Position numbers and translations under genes: made by a program
From: a virus
Virus record (IMG/VR): IMGVR_UViG_3300042731_011319
Location: 1 to 64,000 of that record
Direction: 5' to 3' (one strand)
Length of the DNA stretch: 64,000 nucleotides
Part shown: one piece after another, positions 1 to 64,000 of the stretch
Numbering within the stretch: the stretch's first letter is position 1
How the letters are laid out: every line of letters begins with the position of its first letter
Notes under the pieces: model-generated
Told to the model about the DNA's origin: nothing
Database searches by the model: none
What the model saw: the letters and a program-made list of their open reading frames with translations, nothing else

Positions 1-20
1 TCTTTCTAAAGAGAGAAAGT

Positions 21-179
21 ATGAAAGTTGATCGAATTCAGAAAAGATTAAATAGCATAGAAATTGAGTTGGCTAAAAATTCAGCAGTAGATACAGAAAG
101 ATGGAATCAAACAAGCAAACTGCTAGAAGACAGAAGGATAGACATTCACCAAATATTTGACCAAATAAATAAAAAATGA
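21..179 (+). CDS. small charged helical protein, 52 aa
   Basis: This short plus-strand reading frame starts at ATG (MKVDRIQKRLN) and ends at TGA. The product is rich in Lys, Glu, Arg and Gln and has a heptad-like pattern, suggesting one amphipathic or coiled-coil helix. Its stop overlaps the start of the next gene (ATGA), a coupling typical of real genes. I do not recognise a family. The region upstream lies at the window edge, so its promoter cannot be judged. Confidence 0.55.
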   Translation: MKVDRIQKRLNSIEIELAKNSAVDTERWNQTSKLLEDRRIDIHQIFDQINKK

Positions 180-259
180 ATTTTATTATAGAACTATGGG
201 ACTTGCTCCTTTTTTTTGTACTAGCAGGTTCGCTAATGGTTGTTATTTTAAATAAGTGA
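176..259 (+). CDS. tiny single-pass membrane protein, 27 aa
   Basis: The ATG overlaps the stop of the preceding gene (ATGA). The peptide is an acidic N-terminus followed by one hydrophobic stretch (about residues 8-25, LLLFFVLAGSLMVVIL) and a terminal Asn-Lys. It ends two bases before the convergent stop of the cupin gene, so it fills the space exactly. Comparable 21- and 26-residue membrane peptides occur at 22416 and 33546. Function is unknown; a membrane-acting or lysis-modulating role is only a guess. Confidence 0.45.
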   Translation: MNFIIELWDLLLFFVLAGSLMVVILNK

Positions 260-260
260 G

Positions 261-617
261 TTATTCGCGCGAATAATCGTCTTCAATGCGAACAATATCA
301 TCCTCGCCAAAATAAGTGCCTGTTTGGACTTCAACAAGAATCATATCTTCGGTATCGCTTGGGTTCGCCATACGATGCTTGTCGCCCAAACCAATCAATG
401 CAGTTTCACCAACTTGGTAATCCTTGTCAACACCATTCTGTGTGACTCTTGCTACACCTTGAACAATAGTCCATGCTTCTTGCCTGTGATGATGGTACTG
501 ATAGCTTAATCTTTGTTGAGGCTTAACAACAATACGTTTAACTTTACAATACTCTGTGTCGAGTAAAATTTCATAATACCCCCAAGGGCGAATTGATTCA
601 TCTTGTTTTTTATTCAT
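261..617 (-). CDS. cupin, mannose-6-phosphate isomerase type II-like
   Basis: The 118-residue protein opens with RPWGYYE and continues with the HHHRQEAW metal-binding cupin motif and a second motif around GDKHRMANP. This is the layout of the isolated C-terminal cupin of type II phosphomannose isomerases (ManC C-terminus). Family knowledge suggests interconversion of fructose-6-phosphate and mannose-6-phosphate, feeding GDP-mannose. The window also carries a GDP-mannose 3,5-epimerase (60307), so a role in sugar-nucleotide supply is plausible. The stop overlaps nothing, but the ATG overlaps the end of the lipoprotein gene. Confidence 0.82.
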   Translation of the reverse strand: MNKKQDESIRPWGYYEILLDTEYCKVKRIVVKPQQRLSYQYHHHRQEAWTIVQGVARVTQNGVDKDYQVGETALIGLGDKHRMANPSDTEDMILVEVQTGTYFGEDDIVRIEDDYSRE

Positions 618-954
618 TATCTGCGAATTTTAAAGGTCTAAGCCAACCATCTCCATTATGGAATTTTTTCGTATCTGGTGCAGGACGCATAGGTAAATCA
701 AGTGATTGAGCTAAACTATGCACCTGTACCTCATTAAGTTGCACTCGTTCACCATTAACCCAAACAACATAAGCATGAGCTAGATAAAAAGGCATTGGTA
801 CGGAATTTATTTGAACATTATAAACTTCTTCATGAAAATAATCTTCGGGCGAAAGATGTAGTTTAATTGGCTGTTTGTTAGGTTTTTCGATGGTTTCATA
901 TGTTGATTGACACCCCGACAAACAAATCAATAAAAATATTATTATTTTATTCAT
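610..954 (-). CDS. predicted lipoprotein, 114 aa
   Basis: The N-terminus is a classic lipoprotein signal: MNK, a hydrophobic run, then the lipobox LSGC with Cys at residue 15. The mature part has no family I recognise. It could sit in the inner leaflet of the outer membrane; phage lipoproteins of this kind include outer spanins and superinfection-exclusion proteins, but no specific evidence separates these. It overlaps both neighbours by 8 bases, indicating co-translation. Confidence 0.65.
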   Translation of the reverse strand: MNKIIIFLLICLSGCQSTYETIEKPNKQPIKLHLSPEDYFHEEVYNVQINSVPMPFYLAHAYVVWVNGERVQLNEVQVHSLAQSLDLPMRPAPDTKKFHNGDGWLRPLKFADNE

Positions 955-1342
955 TGACTTTTTCCCATCTATTGTCGTAATTTAACTTAAAACTTCCTTG
1001 TTGTTTGTTACCCCAACTACATTCATGCGGAGCAAATAAACTAAGGAAATATTTATCGCCATCTTTTTTATACAAGTAATAAGTTTTACCAACAACAGGC
1101 TTGAATCGCATTTCAGCATTGAAGATGATTTCGTTCCATTTAAATTCATTGTAAAGTTGTTTAAGCTCATTTTTTAATTTATTAAATCTTTCATCATAAT
1201 GCTTATTTGCTCGATGAACCGCTCCAATTTTCCAACCGCCCAAACTATGGTCGGGCTTAATAACAGGAGCGCCCAAATTACTAGCGTAAGGAAGAGAGTG
1301 AGGGTTTGGCGCGACATTGTCGGGCAAGTCTTTTTCATCCAT
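947..1342 (-). CDS. DUF2452-like protein, 131 aa
   Basis: The second half carries a pattern I associate with DUF2452: a helical segment (LKNELKQLYNEFKW), then FKPVVGKTYYLYKK, then LSLFAPHECSWG. The family is of unknown function and is found in Bacteroidota and marine bacteria and their phages. Start ATG at 1342 overlaps the end of the upstream gene by one base. The N-terminal 45 residues are Pro/Asn-rich and probably flexible. Confidence 0.6.
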   Translation of the reverse strand: MDEKDLPDNVAPNPHSLPYASNLGAPVIKPDHSLGGWKIGAVHRANKHYDERFNKLKNELKQLYNEFKWNEIIFNAEMRFKPVVGKTYYLYKKDGDKYFLSLFAPHECSWGNKQQGSFKLNYDNRWEKVNE

Positions 1343-1536
1343 TATTTTTCATCACCTTGTTGCCAATTCATGCACCATTTATAGCTTTGCACATTTGTTA
1401 CTTTTTCTTTATCTTCTTCGGGGATATAGTAAGTAGCCGTTCTTAAATTAGTTTGTAAAGTATCAATTAAAGCATATAAATCTGATATTTGCTTGTCTTT
1501 GTTATGTATTTCTAGTTTGAGTTGTCTTTCGTTCAT
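1342..1536 (-). CDS. small coiled-coil protein, 64 aa
   Basis: Residues 1-32 form a likely coiled coil (ERQLKLEIHNKDKQISDLYA). The remainder ends with a Trp/Cys/Met cluster (YKWCMNWQQG). It is the first gene of a three- or four-gene run extending to the cupin gene, with one-base overlap downstream. A GTGTA promoter-like element lies 13 bases before its ATG. Family unknown. Confidence 0.6.
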   Translation of the reverse strand: MNERQLKLEIHNKDKQISDLYALIDTLQTNLRTATYYIPEEDKEKVTNVQSYKWCMNWQQGDEK

Positions 1537-1545
1537 ATGAACGAA

Positions 1546-1554
1546 TAATTACAC
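1546..1554 (-). promoter_or_regulatory. late-type promoter motif (GTGTAATTA)
   Basis: The minus strand reads TAGTGTAATTATT, with GTGTA 13 bases before the ATG at 1536. It belongs to the set of WWGTGTA elements described in the findings. No TTGACA-like box is visible 17 bp upstream. Confidence 0.5.
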
Positions 1555-1559
1555 TAAAA

Positions 1560-1811
1560 TTAATCATAAGGCTTGACATCTCCATTCTGTAAAATTTTCT
1601 TGTCTTCATACGGAGCAACCGATCTACGATACAATTCCATTTTTGCGCATTCTAATGCACCCACTATATCATTGCAAGTTTGATAGTTAAAATCATTCTG
1701 CTCAATATAAATTGAAATTAATTGGTGCAACGCATAATTAAATTGCCCCGCATTTGTGACTAAATTATCTTTGTCTACTTTATCTTTTTCTGATTTTGGT
1801 ATATAAGGCAT
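1560..1811 (-). CDS. conserved phage protein of the MPYI...YRR...PYEDKKI family (DUF6899-like)
   Basis: The 83-residue protein has the hallmarks of a small family common in tailed phages: MPYIPKSEK at the start, a central GQFNYALHQL segment, an ECAKMELYRR helix, and the tail APYEDKKILQNGD. Function is unknown. It is monocistronic and preceded by one of the best sigma70-type promoters in the window, so it is probably expressed early. Confidence 0.72.
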   Translation of the reverse strand: MPYIPKSEKDKVDKDNLVTNAGQFNYALHQLISIYIEQNDFNYQTCNDIVGALECAKMELYRRSVAPYEDKKILQNGDVKPYD

Positions 1812-1822
1812 AGTAATATGTA

Positions 1823-1851
1823 ATTATAGTATACATTTAGTGAAAAGTCAA
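1823..1851 (-). promoter_or_regulatory. early-type sigma70 promoter for gene 1560..1811
   Basis: Minus strand: TTGACT at 1851-1846, a 17 bp spacer, then a perfect TATAAT at 1828-1823. The start codon follows after 11 bases, so the leader is only a few bases long. Confidence 0.8.
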
Positions 1852-1858
1852 GTATATT

Positions 1859-1867
1859 GTGTAATAT
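1859..1867 (+). promoter_or_regulatory. late-type promoter motif for the virion protein
   Basis: TTGTGTAATAT lies so that GTGTA ends exactly 9 bases before the GTG start at 1873. It is divergent from the early promoter at 1823..1851; the two elements are separated by only 7 bases. Confidence 0.55.
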
Positions 1868-1872
1868 AATTT

Positions 1873-2679
1873 GTGAGTAATAAGCATTATCCAAATACTG
1901 CACCTTTTGCGCATGAAAGAAACACGAATGTGAATTTCAATTATGTGTGGGATAGTGCTAATACTAATTGGGTTCCGCAATCTCAAGATAATGCAAGTTT
2001 AATTTTAGGTCAAGCAAAAAAAAGTATCCATAAATTCGGATCAGTAGTTATTGCCGACAAAACAACAGAAGAAACTATATGGGACGAAGGCGGTTTATAT
2101 GAATTTCCCGATAATAATGGAGAGAACCTAGAAATTAAATCTTCAGATAATGGAGATACTCAAGAAATTATAGTAATAGGTTTAGATGCGAATTTTGAAG
2201 AACAGACCCAAAGTGTAAACCTAGCAGGTCAAACATCAACAAGCATCACAGGAACATGGACAAGAGTGTTTAGGGCATATAACAACGGATCGCAAAATTT
2301 ACAAGGGAATGTGTCTGTACATAAGCAAGGAGACGACACTCAAATATATGCAAAAATTCTACCCCAAAACAATCAAACGTTGATGGCAGTATATACTATC
2401 CCCGAAGATTGTACAGGCTATTTAATGAAATATCATTGCTCTGCACAAAACACAGATAGTTCTTCAAGCGCGAATGTTGTAATTCATATAAAAACAAGAG
2501 AGTATGGTAAAGTATTTAGAACTAGAAGTATAATATCTTGCTCAACAAACCAATCAGATGAAGAAACATTAATTTTTCCTTTAGAGCTACCCCCTAAAAC
2601 TGATATTGTATTTAATAAAATATCTTCAAATAATACAAATGCATCAATTAATGCAGATTTTGATATAGCATTATTGTAA
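1873..2679 (+). CDS. virion-associated beta-rich protein of a marine-phage family
   Basis: The 268-residue product starts at GTG and has no signal peptide. It contains IHKFGSVVIAD near residue 52, then alternating beta-rich segments with SITGTWTRVFRAYN and TLMAVYTIPEDCTGYLMK. This order (HKFG, regular IxGLDxNxxE, RVFRAY, YTIPxGxTxYLxK) resembles structural proteins annotated in marine podo-/siphoviruses. I infer a capsid- or tail-surface beta-sandwich protein. It is one of few plus-strand genes, with its own promoter motif, and converges on the MazG-like gene. Confidence 0.6.
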   Translation: MSNKHYPNTAPFAHERNTNVNFNYVWDSANTNWVPQSQDNASLILGQAKKSIHKFGSVVIADKTTEETIWDEGGLYEFPDNNGENLEIKSSDNGDTQEIIVIGLDANFEEQTQSVNLAGQTSTSITGTWTRVFRAYNNGSQNLQGNVSVHKQGDDTQIYAKILPQNNQTLMAVYTIPEDCTGYLMKYHCSAQNTDSSSSANVVIHIKTREYGKVFRTRSIISCSTNQSDEETLIFPLELPPKTDIVFNKISSNNTNASINADFDIALL

Positions 2680-2838
2680 ATAGTTTTTTAATTTATCTAT
2701 TTGCTTTTCTACATCTTCTAGTTCTTGTTTTATTTCTTTGGAGTAATCTTTTCTTTTATTTACTTGTTGTAATAGCCTAGTGGCTAATTCATTAAGCTCT
2801 TCGGCACATTTTAATGCAACTCGATCATAAGCGTTCAT
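2671..2838 (-). CDS. mini MazG-like protein, 55 aa
   Basis: The frame starts at ATG (MNAYDRVALKCAEELNELAT) three bases after the stop of the RuvB-like gene and ends inside the convergent virion gene. It contains EELNE, 21 residues, then ELED, which matches the EExxE-(12-28)-ExxD magnesium-binding signature of MazG/dUTPase-type nucleotide pyrophosphohydrolases. At 55 residues it is about half the size of the usual domain, so catalysis would require oligomerisation. Alternatively it is only a helical adaptor. No sequence search was possible. Confidence 0.6.
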   Translation of the reverse strand: MNAYDRVALKCAEELNELATRLLQQVNKRKDYSKEIKQELEDVEKQIDKLKNYLQ

Positions 2839-2840
2839 AG

Positions 2841-3767
2841 TTATAATGTGTCACATAGTTGACGACCAAATCTAGTAATTTTTCTTTTACCATCAATTTC
2901 AATGAAGTTTTTATTTAATAAATAAAGCTCATGATCTCTTTGAAGTGCGGTTTTACTTAAACCTATCTTAGCGGACACGCTAGTTAATGTAGCCTCGCCA
3001 ACTTTTTTCAGAAATTGTAAAATTTGTTTTTCAGTAAAACTGATGCCATGAGGAAGTATCCCAACCTTGTCAGATAAATCTTTAAAGTTATCTAATGTAA
3101 AATGATAGTTTTCTTTAGCCCCGCAATAAAGAGTGATTTCTTTAGCTCGCTTGACTGCGCTTCTAGCATTTCCACGAATGGTACTTGCTACTGCTTGTAA
3201 GCAGTCATCATCAAATGTTACTTCGGGGGCGCAGAGTTTAACAATTTCAGATAACTGATCTTCATTATAAGCCTCAAAATCAATCGTAGTAAGACGATCT
3301 TTCAAAGGCGGAAAAATTCTATCAGTTTCGGTTGTAGCAAATATAAATGTTTGTTGTTTAAAATTAAACTCAAAGTTCATGCCATTCCATTCAAAATTTT
3401 TGCGAGAATTAGCTTCCGCATTAAAAATGGTGAGAAATGCCATAGTCAAGTCTTTAGGAAGGGCATGACATTCATCAAAAAGAATGGTAACTTCATTGTC
3501 AGCGATAATAGGCAGAAAGATTTGCTCAAAAAACTGCTCGTTATTTTTAATTGTTGAACAATTTAACTCAAGGAAAGCTCGTTTATCACCATCTTGATTG
3601 CATAGGTTTTTGGCAAATTCTTTTGCAAACTCTGTCTTCCCAAGACCTTTTGCTCCTGCCATTAAAAGGAAAGGAGCTTGGGATGTCTTATGGAAAGCAT
3701 CCAAATAAAAAGATAATTTCTTTTTGACTGCATCTTGACCGACAAGATCGGGGAAATAATTACTCAT
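2841..3767 (-). CDS. RuvB-like AAA+ ATPase
   Basis: 308 residues. The N-terminus reads FPDLVGQDAVKKKL, as in RuvB and clamp-loader ATPases. Walker A is GAKGLGKTEF (about residues 38-47), Walker B ILFDECHAL, sensor 1 FATTETD, sensor 2 GNARSAVKRA. The C-terminal 80 residues form a winged helix (FTEKQILQFLKKVG...LLNKNFIEIDGKRKITRFGRQ) characteristic of RuvB rather than clamp loaders. RuvB drives Holliday-junction branch migration as a hexamer with RuvA. No RuvA is visible here, so it may use a host partner or act differently. It lies in an operon with 3770..3994 behind an early promoter. Confidence 0.8.
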   Translation of the reverse strand: MSNYFPDLVGQDAVKKKLSFYLDAFHKTSQAPFLLMAGAKGLGKTEFAKEFAKNLCNQDGDKRAFLELNCSTIKNNEQFFEQIFLPIIADNEVTILFDECHALPKDLTMAFLTIFNAEANSRKNFEWNGMNFEFNFKQQTFIFATTETDRIFPPLKDRLTTIDFEAYNEDQLSEIVKLCAPEVTFDDDCLQAVASTIRGNARSAVKRAKEITLYCGAKENYHFTLDNFKDLSDKVGILPHGISFTEKQILQFLKKVGEATLTSVSAKIGLSKTALQRDHELYLLNKNFIEIDGKRKITRFGRQLCDTL

Positions 3768-3769
3768 AA

Positions 3770-3994
3770 TTAGAATTGTGTTAATGTATATTCAATTTTA
3801 GGAATCTCTTCCTCACTAATAACCTTAGAACCACTAGGTTCTTGTTGGATGGGGCTAATATAGTCGTGATCTGTAATGCTGTCAAGCCATTTCTTACAGA
3901 CAACAACTTTGCTTTTTCGCCCGACCCAATCGCCTAGCTCTTCATAACTAATTTCAACATATGGGCTATAGCCCTTTGGTCTTCCTCTACTCAT
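3770..3994 (-). CDS. small basic protein with AT-hook-like N-terminus, 74 aa
   Basis: The N-terminus SRGRPKGYSP resembles an AT-hook (GRP core), followed by ISYEELGDWVGRKSKVVVCKKWLDSI, which looks like a small alpha/beta DNA-binding fold seen in hypothetical proteins of large marine phages. First gene of the RuvB-like operon, two bases upstream of that gene and directly behind an early promoter. Function is inferred only as possible DNA binding. Confidence 0.55.
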   Translation of the reverse strand: MSRGRPKGYSPYVEISYEELGDWVGRKSKVVVCKKWLDSITDHDYISPIQQEPSGSKVISEEEIPKIEYTLTQF

Positions 3995-4003
3995 AATGGC
4001 AAT

Positions 4004-4032
4004 ACATTAGCAGAAGAAGGATAAGTAGTCAA
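4004..4032 (-). promoter_or_regulatory. early-type sigma70 promoter of the RuvB-like operon
   Basis: Minus strand: TTGACT (4032-4027), 17 bp spacer, TAATGT (4009-4004), then 9 bases to the ATG at 3994. Confidence 0.75.
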
Positions 4033-4041
4033 ATAAAAACT

Positions 4042-4572
4042 TTAACTTGGAGATTTTTTAATGTCGCAGACAATGATAACATTATAACCATCGCTTGGCT
4101 CGTCCCTAGTGTAAATGTACTCTACGTGATGACCAAACCTAGAAGTAAGCTCGGATAATTTATTTTTCATAAAATCTAAACCCATATCTAAATGCTTATG
4201 AGCTTTATTCCAAATATGAGGTTGATGCTTATTGACTTCTCTGTACCTCTGCTCGTCAGGAAAAAATAAAATTAATCTTCCATTATCTTTTAAGATTCTC
4301 ACCATTTCGTTTAAAACGACAGCAGTATCCACGAAATCCTCGATCAAATGCGAAGAGAAGACAATATCAAATTGACCATCTTCAATCGGTAGACCTTTTG
4401 TGATATCAGCAGGTATGTCGTTTTTATCTTCACCAACCTTGGTATAAGGATTGGGGAGATCAGAGCCGATGGCATGAGGTACAACTTTACTGCCCCCAAA
4501 TCCAATATCAATTATATTATTTGAGTTGAGGTAGTTTAAAATATGTTTTTTATGTGATTTTGTTTCTGACAT
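4042..4572 (-). CDS. SAM-dependent methyltransferase (class I, Methyltransf_11-like)
   Basis: 176 residues with motif I IIDIGFGGSK, an acidic residue after GSDLP, motif IV FDIVFSSHLIED, and a post-motif helix LNEMVRILKDNGRLILFFPD. This is the pattern of small-molecule and sugar methyltransferases rather than DNA methylases. It is next to a sulfotransferase, so glycan or small-molecule tailoring is likely. Substrate unknown. Confidence 0.78.
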   Translation of the reverse strand: MSETKSHKKHILNYLNSNNIIDIGFGGSKVVPHAIGSDLPNPYTKVGEDKNDIPADITKGLPIEDGQFDIVFSSHLIEDFVDTAVVLNEMVRILKDNGRLILFFPDEQRYREVNKHQPHIWNKAHKHLDMGLDFMKNKLSELTSRFGHHVEYIYTRDEPSDGYNVIIVCDIKKSPS

Positions 4573-4596
4573 TTTATTTTCTTTTATTATATAATA

Positions 4597-5358
4597 TTAA
4601 TATTTCCAATTAAATCTATTAATTTCTTCTCTGTAATATTTGGAGACAAGGTTTTTAGTTTCAACATTGTAGTAATCTCTATAGTTTTTTATAGAAATAG
4701 GTGTATTTGATTCGATCAATTCTTTTTTGCTGTCAAGTATATTTTTTTGACCAAGCACTTCAGATGACCAAGATAAACCTGCTTCTGAGCGAGATGACAA
4801 ATCTTTTGTATATGGAAATGTATTATATAATGAATCAATATCGACATTTAAATAATCACATAGTGAGCCTAATTGATCCTGAATTTGATCATATTTGATA
4901 ATATGAACATCCTCTTCACCAATCAACCAATCATAGCATCGAAGTGGAGCAATATAATCAGTTAAATTATATTTTTTTAAAAATATTTCGTCTGGAGTTT
5001 CAGTAAAGAAACAATAATTGTGAGTATCCTTAATTTCATTTACATAACAATTCAGCCAACTAGAAAAATCAACAAAGGAAGCCCAAATATAAGGAATATG
5101 ATAGATAGATACTAAGTGATCCCAAGGGTTGCGAATAATAGAAAATTTAAAATAATTTTTGATTTTCGAGTCAACCTGCACAAGTTGATTTAACGTCCAA
5201 TGTTTTGCGTCTTTTCCTTTTATGAAAGTAACTTCTTCCCAAAATTCTGAAGAAGATAACTTATTTGCATAAAAGATATTATAAATTTGATTGCACAAAT
5301 AACTACCAGAAGTTCTTGGTATATGTATAAATGCTAATTTTAGTTGATGGCAAATCAT
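4597..5358 (-). CDS. sulfotransferase (P-loop, family 2-like)
   Basis: 253 residues. The 5'-phosphosulfate loop is LAFIHIPRTSGSYL at residues 8-21 and the 3'-phosphate-binding segment is FSIIRNPWDHLVSIYH. Both belong to PAPS-dependent carbohydrate sulfotransferases. It would transfer sulfate from PAPS to a hydroxyl of a glycan, leaving PAP. The start ATG shares one base with the stop of the upstream helical protein. No signal peptide or membrane anchor, so it acts in the cytoplasm. Confidence 0.85.
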   Translation of the reverse strand: MICHQLKLAFIHIPRTSGSYLCNQIYNIFYANKLSSSEFWEEVTFIKGKDAKHWTLNQLVQVDSKIKNYFKFSIIRNPWDHLVSIYHIPYIWASFVDFSSWLNCYVNEIKDTHNYCFFTETPDEIFLKKYNLTDYIAPLRCYDWLIGEEDVHIIKYDQIQDQLGSLCDYLNVDIDSLYNTFPYTKDLSSRSEAGLSWSSEVLGQKNILDSKKELIESNTPISIKNYRDYYNVETKNLVSKYYREEINRFNWKY

Positions 5359-5729
5359 TATGATAAAACATCTTTTATTTCAGCCTCTTGCATTTTAATT
5401 TTATGCATTAAAGTCCAAGTGACATTTTTTAAGGAAATTAATTGCCCAAGATCAATTTCTCTTTCGGGAGGTATATCAATGCAATCTTGATTTAGTACAA
5501 TCAACTCATCTAGCGCATCAAGTTGCTTCTTATATAAAACCATTAAAACTTGAATACAGCTTAGAGATGTGTTTTTTAATCGCTTGCGTTGATCTAATTG
5601 TGGAAAAGAGTCTTGATTCAAAAAATTCTCAATCATTCTGATATTTGCAAGATGCTTAGCTTCAAAGTCGCAAATCTCTTCTGTGTAAAAATCAAAAGTA
5701 TCCCAAGCTAAATCAAGTTTATTTGTCAT
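5358..5729 (-). CDS. helical protein of unknown function, 123 aa
   Basis: Almost wholly alpha-helical by composition, with two long amphipathic segments and a central stretch LSCIQVLMVLYKKQLDALDELI. No catalytic motif is visible. It is translationally coupled to a 57-residue gene upstream (ATGA) and to the sulfotransferase downstream. Confidence 0.6.
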   Translation of the reverse strand: MTNKLDLAWDTFDFYTEEICDFEAKHLANIRMIENFLNQDSFPQLDQRKRLKNTSLSCIQVLMVLYKKQLDALDELIVLNQDCIDIPPEREIDLGQLISLKNVTWTLMHKIKMQEAEIKDVLS

Positions 5730-5899
5730 AAAATCTTTTGTAAAATTTCAAGCTCTTGAACCCCAAGATATTTAACAAAATAAATGCAAAAAGAAGTAAG
5801 CTCGGCATGAGACCAATTACTATTATTAACAATATCGGCAACTTCATCATAGTTGCCATTTTGCCAAGTTTCAGTTAATACTATAAATTCAGAATTCAT
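5726..5899 (-). CDS. small hypothetical protein, 57 aa
   Basis: Starts at ATG (MNSEFIVLTETWQNGNYDEV) and ends in an ATGA overlap with the next gene. The pattern of two helices, SHAELTSFCIYFVKYLG and an acidic N-terminal one, suggests a small helical fold. The coupling and the codon use support a real gene. First gene of a three-gene run, divergent from 5926..6549. Confidence 0.6.
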   Translation of the reverse strand: MNSEFIVLTETWQNGNYDEVADIVNNSNWSHAELTSFCIYFVKYLGVQELEILQKIL

Positions 5900-5911
5900 A
5901 TCTTTTTATTA

Positions 5912-5920
5912 GTGTACATA
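5912..5920 (+). promoter_or_regulatory. late-type promoter motif for gene 5926..6549
   Basis: TAGTGTACATA; GTGTA ends exactly 9 bases before the ATG at 5926. No -35 box is evident. Confidence 0.55.
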
Positions 5921-5925
5921 ATAAT

Positions 5926-6549
5926 ATGGAATTTAGAAAAAAAATTTGTTGGTCGTGCATGTGTTTATTTGGGGTCTTTTTATTTATTATTTGGTCTTTA
6001 ATAGCTTGCAGACAAGGTAGTTTTCAAGAGCTCTATAGTATTCCAAAAATACCACAAAGTCAAGAACAAAAGTATAGTGTCTATTATAAAAATGATTTCG
6101 GGCTAAGATTCAACCATCAAATTGGTCATAATTCAGTAAAAATAAAAGTCCCAACAACCATATCAATACTATTGCTAGACGCAAAATATAGAGAAGTGGA
6201 CTATTTCTTTTTTAGAAAATTTAATAATTGGTTTAAGAAAATAAAATTTGAAAATGGGATAATGGCGATTGACCAAGAAGAGAATTTAGATTGCGATAAT
6301 TTCGCTATGTTATATAAATCGTTTATGAGTGTGGCAAATTATAAAAGTAAGGTTGAGCAGGAACCTGCAGTTGGATTAGTTATAGTTGAACAAAAGAATG
6401 CTTTTGGAGGAATACCAAAAGGAGGTTTGCATATGCTGAATCTAGTATTTACAAATAAAGCATGGTATATATTTGAGCCACAAACAGGTCAATATATTGA
6501 GCTAGAAAATTACCCAAACCAAGAATACATTCAAACTATTATTATTTAA
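5926..6549 (+). CDS. lipoprotein with transglutaminase/papain-like fold (putative cysteine peptidase)
   Basis: 207 residues. A hydrophobic N-terminus ends in the lipobox SLIAC (Cys28). The mature part has DCDNFAMLYKSF around residue 125, a Gly-rich GGIPKGGLHMLNLVF segment with a His, and WYIFEPQTGQYIEL near the end. Cys, His and Glu/Asp in this order resemble the transglutaminase-like or lectin-MOA-related cysteine peptidase core. I infer a periplasmic, outer-membrane-anchored protease-like protein, possibly for lysis or envelope remodelling. The catalytic assignment is tentative. Confidence 0.55.
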   Translation: MEFRKKICWSCMCLFGVFLFIIWSLIACRQGSFQELYSIPKIPQSQEQKYSVYYKNDFGLRFNHQIGHNSVKIKVPTTISILLLDAKYREVDYFFFRKFNNWFKKIKFENGIMAIDQEENLDCDNFAMLYKSFMSVANYKSKVEQEPAVGLVIVEQKNAFGGIPKGGLHMLNLVFTNKAWYIFEPQTGQYIELENYPNQEYIQTIII

Positions 6550-6563
6550 TATTTAAATAAAAA

Positions 6564-6639
6564 TGGAGCCACCTGTCAGGATCGAACTGACGACCTACGC
6601 ATTACAAGTGCGTCGCACTACCATCTGTGCTAAGGTGGC
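6564..6639 (-). tRNA. tRNA-Thr (anticodon TGT), CCA encoded
   Basis: The minus strand folds as a full cloverleaf of 76 nt: acceptor GCCACCT/AGGTGGC, D stem GCAC/GTGC, anticodon stem ACGCA/TGCGT with loop CTTGTAA (anticodon TGT), variable AGGTC, T stem GTCAG/CTGAC with loop TTCGATC. Discriminator T and the CCA tail are encoded. It reads ACA, a frequent Thr codon in an AT-rich genome. It lies alone between two lipoprotein genes. Confidence 0.95.
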
Positions 6640-6680
6640 TTAATTTATAATTAATTATTAATTCTATAATTTTATTATAA

Positions 6681-6893
6681 TTATTTTTTATTTGTTTTAT
6701 ATTTTTCTTCCAGGTAATACCTCCAGAAAAAATGAAAAGCTTCTTCGTCATCATTTTCTAGTGCAGACTTTAATTCTTGAGAATAAACTTCTTCCCAATT
6801 TCTATCTTCTTCATTAAACATAGTATCTTGAGGCTTTAATAATTTATTATTTGAACAACTTGAGATAAAAAATATTAAAATTAAAATCGGCAC
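6681..6893 (-). CDS. predicted small lipoprotein, 70 aa
   Basis: Starts at GTG (M-P-I-L-I-L-I-F-F), with the lipobox ISSC at residues 10-13. The mature 58 residues are acidic and helical (EEVYSQELKSALENDDEEAF) and end in a Lys-rich tail. The GTG start is supported by a GTGTA element exactly 9 bases upstream. Function unknown. Confidence 0.6.
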   Translation of the reverse strand: MPILILIFFISSCSNNKLLKPQDTMFNEEDRNWEEVYSQELKSALENDDEEAFHFFWRYYLEEKYKTNKK

Positions 6894-6898
6894 ATATT

Positions 6899-6907
6899 AA
6901 ATTACAC
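6899..6907 (-). promoter_or_regulatory. late-type promoter motif for the small lipoprotein
   Basis: Minus strand ATGTGTAATTT; GTGTA ends 9 bases before the GTG start at 6893. Confidence 0.55.
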
Positions 6908-6908
6908 A

Positions 6909-7328
6909 TTATTGTAGCCAATGATTATTTATAGATAGTAAGTCATAATTTTTGAGCTGATGAATTTGGTAAAAGGAAAACTGAATACTTGGCTCGTCAA
7001 AAAGCTCGGTCATATAATATCTCTGCATATTACCGAAGGCAATCTGATATATAGAACAAGCAGTAGTTAAGTTTTTGCCGCAAAACAATGAAATTTTAAT
7101 TAATGGATCTGACGTAAAAATAAAATTGACTATATCACTATAAAAATCGTCAGGAAGAGAATCGTCATGATCTATATTAATATCTTCTTCAGCAATAGAA
7201 TTGAAATTATCAGTTCGAACAATTGTTCGGTCAATATACAACTCATTAAAACATTCAAATAAATTTAAAAAATGATTTGATACTAAATCAAGACCATTAG
7301 ATAAAAAAATATGACTTTCTGTACTCAA
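6909..7328 (-). CDS. hypothetical protein, 139 aa
   Basis: The only available start is TTG, which overlaps the TGA of the upstream gene (TTGA), so coupled initiation is likely. The protein has acidic loops (EEDINIDHDDSLPDDF) and aromatic-rich segments but no motif I recognise. It is the last gene of the sigma-factor operon. Confidence 0.5.
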   Translation of the reverse strand: MSTESHIFLSNGLDLVSNHFLNLFECFNELYIDRTIVRTDNFNSIAEEDINIDHDDSLPDDFYSDIVNFIFTSDPLIKISLFCGKNLTTACSIYQIAFGNMQRYYMTELFDEPSIQFSFYQIHQLKNYDLLSINNHWLQ

Positions 7329-7522
7329 TGAGAATGCTTCTTGACTTTAATAGATGCGATAATGGATCTAGCTCCATTTTCATTATCGGTCATTAGCGCC
7401 TCGCCATTAGTCATCATGATTTTCCACATCATTTTGCCCATGTGTTCGCGTTCTTTTACATAAACAACTTGTTTAGGATTAATGTGATATTTTTCGTTAT
7501 TTGAATCTTCTATACGGATCAT
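7325..7522 (-). CDS. small beta-rich protein, 65 aa
   Basis: I start it at the ATG giving MIRIEDSNNEKYHINPKQ, because an upstream extension needs TTG inside the sigma gene. The pattern (short strand, NPKQVVYVKE, WKIMMTNGEALMT) suggests a small beta-sheet domain of the kind found in FlbD- or LytTR-like modules, but similarity is weak. It directly follows the sigma-factor gene, so it could be its partner or anti-sigma protein; that is only an inference from position. Confidence 0.5.
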   Translation of the reverse strand: MIRIEDSNNEKYHINPKQVVYVKEREHMGKMMWKIMMTNGEALMTDNENGARSIIASIKVKKHSH

Positions 7523-7523
7523 A

Positions 7524-8078
7524 TTATTTATTAAGTGTTTGTCCAAAATTAACCATAGACCTTTTAATTCTATGTAAAGTAGCGCTCATGAATCCATCGG
7601 ATTTATTGAAAATTTTACATAAATGTTTTCTTGAGCAGCCTTTTTTAAAATGTAGTACAGCTATTAGCTGATTTCTTTTTGAAAGATTTTGATAGCATTT
7701 TTGCAATATAGAGTTACGCAAATTTAAGAGCTCTGCTTGCTCTATGCAGGTACTGTGCAAAAATTTAGAGTTACGATAGCTTGATTTTTCTGAAAGAAAA
7801 CTATAGTCTGAACTAGTAAACTCTCTATTTCTTTTAAATTCTGTAAAAAAACCTCTTATTTGCCAATAAGCGATTGAGAGTGCAAAATTCTTAAAAGAAC
7901 CTTTTGTGGGATCAAATTGATCGCGCTTTTTCCATAAAATAAATAAGGTATTTTGCAAAACATCTAAAGCGTCAGATTTATTTGTGATATGACTAGAAAC
8001 AAATGAACGAAGATCAGGGAGTAAATCTTCAACATGCGATGAAAACTCTTTATTTGTAATATTTTTATTTAATAACAT
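7524..8078 (-). CDS. sigma-70 family RNA polymerase sigma factor (short, PVC-type)
   Basis: 184 residues. Region 2 spans LLPDLRSFVSSHITNKSDALDVLQNTLFILW with the helix that binds the polymerase clamp; region 4 is the HTH at the C-terminus (HFKKGCSRKHLCKIFNKSDGFMSATLHRIKRSM). DALDVLQxxxxxLWxKxxQFDPxxGxFxxFA is the signature of short sigma factors abundant in Rhodopirellula and Verrucomicrobium. It would redirect host polymerase to phage promoters, plausibly the GTGTA set. It is upstream of and coupled to two small genes. Confidence 0.85.
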   Translation of the reverse strand: MLLNKNITNKEFSSHVEDLLPDLRSFVSSHITNKSDALDVLQNTLFILWKKRDQFDPTKGSFKNFALSIAYWQIRGFFTEFKRNREFTSSDYSFLSEKSSYRNSKFLHSTCIEQAELLNLRNSILQKCYQNLSKRNQLIAVLHFKKGCSRKHLCKIFNKSDGFMSATLHRIKRSMVNFGQTLNK

Positions 8079-8298
8079 CGATAATTAAATCCAAACTATT
8101 ATTGGGGTTTTTTTCAATAATTAAATTAATGCTAGATTTGTTCTCCACAAATAAGGTTTGATAGATGCAGTCAACAATTTTTGATATTTCAACATTTTCA
8201 TGCAAAGAGCCATTATAATATTCGATCTTATTATAAATAACATCCAAAAGATGCTGTAGCTTTTCTTCATTATTGTGGTCTGAGTTAATTCTTATCAT
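8065..8298 (-). CDS. small helical protein, 77 aa
   Basis: ATG start with ATGA overlap to the upstream gene and a 14-base overlap with the sigma-factor gene downstream. Contains HNNEEKLQHLLDVIYNKIEY and a C-terminal hydrophobic beta strand (SLDLIIDVIK). No recognised family. The tight coupling to the sigma gene suggests a regulatory link. Confidence 0.55.
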   Translation of the reverse strand: MIRINSDHNNEEKLQHLLDVIYNKIEYYNGSLHENVEISKIVDCIYQTLFVENKSSINLIIEKNPNNSLDLIIDVIK

Positions 8299-8522
8299 GG
8301 CAAAACTATCCTATTAGGGTCATGTTCAAGTTCATAGTTGTCCCAATAGTCGTGATCATATTTACTAAAAGTAATATCAGAAAATAAAGTCAAGTTTTTG
8401 CCATCTTCAGAAACAAAGGCGACAGCAATTCCTTCAGGCACACGACCGCTGCCGTCAGTGTATTCAAAGCATTCATCATAACCATGTTCAGAATAAATGA
8501 TTTGTTCAGAGCTAATTTTCAT
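8295..8522 (-). CDS. small acidic beta-rich protein, 75 aa (paralogue of 8756..8953)
   Basis: Sequence pattern: SEQIIYSEHGYDECFEY, then EGIAVAFVSEDG, then LFSDITFSKYDHDYW. The gene at 8756..8953 has the same order (SELVYASDFEEFFY, EGQPVGVEIS, MFTEVTFILFDYIY), so the two are diverged paralogues separated by one gene. Acidic, no signal peptide. Function unknown. Confidence 0.55.
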   Translation of the reverse strand: MKISSEQIIYSEHGYDECFEYTDGSGRVPEGIAVAFVSEDGKNLTLFSDITFSKYDHDYWDNYELEHDPNRIVLP

Positions 8523-8778
8523 TACAATAGTCTACATCTTGATTTGAAAGTGAGTCGCTCTCATTCTCCCATTTATCAGAATAAGGGTTATACCGTTCAA
8601 TGCTAAGATTTTGTGCACAAACATGCTTGTGCTTTAATGAGAAGTCATGAAACGATAATGCTTGTTGTGCTGACTCGGCCATATAATAATGATAATTATT
8701 TATTGCCGCCACATCTTTGCCGACATTATATTTAATTCGATATTCGAATAATTTATTATTTGTCGATTGCTTCTTCAT
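8512..8778 (-). CDS. hypothetical protein, 88 aa
   Basis: I use the ATG giving MKKQSTNNKLFEYR; a longer version would need a TTG. It contains YRIKYNVGKDVAAIN, YYMAESAQQALSFHDF and IERYNPYSDKWE. The strand-strand-helix-strand order weakly resembles the protein at 24677..25048. It overlaps neighbours by 11 and 23 bases. Confidence 0.5.
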   Translation of the reverse strand: MKKQSTNNKLFEYRIKYNVGKDVAAINNYHYYMAESAQQALSFHDFSLKHKHVCAQNLSIERYNPYSDKWENESDSLSNQDVDYCNEN

Positions 8779-8953
8779 TAATTTGATGGTAAATGTAATC
8801 AAATAAAATAAAAGTCACTTCTGTAAACATTCTTGCATCATCATGTTCATTACTTATTTCAACCCCAACAGGTTGACCCTCAGACACAGGCATGTCATCA
8901 TCTACATAAAAAAATTCTTCAAAATCAGAAGCATATACAAGTTCAGAGTTCAT
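8756..8953 (-). CDS. small acidic protein, 65 aa (paralogue of 8295..8522)
   Basis: See the matching gene at 8295..8522 for the shared pattern. The ATG is at 8953; the stop lies inside the next gene's start region. Composition is strongly acidic (VYASDFEEFFYVDDDMP). Function unknown; acidic mimicry of nucleic acid is one possibility for such phage proteins, but nothing specific supports it. Confidence 0.5.
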   Translation of the reverse strand: MNSELVYASDFEEFFYVDDDMPVSEGQPVGVEISNEHDDARMFTEVTFILFDYIYHQINEEAIDK

Positions 8954-8959
8954 AATTAA

Positions 8960-9742
8960 TTAATATTTAACAGTTTGAGAGGAAACAATAAAAAATGGAT
9001 TCAGTAAGTTTTCTTTATTATATAATAAAGGTTCTTTAGTGTCAGCAACAAGAACTTTAGCACCACTTTCTTCGGAAATTATTTGTGGAGCGCAAGTGTC
9101 CCATTCCATGGTTGGGCCAAATCTAGGGTAAATATCAGCTTGACCTTCTGCCACCAAGCAAAATTTTAGGGAGCTTCCGATATTAATAGTTGCTACTTCG
9201 TAATTATCTTTTAATTTATTAATAAACTCTTCGGTTTCTTTATTTAAATGAGACTTGCTCGCAACTACATTGATCTTATTTTCTTGGAAATTGTGGGAAT
9301 AATTTGCATATATGCGCTCATCATTTTTAAATGAACCAACTCCTTGGATTCCGTAATACTGATCTTGTTTTTTGGGGCAAGCAACATAACCAAATACAGG
9401 CTCATCTCCTTTACATAGGGCGATATTAATGCAAAAATCATCCCCGCCCGCAACAAATTCTTTGGTTCCGTCAATTGGGTCGATTAACCAATAATAATCC
9501 CAATCTTTGCGGTCTTCATAATTGATATGCTGATCCTCTTCAGAGATAATATTTGACACTTTTGTGTTAGCAAATAGAAATTCCCTTATCCTTTTGTTGG
9601 AATGAAGATCGGCCTCGGTAAGAGGGCTTTTATCATCCTTCTGCAAAGTCTCAAAACCATTTGCTTGTATCTCTACAACTTCTTTGGAAAGTTCGGCACC
9701 AAAAGATAGCAGTGAATCGATAAATGTTTTATTTATTTGCAT
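8960..9742 (-). CDS. cysQ: CysQ-type 3'(2'),5'-bisphosphate nucleotidase (PAP phosphatase)
   Basis: 260 residues with the inositol-monophosphatase fold motifs: SPLTEADLHSNKRI near residue 38, ISEED, then the metal site WLIDPIDGTKEFVAGGDDF, and EWDTCAPQIISEESGAKV near the C-terminus. GTKEF(V) after DPIDGT is diagnostic for CysQ/BPNT rather than plain inositol phosphatases. It hydrolyses PAP, the by-product of sulfotransferases, to AMP and phosphate. With seven sulfotransferase-fold genes in the window, this is a fitting accessory enzyme. Length and motifs are complete. Confidence 0.92.
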   Translation of the reverse strand: MQINKTFIDSLLSFGAELSKEVVEIQANGFETLQKDDKSPLTEADLHSNKRIREFLFANTKVSNIISEEDQHINYEDRKDWDYYWLIDPIDGTKEFVAGGDDFCINIALCKGDEPVFGYVACPKKQDQYYGIQGVGSFKNDERIYANYSHNFQENKINVVASKSHLNKETEEFINKLKDNYEVATINIGSSLKFCLVAEGQADIYPRFGPTMEWDTCAPQIISEESGAKVLVADTKEPLLYNKENLLNPFFIVSSQTVKY

Positions 9743-9744
9743 AT

Positions 9745-9999
9745 TTATAGTAATTTCATTTGATCAGGATGATCGACATTTTCTGATTCTAGCATATTTT
9801 CAGCAGTTTTGTCAATAGTTTTTTTGCTTCTTAACCAATTTCTTTGAGCCATGCGCACGACAAAGCGCATAAAAGCAAAAGCATAGACTTTATTTAAAGA
9901 TATAGATTGGCTCGAGCCCGTGTTGTCAAATAATGTAAAGACTTTAGAGTCTTCATCGTACTCAAAGGTCGCATTTTTAAGTTCTTTTTTAATTATCAT
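9745..9999 (-). CDS. hypothetical protein, 84 aa
   Basis: The ATG at 9999 (MIIKKELKNATFEYDEDSKV) is chosen because an early promoter ends 7 bases upstream; a longer frame would start inside the promoter. The protein has a short beta hairpin (FTLFDNTGSSQSISL) and a helix KVYAFAFMRFVVRMAQRNWLR. No family recognised. It precedes cysQ by two bases, so both share the promoter. Confidence 0.6.
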   Translation of the reverse strand: MIIKKELKNATFEYDEDSKVFTLFDNTGSSQSISLNKVYAFAFMRFVVRMAQRNWLRSKKTIDKTAENMLESENVDHPDQMKLL

Positions 10000-10006
10000 C
10001 CATATA

Positions 10007-10035
10007 AGTATAGATGAAAGTTCAACAAAAGTCAA
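10007..10035 (-). promoter_or_regulatory. early-type sigma70 promoter driving 9745..9999 and cysQ
   Basis: Minus strand: TTGACT (10035-10030), 17 bp, TATACT (10012-10007), 7 bases, ATG. It places cysQ in the early expression class. Confidence 0.78.
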
Positions 10036-10053
10036 GCTACAAATTTAAGCAAT

Positions 10054-10080
10054 AAAACCCCCCTCATTTGAGGGGGTTTG
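10054..10080 (-). terminator. rho-independent terminator after the BspA-repeat gene
   Basis: A near-perfect inverted repeat, AAACCCCCCTC-ATTT-GAGGGGGTTT, lies 25 bases beyond the stop of the gene at 10105. On the minus strand it is followed by TTATTG rather than a long T run. It separates the adhesin transcript from the early promoter at 10007. Confidence 0.75.
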
Positions 10081-10104
10081 AGTTGAGTAAAGTTTCTTTA
10101 ATTT

Positions 10105-12789
10105 TTAAAAAATTGCCGCAACTGCTTGGACAGAATCATTAAACATGACCACTTCAGGGATCTCGGCGGTATAGTCAAGTCCAACTGATTGAAAAATGAT
10201 ATTTATATCATCGCTTCCAAGCCAGTTTGAGAAGCTTTGGCTTACATTGCTATTAACTGTCCATCCAGCATAATAATAAGCATCAACGGGTGTCGTTGAA
10301 TCTACAGATAACGATGTCCATGAATTAGATTCTGATAGTGAATCTGTAAAAAAGTATGAAGCCATTTCACTGCCATCAGAGCTGTTTATCAGGCCGCAAG
10401 GCATCCAGCCATAAACATCTGAATCGAAATAAGTATTCATAGATAATGCAACATCTATTGCCAAACTATCTGAAGAATACCCTCTTTTAACGATGAATGC
10501 ATACATGTATGCTGCAGCCACACAACTATGAGGTGCTTGAGCGGAATCAGCCGTCAAATTGTACAAATCTAGCCTGCCGGCACTTCCATTTTCAGTAATA
10601 GTAACTTCTGGCTCAAACGAAATCCAGCCATCAAACACACTATTAACACAGGGATCACTTGACCCCAATGAGCTCTCATCGGAATCTTCTTCGATTACCG
10701 TTAGATTATCTAACTCCCAAGTCGCACGACGAGTTTTAAATACATCATTCTTTAGGTCATCTGGAAAAGGATCATCGTCCGCTCCAAATAGTATAGGGAA
10801 GCCTATGCAGTTTTTGATAGTATTACCGAAAGTTTTCAGCACATCCTTGATCGTATCGGAAGTAGATACCGAATTAACAGCATTAGAAAGTGCAGTTGTA
10901 CCAGAGAGAAAATTGGTGACATTTTCACATTTTGTGCCTTTTAATTTCCAACCAGGAAATAACTGACTATTAAATACAGTATTATCCTTAAACATATTTT
11001 TTACAGATATTGCATTACTTACATCCCATCCTTTAACTGGCTGATTAAATACAGACGACTCAAACATGCCACTAAAATCAACTTCTTTTTCATTTTCAGC
11101 GAGGTTTTGGCCAAATTGTCCAGCCCATGCGGGTAGTTGTGAATCAAAAGCCGTGTTGCTTTTGAACATGTTCTTGAAAGATTTTACTTTGCCAATATTC
11201 CAGCTATTGGTAGATTCGCCAAAAGAACTACCCTCAAACATACTTTCGAAACTTTCGACATTAGAAGTATTCCAGTATTCAGTTCCTGGCTCAGCCCAAA
11301 CAGTCTGATTAAATGAAGAGGCATTACAAAACATTCCTTTCATAGTGGTTGCAGAGCCAGTTTTCCATTTACGAATTGGTTTATTGAAAGAGCTCGCACC
11401 GCGAAACATGTTCTTGAACGAATTCACATTAGAAACATCCCACTGAGCTGAAAAACCATTGTATTCTTTTGCGTTATGAAACATTCCCTCCATTTTTTGA
11501 GCCTTAGAAACATCAATTCCTCCAAGATATTGCTTGAAATCAGCATTATTTTTAAACATGTTCTTGAAATTAGTAACATTAGAAGTATTCCAGAATTCAT
11601 TGATACCTGCTCTATTGTAAACAGTACCCTCAAGGAAGCTTTCGACACTTACAGTTTGGCTAACATCCCAATGCTTAATATTAACTGCTTTATAAGCGGA
11701 GTACTCGAAGCATCCAGTCAAATCGGTTAAATTACCCCCACTGACATTATTAAGCTTAAAATGATAAACATAAGAAGAACAGCCAGACATAAATCCAAGC
11801 ATGCTTGTAATTCCATCCAAGTTCAGATTTGAAAGCACACTGCTGTACTTAAAATTAGTACATCCTGCAAACATATGGTCAATTGCTCCAGAGAAAGACT
11901 GAGTATGGCCAGCCATGTTTTCAACTCGCTGCATGCCATAATTTGCAAAATCTCCAACTCCATGCAATTTAAAATTAGTGCCCAAATTGATTCTGAAAGC
12001 TTTACGTTTATTCATTGGGTTGATACTGTTACTATTAAAAGTAAAAATATCATATGCAGATTCATCGACACTGTAGCGCTGAGTTAACATGCCGCTCCAT
12101 TCACTTAAAGCAGGTGCAATACTTGTATCAACAGAATCGACAATTTCAAACTCAGAACTGTATGTAATCCCATCGATGTCATAAAAATATTGCAAAAAGC
12201 CTGATTGTGTTTTTGTGTCTAGCTCGCCGTTAGAATAAGTTGCATCTAAATGAGAATTAGATTCAAGTCGAAAATTAACATCATTAGATGGGATACTGTA
12301 TTTTTCACCCTTAACAAGTTTGATCCCATCAGAACTACTAACCCCAATATAATCCCCACTAAACTTAAACACTAAATCAGTTTGATTTATTGACATGCTC
12401 AGATCGCCTTTTTGATTGTTTAAAAACACATTAGAGCCATATCGTGCGACAGACTGCTTGGGTAATGCCAAATAAGATTCCGTATCGGAGGCGAAGTTTT
12501 TCCAGCCGCCCGTTATTGAAACTAATTTTAAACCTGCATTACTGTGATATCTAATTGTCTGTGAAGTATTGTCCGTGTGGATAAGGTTGACTTTTTTGTC
12601 GGAAATAACAATACCATTATTACTGTTATTTGAATATGTAATATTCTGTTGTCCGCCCTCGCCCCAATTAACAGTAGCGCTAAATATGGGGTTACTGCTA
12701 GTAATCCCGGGAGTGTCTGATGCCCCAGCAATTACGAACGATACAATATCTTGGGGTGTATAATAACCTTTGAATTCTAATTGAGCCAT
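10105..12789 (-). CDS. giant BspA-type (DUF285) repeat protein, putative adhesin or tail protein
   Basis: 894 residues. About residues 230-640 contain at least ten units of the DUF285/BspA pattern: DVSNV-x-SFKNMF-x-GASSFN, repeated as W(D/N)xSNVxSFxxMFxxxxxFx. Residues 1-220 look like PKD/Ig-type beta domains; the last 200 residues are a separate Ser/Asp-rich domain with no signal anchor. BspA repeats form beta-solenoid-like surfaces used for binding host surfaces. With no signal peptide and a position next to the glycan genes, a virion adhesion fibre is more likely than a secreted protein. It has its own promoter motif and terminator. Confidence 0.75.
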   Translation of the reverse strand: MAQLEFKGYYTPQDIVSFVIAGASDTPGITSSNPIFSATVNWGEGGQQNITYSNNSNNGIVISDKKVNLIHTDNTSQTIRYHSNAGLKLVSITGGWKNFASDTESYLALPKQSVARYGSNVFLNNQKGDLSMSINQTDLVFKFSGDYIGVSSSDGIKLVKGEKYSIPSNDVNFRLESNSHLDATYSNGELDTKTQSGFLQYFYDIDGITYSSEFEIVDSVDTSIAPALSEWSGMLTQRYSVDESAYDIFTFNSNSINPMNKRKAFRINLGTNFKLHGVGDFANYGMQRVENMAGHTQSFSGAIDHMFAGCTNFKYSSVLSNLNLDGITSMLGFMSGCSSYVYHFKLNNVSGGNLTDLTGCFEYSAYKAVNIKHWDVSQTVSVESFLEGTVYNRAGINEFWNTSNVTNFKNMFKNNADFKQYLGGIDVSKAQKMEGMFHNAKEYNGFSAQWDVSNVNSFKNMFRGASSFNKPIRKWKTGSATTMKGMFCNASSFNQTVWAEPGTEYWNTSNVESFESMFEGSSFGESTNSWNIGKVKSFKNMFKSNTAFDSQLPAWAGQFGQNLAENEKEVDFSGMFESSVFNQPVKGWDVSNAISVKNMFKDNTVFNSQLFPGWKLKGTKCENVTNFLSGTTALSNAVNSVSTSDTIKDVLKTFGNTIKNCIGFPILFGADDDPFPDDLKNDVFKTRRATWELDNLTVIEEDSDESSLGSSDPCVNSVFDGWISFEPEVTITENGSAGRLDLYNLTADSAQAPHSCVAAAYMYAFIVKRGYSSDSLAIDVALSMNTYFDSDVYGWMPCGLINSSDGSEMASYFFTDSLSESNSWTSLSVDSTTPVDAYYYAGWTVNSNVSQSFSNWLGSDDINIIFQSVGLDYTAEIPEVVMFNDSVQAVAAIF

Positions 12790-12817
12790 AATGTTTGTTG
12801 TTTATTGTTTATAAATG

Positions 12818-12826
12818 CATATACAC
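12818..12826 (-). promoter_or_regulatory. late-type promoter motif upstream of the BspA gene
   Basis: Minus strand ATGTGTATATG, 32 bases before the ATG at 12789. The leader TTTATAAACAATAAACAACAAACATT is A-rich and G-poor. Spacing is longer than in most members of the set. The remaining space to 12908 holds nothing else recognisable. Confidence 0.45.
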
Positions 12827-12907
12827 ATTTTTTTTGAAAAAACATATATTTGAGAGAATAGAAATCATGAAAGCTGCAAGGGCATGTAGCAAATATTTTT
12901 ATAAAAA

Positions 12908-13537
12908 TTAAGCGGGTTTTTCGAATTTATAACCAAACCTAATGATGTCCGAGTGATATTTTTTTGCCACCATTCCGATAGTTTCTTCATCATAATATTC
13001 GCTATAATGCTTATGCTTGGTAGTATTTTGGGTAGGTAAGGCTTGATATGGAATGCCTATCTCTTGGCATGCATGCTTGTAGTCATCCGGAAGATTTTCG
13101 ACTTTACCTATAAAATTAAAATCTTCGGTTATCCATTTTAGTTGAGATGGTTCATGCATCCCCTGAAACGCGCTTTTAGTTAAAAAATCTTTAAATGATT
13201 GAGTACCTTCCTTCACTTTTAGGCAATCTTTGTAATAACCGGGAGCGCATAATTGAATTTCTTTATCGTCAGCACATTTAAGTGTATAAAAATATTGAGA
13301 AACAATTCTCGAAAAAGGATTACGGACAAAGGCAAACCTATAGTATTCATTCCAGGCCAAACCTTCCTGATTAAAATATTCCTCCATTTTATTGCCAGTG
13401 ACATGATGATAAAAATAAGATTTTCGGCCACCAACAGCTTTTACATCAGACCACCTGCATAAACGGTGACGCATGGCGGTAGTGGCATTTTTTGGTATCG
13501 ATATAAAAAGAAATTTTTTTCTGTGAGATAATACCAT
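12908..13537 (-). CDS. sulfotransferase (family 2-like), tandem copy 1
   Basis: 209 residues. PAPS 5' loop FLFISIPKNATTAM at residues 9-22; 3' segment FAFVRNPFSRIVSQYFY. The last 40 residues (KHYSEYYDEETIGMVAKKYHSDIIRFGYKF) closely match those of the next gene, so they are tandem duplicates with diverged acceptor regions. Compact size is typical for bacterial and phage family-2 carbohydrate sulfotransferases. Confidence 0.88.
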   Translation of the reverse strand: MVLSHRKKFLFISIPKNATTAMRHRLCRWSDVKAVGGRKSYFYHHVTGNKMEEYFNQEGLAWNEYYRFAFVRNPFSRIVSQYFYTLKCADDKEIQLCAPGYYKDCLKVKEGTQSFKDFLTKSAFQGMHEPSQLKWITEDFNFIGKVENLPDDYKHACQEIGIPYQALPTQNTTKHKHYSEYYDEETIGMVAKKYHSDIIRFGYKFEKPA

Positions 13538-13560
13538 TTTTATAAAGGGTTTTTTTGAAA

Positions 13561-14211
13561 TTAAGTGGGTTTTGCGAATTTATAACCAAACCTAATTATA
13601 TCTGCGCGATATTTTCGAGCAACTATTTCCATTGTTTCTTCGTCATAGTATTCGCTATAATGTCTATGGGGAGTTTGATTTTTTATTGGAAGAGGTTTTC
13701 TGGTAATTCCCAGTTTTTTACAAACTATATCGAAATCAGTTTGCAAGGTTTCGAATCTGCCGATAAAGTCGCAGTCAACTATTTGAGATGCTTGATCTGA
13801 AAACCAAATGCCATCTTCAGCGGTATGATTAACTAAATTGATAGATACAAATTCTTTAAAATTACTTGGGACCACAAAGTTCTCTGAGCATTTTACGCCA
13901 TCGTGTTGCTGCATATATTTATATATAGACACTGCTCGATCAAAAGGATTACGCACAAATGCAAACTTAAAATAAGAATCTATTAATTGTCTGTCATCCT
14001 CGCATGTGTGATTCTTTAATACTTTATAGCTTACATGATTAGGGTCATCATCGTAGTTTTCATACAAAAATTGAGGCTTTAAAGCGTCAAAAACTTTATT
14101 GAACTGATGTTCTGTGCATTCATCGGAGCATTCCAATAATGAATATAGTATAGATGTAGAGGCAGTTTTAGGGACTCGAACGAAAACAGATTGTGTATTC
14201 CAAAAAATCAT
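13561..14211 (-). CDS. sulfotransferase (family 2-like), tandem copy 2
   Basis: 216 residues. 5' loop VFVRVPKTASTSIL, 3' segment FAFVRNPFDRAVSIYKYM, C-terminal HRHYSEYYDEETMEIVARKY shared with the neighbouring copy. The middle region differs, which would change the acceptor sugar. It ends 23 bases before the next start and follows the GT10 gene by 3 bases. Confidence 0.88.
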   Translation of the reverse strand: MIFWNTQSVFVRVPKTASTSILYSLLECSDECTEHQFNKVFDALKPQFLYENYDDDPNHVSYKVLKNHTCEDDRQLIDSYFKFAFVRNPFDRAVSIYKYMQQHDGVKCSENFVVPSNFKEFVSINLVNHTAEDGIWFSDQASQIVDCDFIGRFETLQTDFDIVCKKLGITRKPLPIKNQTPHRHYSEYYDEETMEIVARKYRADIIRFGYKFAKPT

Positions 14212-14214
14212 AAT

Positions 14215-15267
14215 TTATATTAAAAAGTTAGATATAGTTTGATGCAGTTTCTTGACCCTTAATTTTATTTCAAAATCTAACTTGTCGGGCCAATTAGCAA
14301 AAAGTTTAGAAGCAATAGAATAATTATAATTTAAGATATTTAACACATCTAAGGAATTTACAGAATCCAAGCAAAATTGATTGACTTCGGACTGATTGAT
14401 CGGCTCAGCTTCGGCGATATTAATTCCAATAAAATCATGATGATTATTTGAATCGTAAAAAATAGGTATAGAGAGAGAAAGTACTGAGTCGAATATTTTT
14501 TCTGTAAGATAATTATTCTCGATTGTGTTTTCAAGTGCAAAAAGAAATTTAGCATTTTTAAAGCACCAATCTAGTTTATTTCTGTGAAAAGAATTTCCAG
14601 TATAAATAGTTTCTTCTGTCAAAGAGCCAAGTTCTTTATTTCCTCTGCCAAAAAAATCACAATTCAACTCTGGTATAGTGACAAGATAGTCTGCTAATTC
14701 ATCTTTTAATCCATTTAAGCACAAGCCTGTAGGATTCTTAGAGAAATCGAATTGATTTTGCTCAGGTGGAGTTTTGCGATAATATAATCCTGTAATATCA
14801 TATGTTTTGCTTTTGTAAATTTTATTAAAATCAATACGATTTAAAAGATTTAAGTAAAACTGATAATTTTTTAAGTAAACTTGGTCGGTAGTCAAGAAAT
14901 AAGGTATATATTTATATTCAAAAATGTCAGTAAATTTATGATTAATAACGTGGTAATGAAAATATAAGCTATCATCATCCTTATCCCTAGCAATATAATC
15001 ACCTTTATCAGATCGAGTAAAAGTAGACCAGCTATTGTCCCAAACAGGCTCTTCGCTAACCAATATAACTGGCTTATTTTGCTTTACCGATAAAAATCCA
15101 GAAAAATCTTTACGAATATCATTAATATAAGAAAATAAAATAAAATCCGCATCATTAGGACAATCGACTTCACAAAAGAACTTACTTAATTCCGCTTGGT
15201 ATGAAGCATAAGAAAATAGGCAAATTTTTGTACTATAGCCGTATTTATAATATTTAATTAAACTCAT
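14215..15267 (-). CDS. glycosyltransferase family 10-like (fucosyltransferase type)
   Basis: 350 residues. The C-terminal half carries the GT10 signature: FALENTIENNYLTEKIFDS followed by LSIPIFYDS, preceded by CDFFGRGNKE and LCLNGLKDELADYL. GT10 enzymes are GT-B alpha-1,3/4-fucosyltransferases using GDP-fucose or a related GDP-sugar. The window also contains a GDP-mannose 3,5-epimerase, which makes a GDP-galactose-type donor, so the true donor may differ. It overlaps the upstream glycosyltransferase by 14 bases. Confidence 0.8.
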   Translation of the reverse strand: MSLIKYYKYGYSTKICLFSYASYQAELSKFFCEVDCPNDADFILFSYINDIRKDFSGFLSVKQNKPVILVSEEPVWDNSWSTFTRSDKGDYIARDKDDDSLYFHYHVINHKFTDIFEYKYIPYFLTTDQVYLKNYQFYLNLLNRIDFNKIYKSKTYDITGLYYRKTPPEQNQFDFSKNPTGLCLNGLKDELADYLVTIPELNCDFFGRGNKELGSLTEETIYTGNSFHRNKLDWCFKNAKFLFALENTIENNYLTEKIFDSVLSLSIPIFYDSNNHHDFIGINIAEAEPINQSEVNQFCLDSVNSLDVLNILNYNYSIASKLFANWPDKLDFEIKLRVKKLHQTISNFLI

Positions 15268-16099
15268 GAATAGTATAAGTCTTTGCAGAATCCTGAACGA
15301 TATGCCAAGACCTTCTTTGGGAGTCAGGTCGCCAAGGGTTTAATTGAGACCATATTCTATTTCTCTGTATCTCGTAAAACAAACGAATATCAGGGCAATT
15401 TTCTGGTGGGCTCATTTTATTTAAATGCTCAACAATTTTCATGGCGTTAAATTTATCTTTGCCAGAAAGAGAAGAAAAGTCAGGATTTAACAAGTCATCC
15501 AAATCCAATAATGTTTGATTGATATAACGAGCTTCTTGGGTAGACTCTATGTGATTAAATAAATCATAATTAAAGTCTAGACCTTCGAGTTTAAGAGCTG
15601 ACAAGCGGTTGTATAAATCAGAGTCATCCCAGCCATAAGTTGTGATTCCTTCATGATAACCATTGACCCGCCAAAAATCTTCAGTCTTGCAGTAAAGTTG
15701 TCCATTTAGATGAAGTTCGTTTTCATTTCTGGCAATTTTCCAATTACCACGAAAAAAAGAAAATTCAGGTAAAATGTGAAAACTCAAAAAAGTTGGGTCA
15801 AGTACAATATCTGAGTCTAACTTTAAAATATGGTCATATTTAGCGAAAGAAATTGCCAGATTAAATGCATGACTTAAAATCCATTTTGGCTGATTATTGA
15901 CTCTCAACAATTTAATATCTTTTGATGCACAATTCCGGTGTAAATCAGAATATTTAATTGGCTCATCGGAAGACCAATCAAGCACAATGATTTCACTGAC
16001 TTCATCTAATTCATCCCACGACTTTATCGAAAGCAGAAGATTATCAGTGCGATTCATTGCACAGGTTACGAGAGAACACCCTTTCTTGAAGCTTTTCAT
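15254..16099 (-). CDS. glycosyltransferase, GT2/GT7-like (galactosyltransferase type)
   Basis: 281 residues. N-terminus CSLVTCAMNRTDNLLLSIKS is a GT2-type entry; DxD is KLDSDIVL. The C-terminal part (LYCKTEDFWRVNGYHEGIT then YGWDDSDLYNRL) is the GT7 C-terminal motif seen in beta-1,4-galactosyltransferases and chondroitin synthases. It would add a hexose or hexosamine in a glycosaminoglycan-like linkage. A late-type promoter motif lies 10 bases upstream of its ATG. Confidence 0.8.
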   Translation of the reverse strand: MKSFKKGCSLVTCAMNRTDNLLLSIKSWDELDEVSEIIVLDWSSDEPIKYSDLHRNCASKDIKLLRVNNQPKWILSHAFNLAISFAKYDHILKLDSDIVLDPTFLSFHILPEFSFFRGNWKIARNENELHLNGQLYCKTEDFWRVNGYHEGITTYGWDDSDLYNRLSALKLEGLDFNYDLFNHIESTQEARYINQTLLDLDDLLNPDFSSLSGKDKFNAMKIVEHLNKMSPPENCPDIRLFYEIQRNRIWSQLNPWRPDSQRRSWHIVQDSAKTYTIHEFN

Positions 16100-16105
16100 A
16101 AACTT

Positions 16106-16114
16106 ATTTTACAC
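16106..16114 (-). promoter_or_regulatory. late-type promoter motif for 15254..16099
   Basis: Minus strand TAGTGTAAAAT; GTGTA ends 10 bases before the ATG at 16099. It overlaps the stop codon of the upstream GT31-like gene. Confidence 0.5.
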
Positions 16115-16809
16115 TAAAATGAAGTACCACTCTCTAAAAACTTATAGGTTTCATACATGCAACTTGGCGACAAATAATGAGATGAAATTTTACCATTCAA
16201 GAGTTGTTTTTTTGCAAAATCATCAGATTCATGAGCCCAATTCAAATCTGCATTACGATCTGCAAACGGAATCCATAAACCTTCGTTTAACTGAATGTTG
16301 TCTATAATTTCAATTCCTGCATCCCTCATAGATGCAGCAACTCCAATATCCTCACCTCCTTCTTGATGTAAATAAAAATCAAGATGATTCCAAGCTTTTT
16401 GAATTGCAGATCGCGATAAAATATAACCTGACCCCCCTTGAGCATATGGTAGTCCTTTGAAATTTTTTTTCTTTCCTATATACAAATCATCTTGGGGGTT
16501 AAAATTTTTTAGGTACTCTTTGAGAAGTTCGAAATTAACAAAAGTGTCATCATCGCATTTAAATAAAAAGTCCCAATCGTGAGACAAGGACTGTTTTAAC
16601 ATTTTATAAGTTTTTTCAGGAAGCCTACTGCGACTCTCACCCAAGTCGGGAGAGCAGTTCAGGGTATTTTTCATTGATTTAGACTGAACTAAGTCACCAT
16701 AAAAAAAATATTCATGAGGGCTTTCAATACCTTTCAGCCAAGTATTTAAGCAGGCATCGGCCTGCTCTTGTGTTTCGCTGCAGGTTAATACACAAACTAA
16801 TATTTTCAA
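16114..16809 (-). CDS. glycosyltransferase family 31-like (beta-1,3-galactosyltransferase/Fringe type)
   Basis: 231 residues, starting at TTG because no ATG is available (an in-frame stop lies just upstream). CVLTCSETQEQADACLNTW, then LPEKTYKMLKQSL, the acidic FKCDDDTFVNF (DDD metal site), PYAQGGSGYILSRSA and GGEDIGVAASMRDAGIE follow the GT31 order. These enzymes form beta-1,3 linkages from UDP-sugars. No membrane anchor, unlike the eukaryotic relatives. Confidence 0.82.
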   Translation of the reverse strand: MKILVCVLTCSETQEQADACLNTWLKGIESPHEYFFYGDLVQSKSMKNTLNCSPDLGESRSRLPEKTYKMLKQSLSHDWDFLFKCDDDTFVNFELLKEYLKNFNPQDDLYIGKKKNFKGLPYAQGGSGYILSRSAIQKAWNHLDFYLHQEGGEDIGVAASMRDAGIEIIDNIQLNEGLWIPFADRNADLNWAHESDDFAKKQLLNGKISSHYLSPSCMYETYKFLESGTSF

Positions 16810-16842
16810 TTATTTTTAATTAGGCTAGAAGTATGTAAGTAA

Positions 16843-17175
16843 TTAATCCCAATTGCCTTGGGCAACATTTCGTCCGTCTAAATTACTCCAATCTACTGCA
16901 AATGGATCTTCGTCTTCGTCTTGCTCGATATGTTCGCCTTTAAATTGCTGCTGTTGATCGTCGTACAATTTCGCATGCATGCGCTGACCCATCCATAAAG
17001 ATTCTAACAATAGCGCTCGCACCGCTTCAAGATTATAACTTTCTTCTCGACTGCAACGATATGCTTGTTTTAATACATTGCATAATGTTCGTTTTTCATC
17101 AAGTGGCTTATCCATTTCTTCGCGCATTTGCTCAGAAATTTCTTTGGTAAATGGTTTTGGTTTATATTCGCTCAT
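16843..17175 (-). CDS. conserved hypothetical protein, 110 aa
   Basis: The start ATG at 17175 (MSEYKPKPFTKEISEQM) is set by a GTGTA element exactly 9 bases upstream. The core LCNVLKQAYRCSREESYNLE followed by a helix RALLLESLWMGQRMHAKLYD resembles small proteins in large marine myoviruses; the C-terminus is acidic. Function unknown. Confidence 0.6.
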   Translation of the reverse strand: MSEYKPKPFTKEISEQMREEMDKPLDEKRTLCNVLKQAYRCSREESYNLEAVRALLLESLWMGQRMHAKLYDDQQQQFKGEHIEQDEDEDPFAVDWSNLDGRNVAQGNWD

Positions 17176-17180
17176 GTTTA

Positions 17181-17189
17181 TATATACAC
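17181..17189 (-). promoter_or_regulatory. late-type promoter motif for 16843..17175
   Basis: Minus strand AAGTGTATATATAAAC then ATG: GTGTA ends 9 bases before the start codon. Confidence 0.6.
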
Positions 17190-17744
17190 TTAACCAAAAG
17201 GATATCCTTCTTTTAAATATTGATTGTATTGCTCTTCGGAGTAATAATCCCAGCCTGTTTTTGCGCAAATTTCTCGCACTAATTCAAGGAAATAAAACAC
17301 ATGTGGATGATTCTTTTGTTGCATTGTAATTTTAGAACCATGTTTTTCTATGATTGTATGAGCGGGGATATCTATATTGAATTCATTAGCTCTTTCGATC
17401 ATACCTTCTAAATATTCAGGGTGATCAGTGTCATAAAACATAGAGCTAATTGAAATTAATTCTACATTTTTATGATGTTTTTTAATTTCATATACATTAT
17501 AATTACACTTTTGAACTGAAATATGTTGAAAAATGATATAATCTGAGTCTTTTAGTCTTTTCAATGATTCATTTTCATCGAAAATTATTGGAATATCTTT
17601 ACCTTTGAAATTTTTATTTAAAGCCCAAGGATAGTCATTAAAAAAGTCGACACATATCCATTTTACATCAAAGTTTTCGTTTAACTGCTCAACATACCAT
17701 GTTAGGGCTTTTGTTTGGCAATTCCCGAATAAGGTGATTTTCAT
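17190..17744 (-). CDS. WcbI-type polysaccharide biosynthesis protein (putative acetyltransferase)
   Basis: 184 residues. The N-terminal LFGNCQTKAL is the WcbI/PF18588 signature, and QQKNHPHVFYFLELV matches its second conserved block with Asn-His-Pro. WcbI of Burkholderia binds CoA and is implicated in acetylation of capsule. In this cluster it would O-acetylate the phage-directed glycan. It lies 15 bases downstream of a glycosyltransferase. Confidence 0.75.
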   Translation of the reverse strand: MKITLFGNCQTKALTWYVEQLNENFDVKWICVDFFNDYPWALNKNFKGKDIPIIFDENESLKRLKDSDYIIFQHISVQKCNYNVYEIKKHHKNVELISISSMFYDTDHPEYLEGMIERANEFNIDIPAHTIIEKHGSKITMQQKNHPHVFYFLELVREICAKTGWDYYSEEQYNQYLKEGYPFG

Positions 17745-17758
17745 ACAGATTTAATTGC

Positions 17759-18514
17759 TTAAAAGTTTTGGGTTAATATTTTTTTTGCGGCAGCGACTCT
17801 GATTGAATCTAAACAATCTAAATGTTTATACTCAGGGAGAAATTTTAATTTAAATCTAGCAGCTGAATGAGGTATATGCCAAGCTCGAGTGGCCAGATCA
17901 GTTCCGGAATAAACTTGTATGTGTTGATTAGTAATGTCGATGTTATATTTTGAATATAAAGATTTATAATCTTTGTTGTGGTCTTGAGTAAAGTTGAAAT
18001 AAAAAAACTCTTGATCGTGATAATGGTCTGCATTGGCAATTAAATAATTCAACCTTTCTTTTGTGATGTCTACAAATGCTTGGCATAAATTTTTAAAATA
18101 TTCTGCGGTTCCTGATGCTATAGATGGGCATGTCCCATCTAAGAAGGTTAAACTAGAATCATTTAAATTCCAATCCTTTTTGCTCGATCCATTATTGAAT
18201 ACATCGTAGTCTGATACAAGAACGAATTCATTTAGGTTATTGACAGTAGAGTATGCCATCCATCTCAGATAGCAATGCAGACCATATGCACTCAAAGCTT
18301 TTCCTGTAATCTGGTGACACAAGTCTGACATCTGTTCGGATAGAGTTTTAAAAAAAGGAGAATTTTGCGCATCTTTTAAGCTTACAATGCAAGGGTCAAA
18401 TCCAGCCCTACTCCAACTTTCGCTCCAGAGATTTAAAAGCTCTTCTTGCTTGTTGAAGGTGTGAGTGTTTCCAGGTTTATTGTTTAGCCCTTCATAGTAT
18501 GTGAGTATTTTCAT
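17759..18514 (-). CDS. GT-A fold glycosyltransferase-like protein
   Basis: 251 residues. LRWMAYSTVNNLNEFVLVSDYDVF contains a DxD-type metal motif (SDYDVF) after an RWxA helix, as in small GT-A capsule transferases. Earlier WSESWSRAGFDPCIVSL and later YHDQEFFYF support this. The donor is unknown. ATGA overlap with the upstream sulfotransferase shows co-expression. Confidence 0.65.
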   Translation of the reverse strand: MKILTYYEGLNNKPGNTHTFNKQEELLNLWSESWSRAGFDPCIVSLKDAQNSPFFKTLSEQMSDLCHQITGKALSAYGLHCYLRWMAYSTVNNLNEFVLVSDYDVFNNGSSKKDWNLNDSSLTFLDGTCPSIASGTAEYFKNLCQAFVDITKERLNYLIANADHYHDQEFFYFNFTQDHNKDYKSLYSKYNIDITNQHIQVYSGTDLATRAWHIPHSAARFKLKFLPEYKHLDCLDSIRVAAAKKILTQNF

Positions 18515-19161
18515 ATAGTATATCCTTTTAATTCTATTACGCCTTTTTCTTTGAGTGATACAAGATCTATTAGCTCTTGATTATATATATCATGCATGTT
18601 TTGCGAATTAGAACTTTTGTTCCCGTGATGTAAAATTGGAGGACTTATTTCTACTTGCTCGCACAAAAAGGCAAATTCATTTGATAAATTTTCGAAACTA
18701 GCAATATGGTCTACGATAATTTGACCGTTTTGATCACAATAATATTCATCTTGGGCAGGATTGTTGATTATAATGTTTTTGAGTATAGTTTGTTCGTCAG
18801 AATTGGAAAATAATGAAACACAATATTGTCCTTGATTAATTTCTGCCGCGCCCCAAGCTATCGATTCATCTCTACGCAAAAACTTGTCGGCGTAATTTTT
18901 AAAATATTTAAAAAAGCTAAAGTATCTAGCCCATGGATTGCGAACAATAGTGAATTTAAAATAGTCGTTCCAATCGAAGTTGTGCTTGGCGAATTGTTTT
19001 TTCGCTCGAATGGCTGTATCGTGCTGATAAAAGTCTGCTTCAACAAATGGTTTGCCAACTATATCAATGTATCCTAGCGGATACAAGCTTTCGCGAAAAG
19101 AGCGTGTGCCAGTTTTTGGGATATCAATTGTTATAAATTTATGAGAATGAGAAATTAACAT
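18511..19161 (-). CDS. sulfotransferase (family 2-like)
   Basis: 216 residues. 5' loop FITIDIPKTGTRSF at residues 9-22; 3' segment FTIVRNPWARYFSFFKYF. Conserved WNDYFKF precedes the 3' segment as in the copy at 12908. It is distinct from the tandem pair at 12908/13561 in its C-terminus, so it probably has another acceptor. It overlaps both neighbours (4 and 7 bases). Confidence 0.86.
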   Translation of the reverse strand: MLISHSHKFITIDIPKTGTRSFRESLYPLGYIDIVGKPFVEADFYQHDTAIRAKKQFAKHNFDWNDYFKFTIVRNPWARYFSFFKYFKNYADKFLRRDESIAWGAAEINQGQYCVSLFSNSDEQTILKNIIINNPAQDEYYCDQNGQIIVDHIASFENLSNEFAFLCEQVEISPPILHHGNKSSNSQNMHDIYNQELIDLVSLKEKGVIELKGYTI

Positions 19162-19727
19162 GATACATTAAATAATAATTCTGATTGTAATTTGTTTAAC
19201 AGCGATTCAAATAAATTATTGTTACAATAATCAAAATTATAATTTGGTTGTGAGGATTTGTTGGCAATCTTCCACCATTGTGCATGAGATTTAGTGTGTT
19301 TTGTTATAGGTCGAAAACTCGGACATAGGGATATATTAAATGCGTCAGAAATTTTTGTTAATAAATGACGGCCTTGATCTTTTTGTAAAACATCTAGCCG
19401 ACCGCAAATAAAATTAAATCCTTGTAAAATCTCGAGGTTAGATAATGCTCTGTTAGAGTACTTATGATAGATCGCAAGATCTTCGATGTTTTGATAGTAT
19501 CCATAATTTATGACTTTCATTCTTGGGAGCCAGCTTGTGTAGGTTCTTATTGGATATATATAAAGGAAATTTTTTTTTGGTTGAGAAGTGGAAAAGTATT
19601 CATGCTTATTATCGTCAATACATTGAATATCTTGAGAAAATATATTTTCGTTTATTAAAGAATGTATCCACCTAGTTCCAGAATGTATGTCTCCAATTAC
19701 CTGAATAGTTGCAATTGGATTGTTCAT
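19155..19727 (-). CDS. diverged sulfotransferase-fold protein
   Basis: 190 residues. VIGDIHSGTRWIHSLI keeps the Ser-Gly-Thr P-loop of sulfotransferases, though the usual PKT/PKN is replaced by IHSGT. YIYPIRTYTSWLPRM may stand for the 3' segment (R..xxSW). It may bind PAPS with an unusual geometry or be an inactive partner. It sits between a glycosyltransferase and a canonical sulfotransferase. Confidence 0.6.
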   Translation of the reverse strand: MNNPIATIQVIGDIHSGTRWIHSLINENIFSQDIQCIDDNKHEYFSTSQPKKNFLYIYPIRTYTSWLPRMKVINYGYYQNIEDLAIYHKYSNRALSNLEILQGFNFICGRLDVLQKDQGRHLLTKISDAFNISLCPSFRPITKHTKSHAQWWKIANKSSQPNYNFDYCNNNLFESLLNKLQSELLFNVSC

Positions 19728-20470
19728 TAAATTAATGAGTTAAATTTTTCAACTTCTATGTATCTTGGATTGTTTGTTTTTGAGCTGTATTGCGTGCACG
19801 GAAGAATATCGTTTGCTCGCTTCCACTCTTTGGCACTTTCGATGACATCAATCCAACAAAAAGATTCTCTAATAAATTTATAAGCATATGCACCAAGTAA
19901 ATTGTATTCACTGATTGTCTCAAGAGTATTTAAGTAATCTATAATGTCGCCTTTTAAATTTAAAATGTATTCTCTTAATTTTGGAAATAGATCAGTGTGA
20001 TATACGAGCGGCATTCTTCTCATGAAATTATAATCAGATTCATACTCTAATGTTTGATCTGTCCACGGTTTAAAAACAGTGTTCGGCATTTGTGACCACT
20101 TTTGTATGCCAAGGATTGGTTTATTGCCATTAAAATAAACTGAAGGATCGTGGTGGTCTGTGAAAATATTATCACTATCAACGTGACAAATGTAATCCGC
20201 GTCGCTCGACACATATTGTTCAGAAAATAGTTTGATGTATTGTTGTCTTATATAACCTTTTTTGATTTTTTTTGCTTCTCGATTAATGAAGTATTTTTGA
20301 TCTATTGATTCAAGATATTGTTGTGTTTGAATGCAATCGTTTTCATGATCATCTATTACTACAACATTTTCATAATAACCTTTGCAATATTTTTCAATAG
20401 ACTCCAGGTTATATTTTAAATACTCGAGATCTTTATCGTAGGTTACGGTTATGATTGCGGTTTTCAACAC
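19727..20470 (-). CDS. glycosyltransferase-like protein (DUF6492-like)
   Basis: 247 residues, GTG start. ITVTYDKDLEYLKYNLESIE opens a GT-A fold; HVDSDNIFTDHHDPS holds the metal-binding DxD. The later block YNFMRRMPLVYHTDLF and the C-terminal EWKRANDILPCTQYS resemble DUF6492 glycosyltransferases of capsule clusters. Its start overlaps the end of a 34-residue frame. Confidence 0.68.
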   Translation of the reverse strand: MLKTAIITVTYDKDLEYLKYNLESIEKYCKGYYENVVVIDDHENDCIQTQQYLESIDQKYFINREAKKIKKGYIRQQYIKLFSEQYVSSDADYICHVDSDNIFTDHHDPSVYFNGNKPILGIQKWSQMPNTVFKPWTDQTLEYESDYNFMRRMPLVYHTDLFPKLREYILNLKGDIIDYLNTLETISEYNLLGAYAYKFIRESFCWIDVIESAKEWKRANDILPCTQYSSKTNNPRYIEVEKFNSLI

Positions 20471-20568
20471 TTTAAAAAATATCGATTATATCTATCATCA
20501 AAGGCTATATCAATATATGTACCTTGTGAGGAGTTTCCTAGTAATTTATGTATTTCCTCTGGTTTCAT
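20464..20568 (-). CDS. possible tiny protein, 34 aa
   Basis: ATG start (MKPEEIHKLLGNSSQGTYID) 8 bases after the sulfotransferase stop; TGA inside the next start region. It fills the only gap between two coupled genes. Weak case on its own; no family recognised. Confidence 0.4.
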   Translation of the reverse strand: MKPEEIHKLLGNSSQGTYIDIAFDDRYNRYFLKC

Positions 20569-20575
20569 GTTACAT

Positions 20576-21475
20576 TTATTTACAATATCTCTCCCATAAT
20601 TTTCTGTCCCAATATGTACGATCTAGAAACGTTTGTTGAATACTTGGATCTAGGTCTTCGAATTTTATTTTTATTTTTTTGGAAGTTTTGTTCTTATTAA
20701 TATGAGTGACTACAACATCGGACTCAATATCTGATTGAAGGATACCATAAGCACCGTGAAATACATTATTAATTAATTCATCTACTCCGCTAATATCGGA
20801 TATTCTAAAATACTGAAGGTATTGATTCGCTAATGTAAAATGTCTGGGCTCAATCACTTGAGAATCTTGCATGTCAAGCAAATGCCTTATAATCCAACTA
20901 TCTTCTAACTCGCTAGATTCAAGATATTCAAGTAAATTGGCAGAAACAATCGAATCGTGAGTCGGTTCATGCTTACTACTGTTACCCTTTATGTAATGAT
21001 ATAGCGACATAGACCTTGCAAAAGGATCCCGCAGAACTGTAAAGTTTAATTCATAGTCTCTTTTTGAAGCATGTTTAATCTTTTCTACAGCATCTCTTTG
21101 TATTGATGCTCCGGGAATAGTAGGATCAACACTAATCGAAAAAACTTCGACATCTCCATTATTAATAGAATCGATAAAAGATTCCAAGTCAACATAATCA
21201 GTTACTTCATCACTGAATTTATGTTTTTTAAAATTGTTATTTATTGTTGCAACATCTGTAGGGGTATGAATGCAGCAAGTCAATTGCTTTCCTTCTTTTA
21301 ATAAAACAATAGATCTCCTTATTCTTTTGGAAGTCCATCCTGGTATTTGATGCTTGCCTAAATATAAGTTGTATTTTCTGCATAACATCATCATCCAACT
21401 TAAAACATAAGTTCCTGCATTCTTGGCTATATGATAAAAAACAGGAAGATGTTTAGGATCTTTAACTATACTCAT
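20576..21475 (-). CDS. sulfotransferase, heparan-sulfate-type P-loop enzyme
   Basis: 299 residues from the ATG at 21475, the start that lies 13 bases after a GTGTA element. 5' loop PVFYHIAKNAGTYVLSW; 3' segment FTVLRDPFARSMSLYHYIKG. It is longer than the other copies, with a 60-residue insertion between the loops and EDSWIIRHLL in the C-terminal half, closer in plan to uronyl 2-O-sulfotransferases. A cytoplasmic enzyme with no membrane anchor. Confidence 0.82.
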   Translation of the reverse strand: MSIVKDPKHLPVFYHIAKNAGTYVLSWMMMLCRKYNLYLGKHQIPGWTSKRIRRSIVLLKEGKQLTCCIHTPTDVATINNNFKKHKFSDEVTDYVDLESFIDSINNGDVEVFSISVDPTIPGASIQRDAVEKIKHASKRDYELNFTVLRDPFARSMSLYHYIKGNSSKHEPTHDSIVSANLLEYLESSELEDSWIIRHLLDMQDSQVIEPRHFTLANQYLQYFRISDISGVDELINNVFHGAYGILQSDIESDVVVTHINKNKTSKKIKIKFEDLDPSIQQTFLDRTYWDRKLWERYCK

Positions 21476-21484
21476 GACCTTATA

Positions 21485-21493
21485 TAGGTACAC
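21485..21493 (-). promoter_or_regulatory. late-type promoter motif for 20576..21475
   Basis: Minus strand AAGTGTACCTATATAAGGTC then ATG; GTGTA ends 13 bases before the start. Confidence 0.5.
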
Positions 21494-21515
21494 TTTATTA
21501 AAAAATAAATTCTAT

Positions 21516-22349
21516 TTAAGATAAAAATCTATTTTTTTGATGTAAAATTATTAAATCTCTATTTTTTTGGCAAATATAACTTTCTTTTAGCTTTCTGTCT
21601 GCACCCATGGACATATTAGAAATTAATTTTATATCTTTATACCCAGGTTTGTATTTATTTATGTTTTCTTCTGAAGATTCGATAGTATAGTAAATCGCAA
21701 TGTCGTAATTAACAAAATGATCATGAACACCTTCTTTCACTAGTTGTTTCAACTTGGATAAAGATTTATCAATCAATTCTTTAAGTAAATCACAGTTTTT
21801 ATAAATAGCCACCCCATTTAAATGATCTTTCCATTGGCAATTTTCCGGCAGATCGACAATGCCCTCATAATGACTTCCGGCGATCAAGAAATCTTCTTCG
21901 GTGCAATATTTATGCAGTCGATCAAACCAGCGATACTTAACAGGACGAGTATCAGATTCTAAGACCAAGAAATTTTCATAATTATTCTGAAAAAGAAAGT
22001 CTAAGCCTTGAAAAAAAGAGTTATTGGGCCCAGAAGATAGCCCTAAGATAGGAAAGTCATGCTCTTCGTATAATTCATAAGAATGGTTGGTTCGAACATA
22101 AATATTTTCTTGCTCGCTAAGATCCAAAGAATGTATATGGATTTTATTTACATATTTATAAGATTCATACTTTAATAAATCTTCATAATCTTTAGGGTCG
22201 CCCTGATCAAAAATAAAAAATAAATCAAATAGATATTGTGTCGAACCCCCTAGTCCAAAATAATATTTTAAAGAATGATCCAGGTCGCCTTTTTGGTATT
22301 CTTTTTGAGAGCATAAGAATGCTGTAGCTAATTTATTTGTATACTCCAT
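21516..22349 (-). CDS. GT-A-like glycosyltransferase
   Basis: 277 residues from the ATG at 22349 (MEYTNKLATAFL); an extension would need TTG. FLVLESDTRPVKYRWFDRL provides an acidic metal site, and AGSHYEGI plus HLNGVAIYKNCDLL resemble the acceptor region of cellular GT-A enzymes. YDIAIYYTIESS near the end is conserved in some capsule genes. Donor and linkage unknown. Confidence 0.6.
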   Translation of the reverse strand: MEYTNKLATAFLCSQKEYQKGDLDHSLKYYFGLGGSTQYLFDLFFIFDQGDPKDYEDLLKYESYKYVNKIHIHSLDLSEQENIYVRTNHSYELYEEHDFPILGLSSGPNNSFFQGLDFLFQNNYENFLVLESDTRPVKYRWFDRLHKYCTEEDFLIAGSHYEGIVDLPENCQWKDHLNGVAIYKNCDLLKELIDKSLSKLKQLVKEGVHDHFVNYDIAIYYTIESSEENINKYKPGYKDIKLISNMSMGADRKLKESYICQKNRDLIILHQKNRFLS

Positions 22350-22415
22350 ATAGTTAAAATTATATATCAATAAATAATATATATTATAATATATAAAGAA
22401 CTTAATCTCTATTAA

Positions 22416-22481
22416 TTACCACTTATATTTTTCCCAAATACAAAAAGTATATAAAACTGCTAATAATAATATTGTTGTCAT
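22416..22481 (-). CDS. tiny membrane peptide, 21 aa
   Basis: The ATG overlaps the TGA of the pyrophosphatase gene. The whole peptide is one hydrophobic segment (MTTILLLAVLYTFCIW) followed by EKYKW. It lies in the 120-base gap between the pyrophosphatase and the next gene and has the same design as the peptides at 176 and 33546. Evidence is positional and compositional only. Confidence 0.4.
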   Translation of the reverse strand: MTTILLLAVLYTFCIWEKYKW

Positions 22482-22984
22482 TTTACGATTCTGTCTACTA
22501 TGATTTGATGTGCGAATTTTTTGTCATGCCAGCCGTGTACTTTAACTTTATCACCTGACATAGATAAATCTTTGTAATGAGCAAAGAAGTTTTTTGAAAT
22601 CTGAAGAAAGCTCTCTTCTAGGTCTTTGATGTTAGAATATTGTCTGGTATAAAAATTTGGAACACCGACTAGCTTGTAATCCTTCTCTCCCTCGTCGTCC
22701 ATATCTAACACCCCAAGAATTTTGGTTTCCACAACTGTAGCTCGCTTGATTGGTTCAGGGCTGATAACTAAGATATCAAGGGGATCGCCATCTTCACATA
22801 AAGTGCCAGGAACAAACCCATAACTAGCTGGATAAACCATAGCAGAGTTTAAGCATCGATCATACATAAAGACACCAAGCTTCCCATCATATTCATATTT
22901 ATTTTTAGATCCTTCTTCGATCTCGATCACCGCATTAACAACTTGAGGCGATCTTTCATGTATTGGTAAGTGGTATAAGTTCAT
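22478..22984 (-). CDS. ppa: inorganic pyrophosphatase, family I
   Basis: 168 residues, full length for bacterial PPase. Active-site blocks: EIEEGSKNKYEYD, YPASYGFVPGTLCEDGDPLDIL (the DGDPLD metal loop) and DMDDEGEKDYKLVGV. It hydrolyses PPi to phosphate. In this phage it could pull PPi-releasing steps: DNA synthesis, sugar-nucleotide formation and sulfate activation. It is coupled (4-base overlap) to the nucleotidyltransferase gene, which itself releases PPi. Confidence 0.93.
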   Translation of the reverse strand: MNLYHLPIHERSPQVVNAVIEIEEGSKNKYEYDGKLGVFMYDRCLNSAMVYPASYGFVPGTLCEDGDPLDILVISPEPIKRATVVETKILGVLDMDDEGEKDYKLVGVPNFYTRQYSNIKDLEESFLQISKNFFAHYKDLSMSGDKVKVHGWHDKKFAHQIIVDRIVK

Positions 22985-23379
22985 TTTATTCCAGTCAAAT
23001 CAGAAGAAGAGCGAATTTTATCACCAAGTCCATCAATAACTTGTGTTTCGTTTTCTTTGCAGATTTTGTATTCAGGTATTTCTCCATTGCTGCGGTCGCC
23101 CCCATTGGCAAAAACATCAGGTTTAATTAAATCAAGAGTCTTGCATACAGTTTTGTCGTCATCGATAGACATTACAGCCTCATCAACACCTTTAATTTGA
23201 GATACAATTTCTAGACGATCATCTTCACACATAAAAGATTTTCCTTTTTTTAAAACAGCTTGTTTGTCGTTATTGACAATAACAATTAAATAATCACCAA
23301 GTGATTTTGCCATTTTAATATATTCCAAGTGACCAATATGGATTGGGTCAAAGTAACCACTAATTGCAATTTTTTTCAT
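22981..23379 (-). CDS. cytidylyltransferase-like nucleotidyltransferase (RfaE/TagD type)
   Basis: 132 residues from MKKIAISGYFDPIHIGHLEY (ATG at 23379, ATGA-coupled to the upstream gene). GYFDPIHIGH holds the HxGH signature; GDYLIVIVNND and the CEDDRLEIVSQIKGVDEAV block match HldE C-terminal and glycerol-3-phosphate cytidylyltransferases. KIRSSSDL near the end is the SxT/SxR motif in variant form. It activates a sugar- or glycerol-phosphate to a nucleotide derivative. Together with the PPase this looks like a two-gene activation unit. Confidence 0.85.
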   Translation of the reverse strand: MKKIAISGYFDPIHIGHLEYIKMAKSLGDYLIVIVNNDKQAVLKKGKSFMCEDDRLEIVSQIKGVDEAVMSIDDDKTVCKTLDLIKPDVFANGGDRSNGEIPEYKICKENETQVIDGLGDKIRSSSDLTGIK

Positions 23380-23753
23380 GTAAGATTTTTTTGTATTTGT
23401 CTGAAAATGTAAGCCATACACTCGCTATCTGTAAGCTTTAGAGCTCGATATATTTCTAAATCTATAACTTGCTCTATATCTAAATCATTAAAAGGTATTA
23501 ATTCATCTTTATCTTCCTCGTACAAGCAGACATCGATAATTTTATTTGTGCCAATCGGTTGGGTGACATATATTTTATATATATCCATGTAACTTTTAGG
23601 CAGCTCTAATAATCGTTTATATATTTTACTGAAATTAATAGTTAATTCAATAATTGCATGATCTGATAAGTGCTCGTCTTTATAATATTCTCTATAAAGA
23701 TGATTAAACATTGATTTAAATGTAACCTTTTGTGCTAATTCTCTAAGTGTCAT
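23376..23753 (-). CDS. conserved hypothetical protein, 125 aa (DUF6557-like)
   Basis: The opening TLRELAQKVTFKSMFNHLYREYY and a later IDVCLYEEDKDELIPFNDLDI follow a small family I associate with DUF6557, of unknown function. ATGA overlap with the nucleotidyltransferase. Helical N-terminus, beta strands in the middle. The family assignment is from memory. Confidence 0.5.
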   Translation of the reverse strand: MTLRELAQKVTFKSMFNHLYREYYKDEHLSDHAIIELTINFSKIYKRLLELPKSYMDIYKIYVTQPIGTNKIIDVCLYEEDKDELIPFNDLDIEQVIDLEIYRALKLTDSECMAYIFRQIQKNLT

Positions 23754-23759
23754 TGTCGT

Positions 23760-23978
23760 TTACAAGAAGTTTGGGCGGTTTTGATAAGTCTTCCTGTATT
23801 CCATAGAATGAATTTGATTTGACTGTAAGTCGATCAATAGCTTCTGCTTTAAAATCGCTTCGTGCTGAATATCAAGAGTATCATATAAAGATTCGATCTT
23901 CTCATTTTGTTGGTAAACAAAAAAGCACAGAAAAGTAATTAATAATAACAGTGCAACCTCTATGAAAGAAAACTTCAT
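23760..23978 (-). CDS. single-pass membrane protein with coiled coil, 72 aa
   Basis: Residues 5-24 form a transmembrane helix (FIEVALLLLITFLCFFVY), followed by a coiled coil (QQNEKIESLYDTLDIQHEAI) and a basic tail. The topology resembles inner-membrane spanins of the Rz type, though no partner is adjacent. A late-type promoter motif lies 9 bases before its ATG. Confidence 0.6.
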   Translation of the reverse strand: MKFSFIEVALLLLITFLCFFVYQQNEKIESLYDTLDIQHEAILKQKLLIDLQSNQIHSMEYRKTYQNRPNFL

Positions 23979-23983
23979 ACAAG

Positions 23984-23992
23984 TGATTACAC
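23984..23992 (-). promoter_or_regulatory. late-type promoter motif for 23760..23978
   Basis: Minus strand TTGTGTAATCACTTGT then ATG; GTGTA ends 9 bases before the start. Confidence 0.5.
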
Positions 23993-23999
23993 AAAAAAA

Positions 24000-24683
24000 T
24001 TAACACATTCTTTGATTAAGTCTTTCTTGACCAAAAAGATATTTAATAGCTTTATGACCTTTGTTGATGGCGCGATCCTTAGATGAAGCAGAGAATTGTA
24101 TATTTGAATACTGTTTAATTAATTCACGAGCTTTTCGTAAGCAATTTGATACATTTTGGTGGGTTGTGCCAAACATCTCTCCAATAGCTTCGCCAGTATA
24201 ACCTTTTAAGTATAATTGAAAATAACGAATTTGTTTTTTAGTTAAAAAATAGTTATATTTTGTCAATGAATTAATAATTCCATCTATATGGTCGGAGGCG
24301 TTAAGTTTTTCAAAATTAGGATCAATTGCACCTCTGGATTCAGATACATGATCAAAAGTTGATTTTAATTCTCCATCATCATTCATTAGTGTGGAATCAA
24401 GCTTTCTCATCAGATATCTTTTGTCCGAATTAGAAGAGCCAGATGCTCCCCATTTGGTGGATTGAATCGCCATCATGCACAGAAACTTTTTAAACTCATC
24501 AGGCGTTTCAAAATTGTACGAAACAAAATGATCGATCCTTTTAATTAGTCTAAAATTGACATCAGAAAGAATTTCTTCAACAGACATAGCATGCCCAGAG
24601 TAGTATTGGTGACCAATAATCCTACGCAAGTCTTCTTGATACTCTAATAAGACTGAAAGCAGCTCAGATGATGAAGTCAGCAT
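24000..24683 (-). CDS. second sigma-70 family factor
   Basis: 227 residues. Region 2-like: SVEEILSDVNFRLIKRID and FKKFLCMMAIQSTKW; region 4 HTH: LTKKQIRYFQLYLKGYTGEAIGEMFGTTHQNVSNCLRKAREL. The long linker holds a Ser-rich stretch. It lacks the PVC-type signature of the factor at 7524 and has an extra basic tail. A second specificity factor would allow sequential phage promoter classes. It overlaps the upstream gene by 7 bases. Confidence 0.75.
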   Translation of the reverse strand: MLTSSSELLSVLLEYQEDLRRIIGHQYYSGHAMSVEEILSDVNFRLIKRIDHFVSYNFETPDEFKKFLCMMAIQSTKWGASGSSNSDKRYLMRKLDSTLMNDDGELKSTFDHVSESRGAIDPNFEKLNASDHIDGIINSLTKYNYFLTKKQIRYFQLYLKGYTGEAIGEMFGTTHQNVSNCLRKARELIKQYSNIQFSASSKDRAINKGHKAIKYLFGQERLNQRMC

Positions 24684-25048
24684 AATGAATGTGATAAATC
24701 GTTAGAATTAGACATTTTAAAATAAAACAAATGATCAGCAGTATTAGGAAAAGCAGAATCGCGTATGCACTCCCAGTCTTGAATGTCTAAAGAATATCCA
24801 TCTATTTTACTGTCACGATGAAACATATAAATTTGAATGATCATAATATTATTAAATATATCATCATCATTAATTTTTTCAAGAAAGAATTTTCTTGCGC
24901 AAGCAGATGAATTTGCCTTTAATATCGTACGATATATGTTATTGACACTACCGCTAATATTTGCAGAATACTCGATAAGCCAATACTGAGAATAGTCAAA
25001 TTTTTTTTTAAAGAAATAGCTTTGACTAGTGTTTCTTTTACGGCCCAT
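24677..25048 (-). CDS. hypothetical protein, 123 aa
   Basis: Start at the ATG 25048 (MGRKRNTSQSYFFKKKFDYS), directly after the stop of the preceding small gene. Central part LIEYSANISG and a helix SSACARKFFLEKI; its order weakly resembles 8512..8778. No recognised family. It is coupled to the second sigma factor. Confidence 0.5.
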   Translation of the reverse strand: MGRKRNTSQSYFFKKKFDYSQYWLIEYSANISGSVNNIYRTILKANSSACARKFFLEKINDDDIFNNIMIIQIYMFHRDSKIDGYSLDIQDWECIRDSAFPNTADHLFYFKMSNSNDLSHSLC

Positions 25049-25050
25049 GA

Positions 25051-25197
25051 TTATTTGTTGTTTTTTTTCTTCCAATTAATTTTGGAGTAGTTGTCTTGAA
25101 ATTTTTTAGAAAAGTTATTGCGGGGAGAGTCTCCCTTTCCATTTGAGGAGGTTTTATTGATATTACATTTACCTGATTTGCATTTATTTTTACTCAT
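25051..25197 (-). CDS. small Lys/Asn-rich protein, 48 aa
   Basis: MSKNKCKSGKCNINK, then GDSPRNNFSKKFQDNYSKIN. The KGDSPRN-FSKKF-DNY pattern recurs in small proteins of large phages as I recall them, supporting a real gene. The two CKxGKC-type cysteines could bind metal. ATGA overlap with the gene upstream; two bases before the next ATG. Confidence 0.6.
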   Translation of the reverse strand: MSKNKCKSGKCNINKTSSNGKGDSPRNNFSKKFQDNYSKINWKKKNNK

Positions 25198-25358
25198 TTC
25201 CATTTACAGTAGTTAGGGTTTTCAGCACGCTTACGTCTCATGTAATCTCTTTTTTGAGCTCGGCGCTTTTCTAAGTTCTCATCATCATATTTTTTTTGCG
25301 CTTTTTTTTGAGCAGCCTTACCTTTGTCTGATTTTTTATATTTTGATTGAGGGTCCAT
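25194..25358 (-). CDS. small highly basic protein, 54 aa
   Basis: MDPQSKYKKSDKGKAAQKKA, then KRRAQKRDYMRRKRAENPNY and a terminal CKWK. The Lys/Arg-rich helix suggests RNA or DNA binding. The closing NPNYCKWK resembles the endings of some phage HNH-neighbouring small proteins. It is translationally coupled to 25051..25197. Confidence 0.55.
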   Translation of the reverse strand: MDPQSKYKKSDKGKAAQKKAQKKYDDENLEKRRAQKRDYMRRKRAENPNYCKWK

Positions 25359-25373
25359 TGAATGTATAGTCCA

Positions 25374-25964
25374 CTATTGGTTTAACGTCGTTTGGAAAAT
25401 TTTTTCTATATCCAAATTTTGAAAAATATTAGAATGTAAAATGACCTCATCACATGAGTCGAGATGGTTGTGCCCAAATGTGGGCCAAGAAATTGTATAG
25501 TCAATCAGGTCTTTAAATAAATCATACTGCTCCTGTTCATCATGGTTTGCTGGACCAATACCTTCACGCACAATATTAATGACTGTGCCTCCTTGGTTTT
25601 TTATCCACTCGGCTTCATTTAAGAAACGAACATCTGTAATAAACACATAATTATTTTGTTGCAAATGAAGATTGACCCCGGATGATATACTGTCTATCCA
25701 GCAATTGGGATTAAGTTTCCGCCTAATGTCAGTTCCGTAGGTCACTAACAAAGGACGAATGATAGATTTTTCATCATCCTTATCAGTGAAAGCCGAAATC
25801 CCTGTATATTTAATTAAAAGTTCATCAAGTTCCCCCTTGAGGGCGTCAGCAAAAGAATAACGCTTAGACTCTTGCTTAATTAAGCCAAGCATTAATTTAC
25901 AGCGTTCATAAAAAGTATCTTTGCCTGATCGTGCAAAGCCGGATATTCCAATTAATTTATTCAT
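25374..25964 (-). CDS. deoxynucleoside monophosphate kinase (T4 gp1-like)
   Basis: 196 residues from MNKLIGISGFARSGKDTFYE. The P-loop GFARSGKDT, the substrate block YSFADALKGELDEL, LLVTYGTDIRR and the lid-region ITDVRFLNEAEWIKNQGG match phage dNMP kinases. It phosphorylates dNMPs from degraded host DNA toward dNTPs. Overlaps the acidic upstream gene by 8 bases; both follow an early promoter. Confidence 0.88.
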   Translation of the reverse strand: MNKLIGISGFARSGKDTFYERCKLMLGLIKQESKRYSFADALKGELDELLIKYTGISAFTDKDDEKSIIRPLLVTYGTDIRRKLNPNCWIDSISSGVNLHLQQNNYVFITDVRFLNEAEWIKNQGGTVINIVREGIGPANHDEQEQYDLFKDLIDYTISWPTFGHNHLDSCDEVILHSNIFQNLDIEKIFQTTLNQ

Positions 25965-26139
25965 CGTCTTCATCAAAAATTATATCAGATTCAAAATTGC
26001 CATCATGGGTTAGTTCTATGATTTTTTCTTGTAGTGCCCCAATCATGGTGATAGTGTTGATGTCGAACTCTTGTAGGTATCGTTCTACCAAAGTATCTAA
26101 ATCAAACCGAAATGCATCTGTTTGTTCGTTATAGTCCAT
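25957..26139 (-). CDS. small acidic protein, 60 aa
   Basis: FDLDTLVERYLQEFDINTIT followed by a helix and the acidic tail ESDIIFDEDDE. Leader gene of the dNMP-kinase operon behind a consensus early promoter. Function unknown. Confidence 0.6.
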   Translation of the reverse strand: MDYNEQTDAFRFDLDTLVERYLQEFDINTITMIGALQEKIIELTHDGNFESDIIFDEDDE

Positions 26140-26150
26140 AATATTTTTTT

Positions 26151-26179
26151 ATTATAATATATAGTCCACTGTTTGTCAA
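26151..26179 (-). promoter_or_regulatory. consensus early promoter (TTGACA-N17-TATAAT)
   Basis: Minus strand: TTGACA (26179-26174), 17 bp, TATAAT (26156-26151), 11 bases, ATG at 26139. This is a perfect bacterial sigma70 promoter, driving the dNMP-kinase operon. Confidence 0.88.
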
Positions 26180-26199
26180 GCTTATGTTGGAAAATTTTT

Positions 26200-26970
26200 T
26201 TAATCTTCGATTTTTTGGCCAAGTATATAGTCAAAAGATTGCTCAAGATTTTTCTGATTCAAATCAAATGGGTCTAGGTTCTGCCACCCTTTGAACTCTG
26301 TCCCTCCAACCTTGCGATATTTACTGAATGCTTTAATCTCATCAACTGGATAAATATTTAATTGTTCAGCATAAACATAAGCATGATATAAATAATATTT
26401 AAGATGATTGGGGCATAGAATAAATAAAAACATTTCCTCTTCAAGAATGCGATCCCATTTACCATACCTTAGATGAAATACATCTCGCTCCAAAGAGTAA
26501 CCTAAATTGTCTACTGCGAGCTCAATAAAAGCATTGCCAAGGATAAAGTCAGCCCCGGAGTTAATGGACTTGCCTTTCTCTAGCATGTAATCGTAATCAC
26601 AGCCAGACTTCTTGAGGTTAAAATTTTTAAAAATAATTAATTCAAAAATCCAACCAATAATTAAATCAAAAGCAAAGTCTGTTTTGTTTCTGCCTTGTAG
26701 ATTCCTGTTGTATCGAAAGAGACTATTTAAATATTCAATAGACCTTTCTGTGTGACAATTAAAGAAAATTGAAGCAAAAAGGTAAGGGATTATTTTACAG
26801 TCACCTTCTCGGCACAGAAATGCCCTAAGAGATTGTTCGGAATTTAATGCATCTACTAAACCCCAAACAGAATGAAACTTTTTAATGCTAGTTTTATTTG
26901 TTAACCTAGACGACCTGGTTTCAAATAAGTGAGTTAAATTATTTTTTAATTTATCTTCCTCTACGATCAT
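26200..26970 (-). CDS. unknown protein coupled to the C5 methyltransferase; possible restriction endonuclease
   Basis: 256 residues. The ATG overlaps the methyltransferase stop by 4 bases. A central block (SGADFILGNAFIELAVDN) has Asp then Glu spaced like a PD-(D/E)xK nuclease core, but the expected Lys is absent, so the catalytic reading is uncertain. The rest is helical with several aromatic segments. In type II restriction-modification pairs the endonuclease gene often follows the methylase in this manner. Alternatively it is a DNA-binding accessory. No family recognised. Confidence 0.5.
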   Translation of the reverse strand: MIVEEDKLKNNLTHLFETRSSRLTNKTSIKKFHSVWGLVDALNSEQSLRAFLCREGDCKIIPYLFASIFFNCHTERSIEYLNSLFRYNRNLQGRNKTDFAFDLIIGWIFELIIFKNFNLKKSGCDYDYMLEKGKSINSGADFILGNAFIELAVDNLGYSLERDVFHLRYGKWDRILEEEMFLFILCPNHLKYYLYHAYVYAEQLNIYPVDEIKAFSKYRKVGGTEFKGWQNLDPFDLNQKNLEQSFDYILGQKIED

Positions 26971-28115
26971 AAGAAATCAAATTCAAGCTGAGCATTATCC
27001 AAAGAAACAGAAGCTTGCAAGGGAATTGACATCACCATGGCTAAAGCCATCTTTGGTAAGAACAGTTCACCAAGAACCTTTCGTATAAAATTACTAGAGT
27101 ATTTATAACTAAATGTTCCGTCAGAATTTATACTACAAAATTGATCGAGACAATCAGTAGGAAGGCCACAGATAGCTAGTATCTCTCGAACGGACAAGAC
27201 TCTGGCATCAGACTGAGTCCCGTCTGGAAGTTTATATCCGGGGTGCACATTATTTTGACTAGATATAGAACCATTAGTCATTGTTACTGTAGGTGCAGGG
27301 TCATTCCAGTTCATTCTTTTGTAAGTCGTTTTGAATCCAGAGATCACTCTTTTCTCTCCATCCTCTATGACATGCGGAAAATGAAATGAATTATTAAATG
27401 CAGTTTCTCCTTCTGGGGTATGCTTCATCCAGTCAATATGATTTTTGTTATGCTTCGATGCAAAATGCCAAGGAATGTTAGACTGTTCACCACTCTCTAA
27501 ACTTGGAAACTCAGATACATCTCCTATTACATCTTTAAGTGTTAAGATATCATCCTCTGCATCAGGATGCTGCCACTCTCCATTTTCAGAGATTAAACAT
27601 ATAGATCTGCTTCGAGATTGAGCCGTGCCAAAATGCTTGCCATTTAAAACTTTCGATTTACATTCATGGTTATTTGGAATCTTTGAATTTATAAAATCAA
27701 TAATTCTTGTAGCTTTGTCTTGATAATTAATATATGTATTAAGCATGGCAGGTACATTCTCAATCATCATATATTTAGGCTGGACTGATTGGTATATCTC
27801 CATAGCATAAACAATCAGTTTGTTTCTAATGTCATCTTTTGATCTTTGGGCGTTCGCGATACTCATGCCTTGACAAGGCGGTGTAGCAATAATTAAATCT
27901 ATGGGTCCAGATTCTTCGCAAGCTTGAACGATTGAATCTCTAGTAGTTTTTTCACATATGTCGCCACAAATGACATGAGGAGTGTTAGGGTACAATTCTT
28001 TGTAGAAATCTACACGATCTTGCAATAGTTCATTTGCAACTACAACATCAAAGCCGTGGTCTTTTAAATAAAACTCACCGAATCCTACATTCGCAAATAA
28101 AGATAAAACTTTCAT
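26967..28115 (-). CDS. DNA (cytosine-5) methyltransferase
   Basis: 382 residues from MKVLSLFANVGFGEFYLKDH; upstream in-frame codons lie in the terminator. Motif I is SLFANVGFGEF, motif IV (catalytic Cys) IIATPPCQGMSIAN, motif VI MMIENVPAML, motif VIII QSRSRSICLI and motif X near the end. It transfers a methyl group from SAM to C5 of cytosine at an unknown target, plausibly to protect phage DNA. Expressed from an unusual promoter embedded in a terminator (28141..28169). Confidence 0.92.
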   Translation of the reverse strand: MKVLSLFANVGFGEFYLKDHGFDVVVANELLQDRVDFYKELYPNTPHVICGDICEKTTRDSIVQACEESGPIDLIIATPPCQGMSIANAQRSKDDIRNKLIVYAMEIYQSVQPKYMMIENVPAMLNTYINYQDKATRIIDFINSKIPNNHECKSKVLNGKHFGTAQSRSRSICLISENGEWQHPDAEDDILTLKDVIGDVSEFPSLESGEQSNIPWHFASKHNKNHIDWMKHTPEGETAFNNSFHFPHVIEDGEKRVISGFKTTYKRMNWNDPAPTVTMTNGSISSQNNVHPGYKLPDGTQSDARVLSVREILAICGLPTDCLDQFCSINSDGTFSYKYSSNFIRKVLGELFLPKMALAMVMSIPLQASVSLDNAQLEFDFL

Positions 28116-28120
28116 ATAAA

Positions 28121-28156
28121 TAAAAAAAGGGGGACGACTAATTATAGTCGCCCCCC
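28121..28156 (-). terminator. rho-independent terminator of the porin-like operon
   Basis: Minus strand: GGGGGGCGACTA-TAAT-TAGTCGTCCCCC followed by seven Ts. The stem is about 11 bp with one bulge. It ends transcripts coming from 28183..28443 and upstream, while the -10 box of the next promoter lies in its loop. Confidence 0.85.
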
Positions 28157-28169
28157 TTCGGGAAGTCAA
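28141..28169 (-). promoter_or_regulatory. early promoter overlapping a terminator
   Basis: Minus strand: TTGACT (28169-28164), 17 bp, TATAAT (28146-28141), with the ATG of the methyltransferase 25 bases on. The -10 hexamer forms the hairpin loop and its flank, and the transcript begins inside the descending stem, so it cannot fold the hairpin itself. Confidence 0.75.
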
Positions 28170-28182
28170 GAATAAAATATAA

Positions 28183-28443
28183 TTATTTAGACTTTGAGCA
28201 CTGGTTACTGTCGCAACTCAGCTTACCGATCAATGCAACTACTAAAACAAGAGTTACAAAAGAAGTAAAGTCAGCGCCTACGCCAACAAAACCTCCAAGC
28301 AAACCTTGTAGGTTGCCAATGACATTAACAGGAGCAGAGGCTCCAAATACAGCTTGAACTACAATCAATAGCCCAAGAACACTAAGTAATGTGGCAGCAA
28401 TACCTTTTACTGCACAAGTGATTTTTTGTAATGTATCTTTCAT
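28183..28443 (-). CDS. two-helix membrane protein, 86 aa
   Basis: Hydrophobic segments at about residues 10-33 (VKGIAATLLSVLGLLIVVQAVFG) and 50-75 (FTSFVTLVLVVALIGKL), with a short polar C-terminus (CDSNQCSKSK). Two-helix topology is compatible with a holin or pinholin-type protein, but the coupling to a porin-like gene suggests a membrane function in the host. Ends in a strong terminator. Confidence 0.6.
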   Translation of the reverse strand: MKDTLQKITCAVKGIAATLLSVLGLLIVVQAVFGASAPVNVIGNLQGLLGGFVGVGADFTSFVTLVLVVALIGKLSCDSNQCSKSK

Positions 28444-28464
28444 AATTATTTATTTTAGGGTTAA

Positions 28465-29112
28465 TTAGAAATTAAAACCAAGAGATACTCCAAATACGAA
28501 CTCTCGTTCGATTTCATCAGAATCTACAAGGTCAATGGAAAATCCTGCTTCAGCATCTCCGACACTACGAGTAAGTTCTGCTCCAACAGCATAATATGTG
28601 CGCTCATCAGATGATGTAACCTCAGTATTACCAATAGAACCATCAAGATTCAATCCAGCGAACGATAAATCAAGACTATGAGACAATGAGCCTTCGTATG
28701 TGTATAAACTGCGGTTGACATTGCGATAGATGCTCACAGAAGGAGAAAGCAAGGCATTTGAACTAGCAGTAATAACTACCTCAGAGAGAGCTTCTCCGGC
28801 CACATCTTCATAATGATTGAATCCACCGTATAGACTAAGTAGGCCATCAAGAACTGATGATCCTAATCCTGCGGCAAAACCATAACTATCAACACCTGCA
28901 TCAACAGATTGATTAGTGCATGCATGAGCTGATGCCTCTAGCCCAACAACTTGTGTTTCTAGATCAAGCTTTGATTGAAATGATTCAAGAGCTTTTTGCT
29001 CGCCTCTATAGATGAAGTCAGAGACATATCCAATGCTTGCAGAGTTGCCATAAGTGGCGACGTTAGTAATAAGCCCAAGGGCTGCGAATAATGATACGAT
29101 TTTAGTTTTCAT
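28465..29112 (-). CDS. outer-membrane beta-barrel protein (TorF/porin-like)
   Basis: 215 residues. Signal peptide MKTKIVSLFAALGLITNVATYG with cleavage after ATYGNSA. The mature start SIGYVSDFIYRGEQKA matches the conserved opening of TorF-type putative porins, and the chain ends in GVSLGFNF with the terminal Phe required for BAM-mediated insertion. Alternating strands of about 10 residues occur throughout. A phage-encoded porin could alter the host envelope or block receptors. First gene of a short operon with 28183..28443. Confidence 0.75.
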   Translation of the reverse strand: MKTKIVSLFAALGLITNVATYGNSASIGYVSDFIYRGEQKALESFQSKLDLETQVVGLEASAHACTNQSVDAGVDSYGFAAGLGSSVLDGLLSLYGGFNHYEDVAGEALSEVVITASSNALLSPSVSIYRNVNRSLYTYEGSLSHSLDLSFAGLNLDGSIGNTEVTSSDERTYYAVGAELTRSVGDAEAGFSIDLVDSDEIEREFVFGVSLGFNF

Positions 29113-29130
29113 ATATTGTTAGGGTTTAGT

Positions 29131-29721
29131 TTATTTAATGCGAACCTCTTTCCATACGACAGATTTTGCTTTCACTTGATCGCGAATACGTCGCTGGTTT
29201 GCATTAAGCTGGCTTTTGCCACTCTTAACTTCGATGAATGTGATTTCATCTTCGCCAAAGGATATATAATCAATTGGCTTGCCAAGAAAGTTACATTGTT
29301 CGGGTTCAAAATCAAATTGATCTAAGAAAGGAGCTAGTGTTTCAGCTATATGGCCTAACCTAACTTCACTACTTTTTTTTTGGCTAGTGACTTTTTTACG
29401 AGCCTCAGTTTCGTCAAGTAATTGTTTCTCTAGATCGGCGAAATCTTTTAAAAGTTTTTTTTCTTTATTATTTAATTCGAGCTTTTGTTCTTTAATTAAT
29501 TCCTGTTCTTTTATAAAAGAAGATTGTAAATTATGAATTGTTTGATTTAAAGAATTTTCTCTATTATTAAATTCAGATACTTTTTGGTTTAGTTGATCTT
29601 TTAATTGATTGTTTTCGGCAATTAAAGATTCAGCGTTAAATTGAGATTGTTTATTAAAATATAGTTTATAACTTAAATATATTATACATCCAAGTAGGAT
29701 AATTTCAATAAAAAAATTCAA
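29131..29721 (-). CDS. membrane-anchored Holliday-junction-resolvase-like nuclease (PF10107 type)
   Basis: 196 residues, TTG start. Residues 2-20 are a membrane helix (NFFIEIILLGCIIYLSYKLY), 25-115 a coiled coil, and the C-terminal 75 residues match the Endonuc_Holl domain: SSEVRLGHIAETLAPFL, FLGKPIDYISFGEDEI, then TFIEVKSGKS and RIRDQVKAKSVVW. IDY...IEVKSGKS is a PD-(D/E)xK site. Membrane tethering of such a nuclease is odd for repair and suggests DNA processing at the envelope. Confidence 0.72.
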   Translation of the reverse strand: MNFFIEIILLGCIIYLSYKLYFNKQSQFNAESLIAENNQLKDQLNQKVSEFNNRENSLNQTIHNLQSSFIKEQELIKEQKLELNNKEKKLLKDFADLEKQLLDETEARKKVTSQKKSSEVRLGHIAETLAPFLDQFDFEPEQCNFLGKPIDYISFGEDEITFIEVKSGKSQLNANQRRIRDQVKAKSVVWKEVRIK

Positions 29722-29724
29722 AAC

Positions 29725-29964
29725 TCACTTTTTTGTGATGGAGATGATGCGGTCATGACGAAAAGATCGAACAGCTTTTCTGCCAAAACAGTATGCCTTA
29801 AATCCAGCATTATCTCGATGCTCGCCTTTGTTGCCAAAAGATTTATATAAATTAATATCACCAATTAAATAAGTTTTTATTTTATTATGGCGACCTTTAT
29901 AAACCACATAATACTGCTGGCCAAAGAAAAAAGATTTAATTCGATTATATATTTTATTGATCAT
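29725..29964 (-). CDS. small basic protein, 79 aa
   Basis: YYVVYKGRHNKIKTYLIGDI, then GFKAYCFGRKAVRSFRHDRI and a terminal Lys-Lys. The GxxAYCxGRxxxRSFRxDRI pattern resembles the C-terminal WYL-type sheet of transcription regulators and recurs in phage hypothetical proteins. It may bind nucleic acid or a small ligand. Overlaps the upstream gene by 11 bases. Confidence 0.6.
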   Translation of the reverse strand: MINKIYNRIKSFFFGQQYYVVYKGRHNKIKTYLIGDINLYKSFGNKGEHRDNAGFKAYCFGRKAVRSFRHDRIISITKK

Positions 29965-30157
29965 CTAATGGAATGTTATGTTTTTTACAATATGCATAGC
30001 TATAGCCCGCATTAAAAGCAAACTTGTCTATAAACATGCATGCACCGATTACGATAATTGAGCGCCATAAATCTAACCCTGAGTTGTAAAATAAAACAAA
30101 CAAAATTATAATGTAAGGACAAAATTTATTTAATGAATAATTTATTATTGCATTCAT
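29954..30157 (-). CDS. small membrane protein, 67 aa
   Basis: Two hydrophobic segments (CPYIIILFVLFYNSG and IIVIGACMFIDKFAF) and a polar C-terminus (YCKKHNIPLDDQ). ATGA overlap with the dUTPase gene upstream. Function unknown. Confidence 0.55.
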   Translation of the reverse strand: MNAIINYSLNKFCPYIIILFVLFYNSGLDLWRSIIVIGACMFIDKFAFNAGYSYAYCKKHNIPLDDQ

Positions 30158-30582
30158 CTTCCAGAGCTTCCGAAACCTCCCATATTGCGATCAGATTGAC
30201 TCAATGATTCAGTTTCCATAAGCTGAACCGCAGGCAGTCGTAAGAATACAATTTGACCTACTTTGTCCCCAATCTTGTATTGGGTATTACTTTCATCTGT
30301 AGAGAAGCGTAGTTTAATTTCTCCTCGATATCCGCTATCAATAACTCCTACAGAGTTCCTGAGAAAATGCTTTGTGTTAGTAATGCTAGAACGAGGGAAA
30401 ATAAACCCAGCATATCCTTTTGGTATTTCTAGTGAAATGCCTGTGCATATTTCAACAAAAACCCCAGAAGACATTGAGGGATATGTTACCGCTGTAGCAT
30501 ATAAATCAAAGCCGGCATCGGTTGGATGAGCTTTGGCAGGAATTTGAGCATTCGGACTTAGACGCTGAAACTTTACTTTCAT
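30154..30582 (-). CDS. dut: dUTP diphosphatase (dUTPase)
   Basis: 142 residues from MKVKFQRLSPNAQIPAKAHP. All five trimeric dUTPase motifs are visible: TDAGFDLYA, PRSSITN, GVIDSGYRGEIKLR, GDKVGQIVFLRLP and the C-terminal RNMGGFGSSGR. It converts dUTP to dUMP and PPi, preventing uracil incorporation and feeding thymidylate synthesis. Overlaps the next gene by 4 bases; the gene upstream ends one base away. Confidence 0.95.
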   Translation of the reverse strand: MKVKFQRLSPNAQIPAKAHPTDAGFDLYATAVTYPSMSSGVFVEICTGISLEIPKGYAGFIFPRSSITNTKHFLRNSVGVIDSGYRGEIKLRFSTDESNTQYKIGDKVGQIVFLRLPAVQLMETESLSQSDRNMGGFGSSGR

Positions 30583-30583
30583 A

Positions 30584-30796
30584 TTAATATACTTTTTCAG
30601 GAGAGCTTGTATAAATAAGAGCAACTTTGTGCATAGTAGTTTGATCCCATTGCTTAAGCATGTTAACTAATATTTCCGCACGATATTCTGCATCAGCTTT
30701 AGATGAATAATTTTTAGATTCAATCCGTCTGCCATCACGAGTAACAACATAGACATTATCACGATCTTTTGATACATTTCTTTTGATTAATTTCAT
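30584..30796 (-). CDS. small hypothetical protein, 70 aa
   Basis: Start ATG at 30796 (MKLIKRNVSKDRDNVYVVTR) set by an early promoter 10 bases upstream; a longer frame across the divergent gene is rejected. NVYVVTRDGRRIESKNYSSK then DAEYRAEILVNMLKQWD suggests a beta hairpin plus helix found in many small phage proteins. Operon leader for dut. Function unknown. Confidence 0.65.
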   Translation of the reverse strand: MKLIKRNVSKDRDNVYVVTRDGRRIESKNYSSKADAEYRAEILVNMLKQWDQTTMHKVALIYTSSPEKVY

Positions 30797-30806
30797 ATTA
30801 AAGACA

Positions 30807-30835
30807 ATTTTACCATGCATTATGTATATAGTCAA
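30807..30835 (-). promoter_or_regulatory. early-type sigma70 promoter of the dut operon
   Basis: Minus strand: TTGACT (30835-30830), 17 bp, TAAAAT (30812-30807), 10 bases, ATG at 30796. Confidence 0.75.
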
Positions 30836-30854
30836 GTTTTTTTTAAAAAAAAAA

Positions 30855-30883
30855 TTCAACTTTGGTAGAAATAGATGTAATAT
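30855..30883 (+). promoter_or_regulatory. probable promoter of the APS-kinase fusion gene
   Basis: Plus strand: TTCAAC, 17 bp, TAATAT, then 7 bases to ATG. The -35 box is weaker than in the minus-strand set, but spacing and position are the same. GATGTAATATAA also resembles the GTGTA class with one change, so it could serve both programmes. Confidence 0.5.
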
Positions 30884-30890
30884 AAATGGT

Positions 30891-31697
30891 ATGACAAAAC
30901 GAAAAATACTTATCATGGGACTACCGGGATCAGGCAAAACAACACTTGCCGAAATACTGGTCAGGAAACTAAATGCAGCATGGTTTAATGCAGATGCAGT
31001 AAGACAAGAAATCCATAAAGATTTAGGATTTACTGCGGAAGATAGGTTAGAACATGCTACTCGCATGGGTAAGCTATGTGATTGGGCGAAATTAGGCGGC
31101 TCTTATGTAATCGCTGATTTTGTATGCCCAACTAAAGAAGCAAGAGCTGCATTTAATCCTGATTTTGTAATCTGGGTAGATAGAATCCAAGAGGGCAGAT
31201 ATGAAGACACGAATAAAATGTTTGAGAAGCCTGAAAATGCAGATGTAATTCTGCGAGAAGGATCCCCTGATGAATGGGCGCAACAAGCTCTTGAGGGTTT
31301 GTATAAAACAGAGGCATGGGACAACCAAGCTCCAACAGCATTACTCATAGGAAGGTATCAACCTTTTCATATTGGACATAAAACACTAGTTGCAGAATCG
31401 ATTAAAAGAACAGGTCAATGCTGTATTGCATTGAGAGATGTTGGAGGAATCGACGAAAAGAATCCTTACGATTTCAACAAAGTAAAAGCAGAAATAGAAT
31501 CAGCATGCGTTGAATTTGGTAATAAAATAAAAATTGTAGAATTGCCAAATATTACCGATGTTTTTTACGGACGTGGAGTTGGTTACAATATTGAACAACT
31601 GGAATTAAGTAAAGAACTTCAAGAAGTCTCTGCAACCAAAATTCGTGCAGGAGAAATTGGGCAAGACGGCAAACCTTTAGGTAAAAGACCAGAGTAG
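30891..31697 (+). CDS. cysC: adenylylsulfate (APS) kinase fused to a NadM-like nucleotidyltransferase
   Basis: 268 residues. Residues 1-145 match CysC: P-loop GLPGSGKTTLAEIL, FNADAVRQEIHKDLGFTAED (in place of DGDNVR...LGFS), RLEHATRMGKLCDW, then VIADFVCPTKEARAAF. APS kinase phosphorylates APS to PAPS, the sulfate donor. Residues 165-268 start LIGRYQPFHIGHKTLVAES, with the HxGH site, NPYDFNKVKAEIESA and SATKIRAG, as in NadM-type adenylyltransferases. This second half could make APS, NAD or a CDP/ADP compound; ATP sulfurylases belong to the same superfamily. One of five plus-strand genes, next to the tmRNA. Confidence 0.8.
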   Translation: MTKRKILIMGLPGSGKTTLAEILVRKLNAAWFNADAVRQEIHKDLGFTAEDRLEHATRMGKLCDWAKLGGSYVIADFVCPTKEARAAFNPDFVIWVDRIQEGRYEDTNKMFEKPENADVILREGSPDEWAQQALEGLYKTEAWDNQAPTALLIGRYQPFHIGHKTLVAESIKRTGQCCIALRDVGGIDEKNPYDFNKVKAEIESACVEFGNKIKIVELPNITDVFYGRGVGYNIEQLELSKELQEVSATKIRAGEIGQDGKPLGKRPE

Positions 31698-31710
31698 TAA
31701 CATATTTAAA

Positions 31711-32073
31711 TGGTGGACACGAGCGGAGTCGAACCGCTGTCTTTAAACCTTTAAAGATATACATCTACAAGTTTAGTTTATTTTTTTTATAGTTGTGATA
31801 TAAACATCTAACTACTTGTTTCAATTATTTACAGTTTGTGATACAAGTAAACTTTTTCTGTTTTGCAGATAAATGACCCCACAATCCTTCTATCTGCATC
31901 AAAGGTTGTGAGGTAGCAGAACTAAGCTGCTAAAGCAAGCTCGCGCTTTTTGAAGGCGAAAGCTTTAATACGTGACTTATTGCCATGTAGATTTTTGCAC
32001 CTTTTTAAGGAGCCAGATGCAACTCCTACTTGCAGTATACCAATCCAATTTAAATCAAATCCAGTACGTGCCC
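31711..32073 (-). ncRNA. ssrA: tmRNA (SsrA)
   Basis: A 363-nt RNA on the minus strand. The 5' end GGGCACG pairs with CGTGTCC before the discriminator A and an encoded CCA. T arm AGCGG-TTCGACT-CCGCT is intact. The tag frame at 31984..31922 reads GNKSRIKAFAFKKRELALAA and stops at TAG in the loop of helix 5 (TAGCAG...CTGCTA), as in other tmRNAs. The A-rich single strand before the tag (TTAAAAAGGTGCAAAAAT) is also typical. The exact resume codon could differ by a few codons. It would rescue ribosomes stalled during infection. Confidence 0.93.
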
Positions 32074-32078
32074 ATAAA

Positions 32079-32106
32079 ATATTAAAGAACAAAAAAATAA
32101 TTACAC
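32079..32106 (-). promoter_or_regulatory. putative tmRNA promoter
   Basis: Minus strand: TAGTGTAATTAT followed by TTTAATATTTTATGGG. TAATAT (32084-32079) is 5 bases before the tmRNA 5' end, a correct -10 position. AGTGTA sits 17 bp upstream of it, at the -35 position. So either a normal -10 with an unusual -35, or a late-class element. Confidence 0.45.
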
Positions 32107-32109
32107 TAA

Positions 32110-33234
32110 TTATTGACCTTGTGCAATCTCTTGATTGCCATCTTGAGTTGTAATAGGGTTCTGGGATCTAGCAGCTTCATAAAGAGCATTATAGTTTTTG
32201 GTTACTTTTTGATATCTACGCCTAGTTATTGTTCTGAGTGATTCTTCGCTCATTCTGCTGGGCCCTTCTTCGCTAAATAATTTTAAGATAGCTATATCTT
32301 TTTCTGTAACATCTACTTCCCATTTAATTTGATATCCGAAATCAGGAATCGGCGATGACAATTCCGGCGCAAAAGCCCTAGGCTGATCAGCACTTTTAGA
32401 TTCGGTCCAAGTAAATACTGGAACAACACCATGCCAAGTTTCGTGAAAAGCACCGATATTAATCTTGGGTTCAACTACAGAATTATCGATACGAGAAGGA
32501 TTAATTCGGTCAAATAAATTATTATAAGCCAACGGAAATCCAAAATCGTTTTCTTCATAAGAATAGACATGCAAATATTTGAATAAATTAAATGCAGACC
32601 ATGAGCCATGGTCAGCATTTTTCAAAACCAATCTTCTTTGAGCTGAAGGATCGAGCTTTTTAAAATTTTCATAAAAACGATCCGCAAAATCACAATAAGA
32701 ATCATGATCTTCTTTTGCTGGTTGAGAATTTAAATGAAGCAAGATAGGCGCAGAGATATTTTCCTGCAACCCAATTTCATCAAGAAACCAAGAGTAGAAA
32801 TTAATTTCTTTGATTGATTTTTCAACGACTGCATCATCATCATCAATAAGTTTACAGAATTTATCAGGCTGAATAGATAAAGAAACTCCTTTTGTAATCG
32901 AAGCCCTTCCAATTGATTGAATAGCTTCCGTAACCTGTCCATAGTTAGGTAGGTCTTGAATGGATAAATCAAACGAAGGATCAGAAAGAATACCAAATAC
33001 GGTAGCATTTAATCTATAATGATCAATTCCGCTATCTCTACAGAAATCAATAATTTTAATTGTAAGATTAAGATTTTTTAAGATCTCAGACTGCAATTGA
33101 TTTATTGCAGCCTCATCTCCTTGCTGAGAAGCTAATTCGGTATAAGCCTTGCGAGTTAAGCCGACGAACTGATTGGCGGGATCCTCTTGTTGGAGGATTT
33201 TAGAATTACAAACTAATCCGTATTTGGTATTCAT
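32110..33234 (-). CDS. uvsE: UV-damage endonuclease (UvdE/UVDE)
   Basis: 374 residues. The opening YGLVCNSKILQQE and the conserved FCRDSGIDHYRLNATVFGIL, VSLSIQPDKFCKL, LLHLNSQPAKE and INIGAFHETWHG blocks match the TIM-barrel UvdE family, with metal-binding His and Glu. It nicks 5' to UV photoproducts and abasic sites, giving light-independent repair. The last 60 residues are an added Arg/Gln-rich tail not in typical UvdE. Follows the small DUF736-like gene by 5 bases. Confidence 0.85.
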   Translation of the reverse strand: MNTKYGLVCNSKILQQEDPANQFVGLTRKAYTELASQQGDEAAINQLQSEILKNLNLTIKIIDFCRDSGIDHYRLNATVFGILSDPSFDLSIQDLPNYGQVTEAIQSIGRASITKGVSLSIQPDKFCKLIDDDDAVVEKSIKEINFYSWFLDEIGLQENISAPILLHLNSQPAKEDHDSYCDFADRFYENFKKLDPSAQRRLVLKNADHGSWSAFNLFKYLHVYSYEENDFGFPLAYNNLFDRINPSRIDNSVVEPKINIGAFHETWHGVVPVFTWTESKSADQPRAFAPELSSPIPDFGYQIKWEVDVTEKDIAILKLFSEEGPSRMSEESLRTITRRRYQKVTKNYNALYEAARSQNPITTQDGNQEIAQGQ

Positions 33235-33239
33235 TCAAT

Positions 33240-33515
33240 TTAAATAAGATCGATTTCTTCTACCTCTTCTGCAGGAGTATCAAGATCAGAGGAGTTCGTT
33301 ACTTGAACCGTGGAATCTCCCTGCTCTTTCTGGCGATAGATCCTGAAGTCAGGAGCTTTAGGATTTTCATCCTTGTACTTATTCTTAAATAGAATAACCT
33401 TCTCGCCATTCACTTGACCGGTAAGATACTTCTCGTTACCACCGTTCTTTACGTTAACCCAAAGGGCTCCAATTTCTCTATCACTCCACTCATTATTATC
33501 TTTATTTTCACTCAT
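33240..33515 (-). CDS. DUF736-like protein, 91 aa
   Basis: DREIGALWVNVKNGGNEKYL, TGQVNGEKVILFKNKYKDEN and PKAPDFRIYRQKEQ form the compact DUF736-like pattern common in phages and plasmids. The C-terminus is acidic (TPAEEVEEIDLI). Function unknown; possible single-stranded DNA or replication partner. Confidence 0.7.
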   Translation of the reverse strand: MSENKDNNEWSDREIGALWVNVKNGGNEKYLTGQVNGEKVILFKNKYKDENPKAPDFRIYRQKEQGDSTVQVTNSSDLDTPAEEVEEIDLI

Positions 33516-33545
33516 AATTTATTATATAGTATATTAATATTTAAT

Positions 33546-33626
33546 TCAAAATTTTCTAATTTCACCACTGTTTTTACATAGTATGTAAGCTACGAAAAGC
33601 ATTATTAATATTTTAATTGTTATCAT
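33546..33626 (-). CDS. tiny membrane peptide, 26 aa
   Basis: ATG five bases after the preceding stop; MITIKILIMLFVAYILCKNS is one membrane segment followed by GEIRKF. Same design as 176..259 and 22416..22481. Small but positioned as a co-transcribed gene. Confidence 0.4.
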   Translation of the reverse strand: MITIKILIMLFVAYILCKNSGEIRKF

Positions 33627-33631
33627 GTTTT

Positions 33632-34168
33632 TTATCTGTATTGTTTTCTTAGTAGACGCCAGCGATCAGAATCGATAGGTTTGCTGCCATTATCTATAGC
33701 ATACAACATATCTATGATTTCGTCAAGCGAATTATAAATATATTTGTGGGGCATCATGCCAAGCATCCATAATGGGGTCTTTGCTTTGCCGCCTTCCATG
33801 CTGATAAAGATTGGTTTTTTCATGCGTACTGCGGTGACGATTTCTTCGCCGCTTCCCCAGCTTGCAACTTCTGGTACAAGATGGGCAACAATAAAATCAC
33901 TACGATCAACAAGGTTCAAGTCATATGAACGAACAGTCTTCATTTTCTCTGCGACACGATCATATTGCTTGGTCTTCATCCAAGTCTCCATCTCAACACG
34001 AGAAGCTTCGTCTTCTTCCACATCCTTAATAAAAGGTTTTTCATAGGGATTAAAACAGGTGATATTAAGGTCCGAAAGTTTTTCGGTTACTTCTTGTCGC
34101 CAGTCTCGACCGCTCAAGTACTGCATGTGGCCAACTAAATATGTTTTTGTTTTATATAAAAGATTCAT
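33632..34168 (-). CDS. nucleoside 2-deoxyribosyltransferase-like protein
   Basis: 178 residues. YLVGHMQYLSGRDWRQEVTE and CFNPYEKPFI, then VDRSDFIVAHLVPEVASWG and EEIVTAVRMKKPIFISME, follow the Rossmann-like fold of nucleoside deoxyribosyltransferases and related N-glycosidases. The catalytic Glu probably lies in GSGEEI. It could salvage or hydrolyse nucleosides or nucleotide second messengers. Has its own early promoter. Confidence 0.75.
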   Translation of the reverse strand: MNLLYKTKTYLVGHMQYLSGRDWRQEVTEKLSDLNITCFNPYEKPFIKDVEEDEASRVEMETWMKTKQYDRVAEKMKTVRSYDLNLVDRSDFIVAHLVPEVASWGSGEEIVTAVRMKKPIFISMEGGKAKTPLWMLGMMPHKYIYNSLDEIIDMLYAIDNGSKPIDSDRWRLLRKQYR

Positions 34169-34178
34169 ACTGCCATAT

Positions 34179-34207
34179 AATATAGCAAATATGAATTAGT
34201 TTGTCAA
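34179..34207 (-). promoter_or_regulatory. early-type sigma70 promoter for 33632..34168
   Basis: Minus strand: TTGACA (34207-34202), 17 bp, TATATT (34184-34179), 10 bases, ATG. Confidence 0.78.
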
Positions 34208-34217
34208 CACTAATATT

Positions 34218-34349
34218 TCAACCTCGATTATAGATGTTAAACATGTTGCCAGCCTCATTTTGAGAAGTTACAAATTCACCAAGCACAAGCTTGCCTAACT
34301 TAGGTAAGTCGGATATTTTAGCTGGTCGGATTTTTGCTTTAAGGTGCAC
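34218..34349 (-). CDS. small basic protein, 43 aa
   Basis: GTG start (MHLKAKIRPAKISDLPKLGK) five bases after the end of the upstream gene; ends GNMFNIYNRG. The frame fills the gap between the fibre operon and the early promoter. KLGKLVLGEFVTS is a compact pattern but I do not recognise a family. Confidence 0.5.
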   Translation of the reverse strand: MHLKAKIRPAKISDLPKLGKLVLGEFVTSQNEAGNMFNIYNRG

Positions 34350-34354
34350 CAGTA

Positions 34355-34726
34355 TTACGCATCGTAAACGCGATGTAGTGAATTTACCTCAAGAACAATA
34401 ATCTTACCCAAGTTTTCTCCATTTGGACGAACAGGATCAAAAGGCTTTAACTCCTCTTCTGTTAAGCCTGAATCAAGTAGCGCTTGCTTTTCTTCTTCAG
34501 ATAACCTGGAAGTGGGTAGAGTCCATCCAACTGCACTCTTTATTGCAGAAATAACTGAATCAACCTCTGAGTCTTCACAATATTTTTCGACCCTTGTTGA
34601 GGTTTGCTGATTACCTGTTGAGTCAATTCCGTAACATGAACTAAAACTAAGTGCGGATACTTGATCACTAATTTTGTGTATTATATTAGGATCATGTAAA
34701 GGTAAGTATGCGATTACTAATTTCAT
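34355..34726 (-). CDS. hypothetical protein of the fibre operon, 123 aa
   Basis: ATG at 34726 (MKLVIAYLPLHDPNIIHKIS) inside the end of the fibre gene. A helical C-terminal half contains LSEEEKQALLDSGLTEEELK. No family recognised; possibly a tail-fibre assembly protein by position. Confidence 0.5.
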   Translation of the reverse strand: MKLVIAYLPLHDPNIIHKISDQVSALSFSSCYGIDSTGNQQTSTRVEKYCEDSEVDSVISAIKSAVGWTLPTSRLSEEEKQALLDSGLTEEELKPFDPVRPNGENLGKIIVLEVNSLHRVYDA

Positions 34727-34728
34727 AA

Positions 34729-36435
34729 TTATGTCCACTCAGATTTCCATGGTATTATTGCAGAACCGCCAGTAGCCCAGCCGCTATTATGGTCACCACT
34801 AGTTAAATATATTGGAGTACATGTATCACTCTCACTACTTCGGGTATTAAATTGAACCTGATAATTTTTTGTCTGATTTCCACCGGGGTAATATGAGTTA
34901 TCTGGGATCACAAAGGATTTAACATAATCTAGACCACTCCTTGATTGTTGGACGCCACTTTTTAATATGTTCACAAATGCCTCATAATACTTATATGCCC
35001 CGCTTCCAGATGGACTGGTAAGTTGCCAAACTTGCATATGGTCATCGCCTCCTGTAACATAAATATATACTCTTCCTGTTGATGGATTAATACCGCAAAT
35101 CAACATGTGATGCTTATACTTTTGCGAATCTGTCAAAGTTGCAGGCCCTGGGCTGGTTAAATAATCAGATGTAATAGGGAAATATTTTTTATTACCAACG
35201 TAACTATACGCACTAGGACCGTATGGTGTGTTGAGGGCACCTTTCGTCATATTCCAAATTTCCGCATTATCTACTTGGGTGTTACCGTTGCTTTCGTATC
35301 CGAAGCCCATGATCATATCGCCATTTGATCTTCGGCATGCTATATTCCATCCATTCCCAAATGCATTACCTCCACCTGTAAAAACACCATCCACTCCCTT
35401 GTCTGCAATAGTTGCTGCACCGGTTGATAAATTTACATCAATATGAGAAAAGAAATTAGCTGAATATTTAATATATATTCTTGCAGTACCACCTACATAT
35501 GCACCATCAGTCCACATGTGTGGCCATGGCGTGTCCCAAGCTGTTGTATGTTTAAAAGGCCAGGATGTGCTATTACTATAACCTGCAGAATCACGCGGGA
35601 GTATATGACTAACTAATGTGCCGTCCAGTTTGTACTGAGCCAAATGCTGGCCAGTGGTGGAAGCACCATAATTCGAAACAAATACCCAAGTGTCATTTTC
35701 ACCAGTTATAACAACTGGTGGGCACATAACATTTCCCTTTGACCACCCTGCTCCTCCACCCGAAGAAAAAGTTCGATAGGATCGCCAGGCAGGGTTGCCT
35801 GAGTCATCAGTCATCCATACTGCATCAGCATTGCTACCCCCTGCAGATACAACTCCGGCGGCAGTTTTAGTATTTGTCGGTAAGGGTAGCCAGCTACCGT
35901 CAGCATTTAACCATTCTTTTGATGCCACTTCTGTAGCTGATGGTCCGGGCACTAATCCCGCATATTCACTGCCAAAAGTTCGATGGGATCGCCAGCCGGG
36001 ATTGCCTGAAGCATCAGTCATCCATACTGCATGGGTATTAGCAGCCCCTGCAGAAACTAATCCTTCTACAGTCTTTGAATTTGTACGAACACTGCCCCAA
36101 CCAGGGTTGCCATCCGCATCAGTAGTCCATACTGCATGGGCATTGCTGCCCCCTGCAGATACAACTCCGGCGTCAGTCTTGGTATTCGCAAAAAAACTAA
36201 TCGGCCTCCAGTTTCCATCAGCAACAAGTATTTCTTTAGCGACCATTTCAGTTTCAGTTGGGCCGGGCACTAAGCCTTTGACATCTTTGGAAAATACTTG
36301 TTGTAGTTGCATCAGCTCGTGAACTGATATTTTATAAGTGATCGCACTATCAAAATCAGAAATCGCTAAAAGATCCTGATCGTTTAGAGAGTTTGCGGCA
36401 GGGGAAGTTAAATTGCGAATAGTATTAAATGACAT
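34729..36435 (-). CDS. tail-fibre protein with repeat modules (paralogue of 50403..52094)
   Basis: 568 residues. Residues 1-50 (MSFNTIRNLTSPAANSLNDQ and SAITYKISVHELMQLQQV) are a conserved attachment domain. Next come modules of two types: GLVPGPxxxE(M/V)xxKE(I/W)LxADGxW and KTxAGVVSAGGSNAxAVWxTDxxGNP, each repeated. The last 340 residues form a unique domain with many Trp and Tyr, likely the receptor-binding tip. The first ~180 residues are nearly identical to the second fibre, so the tip is modular. Confidence 0.8.
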   Translation of the reverse strand: MSFNTIRNLTSPAANSLNDQDLLAISDFDSAITYKISVHELMQLQQVFSKDVKGLVPGPTETEMVAKEILVADGNWRPISFFANTKTDAGVVSAGGSNAHAVWTTDADGNPGWGSVRTNSKTVEGLVSAGAANTHAVWMTDASGNPGWRSHRTFGSEYAGLVPGPSATEVASKEWLNADGSWLPLPTNTKTAAGVVSAGGSNADAVWMTDDSGNPAWRSYRTFSSGGGAGWSKGNVMCPPVVITGENDTWVFVSNYGASTTGQHLAQYKLDGTLVSHILPRDSAGYSNSTSWPFKHTTAWDTPWPHMWTDGAYVGGTARIYIKYSANFFSHIDVNLSTGAATIADKGVDGVFTGGGNAFGNGWNIACRRSNGDMIMGFGYESNGNTQVDNAEIWNMTKGALNTPYGPSAYSYVGNKKYFPITSDYLTSPGPATLTDSQKYKHHMLICGINPSTGRVYIYVTGGDDHMQVWQLTSPSGSGAYKYYEAFVNILKSGVQQSRSGLDYVKSFVIPDNSYYPGGNQTKNYQVQFNTRSSESDTCTPIYLTSGDHNSGWATGGSAIIPWKSEWT

Positions 36436-36444
36436 AACAAGAAA

Positions 36445-37236
36445 TTAAAATTCATATATTAAAACAGAAAGAAATCCAGAATCAAGCCCTTGGCCGTTTT
36501 GATCTGCAATAAATACATCGATATATTGTGTCGATTTCTTCACTTCAACATGAGACAAGCTAGAACTAGAAAATGAATTAAATAAATCGCTAGTTGAGCA
36601 TACTACCTGATAATCAGATACACTTGAATAAGTAAAACCACTAAACCACAAACGATACATGCCAACGCCCAGCCTTCCTATTGTTAACCCTTTGCTTTTA
36701 ATACTAGGAGTAGTGCCCAATGTAACTTGACCCCCACGAGTTGGAACCAGTTGATTATGTAATGAGCTATTAACAGTTAAAGTTCCATCAACTTCCATAG
36801 ATGAACCAGAAATTGTAACAAAATTATCTTGAGCTAAATCGCCAACAATTAACTCGTCAGATAGGTGTCCGGATATGCCGTCTAAATCTTGATAATATCC
36901 ACTAGTACCGCTGACCCTTCCAAGGTCATATTGATAAATAAAATTTTCAGATCCGACTAAAACTGAACCGCTAATAAATTGAATATATTGGTCTCCAGCT
37001 AAATTAGTTGCCGAGCCACCGCGTGGCTCACCAAGTTCAGCAATTTTGACCCAGTCAGTATTATTATTTTCTCCAGTCTTTTCATACAAGAAATTGCTCG
37101 AAAGATCTAAAAATTTAGACCCACGTATTCCAGCTGCTTTTGAACTCTTGGCATCTCCTGTAGGGGGAGCAAAGTCAGAAATAAAAGGCTGACGTATGCC
37201 TAAATTTGAATTTACAAAATCTTCGAAAGCTCCCAT
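36445..37236 (-). CDS. virion structural protein, 263 aa
   Basis: MGAFEDFVNSNLGIRQPFIS opens a Gly/Ser-rich, beta-predicted protein with GSKFLDLSSNFLYEKTGE and a central stretch SDELIVGDLAQDNFVTISGS that recalls the hexapeptide fibre shafts of its neighbours. Ends YQ-rich and hydrophobic (LSVLIYEF). Located between two fibres; likely a fibre or baseplate component. Confidence 0.6.
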   Translation of the reverse strand: MGAFEDFVNSNLGIRQPFISDFAPPTGDAKSSKAAGIRGSKFLDLSSNFLYEKTGENNNTDWVKIAELGEPRGGSATNLAGDQYIQFISGSVLVGSENFIYQYDLGRVSGTSGYYQDLDGISGHLSDELIVGDLAQDNFVTISGSSMEVDGTLTVNSSLHNQLVPTRGGQVTLGTTPSIKSKGLTIGRLGVGMYRLWFSGFTYSSVSDYQVVCSTSDLFNSFSSSSLSHVEVKKSTQYIDVFIADQNGQGLDSGFLSVLIYEF

Positions 37237-37238
37237 AA

Positions 37239-40028
37239 TTAATCCTCTTTAACTATATATTTCGCTGGATTGTTTACATCAGCATTAGCTGCGCGGGAAA
37301 GTGAGTCGAGATTAAATACATGATCTCCATTATTATTAACTACACCGTTAGAATCGCAAACACAAAATCTATTGTCGTGATTGAATGAAAAGTCTAACTG
37401 AGTGCCTGGACTCAACTCTAAAAAACTATAAATTGTACCTCCACTTGGTCCTGACCCGCCCTCGCTAACATTTTCAAAATTAACATTATTAGGATTCGAA
37501 ACTGTTGTGCCAATGTACGCTAAACCTCCTGCCAAACCGTTGGGAGATGCAGAAATTTCACGTTCACTAAAACCAGCAAGAGTATAGTTTGGGTTTGTAC
37601 CTATAGTAGTGGTCGTAATATTCGCTAAATTAGAGGCTGAAACAACCCAAGAAAATTCACCTTTTTGATCGACATCTTTAACTGTTATAGTAAAATTATT
37701 AGAATTCAATCCTGTGCCGCTATTAGTTTGTGTCAGTAAAGAAGCGGGAGACTGCTGGGGATCGGTAGATAATGTAGGTGGCGAATTATAAACCTGATCA
37801 CTAACTAAATTAAAAGAATCGCTCAATCCTGAGTTAGAGCTAGCCAAGGTAGATGCAAGATTTTTGACTTCAAGGATAAGTGCTGAGTTGGCAATTTGTA
37901 CAATAGTAGATGCAGTAGCTTTTAGGCCATTACTATTTTTAGTGGCAATAATTTGAAAATTATTATTAGTTACATTATATCCTCCACTATTGTAGGTACA
38001 TGTTTTAGATGATTCAAATGTAGAGTTATTATCGATGGTGATTTGTTTTGTGCCTGATGTTGGGTCAGTATATGAGATAGAATCAAAATTAGATGCTACA
38101 TTGTTGACTGTAGCAACCTCTCCAGATTTAATTGCCCCCTGCCCTGCAGGATATGACACTGAACTAATAGTGAGACTTGGGCCTACATTATTAGTGCTTG
38201 CCGTATCGGAAGTTGCAGTATCACTGGTAGTACCATATTGATTTTGAGCCTGTAACTTAACAGAAAGATTGCCATTTCGCAGCCCAGTGACCTTCACTGG
38301 AATCGTATATCGATAAACATCTCCACTAACCAAGACTGAGTTATAATTAACAAAAGATGTTTGAGAGCCGTCAGATAATCCTTCTGAGAATACCTTAAGT
38401 TTAATCGATGTATTCAATTCGCCCTTTGTATCAATATCCGCTGTGACATTGACTGTGTCTCCACCTTTTAATTCAGTAGTCCCTATATTATGGCTAGATG
38501 CAGAACTAATGGCTGGTGTAATAATGGATGCATTACTTATAACAGGGCCATTGGCTATTTTAATTTTTACAAAATCTTGGTCTGTGGCTCCGTTGGCATC
38601 TCTAATAGCTTCAATTTTTAAGTTGTCTTCATTTGCAAAAATACCATCCGAATATGATACAGTTTTAGTAGCTTCAAAAGTAGAAGGATTACTAACAGTA
38701 AAAGAACTACTATTCACAGTCTGCGCAGAATAGGATATAGTATCGGTAGCCGTATTAAAATTAGATATAGAGTTAGAAAATGTTGTCGACTCGTCTTCTC
38801 GCAAGCCATCAGTACGACCATTATAGCTAGCAGGATCATTCGCAGAAATATTAGGATAGGTTTGGTCCAATAGAACAGATTCACTAAAATTGGAATCGGA
38901 AGATTGCTCAGCTCCAATAGAACCTAAATTATTTTTTGAGCGTATTTTAATTCCCTGATTGCCTGAACGATTAGAAACAGTAATAGAAATTGTAGCTCTT
39001 TTAGTGTTAGCATCAAGGTCTACGAAATTATAGTTGGTGAAATCAATACCGCTAGAAATACCATAATCCAAGACTTCAATTTGCTCAGGAGTTGTTAGGG
39101 GGTTGGCGAATAAACTGGCAGGGTAATCAATGAATACATTGATCTTGTCGCCAGACTTTAATGCGCTTGATCCAAGCATTTCTCCAGTTTTTGGGGTAGC
39201 ATTACTGATGGCATCAATAGTAATATTATTAGCTGTAGGCCCGGATCCAATAACTACTAAGCTGATTGTAGACTCAATGCCATTAACGGAGCCAGTAAGT
39301 TCAGATAACCCTTCTGCATTAAGATTATCGAGATAACCTTCAAAGCGTCTAGTTCCAGAGCTTATTTCAGTAATGTTTTCTTGAGGTATAACTGTTCCAT
39401 TAATCGATGCAGTACCCATATATTCATTAAGTGGGCCATCCCACCTGAGTGTGACTTTTAAATTATTAGCTGACTCAACGGAAACACCAGATAGGTATGT
39501 TTCGGGAGTAGGAGTATTATAATAAGTTGCAATACTTGCGCCTTCATTATTCAGAACATCATGAAAAAACACAAAAGAAGTATCTGGGCCTTCTGGTGTG
39601 GGTATTGTATCTATTTCGTTTTGAAGGTAGCCGCTTAAGCTCGAAATCGGCCCGTCAATATCTGGTGTGGGTATTGTATCTATTTCGTTTTGAAGGTAGC
39701 CGCTTAAGCTCGAAATCGGCCCGTCAATATCTGGTGTGGGTATTGTATCTATTTCGTTTTGAAGGTAGCCGCTTAAGCTAGAAATAGGACCACTAATGTC
39801 TGGAGCAGGAAGGTTATTGATAGATGTATCTACATAATCACGAAGGGCCTGAAACTCCCCTGATACATTTGGTGCGATACCCTCAGACTCTATTCTGCTT
39901 TTAAGAGTGCTAGATAAATCAGCAAATGTAACCCTATAATTAGTCTCAACAGTAGCAACTAAAAAGTTAAAGTCATCCTGGGGAGCGACCTTATCGAGCT
40001 CTGTAATCTTTTTACCTGGAGCAGCCAT
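37239..40028 (-). CDS. very long fibre protein with tandem 23-residue repeats and Ig-like domains
   Basis: 929 residues. N-terminus AAPGKKITELDKVAPQDDF is a tail-attachment motif shared in marine fibres. Residues ~75-150 contain three tandem 23-residue units (SLSGYLQNEIDTIPTP core), encoded by near-identical DNA. Residues 160-850 hold repeated Ig-like segments, recognisable from recurring SFTVSNPSTFEATKT / QITIDNNSTFESSKT and DNLKIEAIRDANG / NNFQIIATKNSNG pairs. Likely a side fibre extending to the host glycan. Confidence 0.75.
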   Translation of the reverse strand: MAAPGKKITELDKVAPQDDFNFLVATVETNYRVTFADLSSTLKSRIESEGIAPNVSGEFQALRDYVDTSINNLPAPDISGPISSLSGYLQNEIDTIPTPDIDGPISSLSGYLQNEIDTIPTPDIDGPISSLSGYLQNEIDTIPTPEGPDTSFVFFHDVLNNEGASIATYYNTPTPETYLSGVSVESANNLKVTLRWDGPLNEYMGTASINGTVIPQENITEISSGTRRFEGYLDNLNAEGLSELTGSVNGIESTISLVVIGSGPTANNITIDAISNATPKTGEMLGSSALKSGDKINVFIDYPASLFANPLTTPEQIEVLDYGISSGIDFTNYNFVDLDANTKRATISITVSNRSGNQGIKIRSKNNLGSIGAEQSSDSNFSESVLLDQTYPNISANDPASYNGRTDGLREDESTTFSNSISNFNTATDTISYSAQTVNSSSFTVSNPSTFEATKTVSYSDGIFANEDNLKIEAIRDANGATDQDFVKIKIANGPVISNASIITPAISSASSHNIGTTELKGGDTVNVTADIDTKGELNTSIKLKVFSEGLSDGSQTSFVNYNSVLVSGDVYRYTIPVKVTGLRNGNLSVKLQAQNQYGTTSDTATSDTASTNNVGPSLTISSVSYPAGQGAIKSGEVATVNNVASNFDSISYTDPTSGTKQITIDNNSTFESSKTCTYNSGGYNVTNNNFQIIATKNSNGLKATASTIVQIANSALILEVKNLASTLASSNSGLSDSFNLVSDQVYNSPPTLSTDPQQSPASLLTQTNSGTGLNSNNFTITVKDVDQKGEFSWVVSASNLANITTTTIGTNPNYTLAGFSEREISASPNGLAGGLAYIGTTVSNPNNVNFENVSEGGSGPSGGTIYSFLELSPGTQLDFSFNHDNRFCVCDSNGVVNNNGDHVFNLDSLSRAANADVNNPAKYIVKED
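39592..39780 (-). repeat. three tandem 69-bp coding repeats
   Basis: Units begin GGTATTGTATCTATTTCG (plus strand) at 39601, 39670 and 39739, exactly 69 bp apart. The first two copies look identical across the whole unit; the third diverges after AAGCT. They encode the in-frame 23-residue fibre repeat, so copy number can change by slippage or recombination without a frameshift. Confidence 0.92.
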
Positions 40029-40034
40029 TGATTA

Positions 40035-42254
40035 TTAAGATTCTAAGCTGTCAATGCGCGATTTTAACTCTTGATTTTGATGTTGTAATTCTTTAATTGA
40101 CTCAATTAATACCGGAATTAATTTATGGTAGGCTACTGTCTTATAGCCGTTTGAATCAGATTCAACTGCCATAGGCAAAACAGCTTCCACATCTTGAGCG
40201 GTTATGCCAATATCATAAAATCCAGGCTGTCGACTATTTTCAGACCAATTAAAATAGACTCCGTCAATTGAGTTTAACAAGTCAAGAGGGTTAGACACTT
40301 TTTTAAAATTGTTTTTAAGACGAGCATCGGAAGAATAAAATTGAGCTTCTAGTAAACTACTCCATCCATCAAACTTCAAAAATCCGCCCTCCATATATAA
40401 ACCTCCGTATCCAGGTCCAGGATCAACTCCACCAGATAATGTAAGATTGACTGCATTATTAGCCAAGAAAGTGCCGCCTGTGCCAGGGGTCGGAATCGCA
40501 TTAACCCAAAGAGAACCTACAGGTCCATTTAAGGCTGCTGAAAAATCTGTTCGAGTAACTTCTGTGATAGAATTGGCTCGCATTGTCACAGTTAAAGTAG
40601 TAATCCCAGTGCCAGAATCCGTAACCTCAGTCACTTTAAAAGGTATAGCCGTTGAATTTTCTGACAAAGCCGGATCTACAGCAGAGTTAATTCTAATTTT
40701 ATTTGCATCAGCTCCAGGGTTACGACCTTGAATTGTTATACCTTCAAAAACAACATTGGCATACACTGGTTGAAGGCCAATTTTGACAGCGCCAGGAACG
40801 GTATCAGTTGCTAGAATTAGTTCTGACCAGCTACCATCTCCTTTAATATAGTAATCTTCTTCTCCTGATTTAGGCTGTGGCACAAGGCCTTCAATTCCAT
40901 TGTTAGTAGAAGTAGATCCAGTAAAGGGTGCGGATATAGCGATATCTTCCCAATATAAGTCACTTTTGCTTTCTCCTGTAGTAATATGAGAATATAATAA
41001 ATTATTCGTGTTGTCAGGTTTCTCGTAAACATCTTGCCCTGCAAATCGCGATGTCCTAATAATGTCAGGTAGTCGAACACCTTCTCCGAATACACCTACC
41101 TTATCAACATAGAAATTAGTATTCATGCGCCAAGTATCACATTCTTTGAGCCATTGAATATATCTATGAACTCCACCTGCACCTGCGCCCCCATCAAGTA
41201 ATTCCATTTGGTACTCTGATATTAATGAGGATGCACTGTTATTTGCGGCAGCTTTAATAAGATGACCCGCTTCACTGCAATTAATTAATTCAGCAAGATC
41301 TGCTTGAGTTCTTTCAGTAATCTCCCCTGCTGCTGAGCATGCAAGAAACAGCTCGATCATAATCAATGGATTAGCAGTCTTATCAATGATAGCATAATCA
41401 TCAATCCCAGGATCTCCTTCGATGCCGAGAATTGTTATTGAAATAAGATTGCCATTTTCTCCAGCTTCTTGAGCGGTGATAGTTACTCCATCAAGAACAA
41501 TGGATGCATGAGTCGTGTTGTCATGGGTTTTTAATGTGATTCCGCCAAAATTAGCGCTATCTTGATTGGTGCCTCCTGCAGATGATTTATTGCCCAATTC
41601 AATATTACTGTCTTCTACAACCAGTTTTTCTGTCTCAAGAATAGCATCGTCACCTAAAATAGTTAAATTACCACTGATGGTTGTATCTCCGGCCACATAA
41701 AGATCATCACGCATATGGCTATCTCCGCTAACAACAAAAGTTTGTCCAATATAAGCATGATCAGATACATGCAAGTCGCTTTGAAGAAAAGAATCCCCAG
41801 TGACAGAAAGATTATCTGTAATAAAAACATCAGAATTTAAAAAAGTATCACCAATGACTGTTGAATCTCCTTCTACTTTTAGTGATTGCTCTAGAAGACT
41901 ATGACCGGTGACAATTAAATTTTCTCCAACAAATGCATCTCCAGTTAAATAAAAATTATGATCACCATTAACATCACCAGCTACATAAATAGAACGACGT
42001 AAAGTTACATCACGCACGTCTTCATCATCTACAGCTCCAAGATGAATCTTCTGTGTATCAGTAAAAAAAATAGGTGATCCGCCTCCAAGGGCAAGATTAA
42101 CATCATTGACTAAGCCAGTAAAAGGAATACGATAATTTGTTGCATCTCTATTTTCTGCCGCTAAACCGCTTGCGACTACATAGTAAATGTCAGCATTTTG
42201 ATAGACTTGATCGTGTGGAAATTCTGGTAATTGTGATATTTTTCTATCTGCCAT
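40035..42254 (-). CDS. tail fibre with S74 intramolecular chaperone domain
   Basis: 739 residues. Residues ~60-200 form a shaft of GDSxVxGDxxLxSDxxIxxNLxVTG-type hexapeptide repeats. The C-terminal ~100 residues are a Peptidase_S74 domain: SDARLKNNFKKVSNPLDLLN, then YDIGITAQDVEAVLP, and a terminal coiled coil LIESIKELQHQNQEL. S74 domains trimerise the fibre and then cleave themselves off; Ser-Asp before ARLKNN is the cleavage region. Its promoter motif lies 11 bases upstream. Confidence 0.88.
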   Translation of the reverse strand: MADRKISQLPEFPHDQVYQNADIYYVVASGLAAENRDATNYRIPFTGLVNDVNLALGGGSPIFFTDTQKIHLGAVDDEDVRDVTLRRSIYVAGDVNGDHNFYLTGDAFVGENLIVTGHSLLEQSLKVEGDSTVIGDTFLNSDVFITDNLSVTGDSFLQSDLHVSDHAYIGQTFVVSGDSHMRDDLYVAGDTTISGNLTILGDDAILETEKLVVEDSNIELGNKSSAGGTNQDSANFGGITLKTHDNTTHASIVLDGVTITAQEAGENGNLISITILGIEGDPGIDDYAIIDKTANPLIMIELFLACSAAGEITERTQADLAELINCSEAGHLIKAAANNSASSLISEYQMELLDGGAGAGGVHRYIQWLKECDTWRMNTNFYVDKVGVFGEGVRLPDIIRTSRFAGQDVYEKPDNTNNLLYSHITTGESKSDLYWEDIAISAPFTGSTSTNNGIEGLVPQPKSGEEDYYIKGDGSWSELILATDTVPGAVKIGLQPVYANVVFEGITIQGRNPGADANKIRINSAVDPALSENSTAIPFKVTEVTDSGTGITTLTVTMRANSITEVTRTDFSAALNGPVGSLWVNAIPTPGTGGTFLANNAVNLTLSGGVDPGPGYGGLYMEGGFLKFDGWSSLLEAQFYSSDARLKNNFKKVSNPLDLLNSIDGVYFNWSENSRQPGFYDIGITAQDVEAVLPMAVESDSNGYKTVAYHKLIPVLIESIKELQHQNQELKSRIDSLES

Positions 42255-42261
42255 AATATAT

Positions 42262-42270
42262 TATATACAC
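42262..42270 (-). promoter_or_regulatory. late-type promoter motif for the S74 fibre
   Basis: Minus strand ATGTGTATATAATATATT then ATG; GTGTA ends 11 bases before the start. Confidence 0.55.
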
Positions 42271-42299
42271 ATACAACAGATTAAATATATAATTTTATA

Positions 42300-44702
42300 T
42301 CACATTATTTTATATGAAATGTTATCATCTGATAGTTCAAAATTTAAAGTAACTTTTGAAGTGAGTTGAGTCTCATAGTAAAAATCAACAACCTGGTCTT
42401 CTATATATTGTTTTATTAGCCTTTTAAGTGGCCTTGCCCCCATCTTTTCTTTACTGGCAAGAGTGCATATATAACTACAGACAGCATTAGAATAATTAAC
42501 TCTAATTTTTTTGATTTTAAGTTTATCGTTGATTTGTTTAACCTCATGATTGAAAATAGCTACCAGAGAATCGTGTTCAAGGTGGTTAAAGACTATCACA
42601 TCATCTAATCTATTAATTAATTCTGGGCTAAGTATTTTTTTTGCAGAATCGATAATCTTAGATTTATTGTCGATGGTGTCGGGAGAAAAGCCAAGGGTAG
42701 ATTTAGTAGTTAATTCAGCCCCTATGTTGCTAGTTAATATAATTATAGAATCTTTAAAATAAAAAATAGATCCATTATTATCTTGCACCTCGCCCTCCTC
42801 CATGATTTGAAGCAATAATTGCTGAACACTCGAGTGCGACTTTTCAATTTCATCAAACAGAACAACAGAGTGAGGATTAAGCTTGATTTTTTCAGTTAAT
42901 AACCCGCCCTCTTCATAGCCAACATATCCAGGAGAGGCTCCAACTAATTTACTCACTGAAATTTTGTCAGAATATTCTGACATATCAAATCGGATGACTT
43001 TATTAGATGAACCAAAATAATGAAGAGCTAACATTTTAGCAGTCCAGGTCTTGCCCACACCGGATGACCCTAAGAAAAGAAATGAACCAATAGGTTTATT
43101 GTTATCCTTTAAACCTAATTGAGAGCGCATGATGGATTTAGCAATCGCGGATGTAGCCTCTTCCTGGTCGATCACATCTTTAGTTAATAAGCCAGACAAT
43201 TTAAATGCTTTTTCGTTTTTATCGCCAATTAAATGAGAGACTGGGATTTTAGATTTACGAGAAACAATATGATACACATCTGATTCTTCAATCCTTCGTT
43301 TTGGTGATTTTTTCCATTCGTCAGATAAAGTTTCATACTTCTTAAGTAATAAATTTTCTTCATCAGACTCGCAAGAGTTTGCATGAAAGCAATCATACAA
43401 ATCATTTTCAAGTTCGCGTAACTCTTCAGGGGCGGTAGAGTTATGAATTTTAATCATAGCTCCAACTTCATCAAGTATGTCAATCGCTTTGTCTGGAAAC
43501 TTTTGACTGGGTAGGTAAATATCTGCTAAATCAATTATTTTACGCAAGATTTTTTGAGAGTACTTTGTGTCATGAAATTTTTCGTAGCGACTCTTGACCC
43601 CTTTGAGTATTTCAAAGCATTCTTGAGTGCTAGGCTCTTCAACTGTAACTGGCTCAAACCTTCTGGTTAATGCAGGATCTTTTTCGAAATTCTTTTTGTA
43701 TTCAGAAAAGGTGGTCGCTGCAATTAATTTAATTTTACCGCGAGCCAATGCTGGTTTTAATATATTAGCAGCATCCATAGCTCCCTCGGCACTTCCTGCG
43801 CCAACAAGGGTATGGGCTTCGTCAATAAATAAAATAACATTTGGTTTTTCGCTGCACTCTTTAATTAACGATTTAATACGTTGCTCAAATTGCCCCCTGT
43901 ATTTTGTGCCAGCAATCATAGATGCGAGATCAATTGCATAAATTTCTTTATCAATTAAAAAATCAGGTACATCTGACTTAAGAATTTTTTGAGCTAATCC
44001 CTCAACTATAGCTGTTTTACCCACTCCAGGGTCACCTAATAAAATAGGGTTGCTTTTGTTTTTTCGGGCTAAGATTTCGCAAATTCTTGAGATTTCGAAT
44101 TCTTTGCCAATGATGGGGTCGATTTTTTTATTACGACACTCAAGGTTCAGGTTTACCCCAAAAGATTCAAGCGCACTATCTTGAGTTTTAGCATGAGCTG
44201 TAGAATGATTAGAGTCAAAAGGGGTTAAGGTTGTGTCATTTTTCTCAAAAAAAGCCCGGGTTTTCATTTGAATTAAAAATGATTCAATAGCAGATCTAGC
44301 GGGAATTTTATGACTATTAAAATAATGATAGATGGCACCATCTTTATGATTAATGCAGCAAAAAAACATATGATCTATATCAATATAATCATCTTTTAAT
44401 TGATTAGCTAAATCATATGTACTTTGCAAAAAGTCAGTAAGCTCTTTAGAGTAATCAGCAGACTTATAAGAAGGTTCTTCCTGGTTTTGAATATCATAAA
44501 AGAAAGTAATAAATTTAATTAAACTATCAATAGAGATATCTAAGGAGCTTAAAAAACTATTAATGGAGGGGTTATTATATTTTAATAAAATAATTAAAAC
44601 ATGAAATGTCTCTACTTCAGAATAATGTAAAGACTCGGCAAATTGCTTTGCCTGTTTAATAATTTTTTGAACTTGAGGAGTAAAGTTTGCAGGTAATTCC
44701 AT
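42300..44702 (-). CDS. ClpA/ClpC-type AAA+ unfoldase
   Basis: 800 residues with a Clp N-domain (residues 1-145, FTPQVQKIIKQAKQFAESLH), AAA-1 with Walker A GDPGVGKTAIVEGLA and Walker B VILFIDEAHTL, AAA-2 with GSSGVGKTWTAKML and SVVLFDEIEKSH, and D2-small GARPLKRLIKQYIED. The AAA-2 region carries LGFSPDTID, the position of the ClpP-binding (I/V/L)G(F/L) loop, so docking to host ClpP is possible. The linker is short, as in ClpA/ClpC and unlike ClpB. Unusual in phages; could degrade host or phage proteins or aid virion assembly. Confidence 0.9.
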   Translation of the reverse strand: MELPANFTPQVQKIIKQAKQFAESLHYSEVETFHVLIILLKYNNPSINSFLSSLDISIDSLIKFITFFYDIQNQEEPSYKSADYSKELTDFLQSTYDLANQLKDDYIDIDHMFFCCINHKDGAIYHYFNSHKIPARSAIESFLIQMKTRAFFEKNDTTLTPFDSNHSTAHAKTQDSALESFGVNLNLECRNKKIDPIIGKEFEISRICEILARKNKSNPILLGDPGVGKTAIVEGLAQKILKSDVPDFLIDKEIYAIDLASMIAGTKYRGQFEQRIKSLIKECSEKPNVILFIDEAHTLVGAGSAEGAMDAANILKPALARGKIKLIAATTFSEYKKNFEKDPALTRRFEPVTVEEPSTQECFEILKGVKSRYEKFHDTKYSQKILRKIIDLADIYLPSQKFPDKAIDILDEVGAMIKIHNSTAPEELRELENDLYDCFHANSCESDEENLLLKKYETLSDEWKKSPKRRIEESDVYHIVSRKSKIPVSHLIGDKNEKAFKLSGLLTKDVIDQEEATSAIAKSIMRSQLGLKDNNKPIGSFLFLGSSGVGKTWTAKMLALHYFGSSNKVIRFDMSEYSDKISVSKLVGASPGYVGYEEGGLLTEKIKLNPHSVVLFDEIEKSHSSVQQLLLQIMEEGEVQDNNGSIFYFKDSIIILTSNIGAELTTKSTLGFSPDTIDNKSKIIDSAKKILSPELINRLDDVIVFNHLEHDSLVAIFNHEVKQINDKLKIKKIRVNYSNAVCSYICTLASKEKMGARPLKRLIKQYIEDQVVDFYYETQLTSKVTLNFELSDDNISYKIM

Positions 44703-44721
44703 ATGTAAGTATGAATATATT

Positions 44722-44730
44722 GATATACAC
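44722..44730 (-). promoter_or_regulatory. late-type promoter motif for the Clp gene
   Basis: Minus strand AAGTGTATATC, 23 bases before the ATG at 44702. Longer spacing than most of the set. It overlaps the end of the polymerase gene by a few bases at its stop. Confidence 0.42.
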
Positions 44731-47310
44731 TTAAGATTTAATATCTTTTAGGTTCATGTAGATCATTTCATCAATTACTTTCATATTGTTTACAAAAATA
44801 GCATCTCCATCTCTAGTTTTTTCTCCGTTGATGGTAATTATACTGCCCTCTTTAGGCACAGGGTTGTTTTTTAAATAATTAGTGCACTTTTTTTCTCTGG
44901 CAGTATCGCAGAGTATGGCATCTACTGTGCCGAATTCATCTTCTAGCTCTAGCTTAATATAAATATTGCCATTCCTGGACTTATCTTTCTTGCAGAAGGC
45001 TATATTGAAAATGTATTTAGCAGTAGAACGTGGCTCAAGGGAGTGAAAGTGAATTGAGTTTTGAGGAGGGTGATCTTGGTTGTGAAAAACTTTGCATAAC
45101 TCAGATGAATAACTAAAGCCTAAAAGCTGCTTTTCGAAATACCAATTAGCAAATTTCTGGCTCTTGTTGTTTTTATAATAAATTTTCTTATATGGATCAT
45201 ACTTCTTTTTTAATGTTTGATATCTTGACTCTTTAATCAAAGGTTTATTATCATCTCCAATCATTTTGAATTCAGAATCTGTAACATCTTTAAATATAGT
45301 AAACAAATCTTTGTTGTCGTTTTCTGAGATAGCCATAAAGTTTCGTTTTTCGCGTTCTGTTAGAATGTTAAACAATTGAGCTTCTAAAACCAGCTTCGAG
45401 CGATCTTCATTGGGGTCATCACTTAGTGCTCCTGCTTGTATTAAGGCACTTAATACTCCAATATTTAAGCCCGCTTGTTTTGCGGCAAGAAATAATTCAA
45501 ACTTAGTGGTGCTTTTTTCATCTCTAAATTTACGAAGGGCATCAAGTGATTTTTCGCTAATTCCTTTTATGCTGCTAAGACCATAGCGGATATTGTCACC
45601 CTCAAGAGAGAAATCCATTTTAGATTTCAATAAACTAGGGGGCAATAATTTAATACCAAAAAAGGGTAACTCTTGACTGATCTTAGCAACTTCTGCTTGA
45701 GGAGCTGGTTCAAATTGAGTCATTTTTAATAAAGAAAGAAAAAATTGCTGAGGATGATTGAATTTAAGGTATGTGGTCCATGCAGATAATGTAGAGTAAG
45801 CAATAGAGTGAGACTTATTGAACGAATAATTAGCACTATCTTCAGCAACCCGCCATAAAATATCAGCAGATTCAATGGGCAAGTTATTCTCGATGACTTG
45901 CTTTTCTATTTTAGCTTTCCAAGCCGGCATTTGATCTACTTTTTTCTTTCCGACAATTCTTCTTAATTGTTCGGCTTCATCTAAAGTAAAGCCAACCTGA
46001 ACTGCCATCTTCATTAATTGCTCTTGATACAAGGGGATTCCTCCTGTGTACGAAAGAACATCATCATATAATTCGTGCTGACTTTGAAATTCACCAGTCC
46101 TAACATAATCCGCATATTGGTCAGCGAAATCTAATGCTCCTGGCCTGGCAATAGCTACTACCGCACTAAGTTGCTCTAAATTTTGAGGTTTAATTTTTTT
46201 GCAAACACTAAAATTTGTATGAGCTTCAATCTGGAATAAACCATGTGCGTGATCAAGTTCTTGAAAGGGTAGGTAAGTTTTTTCGTCGTCAAGAGGTATA
46301 GACATGGGGTCAAAGTTCAAAGCTTTACATGCATCATGTATGACACTTAAGGTTCTTAAACCTAATATGTCAAACTTGACCATTAGTTCGGCTACCCAAT
46401 TCATGTCATATGCAGTTACTAAAGCACCTTCATTAGTAGCTTGGAGCGGACAAATAGAGGAAATTTTATCGTGAGATATTGCTATGCCAGAAGGATGGAC
46501 ACCGCTATTCTTATTTAGGCCTTCAATTTTTTGAGCTATATCAAAAGACTCTTTATTAGATTCCGCCCAATCCTTGAATTTATCACTGTCTTCAATTGCA
46601 TCATTAAGACTCGCGACCTTACCAAAATTCTTGGGGATAAGTGCTGTAATAGCATTGATGTCAGTTTCGCTATAACCTCCAACAATTTTACCGCACTCGC
46701 GGATACATAACTTACTACTTAATGTATTTAAAGTTAATATCTTGGCAGTTCTTCCGGGGTATTTATCTTCAATGTAATTGATGACTTTGTAACGATGTTC
46801 GTAAGAAATATCATTATCAACATCAGCTAAAAGACTTCCATCCAAATATGTAATCCCATCTTTTTCTGTTTTTTTAGCCCTGCTCTTACTTACAAACCTC
46901 TCAAAAAATAAATCATATTTGATGGGGTCAATCTTCGTCACATCAATCAAGTATAACACTAATGAGCCAGCTGCACTCCCTCGACCTGGCCCAGTAGGAA
47001 TATTGTTTTGATGGCAGAAGTTTAATATGTCCCAGTTTAATAAAATATAATCAATAAAACCAAGCTCTTTTAATATACTAAGCTCTTCTTTAGCTCTATC
47101 ATAGTATTCCTGTTTATTGCTTTGTTGGTCAATTCCTTTGTCTTTAACCCCTTTCAAGCAAAGTTCTCGCAGAAAGTCATAATTAGAAATGTCGGGAGAC
47201 TTGCCTATAGACTTGTATTGCTCTGGGCTAATTTCAATTTTTGGTAACTGAACACCGGGAGGTATACAATCTTCATAAGCAACAAATTCATCTGTAAAGT
47301 TGGCTGTCAT
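44731..47310 (-). CDS. dnaE: DNA polymerase III alpha core (DnaE lacking the PHP domain)
   Basis: 859 residues. The N-terminus begins where the palm of DnaE would begin, after the PHP domain. NNIPTGPGRGSAAGSLVLYL is the invariant DnaE nucleotide site; DVDNDISYEHRYKVINYI holds catalytic acidic residues; KNSGVHPSGIAIS and YSFNKSHSIAYSTLSAWTTY follow. The C-terminal part contains an OB fold (IYIKLELEDEFGTVDAILCD). With the separate PHP gene at 48169 the full DnaE length is restored (262+859). It is the replicative polymerase of the phage. Confidence 0.93.
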   Translation of the reverse strand: MTANFTDEFVAYEDCIPPGVQLPKIEISPEQYKSIGKSPDISNYDFLRELCLKGVKDKGIDQQSNKQEYYDRAKEELSILKELGFIDYILLNWDILNFCHQNNIPTGPGRGSAAGSLVLYLIDVTKIDPIKYDLFFERFVSKSRAKKTEKDGITYLDGSLLADVDNDISYEHRYKVINYIEDKYPGRTAKILTLNTLSSKLCIRECGKIVGGYSETDINAITALIPKNFGKVASLNDAIEDSDKFKDWAESNKESFDIAQKIEGLNKNSGVHPSGIAISHDKISSICPLQATNEGALVTAYDMNWVAELMVKFDILGLRTLSVIHDACKALNFDPMSIPLDDEKTYLPFQELDHAHGLFQIEAHTNFSVCKKIKPQNLEQLSAVVAIARPGALDFADQYADYVRTGEFQSQHELYDDVLSYTGGIPLYQEQLMKMAVQVGFTLDEAEQLRRIVGKKKVDQMPAWKAKIEKQVIENNLPIESADILWRVAEDSANYSFNKSHSIAYSTLSAWTTYLKFNHPQQFFLSLLKMTQFEPAPQAEVAKISQELPFFGIKLLPPSLLKSKMDFSLEGDNIRYGLSSIKGISEKSLDALRKFRDEKSTTKFELFLAAKQAGLNIGVLSALIQAGALSDDPNEDRSKLVLEAQLFNILTEREKRNFMAISENDNKDLFTIFKDVTDSEFKMIGDDNKPLIKESRYQTLKKKYDPYKKIYYKNNKSQKFANWYFEKQLLGFSYSSELCKVFHNQDHPPQNSIHFHSLEPRSTAKYIFNIAFCKKDKSRNGNIYIKLELEDEFGTVDAILCDTAREKKCTNYLKNNPVPKEGSIITINGEKTRDGDAIFVNNMKVIDEMIYMNLKDIKS

Positions 47311-47534
47311 TAGTTCATGATGGAATCATTTCTGCATTCTTCTAAAGCCTTATGATGAATAGATAATGATTCTATTTGATTAGATATTTTATTATATTCA
47401 ATTGGATTGTTTTCCCAGTACTCAAGCGACTCAGAAAAAATTCTTGAGTATAAGTCTTCGGCTTCAAACAATAACCCCGATAGCTCTGATTGATACAAGT
47501 CAAGTTGCATGTTTATTTCGTCTTTTAATCTCAT
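47310..47534 (-). CDS. small helical protein in the polymerase operon, 74 aa
   Basis: Two long amphipathic helices (LYQSELSGLLFEAEDLYSRI and IEYNKISNQIESLSIHHKAL). The start overlaps the exonuclease stop by 4 bases and the stop overlaps the polymerase ATG by one base. In position and helical plan it could be the DnaQ-binding or theta-like partner of the polymerase; this is inference from position. Confidence 0.6.
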   Translation of the reverse strand: MRLKDEINMQLDLYQSELSGLLFEAEDLYSRIFSESLEYWENNPIEYNKISNQIESLSIHHKALEECRNDSIMN

Positions 47535-48172
47535 ATTTTAATATTCCAAATCATTTTTTTAAATACTTCATAGTTTTTTTGTATGTCATAAAGTGCATCA
47601 TGTAACTTAGCAGGGTCGAATTCAACATCATAGGTTTTACAGCATGCTCCTAAGTTTAATCGCATTCCTCTTTCGTATATAGAGTTTAATTTAAACTGCC
47701 AAGATAATAGATCTAGCTCCTTGTCATACTCAATATTTTTATGAATAGCTTTAGCAATAGAGAGAGTATCAATAGATTGCTTTAAATAAGAATAATCAGT
47801 TGGTCTGCCTAAGAGCTTTCTGAAAATGTTGTGAATATAAATGTCAAAACCTAATATATTGTGCCCCAAATTAATATACTCATCATTATATAAATATTTT
47901 TCAAAATGATCAAGAACTTTTTCGGCGGGTTGAGCTAGTTTTTTATATTTAGCATCTTTAAACCCTGTCACCTTACGAGCACCATCTGACATGCGAAGGT
48001 CTTCCCAATAAATATGATAGTCATTTGACTCAATTAATTTTTCACCTTCATAAACTAAGAAAGCAAGTTGCCATGGCTTATTGTGCTCAGAAACTAAGTT
48101 TAAATTACATGTTTCAAAATCAAAAACAATATATTTTTGCTTCTTTTTAAATCGTAATAAGTCTTCAATCAT
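47531..48172 (-). CDS. DnaQ-like 3'-5' proofreading exonuclease
   Basis: 213 residues. YIVFDFETCNLNLVSE is Exo I (D-x-E), YINLGHNILGFDIYIHNI is Exo II, and HDALYDIQKNYEVF is Exo III (HxAxxD, DEDDh class). KPWQLAFLVY is typical of DnaQ. It removes misinserted bases for the polymerase encoded just downstream. Four-base overlaps with both neighbours place it firmly in the polymerase operon, between the PHP and Pol parts. Confidence 0.9.
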   Translation of the reverse strand: MIEDLLRFKKKQKYIVFDFETCNLNLVSEHNKPWQLAFLVYEGEKLIESNDYHIYWEDLRMSDGARKVTGFKDAKYKKLAQPAEKVLDHFEKYLYNDEYINLGHNILGFDIYIHNIFRKLLGRPTDYSYLKQSIDTLSIAKAIHKNIEYDKELDLLSWQFKLNSIYERGMRLNLGACCKTYDVEFDPAKLHDALYDIQKNYEVFKKMIWNIKI

Positions 48173-48957
48173 ACCGTAGTTAAATTATTTTTTTCAAGAT
48201 AGCTTTCCCAACAAAACTCATCACTCCCTAGATGATCGAAATTGGGTTTCTCGAGAGAAAGATCGCGACCAGCAAAAGAACTCCGCCCGCATATTAATTT
48301 ATAAGTTAAATAGGCGGAAAAATCTTGCTTGTTTTTATAGAAAATTGATTGAGTCGACTCGGTTTGGAAACCATGAGAGTCGCAGTATTTAATTACAGCA
48401 TCCTGGGTCATTGCATCAAATGGCAGGCTATTACTTTCGATAAAAAAAGTAGGTGCGGTAAAAGTAAAATGAGCAAAACAAGACTGAAATGTAGTTAAAT
48501 TTTTAAAAATAAAGGAATCATAAAAAGGGATACATAGCTTTAGGCAATCTTCATCCCAGAACGATTGAAGAAAATTAAAGTCCATCCATCCATTATGTTT
48601 TGTTTTACATTCAGTATAAATTTTGTTTAATAATTTACAGCCGTCTGAGTTTTTAGGAAATAATATAACTTTATGGCTGCATTTTATATCTTTTGGATCG
48701 ATAGATTTTGATAAATCATCGCACATGTCTAACCTTAAGCCAAAAATGAGTTGCTTGTTTAAATCAAAGCATACTTTGCGGGCTTGCAGGAATCCCATGA
48801 AACTGTCTTCAACCAGAATAATTCTATCAAGAGAATAATCTTCCGCAATATCAAATATAGAATCAGGATTTTTAGTATTAGGATCTATCGCAGGAGAATC
48901 TAAAGTTAAAATAGATTTTCCTATAGAAAAATGACTTTTAAATAATGGTAAGATCAC
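48169..48957 (-). CDS. PHP-domain half of split DnaE
   Basis: 262 residues, GTG start. ILPLFKSHFSIGKSILTL replaces the usual LxxHSxYSLLDG; SLDRIILVEDSFMGFLQARK and QLIFGLRLDMCDDL match the early PHP sheet; CSHKVILFPKNSDGCKLLNK matches the DnaE block HLxLLAKNxxGYxNL. The protein ends SFAGRDLSLEKPNFDHLGSD, just before the palm. The metal-binding His residues are largely missing, so the PHP part is probably structural. First gene of the polymerase operon. Confidence 0.82.
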   Translation of the reverse strand: MILPLFKSHFSIGKSILTLDSPAIDPNTKNPDSIFDIAEDYSLDRIILVEDSFMGFLQARKVCFDLNKQLIFGLRLDMCDDLSKSIDPKDIKCSHKVILFPKNSDGCKLLNKIYTECKTKHNGWMDFNFLQSFWDEDCLKLCIPFYDSFIFKNLTTFQSCFAHFTFTAPTFFIESNSLPFDAMTQDAVIKYCDSHGFQTESTQSIFYKNKQDFSAYLTYKLICGRSSFAGRDLSLEKPNFDHLGSDEFCWESYLEKNNLTTV

Positions 48958-48963
48958 CCATAC

Positions 48964-48992
48964 AGGGTAACACTAAAGAGTAAAAAAGTCAA
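48964..48992 (-). promoter_or_regulatory. early-type sigma70 promoter of the polymerase operon
   Basis: Minus strand: TTGACT (48992-48987), 17 bp, TACCCT (48969-48964), 6 bases, GTG at 48957. A TAGTGT stretch lies right before the -10. The -35 box overlaps the stop region of the gene upstream. Confidence 0.75.
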
Positions 48993-49804
48993 GTATTAAT
49001 TGCAGATCCGTAAATTTTAGGCCAACAATTAATGGGTATACTAATCCGAGATTCAGAAAGAGGTCGCTGTCCAGAGTTTGAATTACAATTTAAATGTAGA
49101 TAATTACCGGGAAATAAGATGACCGAACCTGGCAACGAATCAATAGAAATAAATCGATCACTCTTATAGTCTAAAATTTTAGAGCTAACATAATCAAAGG
49201 ATGAGTCTATAAAAGAGGGTTTGAGTACCCAACTATAACGAAGTTCGTCGAACTCGGGATCTTTTTCGATTGTAAAATAATCATTCAAATCATCGATAGT
49301 CGTACCATCAAGAATGTGAAGTTTGGAATTTGTTTGGGAAGTCTTGTTGAAAGGCAAACTTACAATACTGTATTTTGGGAAGTCTTGATTCAAGATAGAA
49401 TCAAATAATTCAATAGATTCATCTCGATCAATATGAGGAGCTCTTGAGCTTCTGCTAGCCCATGTTTCATAGCATTGAATATTAGATATATCTAATAGAT
49501 TCAAAGAAATCAAAGAGTTAATAATGTGCTCGGTATATCTTTTGCGAAGTTCTGACTGAGCTTCGTTTAGCTCGCCAAACTTTTGAGAATATTCAATTAA
49601 TTTTTGATTACTAGAGGCGATAGAGTTGAAATTCTTATCAAACACATGAGTGTAGCGAAAAATGTTGTCTGAATTTATTGGATCGTTTACTGAGCTGCCA
49701 GAGAAAATACATTGCTCGATTAAATTACCGCCATAAGAATCAAATAAATCTTGGATGATGCCGCTTATAATATATATACCTGAACCTAATTCTTGTACCT
49801 TCAT
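48989..49804 (-). CDS. putative 2OG-Fe(II) oxygenase-like protein, 271 aa
   Basis: SSRAPHIDRDES supplies an H-x-D pair; SLPGSVILFPGNYLHLNCNS supplies the distal His; SESRISIPINCW supplies the Arg that binds 2-oxoglutarate. The order matches the double-stranded beta-helix of the oxygenase superfamily, though spacing is unusually long. It precedes a clear prolyl-hydroxylase-type neighbour on the other side. Substrate unknown. Confidence 0.6.
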   Translation of the reverse strand: MKVQELGSGIYIISGIIQDLFDSYGGNLIEQCIFSGSSVNDPINSDNIFRYTHVFDKNFNSIASSNQKLIEYSQKFGELNEAQSELRKRYTEHIINSLISLNLLDISNIQCYETWASRSSRAPHIDRDESIELFDSILNQDFPKYSIVSLPFNKTSQTNSKLHILDGTTIDDLNDYFTIEKDPEFDELRYSWVLKPSFIDSSFDYVSSKILDYKSDRFISIDSLPGSVILFPGNYLHLNCNSNSGQRPLSESRISIPINCWPKIYGSAINT

Positions 49805-49806
49805 AA

Positions 49807-50397
49807 TTAAAAAGTAATAAATGAAACTAAAATATATCTAGTGCCTGATGTAACTGGTCTAGATCCGTGTTGATATTTACGATTGCCGGGATGCATTAAA
49901 AGATCTCCTTTATTGGGTTGAATTAATTTTCCATGAAATTTTTGATCTCCTACAAAAAAAGTGCCTCCTCCTTCAAAGTTGTCAGACAATAAAATATTAA
50001 TAGTATACATAACATGATCACCGTCAGTATGCAGCTTGAGGTGGCCTTGTGTTTCAGGTGTATATTTAGCAATAAAACTATGATCCGAAAAAGTTTCTTT
50101 GCAAACAACTCCAGGGACGAAAGATAGGCAGTATAAAGCCATGGGGTGAATATACTTTCTTAAAAATTCTGTGTATTCTTCGTACAAGTCTAAAGATACA
50201 TCCTTAAGTAAAATATCAGTAGTTGGTGCAGTTTGATGGCGATCTGTTAAAAATCTAGATTCATCTAAGCATTGAATAAGATGATCGCATGTATTTCCAG
50301 AAAAACAAGGTATTTGAAAAATTCCAGGATGAACTTCATCAACCATTAATTCCCATTCTTGGCTCAACAAATGAGGCGATATATTTAGAGAATTCAT
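49807..50397 (-). CDS. 2OG-Fe(II) oxygenase, prolyl-4-hydroxylase type
   Basis: 196 residues. LKLHTDGDHVMYTINILLS (H-x-D), FEGGGTFFVGD, LLMHPGNRKYQHGSRPVTSG (distal His) and TRYILVSFITF (Arg/Lys site) reproduce the P4Hc domain. These Fe(II)/2-oxoglutarate enzymes hydroxylate protein residues or nucleobases. Directly downstream of a tail-fibre gene; fibre modification is one possibility. Confidence 0.85.
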   Translation of the reverse strand: MNSLNISPHLLSQEWELMVDEVHPGIFQIPCFSGNTCDHLIQCLDESRFLTDRHQTAPTTDILLKDVSLDLYEEYTEFLRKYIHPMALYCLSFVPGVVCKETFSDHSFIAKYTPETQGHLKLHTDGDHVMYTINILLSDNFEGGGTFFVGDQKFHGKLIQPNKGDLLMHPGNRKYQHGSRPVTSGTRYILVSFITF

Positions 50398-50402
50398 TAA
50401 AT

Positions 50403-52094
50403 TTAAAATGAATCGAGGATGTCTAGGCTGCCATCAGGTGGTGTTAGCCGATAGCCGCCATGAATCCAAAGCTCGATGCCATGATCGGGCATACTGGTGC
50501 CTATCGGATACCTCAAAGGAATATCATGAGTAATATCTAAATGATTTGTACTGCCATCGTCTTTATAAAGACTATCAAACCAATCCCTCGGATGAGTTCC
50601 TATATCAACGCCCTCAAAAAAATATACCGACCACTCATAAAAAGCGCATGGATTATCTAATTTTCCGCCATATCCATTCGATCTAACCCATGTTCTATTT
50701 AGTTTTCTAATATGTCCGTGAGGTAAAATGATAGCCATCGAATAGTATCCATTACCCAAGAGGGTGCCGGTATCACCAGCATTAAATGTGGTGGTGTAAT
50801 TCGGCCATTTTGAGGTATAGCTAACCAAAGGCCAAGTTTGATGCAGAAGATGAGCATACATGGGTCCATGGCTACTACCACAACCGCCTTCGAGAAAAAC
50901 CAATCGCTGTTGATTGCCATATGGGTTGCCAGTCTTCCATTCGACATTGAGTTTTATTTCTTCGCACCCACCTCCAGATTTAAGAGCTTGAAACCATATA
51001 TAAGAACCCTCCTTGCCAACCGTGTCCGCGTAGTTCTGTCCTTCAATTAAAAAATCAGTATAATCACTGCCTGCACCATTGCTATTACCATGAGCTATCA
51101 ATTGCCAACTAGGATAACCTGTGAGAGCCGGCGGGTTTGGTTTTGCGGAATAAACAATTTTAATATACTTGCCTTGCCAGCTTACGCGACCATAACCATC
51201 TACCCAAAATCCATAAGTAAAAGCATCGTATCGACCATTGGTATTCTGGCCATCTTCTAACATAATATTAAAGCCAGCTTTACTCAATTGAACATCAAAC
51301 TGTATATTACTGGTTTGTATAACCGCAACGCCTGAAACCTCTAGGCCTGTATCATAATCCAATACTTCAACTCGATGTGCATTTCTACCATCAGCGAAAG
51401 CGGAAACCCAAACCTCTACAAGCATGGATGTGGTGTTATGGCCATGATATACTGTCCATGCACTTCCTGGACTAACTGGGCCTACCCACCCAGTAGATTC
51501 AACAGAGCTGGTGGGCATTTCAATGGCGCCCCAACTGCCGTCACCTTTAAGATATGCATTTTCGCTTCCAGCTGAAGGGGCTGGCACAAGACCAGATGTT
51601 CCAGCCGTACTTGAGCTTGCGCCACTAAAAGCAGGTGTGACGGGCAAAGGCCTCCATGTGCCGTCAGCATTTAACCATTCTTTTGCGGCCACCTCTGTAG
51701 CTGTTGGTCCGGGCACTAATCCAGTATGGCCACTACCAAAAGTTCGATGAGATCGCCAAGCAGGGTTGCCTGAGGCATCAGTCATCCATACTGCATGGGC
51801 ATTGCTGCCCCCTGCAGATACAACTCCGGCAGCGGTTTTACTATTTGCAAAATAACTAATCGGCCTCCAATTTCCATCAGCAACAAGTATTTCAGTAGAG
51901 ACAATTTCAGCTTCAGTTGGGCCGGGCACTAAACCTTTAACATCTTTGGAAAATACTTGTTGTAGTTGCATCAGCTCGTGAACTGATATTTTATAAGTGA
52001 TCGCACTATCAAAATCAGCAATAGCTAAAAGATCTTCATCTTTCAAAAAATTTGCGGGAGGAACAGATAGATCTCGAATAGTATTAAATGACAT
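50403..52094 (-). CDS. tail-fibre protein, second modular copy
   Basis: 563 residues. N-terminal attachment domain and GLVPGP/KTAAGVVSAGG modules as in 34729..36435, with long stretches of identical DNA. The C-terminal ~370 residues are unrelated to the other copy and are Trp/Gly-rich (e.g. GGGCEEIKLNVEWKTGNPYG and LWIHGGYRLTPPDGSLD), resembling a lectin-like tip. Late-type promoter motif 12 bases upstream. Confidence 0.82.
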   Translation of the reverse strand: MSFNTIRDLSVPPANFLKDEDLLAIADFDSAITYKISVHELMQLQQVFSKDVKGLVPGPTEAEIVSTEILVADGNWRPISYFANSKTAAGVVSAGGSNAHAVWMTDASGNPAWRSHRTFGSGHTGLVPGPTATEVAAKEWLNADGTWRPLPVTPAFSGASSSTAGTSGLVPAPSAGSENAYLKGDGSWGAIEMPTSSVESTGWVGPVSPGSAWTVYHGHNTTSMLVEVWVSAFADGRNAHRVEVLDYDTGLEVSGVAVIQTSNIQFDVQLSKAGFNIMLEDGQNTNGRYDAFTYGFWVDGYGRVSWQGKYIKIVYSAKPNPPALTGYPSWQLIAHGNSNGAGSDYTDFLIEGQNYADTVGKEGSYIWFQALKSGGGCEEIKLNVEWKTGNPYGNQQRLVFLEGGCGSSHGPMYAHLLHQTWPLVSYTSKWPNYTTTFNAGDTGTLLGNGYYSMAIILPHGHIRKLNRTWVRSNGYGGKLDNPCAFYEWSVYFFEGVDIGTHPRDWFDSLYKDDGSTNHLDITHDIPLRYPIGTSMPDHGIELWIHGGYRLTPPDGSLDILDSF

Positions 52095-52102
52095 AGCAAA
52101 TA

Positions 52103-52111
52103 TATATACAC
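52103..52111 (-). promoter_or_regulatory. late-type promoter motif for the second modular fibre
   Basis: Minus strand TAGTGTATATATATTTGCT then ATG; GTGTA ends 12 bases before the start. It overlaps nothing else. Confidence 0.55.
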
Positions 52112-52117
52112 TAAAAA

Positions 52118-53281
52118 CTATCTACGGGCACGGTCAATGAAGTGATCTGCTAGCCCACCTTCATTTAAATATTCCTCTAAATCATCAAGCAATTTATTCC
52201 GTATTTCTTTTACATCAGCAGGCAAGTCTTCTTTCTTGTATTTAGCGAAAGTCATAGTAGATGCTATTAATAATAAAATAGCCAGCGGATCAAAAACAAA
52301 TATCAAAGTAATAATAACGATTCTGATGGCTTGATTAGTGTCAATGCTGACACCCCCCCATTCATTTAATAGATTCGCAATATATAATATCGGACCAATC
52401 TCGACTTCCAGGGCCCTAAGCTTGGACCCATATTCAAATTTTTCAGATTCGAGCAAGGTGATACGATGATATGCATCCTCTATCTCTGAACGAGAGGGAT
52501 GATCAAAGGCGTCAATAGTTGAATCTTGAGGTGAAAAAGATAAAATGGAGTCAATTTTTGCTCGAATTTGTGATATGTCAGTATCAATATCACTAGATAT
52601 TTTTTGAATTTTATTTTCGGCGGCTAATTTACTATCAGAAATAGATTTTCGTTCAAGTTCTTGGTTCGAGATTAATTCTTTGTATCGGCTTTGATTGCCA
52701 AAAAGACCGCTAGGCTTGGTGTCGGATAGTTGTTTGTCAAGTTCAGTTAATCTAATATTTAATTTATCAATAATATCATTTTGTATTTTAATTGAATTAT
52801 TTTTTTCTTGCTTTAAATCTTTTACTCTGTTTTGTAATGTTGTTATTATACTGTCTGAATTATCTTTTTGATGGTTTTTATTATTATTAAATAATTCAAG
52901 TTGTTCTTTTTTTCTGGTGATGAAGTTTTGTTCTCGAATGATTTTCTGATCAATTTGATGGATGATGGCTTGTTCTTTTTCTATAGAAGCATGATGCTCA
53001 ACATGAGAGCGGGATAAGAATCCAAAGATGCCCATGCTAGTAATCAGACTAAGCACTACAACCGAGAATAATAAATATCTTTTCAGAAACTTAAATGAAT
53101 CATTCCAGTTATGGTGCAGCCAGACTGAAGCAACTAGTTTGCCCACTTCAAGCACTCCGCCCATTATGATAATAGCATCCCTTGAGCCAGGGAACATAGT
53201 AGCTAAACCAATTACACTAAAGTATGCCGCAGTTAACGAAATTGAAACAGCCGACAAAAAAGTTAATGCCGCAAAAAACAT
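52118..53281 (-). CDS. polytopic membrane protein with central coiled coil
   Basis: 387 residues. Three membrane helices lie in the first 90 residues, including SLTAAYFSVIGLATMF and IIIMGGVLEVGKLVASVWLH; a coiled coil runs from ~95 to 300; a last helix ALILLIASTMTF type segment follows near 320-345. The IIMGGVLEVGKLVxxxWLHxNW block is familiar from membrane proteins of large marine myoviruses. Function unknown; possibly takeover of the host membrane. Confidence 0.7.
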   Translation of the reverse strand: MFFAALTFLSAVSISLTAAYFSVIGLATMFPGSRDAIIIMGGVLEVGKLVASVWLHHNWNDSFKFLKRYLLFSVVVLSLITSMGIFGFLSRSHVEHHASIEKEQAIIHQIDQKIIREQNFITRKKEQLELFNNNKNHQKDNSDSIITTLQNRVKDLKQEKNNSIKIQNDIIDKLNIRLTELDKQLSDTKPSGLFGNQSRYKELISNQELERKSISDSKLAAENKIQKISSDIDTDISQIRAKIDSILSFSPQDSTIDAFDHPSRSEIEDAYHRITLLESEKFEYGSKLRALEVEIGPILYIANLLNEWGGVSIDTNQAIRIVIITLIFVFDPLAILLLIASTMTFAKYKKEDLPADVKEIRNKLLDDLEEYLNEGGLADHFIDRARR

Positions 53282-53548
53282 TTAAATCTCCCCTATCTGA
53301 TCGTTGTTATTACAATCTATAATATTTTTATTTAATAATTCGAAATGCACTAATGTAAAGTACTTTCCGCTTCGCTTATTGGATGAATATCCATAGCCAT
53401 GATTTGATAAAAATTTTGTTAACTCAGCGATATACTGATATTCAATATAAACTATGATTTTTAGAGGATATCCGCAATCAGATACTTCCTGAGAGAACAA
53501 GGAATCTTCGCAATACTCATGGCAAATTGCTTCTACTGAATGTGTCAT
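53282..53548 (-). CDS. hypothetical protein, 88 aa
   Basis: Start ATG 53548 (MTHSVEAICHEYCEDSLFSQ), 10 bases after a GTGTA element. LKIIVYIEYQYIAELTKFLS and a C-terminal strand YFTLVHFELLNK give an alpha/beta impression. No family recognised. Its stop abuts the membrane-protein start. Confidence 0.55.
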   Translation of the reverse strand: MTHSVEAICHEYCEDSLFSQEVSDCGYPLKIIVYIEYQYIAELTKFLSNHGYGYSSNKRSGKYFTLVHFELLNKNIIDCNNNDQIGEI

Positions 53549-53554
53549 TAAAAT

Positions 53555-53563
53555 AATGTACAC
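53555..53563 (-). promoter_or_regulatory. late-type promoter motif for 53282..53548
   Basis: Minus strand ATGTGTACATTATTTTA then ATG; GTGTA ends 10 bases before the start. Confidence 0.5.
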
Positions 53564-53587
53564 ATATAAAATTATTTAGTTAATAAT

Positions 53588-54652
53588 TTATAAAAGGTCA
53601 TCAATGTCTGTTTCAGGTTTATTCCAGTAAGGGCATCCTTTATATTTTAATAACTCCATTGTTTCACCTTCTTCTTCTTTAAGAATAATGCTATCTTTGT
53701 CCTCTTCAAAATAGGATTTGATAATCTTCCCGCTTGAATTTTTGACTGCATAATAATTCATAGGTTTGCGATATGGACAAATATATGCAACAATAGGATT
53801 TCCTTCTTTGTCTAGAACAGGACTACCTCGAGACATCTTATATCCATCCTTGCCACACATCAATGGGCCGCCAAATGTTCCGTCTGCAGGATAACTCTGG
53901 GCTCCTGCGAAATTTGAAGTAGCATCTTCTTCGTCAAAATTATCAAGAAAAGACTGGATACTGGTAAGAAAATATTCAATGCCTTCCAGCTCTTCATCAG
54001 AAATTTCTGACATTTTAACACAACCAGAAGCATGTAAATCAAATTTTAAAAACAGGAATTCAACTTGCCGCTTCTTAAAGTGAGGAAATAATTTACGAAC
54101 AGCCAAAGTATAAATTAAATCCTGCAAATTATCGGTAATTTCTTTGCCTTTAAAAACAGACTTGCTACTTTTAAAATCGCGAATAACCGCTAAATCAGAA
54201 TCTTTGTACAAAAATAATTTATCAATAAAGCCACGAACCCTGTAGAGTTTATCAGCTTCATCCACTGTAATATTAAATTCTTGCTCAGAAATAGCTTCAT
54301 CTGGCTCTCCTCTGGCACCGCCAAAAAAATCAAAATGTAGACCTGCTAGAGTCATGTCATTGATGAGCGTCAGGTTTTCTTGGTCATTGACATTCAGTTT
54401 TTTTGCGTGGTAATGAACAAGCCTTCTTATGGGTTCACATAGGAAAATTGAGTCCTTTAAAATGATCTCATCATAAATATCTCTATGCTTCGGGTCTCCT
54501 AGTAGCTCGAAAATTAAGTGGCAAATCCAACCCCGACTAGCTCCGTCATTACTGCGGTCAGGAACTTTTAAGTGATAGGTGGCCCAATAACTCCAAGAAC
54601 AACTTTGAGCTTTTTTAATTCTGCTAGCAGATAGTGGTGTTAAGTCAATCAT
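53588..54652 (-). CDS. PD-(D/E)XK nuclease, RecB/Cas4-like
   Basis: 354 residues. LSASRIKKAQSCSWSYWATY (N-terminal Cys motif), GWICHLIFELLGD, VRGFIDKLFLYKD, VIRDFKSSKSVF (the D-x-K catalytic segment) and DLIYTLAVRKLFP match the PDDEXK_1 domain of RecB-like and Cas4-like exonucleases. Cysteines in the C-terminal half (LMCGKDG, ICPYRKP, KGCPYWN) could hold an Fe-S cluster as in Cas4/AddB. Works with the primase and helicase in one early operon. Confidence 0.85.
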   Translation of the reverse strand: MIDLTPLSASRIKKAQSCSWSYWATYHLKVPDRSNDGASRGWICHLIFELLGDPKHRDIYDEIILKDSIFLCEPIRRLVHYHAKKLNVNDQENLTLINDMTLAGLHFDFFGGARGEPDEAISEQEFNITVDEADKLYRVRGFIDKLFLYKDSDLAVIRDFKSSKSVFKGKEITDNLQDLIYTLAVRKLFPHFKKRQVEFLFLKFDLHASGCVKMSEISDEELEGIEYFLTSIQSFLDNFDEEDATSNFAGAQSYPADGTFGGPLMCGKDGYKMSRGSPVLDKEGNPIVAYICPYRKPMNYYAVKNSSGKIIKSYFEEDKDSIILKEEEGETMELLKYKGCPYWNKPETDIDDLL

Positions 54653-55694
54653 TAAAAAATTTTTGTTTGTATAGACTAGCGGAAATTTCTTGAGATTTTA
54701 CAAGAGATTCAATTTCTTTCTGGTAAAAAGCTTGATCAAAAATATACTCTTCGCTATCTAGATAATGTTTCCACTTTGGGAATTGATCAGATTGCATATC
54801 ACCAAAATCATTAGCCAATGGATGGTGTATAATGACATTGGATCGATCAAAATAATTTAATAATTTTAAATAACATTTAAACGACCCAATTCTACCCCGG
54901 TTAGAATCTTTGTCTTGATCGTTATTTAATGACAGAACGATTTTAGAGCAGCCACAAGAAACCAAAAAGCAGATCATTGCGGAAGAAATAGATGTGCCAA
55001 ATAAAACTAATACATTCTTGATGCCATGCTGGTGAAGATTCAATAAGTCGCCAATACTTTCCACAAGTATAATAGTTTCGGAATCATAAATAGATGATTG
55101 TATTGATTCTCCATAATCATTAGGAAGGTAAAAAGGGTAAATCCAAGATGATTTTTTACCTACATGCTTCCATTTTGGGCGATCTTTATTGCTTGGAGCC
55201 ATGTCTCTTCCACTAAACCCACAAATTAAGAAATCTGAATTATAAATAGGAAAAACAAATCTCTGGTACATCGAGCCTTCCGTGCATAGTCCAGAAGTAA
55301 AATTTCTTAAAACTATATCATCAATGCCCTTATTGTTGTAAAATTTGTAATGAGGCAATAGCCGATCAAGCATTGAAGTCGGGTATGTTTTTTCCATAAT
55401 TAGCTTGGGTTGAGAGGGCTCGACGATATTTGGTACATCAAAATCATATCCGCCAGTAATTTTTGAAATTTCATCCCTGTCGTTAGTTTGTAAAGTGGCT
55501 GAAACTAAAGACTCTAAAGGTAGATAGGATGAATTTTTAACATGATCTACCCATACTCCTGAGTCCTTATAAACTTGCAAAGCAGTTGGGTTAGTGCCAC
55601 CTCTATAAATAGCATTTGTCCGCCAATGATTACCAAAATCAGATAATTTATAACCTAAATTTGTTAAGATATGTTTAATTTTTTCAGAGGTCAT
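54645..55694 (-). CDS. DnaG-type primase (TOPRIM)
   Basis: 349 residues. RFVFPIYNSDFLICGFSGRD is the DnaG core; TIILVESIGDLLNLHQHG with VLVLFGTSISSAM is the TOPRIM Glu region, and IVLSLNNDQDKDSNRGR gives the D-x-D part. No clear N-terminal zinc finger is seen; residues 1-60 take its place (WRTNAIYRGGTNPTALQVYK). It synthesises primers for lagging-strand synthesis beside DnaB. Confidence 0.87.
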   Translation of the reverse strand: MTSEKIKHILTNLGYKLSDFGNHWRTNAIYRGGTNPTALQVYKDSGVWVDHVKNSSYLPLESLVSATLQTNDRDEISKITGGYDFDVPNIVEPSQPKLIMEKTYPTSMLDRLLPHYKFYNNKGIDDIVLRNFTSGLCTEGSMYQRFVFPIYNSDFLICGFSGRDMAPSNKDRPKWKHVGKKSSWIYPFYLPNDYGESIQSSIYDSETIILVESIGDLLNLHQHGIKNVLVLFGTSISSAMICFLVSCGCSKIVLSLNNDQDKDSNRGRIGSFKCYLKLLNYFDRSNVIIHHPLANDFGDMQSDQFPKWKHYLDSEEYIFDQAFYQKEIESLVKSQEISASLYKQKFFND

Positions 55695-57190
55695 AAATCA
55701 AGTAAGGGGTCCATTGTACCTTGGCCGGTTAAAGAAACATCAACTTGAGAATCTACTACATCTTGAAGATCTCCAACTTCTGTAATATCAAAATTATCAA
55801 AATCTAAATTAATAAAATTTCTTTTTAAATCTCCTGTGGGCATACGAACGGGCTGTATTGCTCTATGTACATCTTCACCTAAGTGTCTGTATTTAAAGCA
55901 TGTTAAACGATGTGTGCCAAACTGATTATCTTCTTCTGCTAATTCATCCATTGTTTTTTGACGCAGGCCAAAGAGGTGTGAGCTGAATTGAGTGATGCGA
56001 TCAGAAAGAGAAACTATACTATCGTCTTCTACAATATTATCGGAGTGACGATTATTAGTTATACCAGTACGATTACTCTGAACACTAGTCATCATTGAAA
56101 TCATTGGGTCTCCGTCACAAGTAATATCTCGCTGAATTAGTTTTTTAAATTTGTCAACCATTTCACCTACAACTTGCCATTCTGTTTTATTGCCGACATT
56201 TTCTGATGTAGTCTTGATATAGTCAAAGCTTAAGATCATTTTATTGCCTCGTTTAACATGACCATAGTAAAAATGCTTCACCATTTGAATCATTGTGTCA
56301 ACTGGCATGCCGCCGACATTTTGATAATAAAACTGATAGTTTTTAATTAAAGGCCAAACACTTCTCACTTTGTTAACTATTTCTTCTCCGGCATTGCGCC
56401 ACTGTCCAGTCTCTAGTAGGTGAAGTGGTATTTTAGATAAGGCAGCACATTGACGCATCATTAGTTCTTCTTTACTCATTTCACCATTATCTAAATGCAG
56501 AATAGGTATTCCTTCATTTTGAGAAACTTTTAAGCAGAAGTCCATAACGAATTGAGTTTTACCGACACCAGTACGAGCAACTATAGTAGTAATATTACCT
56601 GGCCGTAATAATGAACCATATAAACTATGCAATCTAGGATGAGGACCCCTTGGTCCAAATTCTGTTTGGGGGTTGTTGCCTCTAGCTTCAATCAATTCTT
56701 CCATTTCAGCGAAAACATTTTGAGGTGCATGATCTCCGTTTTCATATAAAGAACTGTTTTTAGAATAAAAAGATTCAGCTTGATGAAAGATGTGATCCAT
56801 ACCTTTTGCAGGATCTAAGTCTTTCATTTCTTTAATAACACCCTGTGCATTGCCTATGATTTCTCTCCGTAAAGACAATTTTTTGATCTCAACAGCTGAT
56901 TCGGTTACTGATGAAATAGATGCACGTTTAAGTTTTAAGGCTCGAATGTAGTCAGATACATTGATGTTATCCTCAAAAGAAACTTGAGCTAGCCTAAGCC
57001 TTTCAGCTAAAATAACTTCATCTACAAAGTTGCCTGATTCATAATCAACACTTAGATGACTATAAATTATACGGTTTGGCTCAAAGAAAAAGTCTTTAGG
57101 TGAAATAAATGCGGCAATTTCAACATACTTATCAGGATGATTAAGTAAGCCAGCAAGAAATTGCTTTTCAACTTCAGCAGAATATACCAT
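55691..57190 (-). CDS. dnaB: DnaB-like replicative helicase
   Basis: 499 residues. N-terminal domain EKQFLAGLLNHPDKYVEIAA; C-terminal RecA fold with Walker A VARTGVGKTQFVMDF, the DnaB block LHLDNGEMSKEELMMRQCAA, Walker B KMILSFDYIKT and an Arg-rich C-terminal motif HRLTCFKYRHLGEDV. Hexameric 5'-3' helicase at the replication fork. First gene of the helicase-primase-nuclease operon, behind an early promoter. Confidence 0.93.
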   Translation of the reverse strand: MVYSAEVEKQFLAGLLNHPDKYVEIAAFISPKDFFFEPNRIIYSHLSVDYESGNFVDEVILAERLRLAQVSFEDNINVSDYIRALKLKRASISSVTESAVEIKKLSLRREIIGNAQGVIKEMKDLDPAKGMDHIFHQAESFYSKNSSLYENGDHAPQNVFAEMEELIEARGNNPQTEFGPRGPHPRLHSLYGSLLRPGNITTIVARTGVGKTQFVMDFCLKVSQNEGIPILHLDNGEMSKEELMMRQCAALSKIPLHLLETGQWRNAGEEIVNKVRSVWPLIKNYQFYYQNVGGMPVDTMIQMVKHFYYGHVKRGNKMILSFDYIKTTSENVGNKTEWQVVGEMVDKFKKLIQRDITCDGDPMISMMTSVQSNRTGITNNRHSDNIVEDDSIVSLSDRITQFSSHLFGLRQKTMDELAEEDNQFGTHRLTCFKYRHLGEDVHRAIQPVRMPTGDLKRNFINLDFDNFDITEVGDLQDVVDSQVDVSLTGQGTMDPLLDL

Positions 57191-57196
57191 GAGGCT

Positions 57197-57225
57197 ATGT
57201 TAGCAGAAAAAAATCAATTAGTCAA
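57197..57225 (-). promoter_or_regulatory. early-type sigma70 promoter of the helicase operon
   Basis: Minus strand: TTGACT (57225-57220), 17 bp, TAACAT (57202-57197), 6 bases, ATG at 57190. It overlaps the 3' end of the upstream gene. Confidence 0.78.
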
Positions 57226-57496
57226 CACCATTTTCTGGGTCATCGTTTTCTGCACCATACATTAAGTCAGATTCTTCTAAACTTAATAAGTATTTTTCTA
57301 CAGCCTTTCGTAGTCCCATCTCAATAATTTGGTTTTGACATCGTGTGTAAACCATAGGGCTTCCATGTTGGTCTACATATGCAAGAAGAAATCCTTTATT
57401 ATGATCAGCATCACCGGTTAATTCGAAAATTTTCTCGAGCAAACTGTCGGGCAACTGAAAAGAATGAAAATTATTTGGATTAATTTCTTCGCTCAC
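57218..57496 (-). CDS. hypothetical protein, 92 aa
   Basis: GTG start (MSEEINPNNFHSFQLPDSLL) with GTGTA exactly 9 bases upstream. GFLLAYVDQHGSPMVYTRCQ is a beta hairpin, followed by a helix and acidic tail. No recognised family. Possible regulator of replication by position only. Confidence 0.6.
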   Translation of the reverse strand: MSEEINPNNFHSFQLPDSLLEKIFELTGDADHNKGFLLAYVDQHGSPMVYTRCQNQIIEMGLRKAVEKYLLSLEESDLMYGAENDDPENGVD

Positions 57497-57501
57497 AATA
57501 A

Positions 57502-57510
57502 ATATTACAC
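57502..57510 (-). promoter_or_regulatory. late-type promoter motif for 57218..57496
   Basis: Minus strand ATGTGTAATATTTATT then GTG; GTGTA ends 9 bases before the start. Confidence 0.58.
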
Positions 57511-57516
57511 ATAGTG

Positions 57517-57927
57517 TTATAAGATAACACCAAAAGATTCAAACAAATCCTTGGATAATACATCATTTGGATAAATTTCGACAAGCTTGATATTATTTAA
57601 GTCACAAAATTTTTGTTTATCATTATCTCTTCTTATTTGACTTAGAAATGTAGACTTAGATTTTCCATGAAAAAATGGAGTATACTTCAAGTGTTGTCCG
57701 CCTTGCACTTCGATGGCTATATTTTTATTAGAATTATAAAAATCAAAACTCATTTTAGTGCCAGCAATAGGAAATTCTTCAAATACTATATCCATATCCC
57801 AATAAGGCTTAATGAATTCTTTGACTGAATATTGCAGTTTGCTTCTACTTGATGCGCCCCATTTAATTAAATAAGATTTTGGTTTTTTTACTCGTTTGGT
57901 TGAACCTACTAATGTTTTAAATATCAT
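57517..57927 (-). CDS. PD-(D/E)XK endonuclease-like protein (DUF559/Vsr type)
   Basis: 136 residues. FEEFPIAGTKMSFDFYNSNK, IAIEVQGGQHLKYTPFFHG and FLSQIRRDNDKQKFCDLNNI followed by LVEIYPND match small phage endonucleases with D-x(n)-E-x-Q core (Vsr-like). May cut recombination intermediates or act as a debranching nuclease beside RecA. Ends the RecA operon. Confidence 0.78.
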   Translation of the reverse strand: MIFKTLVGSTKRVKKPKSYLIKWGASSRSKLQYSVKEFIKPYWDMDIVFEEFPIAGTKMSFDFYNSNKNIAIEVQGGQHLKYTPFFHGKSKSTFLSQIRRDNDKQKFCDLNNIKLVEIYPNDVLSKDLFESFGVIL

Positions 57928-59052
57928 TTATGAGTTTTGTTGGTAAATCAATTCTTTAAAATGCTCAATAAGAAAAGAGCAAAGATCTGCAGAGCCTTCT
58001 AGCAAGGCATTTAATTTAGGTTCACCTTGAATTTTTTCTGGAAACTCGAGTTTATTAGATGCAAGTATATCAATAAAGTCTTGCTCGACAGAAATCCATG
58101 CCCCTTTTTTATTAATATAGCCCCATAGATATAACATATCAATTAGCTCTCTTTCTATCCATATAGATGTACCGTTAGTTCTTCCATATTTAATAGGATA
58201 TTCTAGAGTATAGTTGGTTTTTTCATTGGGAGATTTTTTAACAGTAATCTTAGCAATATGACCCAATATTTTATTCTTTTGCTGATCAATGGGCTGAGTT
58301 TGATTCTCAAGTATTAAGTCTTTCTTAAACCGTGGCTCAAACTCAAGGATGTAATTTGCAAAATGCAGCAAGGCATTACCACCGGTTGCTGTAGTCTGGC
58401 GAATTGGGGCTTTGCTATAAGGGTCTAGTTTAATATCAGCACGAACCTGAGAAATGAATATAGCCATATGCCCTCGTTTAGCCAAGGCGATACTCATCTT
58501 TTGCATAAATTTAGCTCCAAGTAATGCACCTCCTGCAACCTTATGAGAGTCCTCGAAGCCCTTATTAAGGTCGTCTTTCATGATTAATCCATCAAGTGAA
58601 TCTAGTATAAAGCAATACTTTGTGCCTTCGGGATTTTTGGCAACTAGAATCCTCATTAAATCAAGGACTGTTTCGTAAATGTTGCAATCAAAAACAAAGC
58701 ATTTGCCACAATCCCATTCGTCTTCTTCGTATGTAAAATCGATTCCGCATCGAGCTCGCATTTCTTTGGATAAGCGTCCTTCAGCTTTAATATAAACGCC
58801 TTTAGAGTCTGGCATTTTCAGGAAGTTCTTCATAACCTCTAAAGCTTCAGAGCTTTTGCCGCCTTCATTCATTCCTGTAAAGCGATGCAGCCCAGGACCG
58901 AGTCCACCGTTCAATTCAAAATCAACTTTTAAACTGCCAGAAGATACTTTATAATCAATTTCTTCTTCAAAATTATAATGATGCTCTTCATTCTGTTTAA
59001 GGAATGATTTTAATGCCTCTTTAGTCTCTGATGGTTCTAATGTTTTGCTCAT
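57928..59052 (-). CDS. recA: RecA/UvsX-type recombinase
   Basis: 374 residues. Walker A in RFTGMNEGGKSSEALEV, Walker B FILDSLDGLIM, loop 2 region TTATGGNALLHFANYILEFE. The N-terminal extension and 60-residue C-tail are phage-like. Catalyses homologous pairing and strand exchange, supporting recombination-dependent replication. Overlaps the upstream small gene by 4 bases and abuts the endonuclease. Confidence 0.9.
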   Translation of the reverse strand: MSKTLEPSETKEALKSFLKQNEEHHYNFEEEIDYKVSSGSLKVDFELNGGLGPGLHRFTGMNEGGKSSEALEVMKNFLKMPDSKGVYIKAEGRLSKEMRARCGIDFTYEEDEWDCGKCFVFDCNIYETVLDLMRILVAKNPEGTKYCFILDSLDGLIMKDDLNKGFEDSHKVAGGALLGAKFMQKMSIALAKRGHMAIFISQVRADIKLDPYSKAPIRQTTATGGNALLHFANYILEFEPRFKKDLILENQTQPIDQQKNKILGHIAKITVKKSPNEKTNYTLEYPIKYGRTNGTSIWIERELIDMLYLWGYINKKGAWISVEQDFIDILASNKLEFPEKIQGEPKLNALLEGSADLCSFLIEHFKELIYQQNS

Positions 59053-59381
59053 GATAAAAAGTCTCTCAATGTTTTGGGCCTATTGTCTATTTTAAAGTCT
59101 TCTCCACATTTTTCCCCTAATTTAAACTCTTTTTTTTCAGGGATATTGTATTTAAATAAATTATATTTTCTTTTTAATTCCTCGCTAAAGAATCCAGAAC
59201 GAAGCACAATCATACTGTCGAGTTTTTTGCTAAAAGTTAAACCTTGCCAGAATTTAAATTCAGGATATAGTTCTAATAAAATATTAAAAGTTTTAATTTC
59301 TCGACCCCAGAATAAGCGTTTTTGCTTCTCTGGAATATTGATTAAATTCTCAATTATTTTTTTCTTTTCAGTGTGAGTCAC
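59049..59381 (-). CDS. conserved hypothetical protein of the RecA operon, 110 aa
   Basis: GTG start set by an early promoter 6 bases away. Basic and aromatic: KQKRLFWGREIKTFNILLEL, YPEFKFWQGLTFSKKLDSMI, KRKYNLFKYNIPEKKEF and RPKTLRDFL. Similar small proteins adjoin RecA/UvsX in large marine phages in my recollection. Possibly a recombination mediator; function not known. Confidence 0.6.
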   Translation of the reverse strand: MTHTEKKKIIENLINIPEKQKRLFWGREIKTFNILLELYPEFKFWQGLTFSKKLDSMIVLRSGFFSEELKRKYNLFKYNIPEKKEFKLGEKCGEDFKIDNRPKTLRDFLS

Positions 59382-59387
59382 TGAATA

Positions 59388-59416
59388 AAGATAACAAATA
59401 AATGTTTAAAAGTCAA
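59388..59416 (-). promoter_or_regulatory. early-type sigma70 promoter of the RecA operon
   Basis: Minus strand: TTGACT (59416-59411), 17 bp, TATCTT (59393-59388), 6 bases, GTG at 59381. Confidence 0.8.
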
Positions 59417-59418
59417 GT

Positions 59419-59655
59419 TTATTTAGGTCTAAAGCCAGAATCGTAATCACCTACAATTTGAGACGACAATCCGAAAGTATATAATTTTCTATTTAATTCG
59501 CGACCTGTGTGGTTGTTGTAATAGTTTGTTTGACTAGAGTCTGCGGATAAAATAGTATTAATTCTACTGCGAATATCACTAAGCTTAGCTGATAAAATGT
59601 CGGGAGTGGATATAGAGTGAATTTCTTGCAATAAACTAGGTAAGGTGTCTTCCAT
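59419..59655 (-). CDS. small helical protein, 78 aa
   Basis: The ATG at 59655 (MEDTLPSLLQEIHSISTPDI) is chosen because GTGTA lies exactly 9 bases upstream; a longer frame would run into the holin-like gene. LSAKLSDIRSRINTILSADS is an amphipathic helix; the C-terminus is Tyr/Asn-rich. Function unknown. Confidence 0.6.
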   Translation of the reverse strand: MEDTLPSLLQEIHSISTPDILSAKLSDIRSRINTILSADSSQTNYYNNHTGRELNRKLYTFGLSSQIVGDYDSGFRPK

Positions 59656-59660
59656 AAATA

Positions 59661-59669
59661 TATGTACAC
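59661..59669 (-). promoter_or_regulatory. late-type promoter motif for 59419..59655
   Basis: Minus strand TAGTGTACATATATTT then ATG; spacing 9 bases. It overlaps the last codon of the holin-like gene. Confidence 0.55.
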
Positions 59670-60103
59670 TATCTTCGCTTGCTTGGGATTGCATAAAATC
59701 CCACCACCATGAAACAAAGATCAATAAAAGAAGAAAGCATTAAGCCTCCCGTAAGCTTAACAACTTCCCAGTCTTTACCACCAAAAATCCAGCTGAAAAG
59801 CCCCCATTTTGAGCTCTCGCCCCTTGGCACGATAATTTCATAAGAAATATCAGGGTTATGAGCATAATAAACCATTAAATAACACATGGTAAAAGTAATA
59901 GACATAAACAGTATCCTGCGAGTAATCTTTACAAATGGGTCACTAGCCTGCTGAGCTTGATTGTCAAGCATTGCCCTCATCATTTCATTGTCTCTGGCGG
60001 CGAGCATCATCTGATCTTGGCGTTTTTGTTCGAGCCAAGCATTTACTAGGTTGCAGGCTAGTTTTATTCCAGCCCCTAAAATAGTATTAAAGATGGGACC
60101 CAT
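59669..60103 (-). CDS. holin-like membrane protein, 144 aa
   Basis: An N-terminal amphipathic helix (GAGIKLACNLVNAWLEQKRQ), then DPFVKITRRILFMSITFTMC, one membrane segment LFMSITFTMCYLMVYY, a loop, and a second (GLMLSSFIDLCFMVVGFYAI), ending in KRR. Similar proteins in marine phages are annotated as holins or membrane proteins of the 3TM type. Lysis timing is the likely role; no endolysin is recognised nearby. Confidence 0.6.
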   Translation of the reverse strand: MGPIFNTILGAGIKLACNLVNAWLEQKRQDQMMLAARDNEMMRAMLDNQAQQASDPFVKITRRILFMSITFTMCYLMVYYAHNPDISYEIIVPRGESSKWGLFSWIFGGKDWEVVKLTGGLMLSSFIDLCFMVVGFYAIPSKRR

Positions 60104-60294
60104 TAGTCTGGGATACTATCGTAATCAGCTTTGCTGCAGAATTTAGTTAACTTTGTGCCATCATCAACTGCTTTTAAGCAATACCTAATAGAGAGCTTAC
60201 CTGTTTTGGTAGTTTTTTCGATAGTATGCTTGGTTACATCTGACTCAGAGATTTGAACCTTTTCTTTTTTCTTTACATTGTAGAACTCGATCAT
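60103..60294 (-). CDS. small hypothetical protein, 63 aa
   Basis: MIEFYNVKKKEKVQISESDV followed by TIEKTTKTGKLSIRYCLKAV and a Lys/Asp tail. Beta-rich and charged. It shares one base with the holin-like gene start. I associate it with a small family in marine phages but cannot name it. Confidence 0.6.
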   Translation of the reverse strand: MIEFYNVKKKEKVQISESDVTKHTIEKTTKTGKLSIRYCLKAVDDGTKLTKFCSKADYDSIPD

Positions 60295-60306
60295 AATATT
60301 CGGGGT

Positions 60307-61299
60307 TTAATATCCGTCAGAATCATTACAATTCTGCATTTGATTATAAATCCATTCGTATGTTTTTTCAAGTCCATCTTCAAGAGTAATCGATGGAGCC
60401 CAGCCAAGAACTTCTTTGATCATAGTATTGTCACTATTGCGGCCACGAACCCCCTGGGGTGCATCCAGATTATAGTTGCGTTTTAATTTAAGCCCAGCAA
60501 TACCTTCAACAATATCAACAAGTTGATTGATTGAAACCATACGGTCGCTTCCAAGATTCAATGGGCGGGAGTCTCCCTTGTTCCACATTAGTTCCATGCC
60601 AGTAATGCAATCATCAATAAACATAAAAGAACGGGTCTGTTCGCCGTCTCCCCAAATTTCGATTTCATGCTTACCACTCATTTTAGCCTCAATAACTTTA
60701 CGGCAGATTGCAGCAGGAGCTTTCTCTCTACCACCTCTCCATGTGCCGAAAGGTCCATAAACGTTATGGTAACGACAGGTGCGAGAATCAATATCAAAAT
60801 CTTTTCCGTAATAGTAGGTGATGAGTTCGCTAAATAACTTCTCCCATCCATAACCATCGTCTGGATTAGCTGGAAATACATCAGATTCTTTGAGGGCTTG
60901 AGACTCTTGGTCTTTAATTTCAGACTGAATTGCAGCAGGATAAACACAAGCAGTAGAGCTATAAAGAACTTCTTTTACTCCATTATCTCGTGCAGCCATC
61001 ATCATATGAGTCTGGATAAGTACATTTTCCATACAAAGGGCTTGGTTGTGCTCGACGAAACCCATGCCGCCCATATTACAAGCAAGGTTATAAATTCGGT
61101 CAACTCCAACACTTAGCTTATAGCAATGATTTTTTTCTTGGAGGTTACAATCAGGATGATTTTCGGCCGCGTCAAATGTCTGATACCACATATCTGCGGG
61201 CTTAATATCGGCCGCAATAACTTCGTGCCCTTGGGCCAATAAATCTTTAACTAAATAACCAGCAATAAAGCCGCCTGCTCCTCCAACTAGTATTTTCAT
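60307..61299 (-). CDS. GDP-mannose 3,5-epimerase-like NDP-sugar epimerase
   Basis: 330 residues. NAD-binding GGAGGFIAGYLVKDLL, then NLACNMGGMGFVEHNQ, SSTACVYP, the YGWEK catalytic Tyr/Lys, and the block VYGPFGTWRGGREKAPAAIC, which is diagnostic for GDP-mannose 3,5-epimerase. The enzyme makes GDP-L-galactose/gulose from GDP-mannose. With the PMI-type cupin and a GT10 transferase it could form a GDP-sugar branch. Four-base overlap with the next gene upstream. Confidence 0.88.
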   Translation of the reverse strand: MKILVGGAGGFIAGYLVKDLLAQGHEVIAADIKPADMWYQTFDAAENHPDCNLQEKNHCYKLSVGVDRIYNLACNMGGMGFVEHNQALCMENVLIQTHMMMAARDNGVKEVLYSSTACVYPAAIQSEIKDQESQALKESDVFPANPDDGYGWEKLFSELITYYYGKDFDIDSRTCRYHNVYGPFGTWRGGREKAPAAICRKVIEAKMSGKHEIEIWGDGEQTRSFMFIDDCITGMELMWNKGDSRPLNLGSDRMVSINQLVDIVEGIAGLKLKRNYNLDAPQGVRGRNSDNTMIKEVLGWAPSITLEDGLEKTYEWIYNQMQNCNDSDGY

Positions 61300-62078
61300 T
61301 TTATATGTTTTTTTATAGTGTCATCGAAATCTTCTAATTCACATTCTGCTTTATAATGGTTAAACCAAATTTCTTCATCATCTTTAAATGATTTAATCTT
61401 AGACCCATGAAACTTAGCACTATGTATTGATAGCCTTTTAATTCTTTCTCGATCAGGAGGATTTATTAGCCATTTTTGTGATCCATCTAGATAAAGACCG
61501 CAATTTGAGTATATATCTCTTACTGATTGATTTCTGATTCTTTGGGTATAGGTTTTACCGTAAAACTCAAAATAATTAAAACCGTTATTGTCTGAAATAA
61601 AATCTTGAATGGAATCGTGATTCCTTAATACCATATATTCGTCTGGGTCTATGTTTAGTATCCATGACTCAGGGCGTTGTAGCATATCCCAATACATTTT
61701 AACTTGACAAGAAGGGTGGCCACTATTATGGTCAACCCCATAAACCCAGGGAACTTCATGTACATTGGGGTACTTTGATATAACTTCGTTAAATTTAGAA
61801 AGTATATCATCATCAGAAAAATCATGGAAATAATCTAAATTAGGCTTGCAGCCCCATACCATTTTTTCTGGAGCAGTTCTTAAGGATTCCCTTCTTTCTA
61901 ATTCTTCTTTTTTTATGTTTTTCCAATACGCGTTTTGGTCAGAAATGGAAGTTAGCCCATTATTATAAATGTATATTGAATTTATGCCCAAGCTTAAATG
62001 GTGATCTATCCATTCTTCTAAAAAGAAAACTTCTTTTCGAAGTAAAATTACTGCGCACAATGTAACTGAGTTATTCAT
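61296..62078 (-). CDS. glycosyltransferase family 92-like
   Basis: 260 residues. CAVILLRKEVFFLEEWIDHH and LGINSIYIYNN are the conserved entry of GT92/DUF23-type transferases; ILNIDPDEYMVLRNH is the DxD metal site and FEFYGKTY follows. These use UDP-galactose to make beta-1,4 links. Overlaps the exostosin-like gene by 8 bases and the epimerase by 4. Confidence 0.82.
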   Translation of the reverse strand: MNNSVTLCAVILLRKEVFFLEEWIDHHLSLGINSIYIYNNGLTSISDQNAYWKNIKKEELERRESLRTAPEKMVWGCKPNLDYFHDFSDDDILSKFNEVISKYPNVHEVPWVYGVDHNSGHPSCQVKMYWDMLQRPESWILNIDPDEYMVLRNHDSIQDFISDNNGFNYFEFYGKTYTQRIRNQSVRDIYSNCGLYLDGSQKWLINPPDRERIKRLSIHSAKFHGSKIKSFKDDEEIWFNHYKAECELEDFDDTIKKHIK

Positions 62079-62901
62079 CTTTTATATTTTCTACCCAATA
62101 ATTAAAGTCTAATGTTTTATAATAAGGTTTTATTTTTTTAGATAATATATTATACTGTTCATTTAAGAAATTTTCAGTAATTTTTTGATAATCTTTTTGG
62201 TGATCTAAGAATAAAATTGGCAATTCAGAGTGATCAAATTGATTATACATGGGATCTTTTATAACGATAGGTATGGCTCCACAATAAAGGGTGTCATAGA
62301 ATCTAAACGAATCAGGCGCTGTACCCCTGGGGCATATAACAAACTTACTCCTTCTTAATTTAATAAAAAAATCTTCATTAGACATAAACCAAGAGCGCTT
62401 TGAGCCATTAAGACCTCTTAGGCCAATATTTTCCAGGGTATAAATGGGGTTGTCTTTTATAAATAAATAAATAGCCTTTCGGATCCAGCTTGTATTTAAT
62501 GAAAAGTTGCCGTAAACTAAAATATCGCGATCCCTCTTTTGAGTACTTTTGTGAAAACAATCTCTTGCCCTAAAATCTCTGCCCATTGGAAGAAACTTAA
62601 TAATGTCGTGAGTATAGTCGACATTATTGCAATAAATTTTTTTAATGTTATCAGGTATGTCTATATCTTTACTTAAGCAGCGATCTGTTTTGCCGCAAAT
62701 AATTGAGTAAATAAATGGTTTTTTAGATATAGGTTCAAAATATTCAAGTATCTTTTGAGGGTTAAAGGTATGCCTATGGCTGCCAATAAAAATAATAGAA
62801 TCTTGGTTTGGTATATCTTTGGCAGAGTTAACGGTAATAATACCGTTTTTTTTAAAAAAGGTTTCGTTAAATAAAAGCAGTATATCTTCCATTGGAAGCA
62901 T
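62071..62901 (-). CDS. exostosin-like glycosyltransferase (GT47 type)
   Basis: 276 residues. The C-terminal block KFVICPRGTAPDSFRFYDTL and YCGAIPIVIKDPMYNQFD is the exostosin signature, with Pro-Arg-Gly and Ala-Ile-Pro conserved. Early part has FIGSHRHTFNPQKILEYFEP. Exostosins polymerise glucuronic-acid/GlcNAc or related chains. Together with GT31, GT7 and sulfotransferases this hints at a glycosaminoglycan-like polymer. No membrane anchor. Confidence 0.78.
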   Translation of the reverse strand: MLPMEDILLLFNETFFKKNGIITVNSAKDIPNQDSIIFIGSHRHTFNPQKILEYFEPISKKPFIYSIICGKTDRCLSKDIDIPDNIKKIYCNNVDYTHDIIKFLPMGRDFRARDCFHKSTQKRDRDILVYGNFSLNTSWIRKAIYLFIKDNPIYTLENIGLRGLNGSKRSWFMSNEDFFIKLRRSKFVICPRGTAPDSFRFYDTLYCGAIPIVIKDPMYNQFDHSELPILFLDHQKDYQKITENFLNEQYNILSKKIKPYYKTLDFNYWVENIKDE

Positions 62902-63479
62902 TACTTTTTTTGAATGCAGAATTGATCTTGCTGGTTGTCGAAATCCTCTATTTCGTCGAAACGGTCTTCGAGGAAACTATCAACTGCGGGCACTACACCG
63001 AAATCTAATAATCTTACTTGAGTATCACCGTCGATATATGCATTACCGCATAAAAACCCTTGAGGCTTTAATTTAGTCCACCAGATGTCAAGGTCTTGGC
63101 TTACAAAAGAATAGGAATGGTTAGCATCCAAGTATATCCAATCTAGTGATTCGTCTTCAAATTGATGAAGCGCATCAACAGAATATTTTTTGATGATATT
63201 TACCTTTGGCTCTGTAGAAAATCTAGAGGAAACTTCTTTGAAAATTTCGTCCATATCATCTTGTGGAATAGCATGCCATCTAGCAGGAATATCCATAATA
63301 CTATCCCAAGGATCAATTAGATTTAATTCTGAAGGGGATTGATCTAAGATACAAGATGAGAAATCGCCTTTGAATACTCCTACTTCCACACATTTGGAGT
63401 TAGGAGTAATTAGTTCTAATAAGGACTTTCGGCCGCTAGATAATTCAAAATAATAAGGAAGTGGAAATTGATCTGTCAT
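62901..63479 (-). CDS. class I SAM methyltransferase (Methyltransf_24-like)
   Basis: 192 residues. KCVEVGVFKGDFSSCILDQS (motif I), LNLIDPWDSI, ESLDWIYLDANHSYSFVSQD (motif IV with DxxH) and LKPQGFLCGNAYID match small sugar or capsule O-methyltransferases. It shares one base with the exostosin-like gene start. Probably tails the glycan. Confidence 0.8.
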   Translation of the reverse strand: MTDQFPLPYYFELSSGRKSLLELITPNSKCVEVGVFKGDFSSCILDQSPSELNLIDPWDSIMDIPARWHAIPQDDMDEIFKEVSSRFSTEPKVNIIKKYSVDALHQFEDESLDWIYLDANHSYSFVSQDLDIWWTKLKPQGFLCGNAYIDGDTQVRLLDFGVVPAVDSFLEDRFDEIEDFDNQQDQFCIQKK

Positions 63480-63482
63480 TGG

Positions 63483-64000
63483 TTAAAATTGGTAATTATA
63501 TTTATTAATATCCCCTTGATATATATTATACACAGCTCTTTTACTATCTTCCATATATAATTTTCTATAGTCTGAATTATTTGTTGAGTTAATTTTACGA
63601 AGATTAGTTCTTGGTAGTTGAAGTTTTTTTAAAATGTATGCATAGTCTTCTTGAATGTTTTCAAATCTAGCAAGATAATCAATATTAGAATCAAGGAAAT
63701 AATCATAAGCTTGAAAATGGATGCCAGATTGAAAAGAACCCTCTTCCCGTTTCATTAGTTTCATGAAGTCAGGGATATGATTGACGAATTCATTAAAATC
63801 CATTTCGTTTGCAGCATCTGATATAATGCTATTTCTTTTATACCAATGATGTCCTGGTTTTAGTTTGCGAAAATATTTATACGCCGAAACTACCCGATCA
63901 TATGGATTGCGAATAAAAGTAAACGAAAAATAATTAGAATGTTCAGAGTGATAAGACATTGGGGAATGACCAGAAAACCCAAGCGACTCTAAGTTAAGCT
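63483..64000 (-). CDS. sulfotransferase (family 2-like), 5' end outside the window
   Basis: The 3' segment FTFIRNPYDRVVSAYKYFRK is clear, and the C-terminal half (ENIQEDYAYILKKLQLPRTN) is typical. The frame stays open upstream of the first ATG to the window edge (reading LNLESLGFSGHSPMSYHSEH), so the 5' loop of PAPS binding is beyond 64000 and the true start is not visible. Seventh sulfotransferase-fold gene in the window. Confidence 0.8.
   Translation of the reverse strand, partial: LNLESLGFSGHSPMSYHSEHSNYFSFTFIRNPYDRVVSAYKYFRKLKPGHHWYKRNSIISDAANEMDFNEFVNHIPDFMKLMKREEGSFQSGIHFQAYDYFLDSNIDYLARFENIQEDYAYILKKLQLPRTNLRKINSTNNSDYRKLYMEDSKRAVYNIYQGDINKYNYQF

What the first reader, a model, noticed from the sequence alone, without database searches (positions are those of the whole stretch)
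10105..23421. Glycan assembly island with glycosaminoglycan-like enzyme mix
Within 12 kb there are GT10, GT2/GT7, GT31, WcbI-type, DUF6492-like and two further GT-A proteins interleaved with five sulfotransferase-fold genes; GT92, GT47-exostosin and GDP-mannose 3,5-epimerase lie at 60-63 kb. Exostosin, GT31, GT7 and several sulfotransferases are the classes that build sulfated glycosaminoglycans in animals. Inference: the phage builds a complex sulfated, acetylated and methylated glycan. Several genes are co-translated, so they probably act in one pathway.
Basis: partly seen in the sequence, partly recalled or inferred. Interest (0 to 1): 0.8.

Follow-up and report, generated by a model that had tools for sequence, protein, structure and literature searches.

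The report
Phage sulfated-glycan cassettes beside cysQ gene
A large uncultured tailed phage carries ten sulfotransferase genes, some twenty sugar-transferase genes and an enzyme that clears the by-product of sulfation, in gene blocks that related phages swap, so it very probably builds its own sulfated sugar chains, although where it puts them is unknown.

Summary
The 12.9-22.4 kb block holds four PF03567 sulfotransferases (one borderline) plus GT10, GT2/7, GT31 and DUF6492-type genes. It is one of two glycan islands in a 109.7-kb tailed-phage record. The second (60-93 kb) runs past the window and adds five sulfotransferases, 12 GT-family genes, a GDP-mannose 3,5-epimerase and GDP-fucose-type enzymes. 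A CysQ-type PAP phosphatase, the partner expected for PAPS-dependent sulfation, lies beside island 1. In some relatives cysQ and a pyrophosphatase gene are nearly adjacent; in others, different sulfotransferase/GT cassettes sit there. Cassettes moved recently (4-fold-site identity 0.74 against 0.51 elsewhere for island 1; 0.83 against 0.43 for another block). Island proteins show no membrane segments and no polymerase or flippase was found, pointing to stepwise cytosolic assembly. The animal-glycosaminoglycan reading is not supported as stated: resemblance to heparan-sulfate sulfotransferases is weak, sugar-nucleotide genes point to L-fucose and L-galactose, and the uronate-forming dehydrogenase of relatives is absent here. 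Virion versus host-surface destination is undecided. Phage glycan islands are known; one with many sulfotransferases and its own PAP phosphatase is a new variant.

The parts
261..617 (-). mannose-6-phosphate isomerase-type cupin (MannoseP_isomer)
   Evidence: Pfam PF01050 109 bits; matches only the C-terminal part of GMP_PMI
4042..4572 (-). methyltransferase (Methyltransf_11)
   Evidence: 91% identical in G001 only
4597..5358 (-). sulfotransferase, Sulfotransfer_2
   Evidence: PF03567 23.4 bits, cut-off 22; phage ST profile E 2e-27
8960..9742 (-). CysQ-type 3'(2'),5'-bisphosphate nucleotidase (PAP phosphatase)
   Evidence: TIGR01331 227.4 bits, cut-off 228.8; PDB 3b8b CysQ E 3e-56; EE, DPxDGT and WDT motifs invariant in 10 phages
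10105..12789 (-). DUF285/BspA-like repeat protein; shared only with G001, like island 1; candidate surface or acceptor protein
   Evidence: PF03382 230 bits
12908..13537 (-). sulfotransferase, Sulfotransfer_2; 5'-PSB PKNATTA, 3'-PB RNPFSRIVSQY
   Evidence: PF03567 61.9 bits; motifs
13561..14211 (-). sulfotransferase, Sulfotransfer_2; PKTASTS and RNPFDRAVSIY
   Evidence: PF03567 65.1 bits
14215..15267 (-). GT10 (fucosyltransferase-family) glycosyltransferase
   Evidence: PF00852 28.5 bits, cut-off 23.9
15254..16099 (-). GT2 / GT7C-type glycosyltransferase
   Evidence: PF02709 and PF00535 above cut-off; LDSD motif
16114..16809 (-). GT31/Fringe-type glycosyltransferase
   Evidence: PF02434 44 bits; CDDD motif
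17190..17744 (-). WcbI-like protein (sub-threshold)
   Evidence: PF18588 23.6 bits, cut-off 29.2; 63% homologue in the G006 cassette
17759..18514 (-). possible GT-A protein, no family assignment (DYD motif)
   Evidence: no reliable Pfam hit
18511..19161 (-). sulfotransferase, Sulfotransfer_2; PKTGTRS and RNPWARYFSFF
   Evidence: PF03567 35.1 bits
   Evidence: no Pfam hit
19727..20470 (-). DUF6492 / GT2-like protein
   Evidence: PF20102 26.4 bits, cut-off 22.9
20576..21493 (-). divergent sulfotransferase, RDPFARSMSLY motif
   Evidence: PF03567 borderline; phage ST profile E 1.4e-8
21516..22370 (-). unassigned, possible glycosyltransferase
   Evidence: no Pfam hit; 83% identical in G001
22478..22984 (-). 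inorganic pyrophosphatase; far side of the cassette junction
   Evidence: PF00719 160 bits; near cysQ in relatives
22981..23421 (-). nucleotidyltransferase, HldE-C / glycerol-3-phosphate cytidylyltransferase-like
   Evidence: TIGR02199 73 bits, below cut-off; PF01467 61.9 bits
60307..61299 (-). GDP-mannose 3,5-epimerase
   Evidence: PDB 8sg0 E 1.4e-94 full length; C118, Y150, K154, K193, R285 invariant in 8 phages
61296..62078 (-). Glyco_tranf_2_4/GT92-type glycosyltransferase
   Evidence: PF13704 40.7 bits
62071..62901 (-). GT47 exostosin-type glycosyltransferase, short partial match
   Evidence: PF03016 35.2 bits, cut-off 33.4
62901..63479 (-). methyltransferase (Methyltransf_24)
   Evidence: 53.4 bits
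63483..64000 (-). sulfotransferase, runs off the window end (record 63483-64070)
   Evidence: PF03567 60.6 bits

Best explanation
A large tailed phage encodes a cytosolic system that builds and sulfates fucose-containing oligosaccharides. Shown by sequence: ten PF03567 sulfotransferases, most with PAPS-binding motifs; at least 17 GT-family genes, among them three families that hold fucosyltransferases (GT10, GT11, GT23/NodZ); enzymes of the types that make GDP-L-fucose and GDP-L-galactose; a CysQ-type PAP phosphatase; conservation and purifying selection. Inferred: the host supplies PAPS, soluble transferases add sugars one at a time to a cytosolic acceptor, sulfotransferases add sulfate, CysQ removes the PAP that would otherwise inhibit them, and pyrophosphatase pulls nucleotide-sugar formation forward. 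The glycan most likely decorates a virion surface protein (fibre, DUF285-type protein or capsid decoration). A conserved core in island 2 sets the basic pathway; exchangeable cassettes, with the cysQ-pyrophosphatase junction as one hotspot, vary the structure between phages, as expected for a surface under diversifying pressure. Destination and biological role are inference.
For: PF03567 hits and profile; R59, P61, S67 invariant in 57 phage sulfotransferases; AlphaFold model of one at pLDDT 90 whose top 23 PDB matches are all sulfotransferases; CysQ identity and motifs; GDP-mannose 3,5-epimerase; GMD- and fucose-synthase-like genes, GT11, NodZ; conserved island-2 core; cassette junction comparison; recent exchange; dN/dS 0.02-0.25 where not saturated; 0 of 46 island proteins with a predicted membrane segment; phage cysQ found in a clade of relatives and almost absent from cultured phages.
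Against: No acceptor identified, and the islands are not next to recognised virion genes in this record. No PAPS synthesis genes established: no PAPS_reduct/CysD-type hit in 21 records, and the APS-kinase-like fusion at 30783-31697 is a generic phage family also present in records without sulfotransferases. CysQ presence does not significantly track sulfotransferases across 50 related records (one-sided Fisher p 0.07, records not independent); many sulfotransferase-bearing relatives lack it, though many are fragments. GMD- and fucose-synthase-like genes score below their equivalog cut-offs. No expression or glycan data.
Confidence: 0.55

Rival explanations
1. The same enzymes remodel the host's own envelope glycan (LPS or capsule) during infection, adding fucose and sulfate to host sugars to block superinfection or to keep progeny from adsorbing to debris.
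For: GT25, GT61, GT90, GT9 and Caps_synth are families of LPS/capsule synthesis; exchangeable single-step transferases fit serotype-conversion-like logic.
Against: No membrane-bound polymerase, flippase or serotype-conversion-type acetyltransferase among 46 island proteins, all predicted soluble; export would rely wholly on the host.
Confidence: 0.27
2. The islands glycosylate phage DNA, as in T4-like and other hypermodified phages, to resist host restriction.
For: Phage glycosyltransferases often modify DNA (summarised in PMC12619734); a 2OG-Fe(II) oxygenase (49807) and a cytosine methylase (26967) are present.
Against: No thymidylate-synthase-family gene, the family of pyrimidine hydroxymethylases, in 13 records; sulfotransferases and GDP-sugar enzymes are not needed; cassette diversity between near relatives exceeds what a DNA modification needs.
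Confidence: 0.06
3. A genuine glycosaminoglycan-like polysaccharide is polymerised.
For: The sulfotransferase profile's best PDB matches include heparan-sulfate 6-O- and 2-O-sulfotransferases; partial GT7/GT31/GT47/GT64 matches; UDP-glucose dehydrogenase-like gene in relatives.
Against: Weak E-values; no two-domain co-polymerase; dehydrogenase missing in this record; GDP-fucose/GDP-L-galactose enzymes and fucosyltransferase families dominate the assignable chemistry.
Confidence: 0.06
4. A heterogeneous accumulation of mobile cargo genes without a joint pathway.
For: Cassettes are swapped between phages; several genes have no assignable family.
Against: Conserved core at 70-95% identity in up to four relatives, purifying selection, and functional fit of cysQ with sulfotransferases.
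Confidence: 0.06

Closest known systems
Glycan/nucleotide-sugar gene clusters of large cyanophages (S-SSM7, S-SCSM1)
   Same: Clusters of glycosyltransferases and nucleotide-sugar epimerases including a GME-like gene (42% identical to this one), methyltransferases, and in S-SCSM1 a NodZ fucosyltransferase and mannose-6-phosphate isomerase
   Different: No sulfotransferase or CysQ annotated in the stretches read; different phages; fewer transferases. S-SSM7 has an annotated UDP-glucose dehydrogenase, this record none
Moraphages (aquatic jumbo phages, PMC12619734)
   Same: Large aquatic metagenomic phages with several core glycosyltransferases
   Different: The paper's text does not mention sulfotransferases or fucose; predicted Bacteroidota hosts; relation to this lineage not tested here
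Phages with single sulfotransferases (Stenotrophomonas phage vB_SmaS-DLP_6; OM43-phage-related metagenomic genomes, PMC10580990)
   Same: DLP_6 carries one related sulfotransferase and the same kinase/nucleotidyltransferase fusion
   Different: One match each, no glycan island in the 12.5-kb DLP_6 stretch read; the OM43-related genes are Sulfotransfer_3; PMC10580990 says the function of phage sulfotransferases remains unclear
Virion-glycosylating mycobacteriophages (Freeman et al. 2023, as cited in PMC12619734)
   Same: Glycans on virion proteins; the model for the destination proposed here
   Different: Glycans at C-termini of capsid and tail-tube subunits; no sulfation mentioned in the summary read; original paper not held
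Animal glycosaminoglycan assembly (EXT, chondroitin synthases, HS/CS sulfotransferases)
   Same: Shared broad families: PF03567 sulfotransferases, GT7, GT31, GT47
   Different: Short single-domain soluble enzymes, no co-polymerase seen, fucose/L-galactose chemistry

Membership tests
PF03567 PAPS-dependent sulfotransferase | profile match above the curated cut-off | tested here: met
   9 of 10 genes above 22 bits outright, the tenth only with neighbouring pieces
PF03567 PAPS-dependent sulfotransferase | 5'-PSB (PKxxxT/S) and 3'-PB (RxPxxRxxS) motifs | tested here: met
   R59, P61, S67 invariant in 57 phage sulfotransferases; in this record the 3'-PB pattern fits 7 of 10 genes; 4597 and 78294 keep RNP, 68709 did not match
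PF03567 PAPS-dependent sulfotransferase | sulfotransferase fold | tested here: met
   one gene modelled, pLDDT 90; top 23 PDB matches are sulfotransferases, but TM-scores are 0.37-0.54 and only one match is below E 0.001
CysQ (3'(2'),5'-bisphosphate nucleotidase) | equivalog profile TIGR01331 | tested here: inconclusive
   227.4 bits against cut-off 228.8; five close orthologues exceed it
CysQ (3'(2'),5'-bisphosphate nucleotidase) | metal-binding motifs EE, DPxDGT, WD | tested here: met
   invariant in 10 phage sequences
CysQ (3'(2'),5'-bisphosphate nucleotidase) | PAP hydrolysis | not testable with these tools
   needs an enzyme assay
GDP-mannose 3,5-epimerase | full-length similarity and catalytic Cys, Tyr/Lys, Lys, Arg | tested here: met
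   E 1.4e-94 to 8sg0; residues invariant; residue roles from general knowledge of Arabidopsis GME
GDP-L-fucose pathway (GMD + fucose synthase) | equivalog profile cut-offs TIGR01472 and NF047922 | tested here: not met
   best family hits, but 313 vs 415 and 442 vs 500 bits; hence called GMD-like and fucose-synthase-like
Animal glycosaminoglycan biosynthesis | hexuronate donor made by UDP-glucose dehydrogenase | tested here: not met
   absent from this record; above cut-off in 10 of 21 records tested; host could supply it and the record is a fragment
Animal glycosaminoglycan biosynthesis | dual-domain co-polymerase (GT47+GT64 or GT31+GT7) | tested here: not met
   only single short domains found
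Phage DNA glucosylation system | pyrimidine hydroxymethylase of the thymidylate-synthase family | tested here: not met
   no PF00303 hit in 13 records, several of them fragments
Virion-glycosylating phage | glycan on virion proteins | not testable with these tools
   needs virion glycoproteomics

The most novel reading that the evidence does not exclude
A phage lineage carries a modular, exchangeable system that coats its virions with fucose- and L-galactose-containing sulfated glycans resembling algal sulfated polysaccharides, clears PAP itself with CysQ, and diversifies the coat by swapping cassettes at a cysQ-pyrophosphatase hotspot, perhaps to reach or to hide among hosts that feed on such polysaccharides (a Verrucomicrobiota host is a lead).
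Probability: 0.2. Interest if true: 0.9.

Novelty: new variant of a known kind. Interest (0 to 1): 0.68.

Why it matters
[quoted passage not shown] Here ten of them sit in one phage record (eleven in two relatives) with fucosyltransferase-family genes, GDP-fucose/GDP-L-galactose-type enzymes and a PAP phosphatase, which gives a concrete, testable role: assembly of a sulfated glycan. If the glycan is on the virion it would be, to my knowledge, the first sulfated phage coat and a bacterial-virus counterpart of the glycan-making giant viruses.

Tried and rejected
APS kinase: 30783-31697 first looked like PAPS synthesis (PF01583 50 bits), but only part of the domain matches, it is fused to an NMN-adenylyltransferase-like domain, and it occurs in records with no sulfotransferase; dropped as evidence. 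'No uronate chemistry' was dropped as a general argument because relatives encode a UDP-glucose dehydrogenase-like protein. The conserved gene at record 79775-80575 looked like a P-loop sulfotransferase; AlphaFold gave pLDDT 65 and no convincing match, so it is not counted. CysQ-sulfotransferase co-occurrence was not significant. Host from the cysQ gene: nearest cellular sequences only 39-49% identical, from mixed phyla, and the search pattern biases the list. PDB phmmer with a single sulfotransferase found nothing. Several paper searches gave nothing relevant.
Full report
What is there. The window is the first 64 kb of a 109,722-base IMG/VR virus record. It is tailed-phage DNA: DnaB-type helicase, DNA polymerase III alpha, RecA-like and PD-(D/E)XK genes lie in the window, and the 194-kb relative G002 carries a terminase (distant matches in cultured phages) and a 4557-residue reading frame of tape-measure size. 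I recognised no capsid, portal or terminase gene in the record itself, so it is probably a fragment of a larger genome. The sampled environment is not known to me.

The reported block is real. Pfam confirms GT10, GT2/GT7C, Fringe/GT31, DUF6492 and three clear plus one borderline PF03567 sulfotransferases between 12.9 and 21.5 kb. The WcbI and GT92 labels are below cut-off and the fifth sulfotransferase is unconfirmed. A second island starts at 60.3 kb and continues outside the window to about 93 kb. It holds sulfotransferases at record 63483, 68709, 77649, 78294 and 80565, and GT2_4/GT92-type, GT47, GT11, GT61, two Caps_synth, GT2/7C, GT90, Nucleotid_trans (GT77-type), GT25, GT31 and NodZ/GT23 genes, then an epimerase, a GDP-fucose-synthase-like gene and a GDP-mannose-dehydratase-like gene. 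GT4 and GT9 genes follow at 94-100 kb. Counting only hits above Pfam cut-offs, the record has 17 GT-family genes plus DUF6492 and YibB, and ten PF03567 genes, one of which (4597) lies outside both islands.

Sulfation logic. The gene at 8960-9742 is a CysQ-type phosphatase: TIGR01331 227.4 bits (cut-off 228.8), PDB 3b8b at 3e-56, and all metal-binding motifs invariant in ten phage copies. CysQ hydrolyses PAP, the by-product of PAPS-dependent sulfotransferases (general knowledge), so it fits the sulfotransferases encoded here. In the cultured-phage collection its matches are few, below 60% identity, and include long records named after bacteria, which look like bacterial DNA. Fifty-seven phage sulfotransferases share invariant R59, P61 and S67 of the 3'-phosphate-binding motif, and a confident model of one of them matches sulfotransferases in all top 23 PDB hits, at modest TM-scores. 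PAPS itself probably comes from the host: no CysD/CysH-type gene was found in 21 records, and the APS-kinase-like fusion is a generic phage gene.

Sugar logic. The epimerase at 60307 is a GDP-mannose 3,5-epimerase by full-length similarity and catalytic residues; this enzyme yields GDP-L-galactose in plants (general knowledge). With GMD- and fucose-synthase-like genes and GT10, GT11 and NodZ-type genes, the assignable chemistry is L-fucose and L-galactose rather than hexosamine-uronate. Relatives additionally encode a short UDP-glucose dehydrogenase-like protein beside the orthologue of the 90342 epimerase; that site is empty in this record.

Evolution. Comparison with six relatives shows a conserved island-2 core (the 60307 epimerase 88-95% identical in four relatives; 74753, 77649, 78891, 79775, 80565, 81244, 82092, 83018, 90342 and 91259 at 70-95%) with variable genes between. 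Island 1 is shared only with G001. In G003, G005 and G014 cysQ and the pyrophosphatase gene are separated by at most a short frame, and in G002 by one nucleotidyltransferase gene and a short frame. In G000/G001, G004 and G009 different sulfotransferase/GT cassettes occupy this junction, and in G006 another one lies beside cysQ, with the pyrophosphatase end not in the stretch read. In the more distant G013 the two genes are 23 genes apart. Four-fold-site identity is higher in island 1 than elsewhere between G000 and G001 (0.74 vs 0.51, Mann-Whitney p 3e-4) and in the 64-68.7 kb block between G000 and G002 (0.83 vs 0.43, p 6e-7; first three genes 0.95-0.97). This is what recent cassette exchange predicts. 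dN/dS is 0.02-0.25 where synonymous sites are not saturated. Across 50 records, 33 carry PF03567 genes (up to 11 each) and 10 carry cysQ, nine of them with PF03567 genes.

Mechanism and destination. None of 46 island proteins has a strongly hydrophobic 19-residue segment, so assembly is most likely stepwise in the cytosol. A virion protein is the simplest acceptor because virions assemble there. The DUF285 protein next to island 1, found like island 1 only in G001 among the relatives, is a candidate, but this is inference. Host-envelope modification remains a serious rival; DNA glycosylation is unlikely.

Host. A DUF1501 protein conserved in six relatives (not found in this record) is 47-55% identical to proteins in six Verrucomicrobiota genomes, against 39% or less in the Bacteroidota genomes tested, and had no match in two Planctomycetota genomes. 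Only 26 genomes were tested, chosen by cysQ similarity, so Verrucomicrobiota is a lead only. Marine bacteria of that superphylum carry very many sulfatase genes (abstract of PMC6388578).

Known or new. Large cyanophages have glycan clusters with GME-like and NodZ genes but no annotated sulfotransferase in the stretches read. Single phage sulfotransferases are known, with function stated as unclear (PMC10580990). In 50,697 phage records three sulfotransferase queries matched only DLP_6 and two uncultured huge-phage records. I found no paper describing a phage glycan island with many sulfotransferases, within an open-licence library and nine searches. I therefore call this a new variant of a known kind.

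Noticed in passing
window 30783-31697 (+): P-loop kinase (APS-kinase-like) fused to an NMN-adenylyltransferase-like domain; widespread in virus contigs and in Stenotrophomonas, Xanthomonas and Clavibacter phages; true start probably at 30891. Substrate unknown.
   Followed up: partly
L003 17858-19993 (record about 100858-103350, -): RCC1-like repeats fused to an FGE-sulfatase domain, a possible receptor-binding tip protein; no reverse transcriptase was noticed nearby.
   Followed up: partly
L004 347-6472 (record 103347-109472, -): 2041-residue protein with RCC1 and divergent InlB B-repeats, a likely surface or adhesion protein.
   Followed up: partly
G001 66243, G002 59806, G003 51343, G005 108443, G013 10489, G032 58513: DUF1501 protein with a twin-arginine-like start, conserved in relatives but not found in G000; closest to Verrucomicrobiota paralogues among the genomes tested, a host clue.
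   Followed up: partly
L002 9411-11162 (record 72411-74162, -): HATPase_c_3 ATPase-fold protein with an acidic stretch inside the second glycan island, conserved in three relatives.
   Followed up: no
G001 103088-103942; site empty between record 90217 and 90342 of G000: UDP-glucose dehydrogenase-like gene present in relatives at a site that is empty in this record.
   Followed up: partly
window 48989-50397 (-): A 2OG-Fe(II) oxygenase gene (49807) and a neighbour of unknown family (48989), without homologues in the six relatives compared; possible hydroxylation of residues that could carry glycans.
   Followed up: no
window 26967-28169 (-): C5 cytosine DNA methylase, shared with G001 and G005 only among the six relatives.
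   Followed up: no
Six Verrucomicrobiota genomes hold 5 to 88 DUF1501 matches each but only 0-2 PF03567 sulfotransferases.
   Followed up: no

What the first reader, a model, noticed from the sequence alone, without database searches (positions are those of the whole stretch)
30891..31697. APS kinase fused to an HxGH nucleotidyltransferase
Residues 1-145 resemble CysC; residues 165-268 have GRYQPFHIGH and SATKIR as in NadM-type adenylyltransferases. ATP sulfurylase is in the same superfamily and precedes APS kinase in sulfate activation; PAPS synthetases of animals fuse exactly these two activities. Inference: the second half could be a minimal, unrelated-in-detail sulfate adenylyltransferase, giving PAPS from sulfate in one protein. 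It may equally make NAD or another nucleotide.
Basis: partly seen in the sequence, partly recalled or inferred. Interest (0 to 1): 0.75.

Follow-up and report, generated by a model that had tools for sequence, protein, structure and literature searches.

The report
Miniature PAPS synthase in marine phages
A marine phage gene fuses an APS kinase to a tiny adenylyltransferase, and gene neighbours and fusions in phages, bacteria and archaea indicate that together they turn sulfate into PAPS, the universal sulfate donor, using a form of ATP sulfurylase outside the two known enzyme families.

Summary
In detail: window 30891-31697 (+) encodes 268 aa, an APS-kinase-like domain (residues 1-140; AlphaFold model, Z ~19 to solved APS kinases) fused to a ~105-residue HxGH nucleotidyltransferase (147-252). 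It belongs to a large family in phages, SAR11/SAR86/SAR116, rhizobia and haloarchaea.
Context points to PAPS. The phage has 10 sulfotransferase genes, a CysQ and a pyrophosphatase. CysQ directly follows the fusion in a related phage and precedes the pair in an alphaproteobacterium. One Rhizobium ORF fuses sulfotransferase-kinase-nucleotidyltransferase. Eight haloarchaeal plasmids carry sulfotransferase, then a bona fide APS kinase fused to the same nucleotidyltransferase. In Microvirga's nod cluster, beside a canonical CysD-CysN lacking CysC, the kinase half is intact but the nucleotidyltransferase half has lost its catalytic motifs.
Best reading: a bifunctional PAPS synthase whose ATP sulfurylase half is a NadM-like domain, neither Sat nor CysDN. 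The kinase assignment is strong; sulfurylase activity is inferred, untested. NAD synthesis is unlikely. Main caveats: some SAR11 genomes keep the nucleotidyltransferase with a broken or undetected kinase; a few phages carry the gene beside NADAR; sulfotransferase presence alone does not separate phages with and without the gene.

The parts
30891..31697 (+). Fusion gene: APS-kinase-like domain plus compact HxGH nucleotidyltransferase, 268 aa (proposed PAPS synthase)
30891..31310 (+). APS-kinase-like domain, residues 1-140, without the canonical lid
   Evidence: Z 17.5-19.5 to APS kinases; next best gluconate kinase, 17.0
30918..30941 (+). P-loop GLPGSGKT, residues 10-17
30993..31046 (+). D35..R38..F47..R52: aligned with Mtb CysC D480, R483, F492, R497, which contact APS (PMC4373884)
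   Evidence: R38 and R52 invariant, D35 and F47 99-100% in 198 sequences
31197..31223 (+). RYEDTNKMF, residues 103-111: aromatic 104 has the spacing of CysC F576 before a second aromatic at 111
   Evidence: 104 is F or Y; DTN invariant; equivalence inferred from spacing
31329..31646 (+). HxGH nucleotidyltransferase core, residues 147-252
31350..31379 (+). GRYQPFHIGH, residues 154-163 (HxGH motif)
31434..31466 (+). R182-D183..N191-P192: R182 invariant, a candidate sulfate/APS contact
   Evidence: the role is inference
31566..31586 (+). YGRGVGY, residues 226-232 (GR[D/G]VGY family signature, where ATP sulfurylase has GRDHAG)
   Evidence: equivalence to the GRD loop is inferred
31629..31646 (+). 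SATKIR, residues 247-252 (SxTxxR, PPi-side motif)
8960..9742 (-). CysQ-like 3'(2'),5'-bisphosphate nucleotidase (PAP recycling)
   Evidence: TIGR01331 227.4 bits, cut-off 228.8; close phage relatives exceed it
22478..22984 (-). Inorganic pyrophosphatase (would pull the sulfurylase reaction)
   Evidence: PF00719 E=3.4e-47
4597..5358 (-). Sulfotransferase (Sulfotransfer_2)
12908..13537 (-). Sulfotransferase (Sulfotransfer_2)
13561..14211 (-). Sulfotransferase (Sulfotransfer_2)
18511..19161 (-). Sulfotransferase (Sulfotransfer_2)
20576..21493 (-). Sulfotransferase-like (Sulfotransfer_2, marginal)
63483..64000 (-). Sulfotransferase (continues to 64070 of the record)

Best explanation
The protein is a bifunctional PAPS synthase. 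The C-terminal HxGH domain adenylates sulfate with ATP (ATP + sulfate -> APS + PPi). The N-terminal APS kinase phosphorylates the 3'-OH of APS (APS + ATP -> PAPS + ADP). The PAPS feeds the phage's sulfotransferases, which probably modify host or phage surface glycans; the phage pyrophosphatase removes PPi and CysQ removes PAP. The domain order (kinase first, sulfurylase second) is that of animal PAPS synthases, but the sulfurylase half is a ~105-residue domain nearest to NMN adenylyltransferases, outside both the Sat and CysDN families. Shown here: architecture, conservation, predicted fold, and genomic linkage to PAPS-using and PAP-recycling enzymes. Inferred: both activities, the sulfate-binding site, and the physiological use.
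For: Kinase = APS kinase: PDB profile hits, VIA Z 17.5-19.5 to APS kinases against at most 17.0 for others, APS-contact residues conserved in 198 sequences. Haloarchaeal members pass the apsK equivalog cut-off (159.6 vs 138.7) and are colinear with P0001 at 30% over both domains, E=3e-31. PAPS context: sulfotransferase upstream of the fusion on 8 of 8 haloarchaeal plasmids; Rhizobium sulfotransferase-kinase-nucleotidyltransferase ORF; sulfotransferase next door in SAR116, and a marginal one in an Asaia MAG. CysQ 2 bp downstream of the fusion in phage L254/L016 and directly upstream of the pair in L152. All 9 viral contigs with a close CysQ carry the fusion. Pyrophosphatase beside CysQ in L255. 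Nucleotidyltransferase = sulfurylase: in Microvirga's nodIJ-sulfotransferase-fusion-cysD-cysN cluster, CysN lacks CysC, the kinase half is intact, and the nucleotidyltransferase has lost HxGH, NP, GRxVGY and SxTxxR, motifs present in at least 241 of 242 others. DUF2061 is the commonest neighbour of the fusion (17 of 101 loci) and is fused to CysN there. 31 of 35 marine hosts lack both Sat and CysD, yet 18 of 20 tested have Sulfotransfer_3 hits.
Against: No assay exists. The domain lacks the QxRN sulfate loop of Sat and is closest to NMN adenylyltransferases in sequence. The kinase lacks the lid that carries two ligand contacts in CysC. Some SAR11 genomes keep the nucleotidyltransferase with a broken or undetected kinase, and SAR11 pairs sit beside glycine-betaine/DmdA-type genes rather than sulfotransferases. 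In a Stenotrophomonas phage the neighbour is NADAR. Within this phage lineage, sulfotransferase presence is similar with and without the gene (8/9 vs 7/11, p=0.22). The host's own APS could feed the kinase.
Confidence: 0.8

Rival explanations
1. Only the kinase works in sulfation, as an APS kinase fed by host APS. The fused nucleotidyltransferase has another role: regulation, PPi or APS sensing, or adenylating some other substrate.
For: Kinase-only copies exist in phage L054 and, next to IS elements, on Methylosinus and Rhizobium plasmids. Microvirga keeps the kinase while the nucleotidyltransferase decays. The Sat QxRN motif is absent.
Against: The catalytic motifs (HxGH, GRxVGY, SxTxxR) are kept in at least 241 of 242 copies, which argues for catalysis. 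They decay beside a canonical ATP sulfurylase. Most marine hosts have no detectable Sat or CysD to supply APS.
Confidence: 0.13
2. NAD salvage: a NadR-like pair of ribosylnicotinamide kinase and NMN adenylyltransferase, perhaps a counter-defence tool.
For: The nucleotidyltransferase is nearest to NadM. A NADAR gene adjoins it in a Stenotrophomonas phage.
Against: The kinase matches APS kinase, not NadR (TIGR01526 18.5 vs 341 bits). About 24 residues between the two profile-matched blocks of archaeal NadM are missing. Repeated linkage to sulfotransferase and CysQ, and the sulfotransferase fusion.
Confidence: 0.04
3. The nucleotidyltransferase activates the glycan acceptor (ADP- or CDP-sugar type), while the kinase makes PAPS from host APS.
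For: Many loci lie in polysaccharide regions; the phage has a second, HldE-like nucleotidyltransferase.
Against: It tracks APS kinase and sulfotransferases across archaea, rhizobia and phages that should have different glycans; decay beside CysD-CysN is unexplained.
Confidence: 0.03

Closest known systems
Animal PAPS synthase (PAPSS1/2)
   Same: APS kinase followed by an HxGH-superfamily adenylyltransferase in one chain; proposed overall reaction identical
   Different: 268 aa against about 620; sulfurylase half is not PF01747, lacks QxRN and the Sat accessory domains; kinase lacks the lid
ATP sulfurylase Sat (PF01747)
   Same: HxxH and S(A/G)TxxR motifs, a GR[D/G] loop in the corresponding place (inferred), same superfamily
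   Different: No PF01747 match, no QxRN, no N-terminal or C-terminal Sat domains, about 105 residues
CysD-CysN (NodP-NodQ) ATP sulfurylase
   Same: Same proposed product; shares the DUF2061 partner and nod-factor sulfation context
   Different: CysD is a PP-loop enzyme driven by the CysN GTPase; no homology
Archaeal NMN adenylyltransferase NadM
   Same: Nearest in sequence: GRxQPxHxGH, NP motif, C-terminal S(A/G)TxxR
   Different: Far below curated cut-offs, about 24 residues missing, IGS replaced by RD, GR[D/G]VGY signature, fused to APS kinase
PHROG 10255 ('kinase') and NCBI 'adenylyl-sulfate kinase' records
   Same: Same family; only the kinase half is named
   Different: The nucleotidyltransferase half and its likely role are not annotated

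Membership tests
APS kinase (PF01583 / TIGR00455) | Pfam gathering score | tested here: met
   P0001 50.5 bits vs 21.1; haloarchaeal P0003 155.7
APS kinase (PF01583 / TIGR00455) | NCBIfam equivalog cut-off | tested here: not met
   P0001 45.7 vs 138.7; haloarchaeal homologues pass, 159.6 and 160.3
APS kinase (PF01583 / TIGR00455) | APS-contact residues D480, R483, F492, R497 and P-loop K456 (Mtb CysC numbering) | tested here: met
   D35, R38, F47, R52, K16; 99-100% in 198 sequences
APS kinase (PF01583 / TIGR00455) | Lid RDxKGLYxKA with R559 and K562 | tested here: not met
   Absent in P0001, present in P0003
ATP sulfurylase Sat (PF01747) | Profile match to PF01747 | tested here: not met
   No match in Pfam scans of P0001 or P0003
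ATP sulfurylase Sat (PF01747) | QxRN loop | tested here: not met
   GRxQ in its place
ATP sulfurylase Sat (PF01747) | HxxH and SGTxxR motifs | tested here: met
   H160, H163; SATKIR, SGTETR in haloarchaea
ATP sulfurylase Sat (PF01747) | GRD loop | tested here: inconclusive
   GRD or GRG in members; structural equivalence inferred, no superposition made
ATP sulfurylase Sat (PF01747) | Sulfate adenylation activity | not testable with these tools
   Needs an assay
CysD-CysN ATP sulfurylase | PP-loop CysD plus CysN GTPase | tested here: not met
   No such domains in P0001
NMN adenylyltransferase NadM (TIGR01527, NF002243) | Curated cut-offs | tested here: not met
   22.8 vs 181.2 and 24.3 vs 127 bits
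NMN adenylyltransferase NadM (TIGR01527, NF002243) | Nicotinamide-binding segment after the third strand | tested here: inconclusive
   The stretch between the two HMM-matched blocks is about 24 residues shorter than in MJ0541; which NadM residues bind nicotinamide was not checked
NadR | NadR-type profile | tested here: not met
   TIGR01526 18.5 vs 341.15 bits
Bifunctional PAPS synthase | APS kinase and ATP sulfurylase activities in one chain | not testable with these tools
   Architecture and context fit; activities untested

The most novel reading that the evidence does not exclude
A further, non-orthologous class of ATP sulfurylase exists: a ~105-residue NadM-like adenylyltransferase that works with an APS kinase as a minimal PAPS synthase, and is the main route to PAPS in many SAR11, SAR86 and phage genomes that lack Sat and CysDN.
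Probability: 0.75. Interest if true: 0.85.

Novelty: new variant of a known kind. Interest (0 to 1): 0.78.

Why it matters
Sulfate activation is one of the basic entry points of sulfur into biology, and ATP sulfurylase is known in two unrelated forms. A third, about a quarter the size of Sat, would explain how SAR11-type bacteria with sulfotransferases but no known ATP sulfurylase obtain PAPS. It would give phage sulfotransferases, whose role has been called unclear (PMC10580990), a self-contained PAPS supply. It would also correct many 'kinase', 'adenylyl-sulfate kinase' and 'hypothetical protein' annotations, and might provide a compact enzyme for PAPS regeneration in biotechnology. It is directly testable with a small protein.

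Tried and rejected
Foldseek on the whole model was filled by APS kinases, so the C-terminal domain was modelled alone; its listed hits are PPAT and NadM (Z about 10-11) and no ATP sulfurylase appeared in the rows shown, which excludes nothing. Sulfotransferase co-presence as a test inside the phage lineage failed: 8/9 vs 7/11, p=0.22; copy number was higher (4.8 vs 2.0, p=0.02) and CysQ was discriminating (6/9 vs 0/11, p=0.002; rows are related, CysQ absence rests on a pattern scan). DUF2061 as a sulfation marker is only partly specific: it lies in a nod sulfation operon in Mesorhizobium and is fused to CysN in Microvirga, but several other plasmid copies have no sulfation neighbours. PF03567 was found in only 4 of 37 cellular genomes; other sulfotransferase families had to be searched. 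Literature searches found no description of this fusion; the library is limited to open-access papers. A NadR-type NAD reading was considered and rejected as the main explanation.

Full report
WHAT IS THERE. The window lies in a virus record of 109,722 bases. It carries phage-type genes, with glycosyltransferase- and sulfotransferase-like genes by eye. At 30891-31697 (+) is a 268-residue ORF, transcribed opposite to its neighbours. Residues 6-87 match Pfam APS_kinase (E=3e-13) and residues 152-176 match CTP_transf_like (E=5.6e-5). PHROG 10255, labelled 'kinase', covers both halves (E=4.9e-54). The architecture is conserved in a large family: 145 IMG/VR stretches in the first scan, at least 594 with a family profile and at least 586 in cellular genome contigs, of which the 80 kept are mostly SAR11 with some SAR86, SAR116 and others.

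KINASE HALF. A profile of the family hits APS kinases in the first 22 PDB rows. The AlphaFold model (mean pLDDT 85) aligns to APS kinases at VIA Z 17.5-19.5, about 140 residues, rmsd about 2 A; gluconate kinase reaches 17.0 and other kinases less. In M. tuberculosis CysC, APS is held by Phe492, Phe576, Arg497, Asp480, Lys562 and Arg483, with Lys456 of the P-loop and Arg559 of the lid (PMC4373884). P0001 aligns D35, R38, F47, R52 and K16 with D480, R483, F492, R497 and K456; these are 99-100% conserved in 198 members. Residue 104 (always F or Y) sits seven residues before another aromatic, as F576 does before the Tyr of FTGxDxPY, so I infer it is the second stacking residue. The lid that carries R559 and K562 is missing. 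So this is an APS kinase with a reduced lid, below the NCBI equivalog cut-off (45.7 vs 138.7).

NUCLEOTIDYLTRANSFERASE HALF. Modelled alone (pLDDT 91), it is an HxGH nucleotidyltransferase with PPAT and NadM as nearest folds (Z about 10-11). By sequence it is nearest to NadM (E=2.2e-9) but far below curated cut-offs (22.8 vs 181.2). Invariant over 42 diverse members including haloarchaea are G154, R155, Q157, P158, H160, G162, H163, R182, P192, P219, G227, R228, V230, G231, Y232, S247, T249 and R252. Compared with Sat, whose phosphosulfate site is made by the QxRN and GRD loops plus HxxH and SGTxxR (PMC3779200), it keeps HxxH and SxTxxR, has GR[D/G]VGY where Sat has GRDHAG (position inferred from the fold), and lacks QxRN. 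It is therefore not a Sat family member, whatever it does.

WHY PAPS. (i) The phage encodes ten Sulfotransfer_2 proteins, a CysQ (227.4 bits, cut-off 228.8) and a pyrophosphatase. (ii) All nine viral contigs found with a close CysQ carry the fusion; a profile scan added only four more distant ones. In L254 (the L016 phage) CysQ begins 2 bases after the fusion gene; in alphaproteobacterial L152 the order is cysQ, kinase, nucleotidyltransferase; in L255 the pyrophosphatase precedes CysQ. (iii) Rhizobium sp. BK376 has one 555-residue ORF with Sulfotransfer_2, kinase and nucleotidyltransferase in series; an internal Met before the kinase leaves open two polypeptides. (iv) A sulfotransferase is the next gene in SAR116 L111 (E=1.8e-25) and, marginally (21.9 bits, cut-off 22), in the Asaia MAG L095. 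(v) Eight haloarchaeal plasmids from six genera all carry sulfotransferase, usually a small ORF, then the fusion, seven of them followed by a YqcI/YcgG gene and one with it upstream. There the kinase has the full lid and passes the apsK equivalog cut-off (159.6 and 160.3 bits), while the whole protein is colinear with P0001 over both domains (30% identity, E=3e-31). An equivalog-level APS kinase fused to this domain and placed next to a sulfotransferase makes the domain's most economical role the supply of APS.

A NATURAL EXPERIMENT. On a Microvirga lotononidis plasmid the order is nodI, nodJ, a sulfotransferase in the nodH position, the fusion, cysD and cysN. This CysN lacks the CysC domain (the bifunctional model matches only its first 441 of 632 positions) and ends in DUF2061. 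The fusion's kinase half keeps its motifs, but the nucleotidyltransferase reads HESH, NR, HGLDLGY and SPTAVQ where at least 241 of 242 other copies keep HxGH, NP, GRxVGY and SxTxxR. The kinase is kept where CysC is missing, and the nucleotidyltransferase decays where a canonical ATP sulfurylase is present. DUF2061 is also the commonest neighbour of the fusion in phages (17 of 101 non-redundant loci, nearly always the next gene) and lies between sulfotransferase and cysD in a Mesorhizobium nod cluster, although other copies have no such context.

HOSTS. Of 35 marine SAR11/SAR86/SAR116 and related genomes with the gene, 3 have Sat and 1 has CysD (the other CysD hit is the Rhizobium), while 18 of 20 tested have Sulfotransfer_3 hits, 16 above cut-off, and 19 of 20 a CysQ-family hit. 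These are mostly partial genomes, and CysQ-family hits occur in all 14 control genomes, so the CysQ count means little.

WHAT DOES NOT FIT. In SAR11 the two halves are separate adjacent genes (46 split loci counted, a few of them SAR86 or other), lie beside glycine-betaine and DmdA-type genes (by eye), and in some genomes the kinase is broken or undetected while the nucleotidyltransferase is intact. A Stenotrophomonas phage places the fusion next to a NADAR gene and shows no sulfation genes nearby. Inside the window's phage lineage, sulfotransferase presence is similar with and without the fusion (8/9 vs 7/11), though copy number is higher (4.8 vs 2.0, p=0.02) and CysQ tracks it (6/9 vs 0/11, p=0.002); these rows are related and partial, so p-values are only indicative.

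MECHANISM. As in animal PAPS synthases, the sulfurylase half would make APS and PPi and the kinase half would trap APS as PAPS; pyrophosphatase and the kinase draw the unfavourable first step forward (PMC3734648), and CysQ removes the PAP left by sulfotransferases. Shown: domains, motifs, predicted folds, linkage. Inferred: the two activities and their coupling. Confidence is about 0.95 that the kinase acts on APS and 0.8 for the full statement. The family is best filed as a new variant of PAPS synthase, with a sulfurylase half that belongs to neither known ATP sulfurylase family; I found no description of it in the open-access papers searched.

Noticed in passing
window 22478-23421 (-): The pyrophosphatase gene overlaps an HldE/TagD-like nucleotidyltransferase gene (rfaE_dom_II E=1.6e-20), a second HxGH enzyme in the phage.
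   Followed up: partly
L160, L121, L114 (SAR11): The split kinase/nucleotidyltransferase pair sits between a Rieske-type oxygenase gene and an enoyl-CoA hydratase-like gene, near DmdA- and dimethylglycine-dehydrogenase-like genes (identified by eye); reason unknown.
   Followed up: no
L114, L120, L147, L148, L161 (SAR11): The nucleotidyltransferase is intact while the kinase is broken or not found in the genome; could be assembly gaps, a separate CysC, or another use of the nucleotidyltransferase.
   Followed up: partly
L123:1703-4777 (SAR11): A 743-residue ORF is inserted between the kinase gene and the nucleotidyltransferase gene.
   Followed up: no
L085:11559-12735 (Stenotrophomonas phage Bhz60): The fusion gene overlaps the end of a NADAR-domain gene, a possible link to ADP-ribose chemistry.
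   Followed up: no
L077:10749-10982, L262:10178-11767, L321:3989-4222: DUF2061, a small predicted membrane protein, follows the fusion in phages, is fused to CysN in Microvirga, and lies in a Mesorhizobium nod sulfation operon; a candidate sulfation-linked membrane partner.
   Followed up: partly
L260:8736-9482 and other haloarchaeal loci: A YqcI/YcgG family gene follows the sulfotransferase-fusion cassette on seven of the eight plasmids (upstream on the eighth); function unknown.
   Followed up: no
record 100858-103350 (outside the window): An ORF seems by eye to combine RCC1-like repeats with a formylglycine-generating-enzyme (sulfatase-modifying) like C-terminus.
   Followed up: no
L024:5448-6749 and eight other marine phage loci: A DUF1501/sulfatase-clan-like gene (by eye) recurs, mostly within 3 kb of the fusion, in marine phages.
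   Followed up: no
window 33632-34168 (-): Nucleoside 2-deoxyribosyltransferase-like gene, conserved near the fusion in many marine phage relatives.
   Followed up: no
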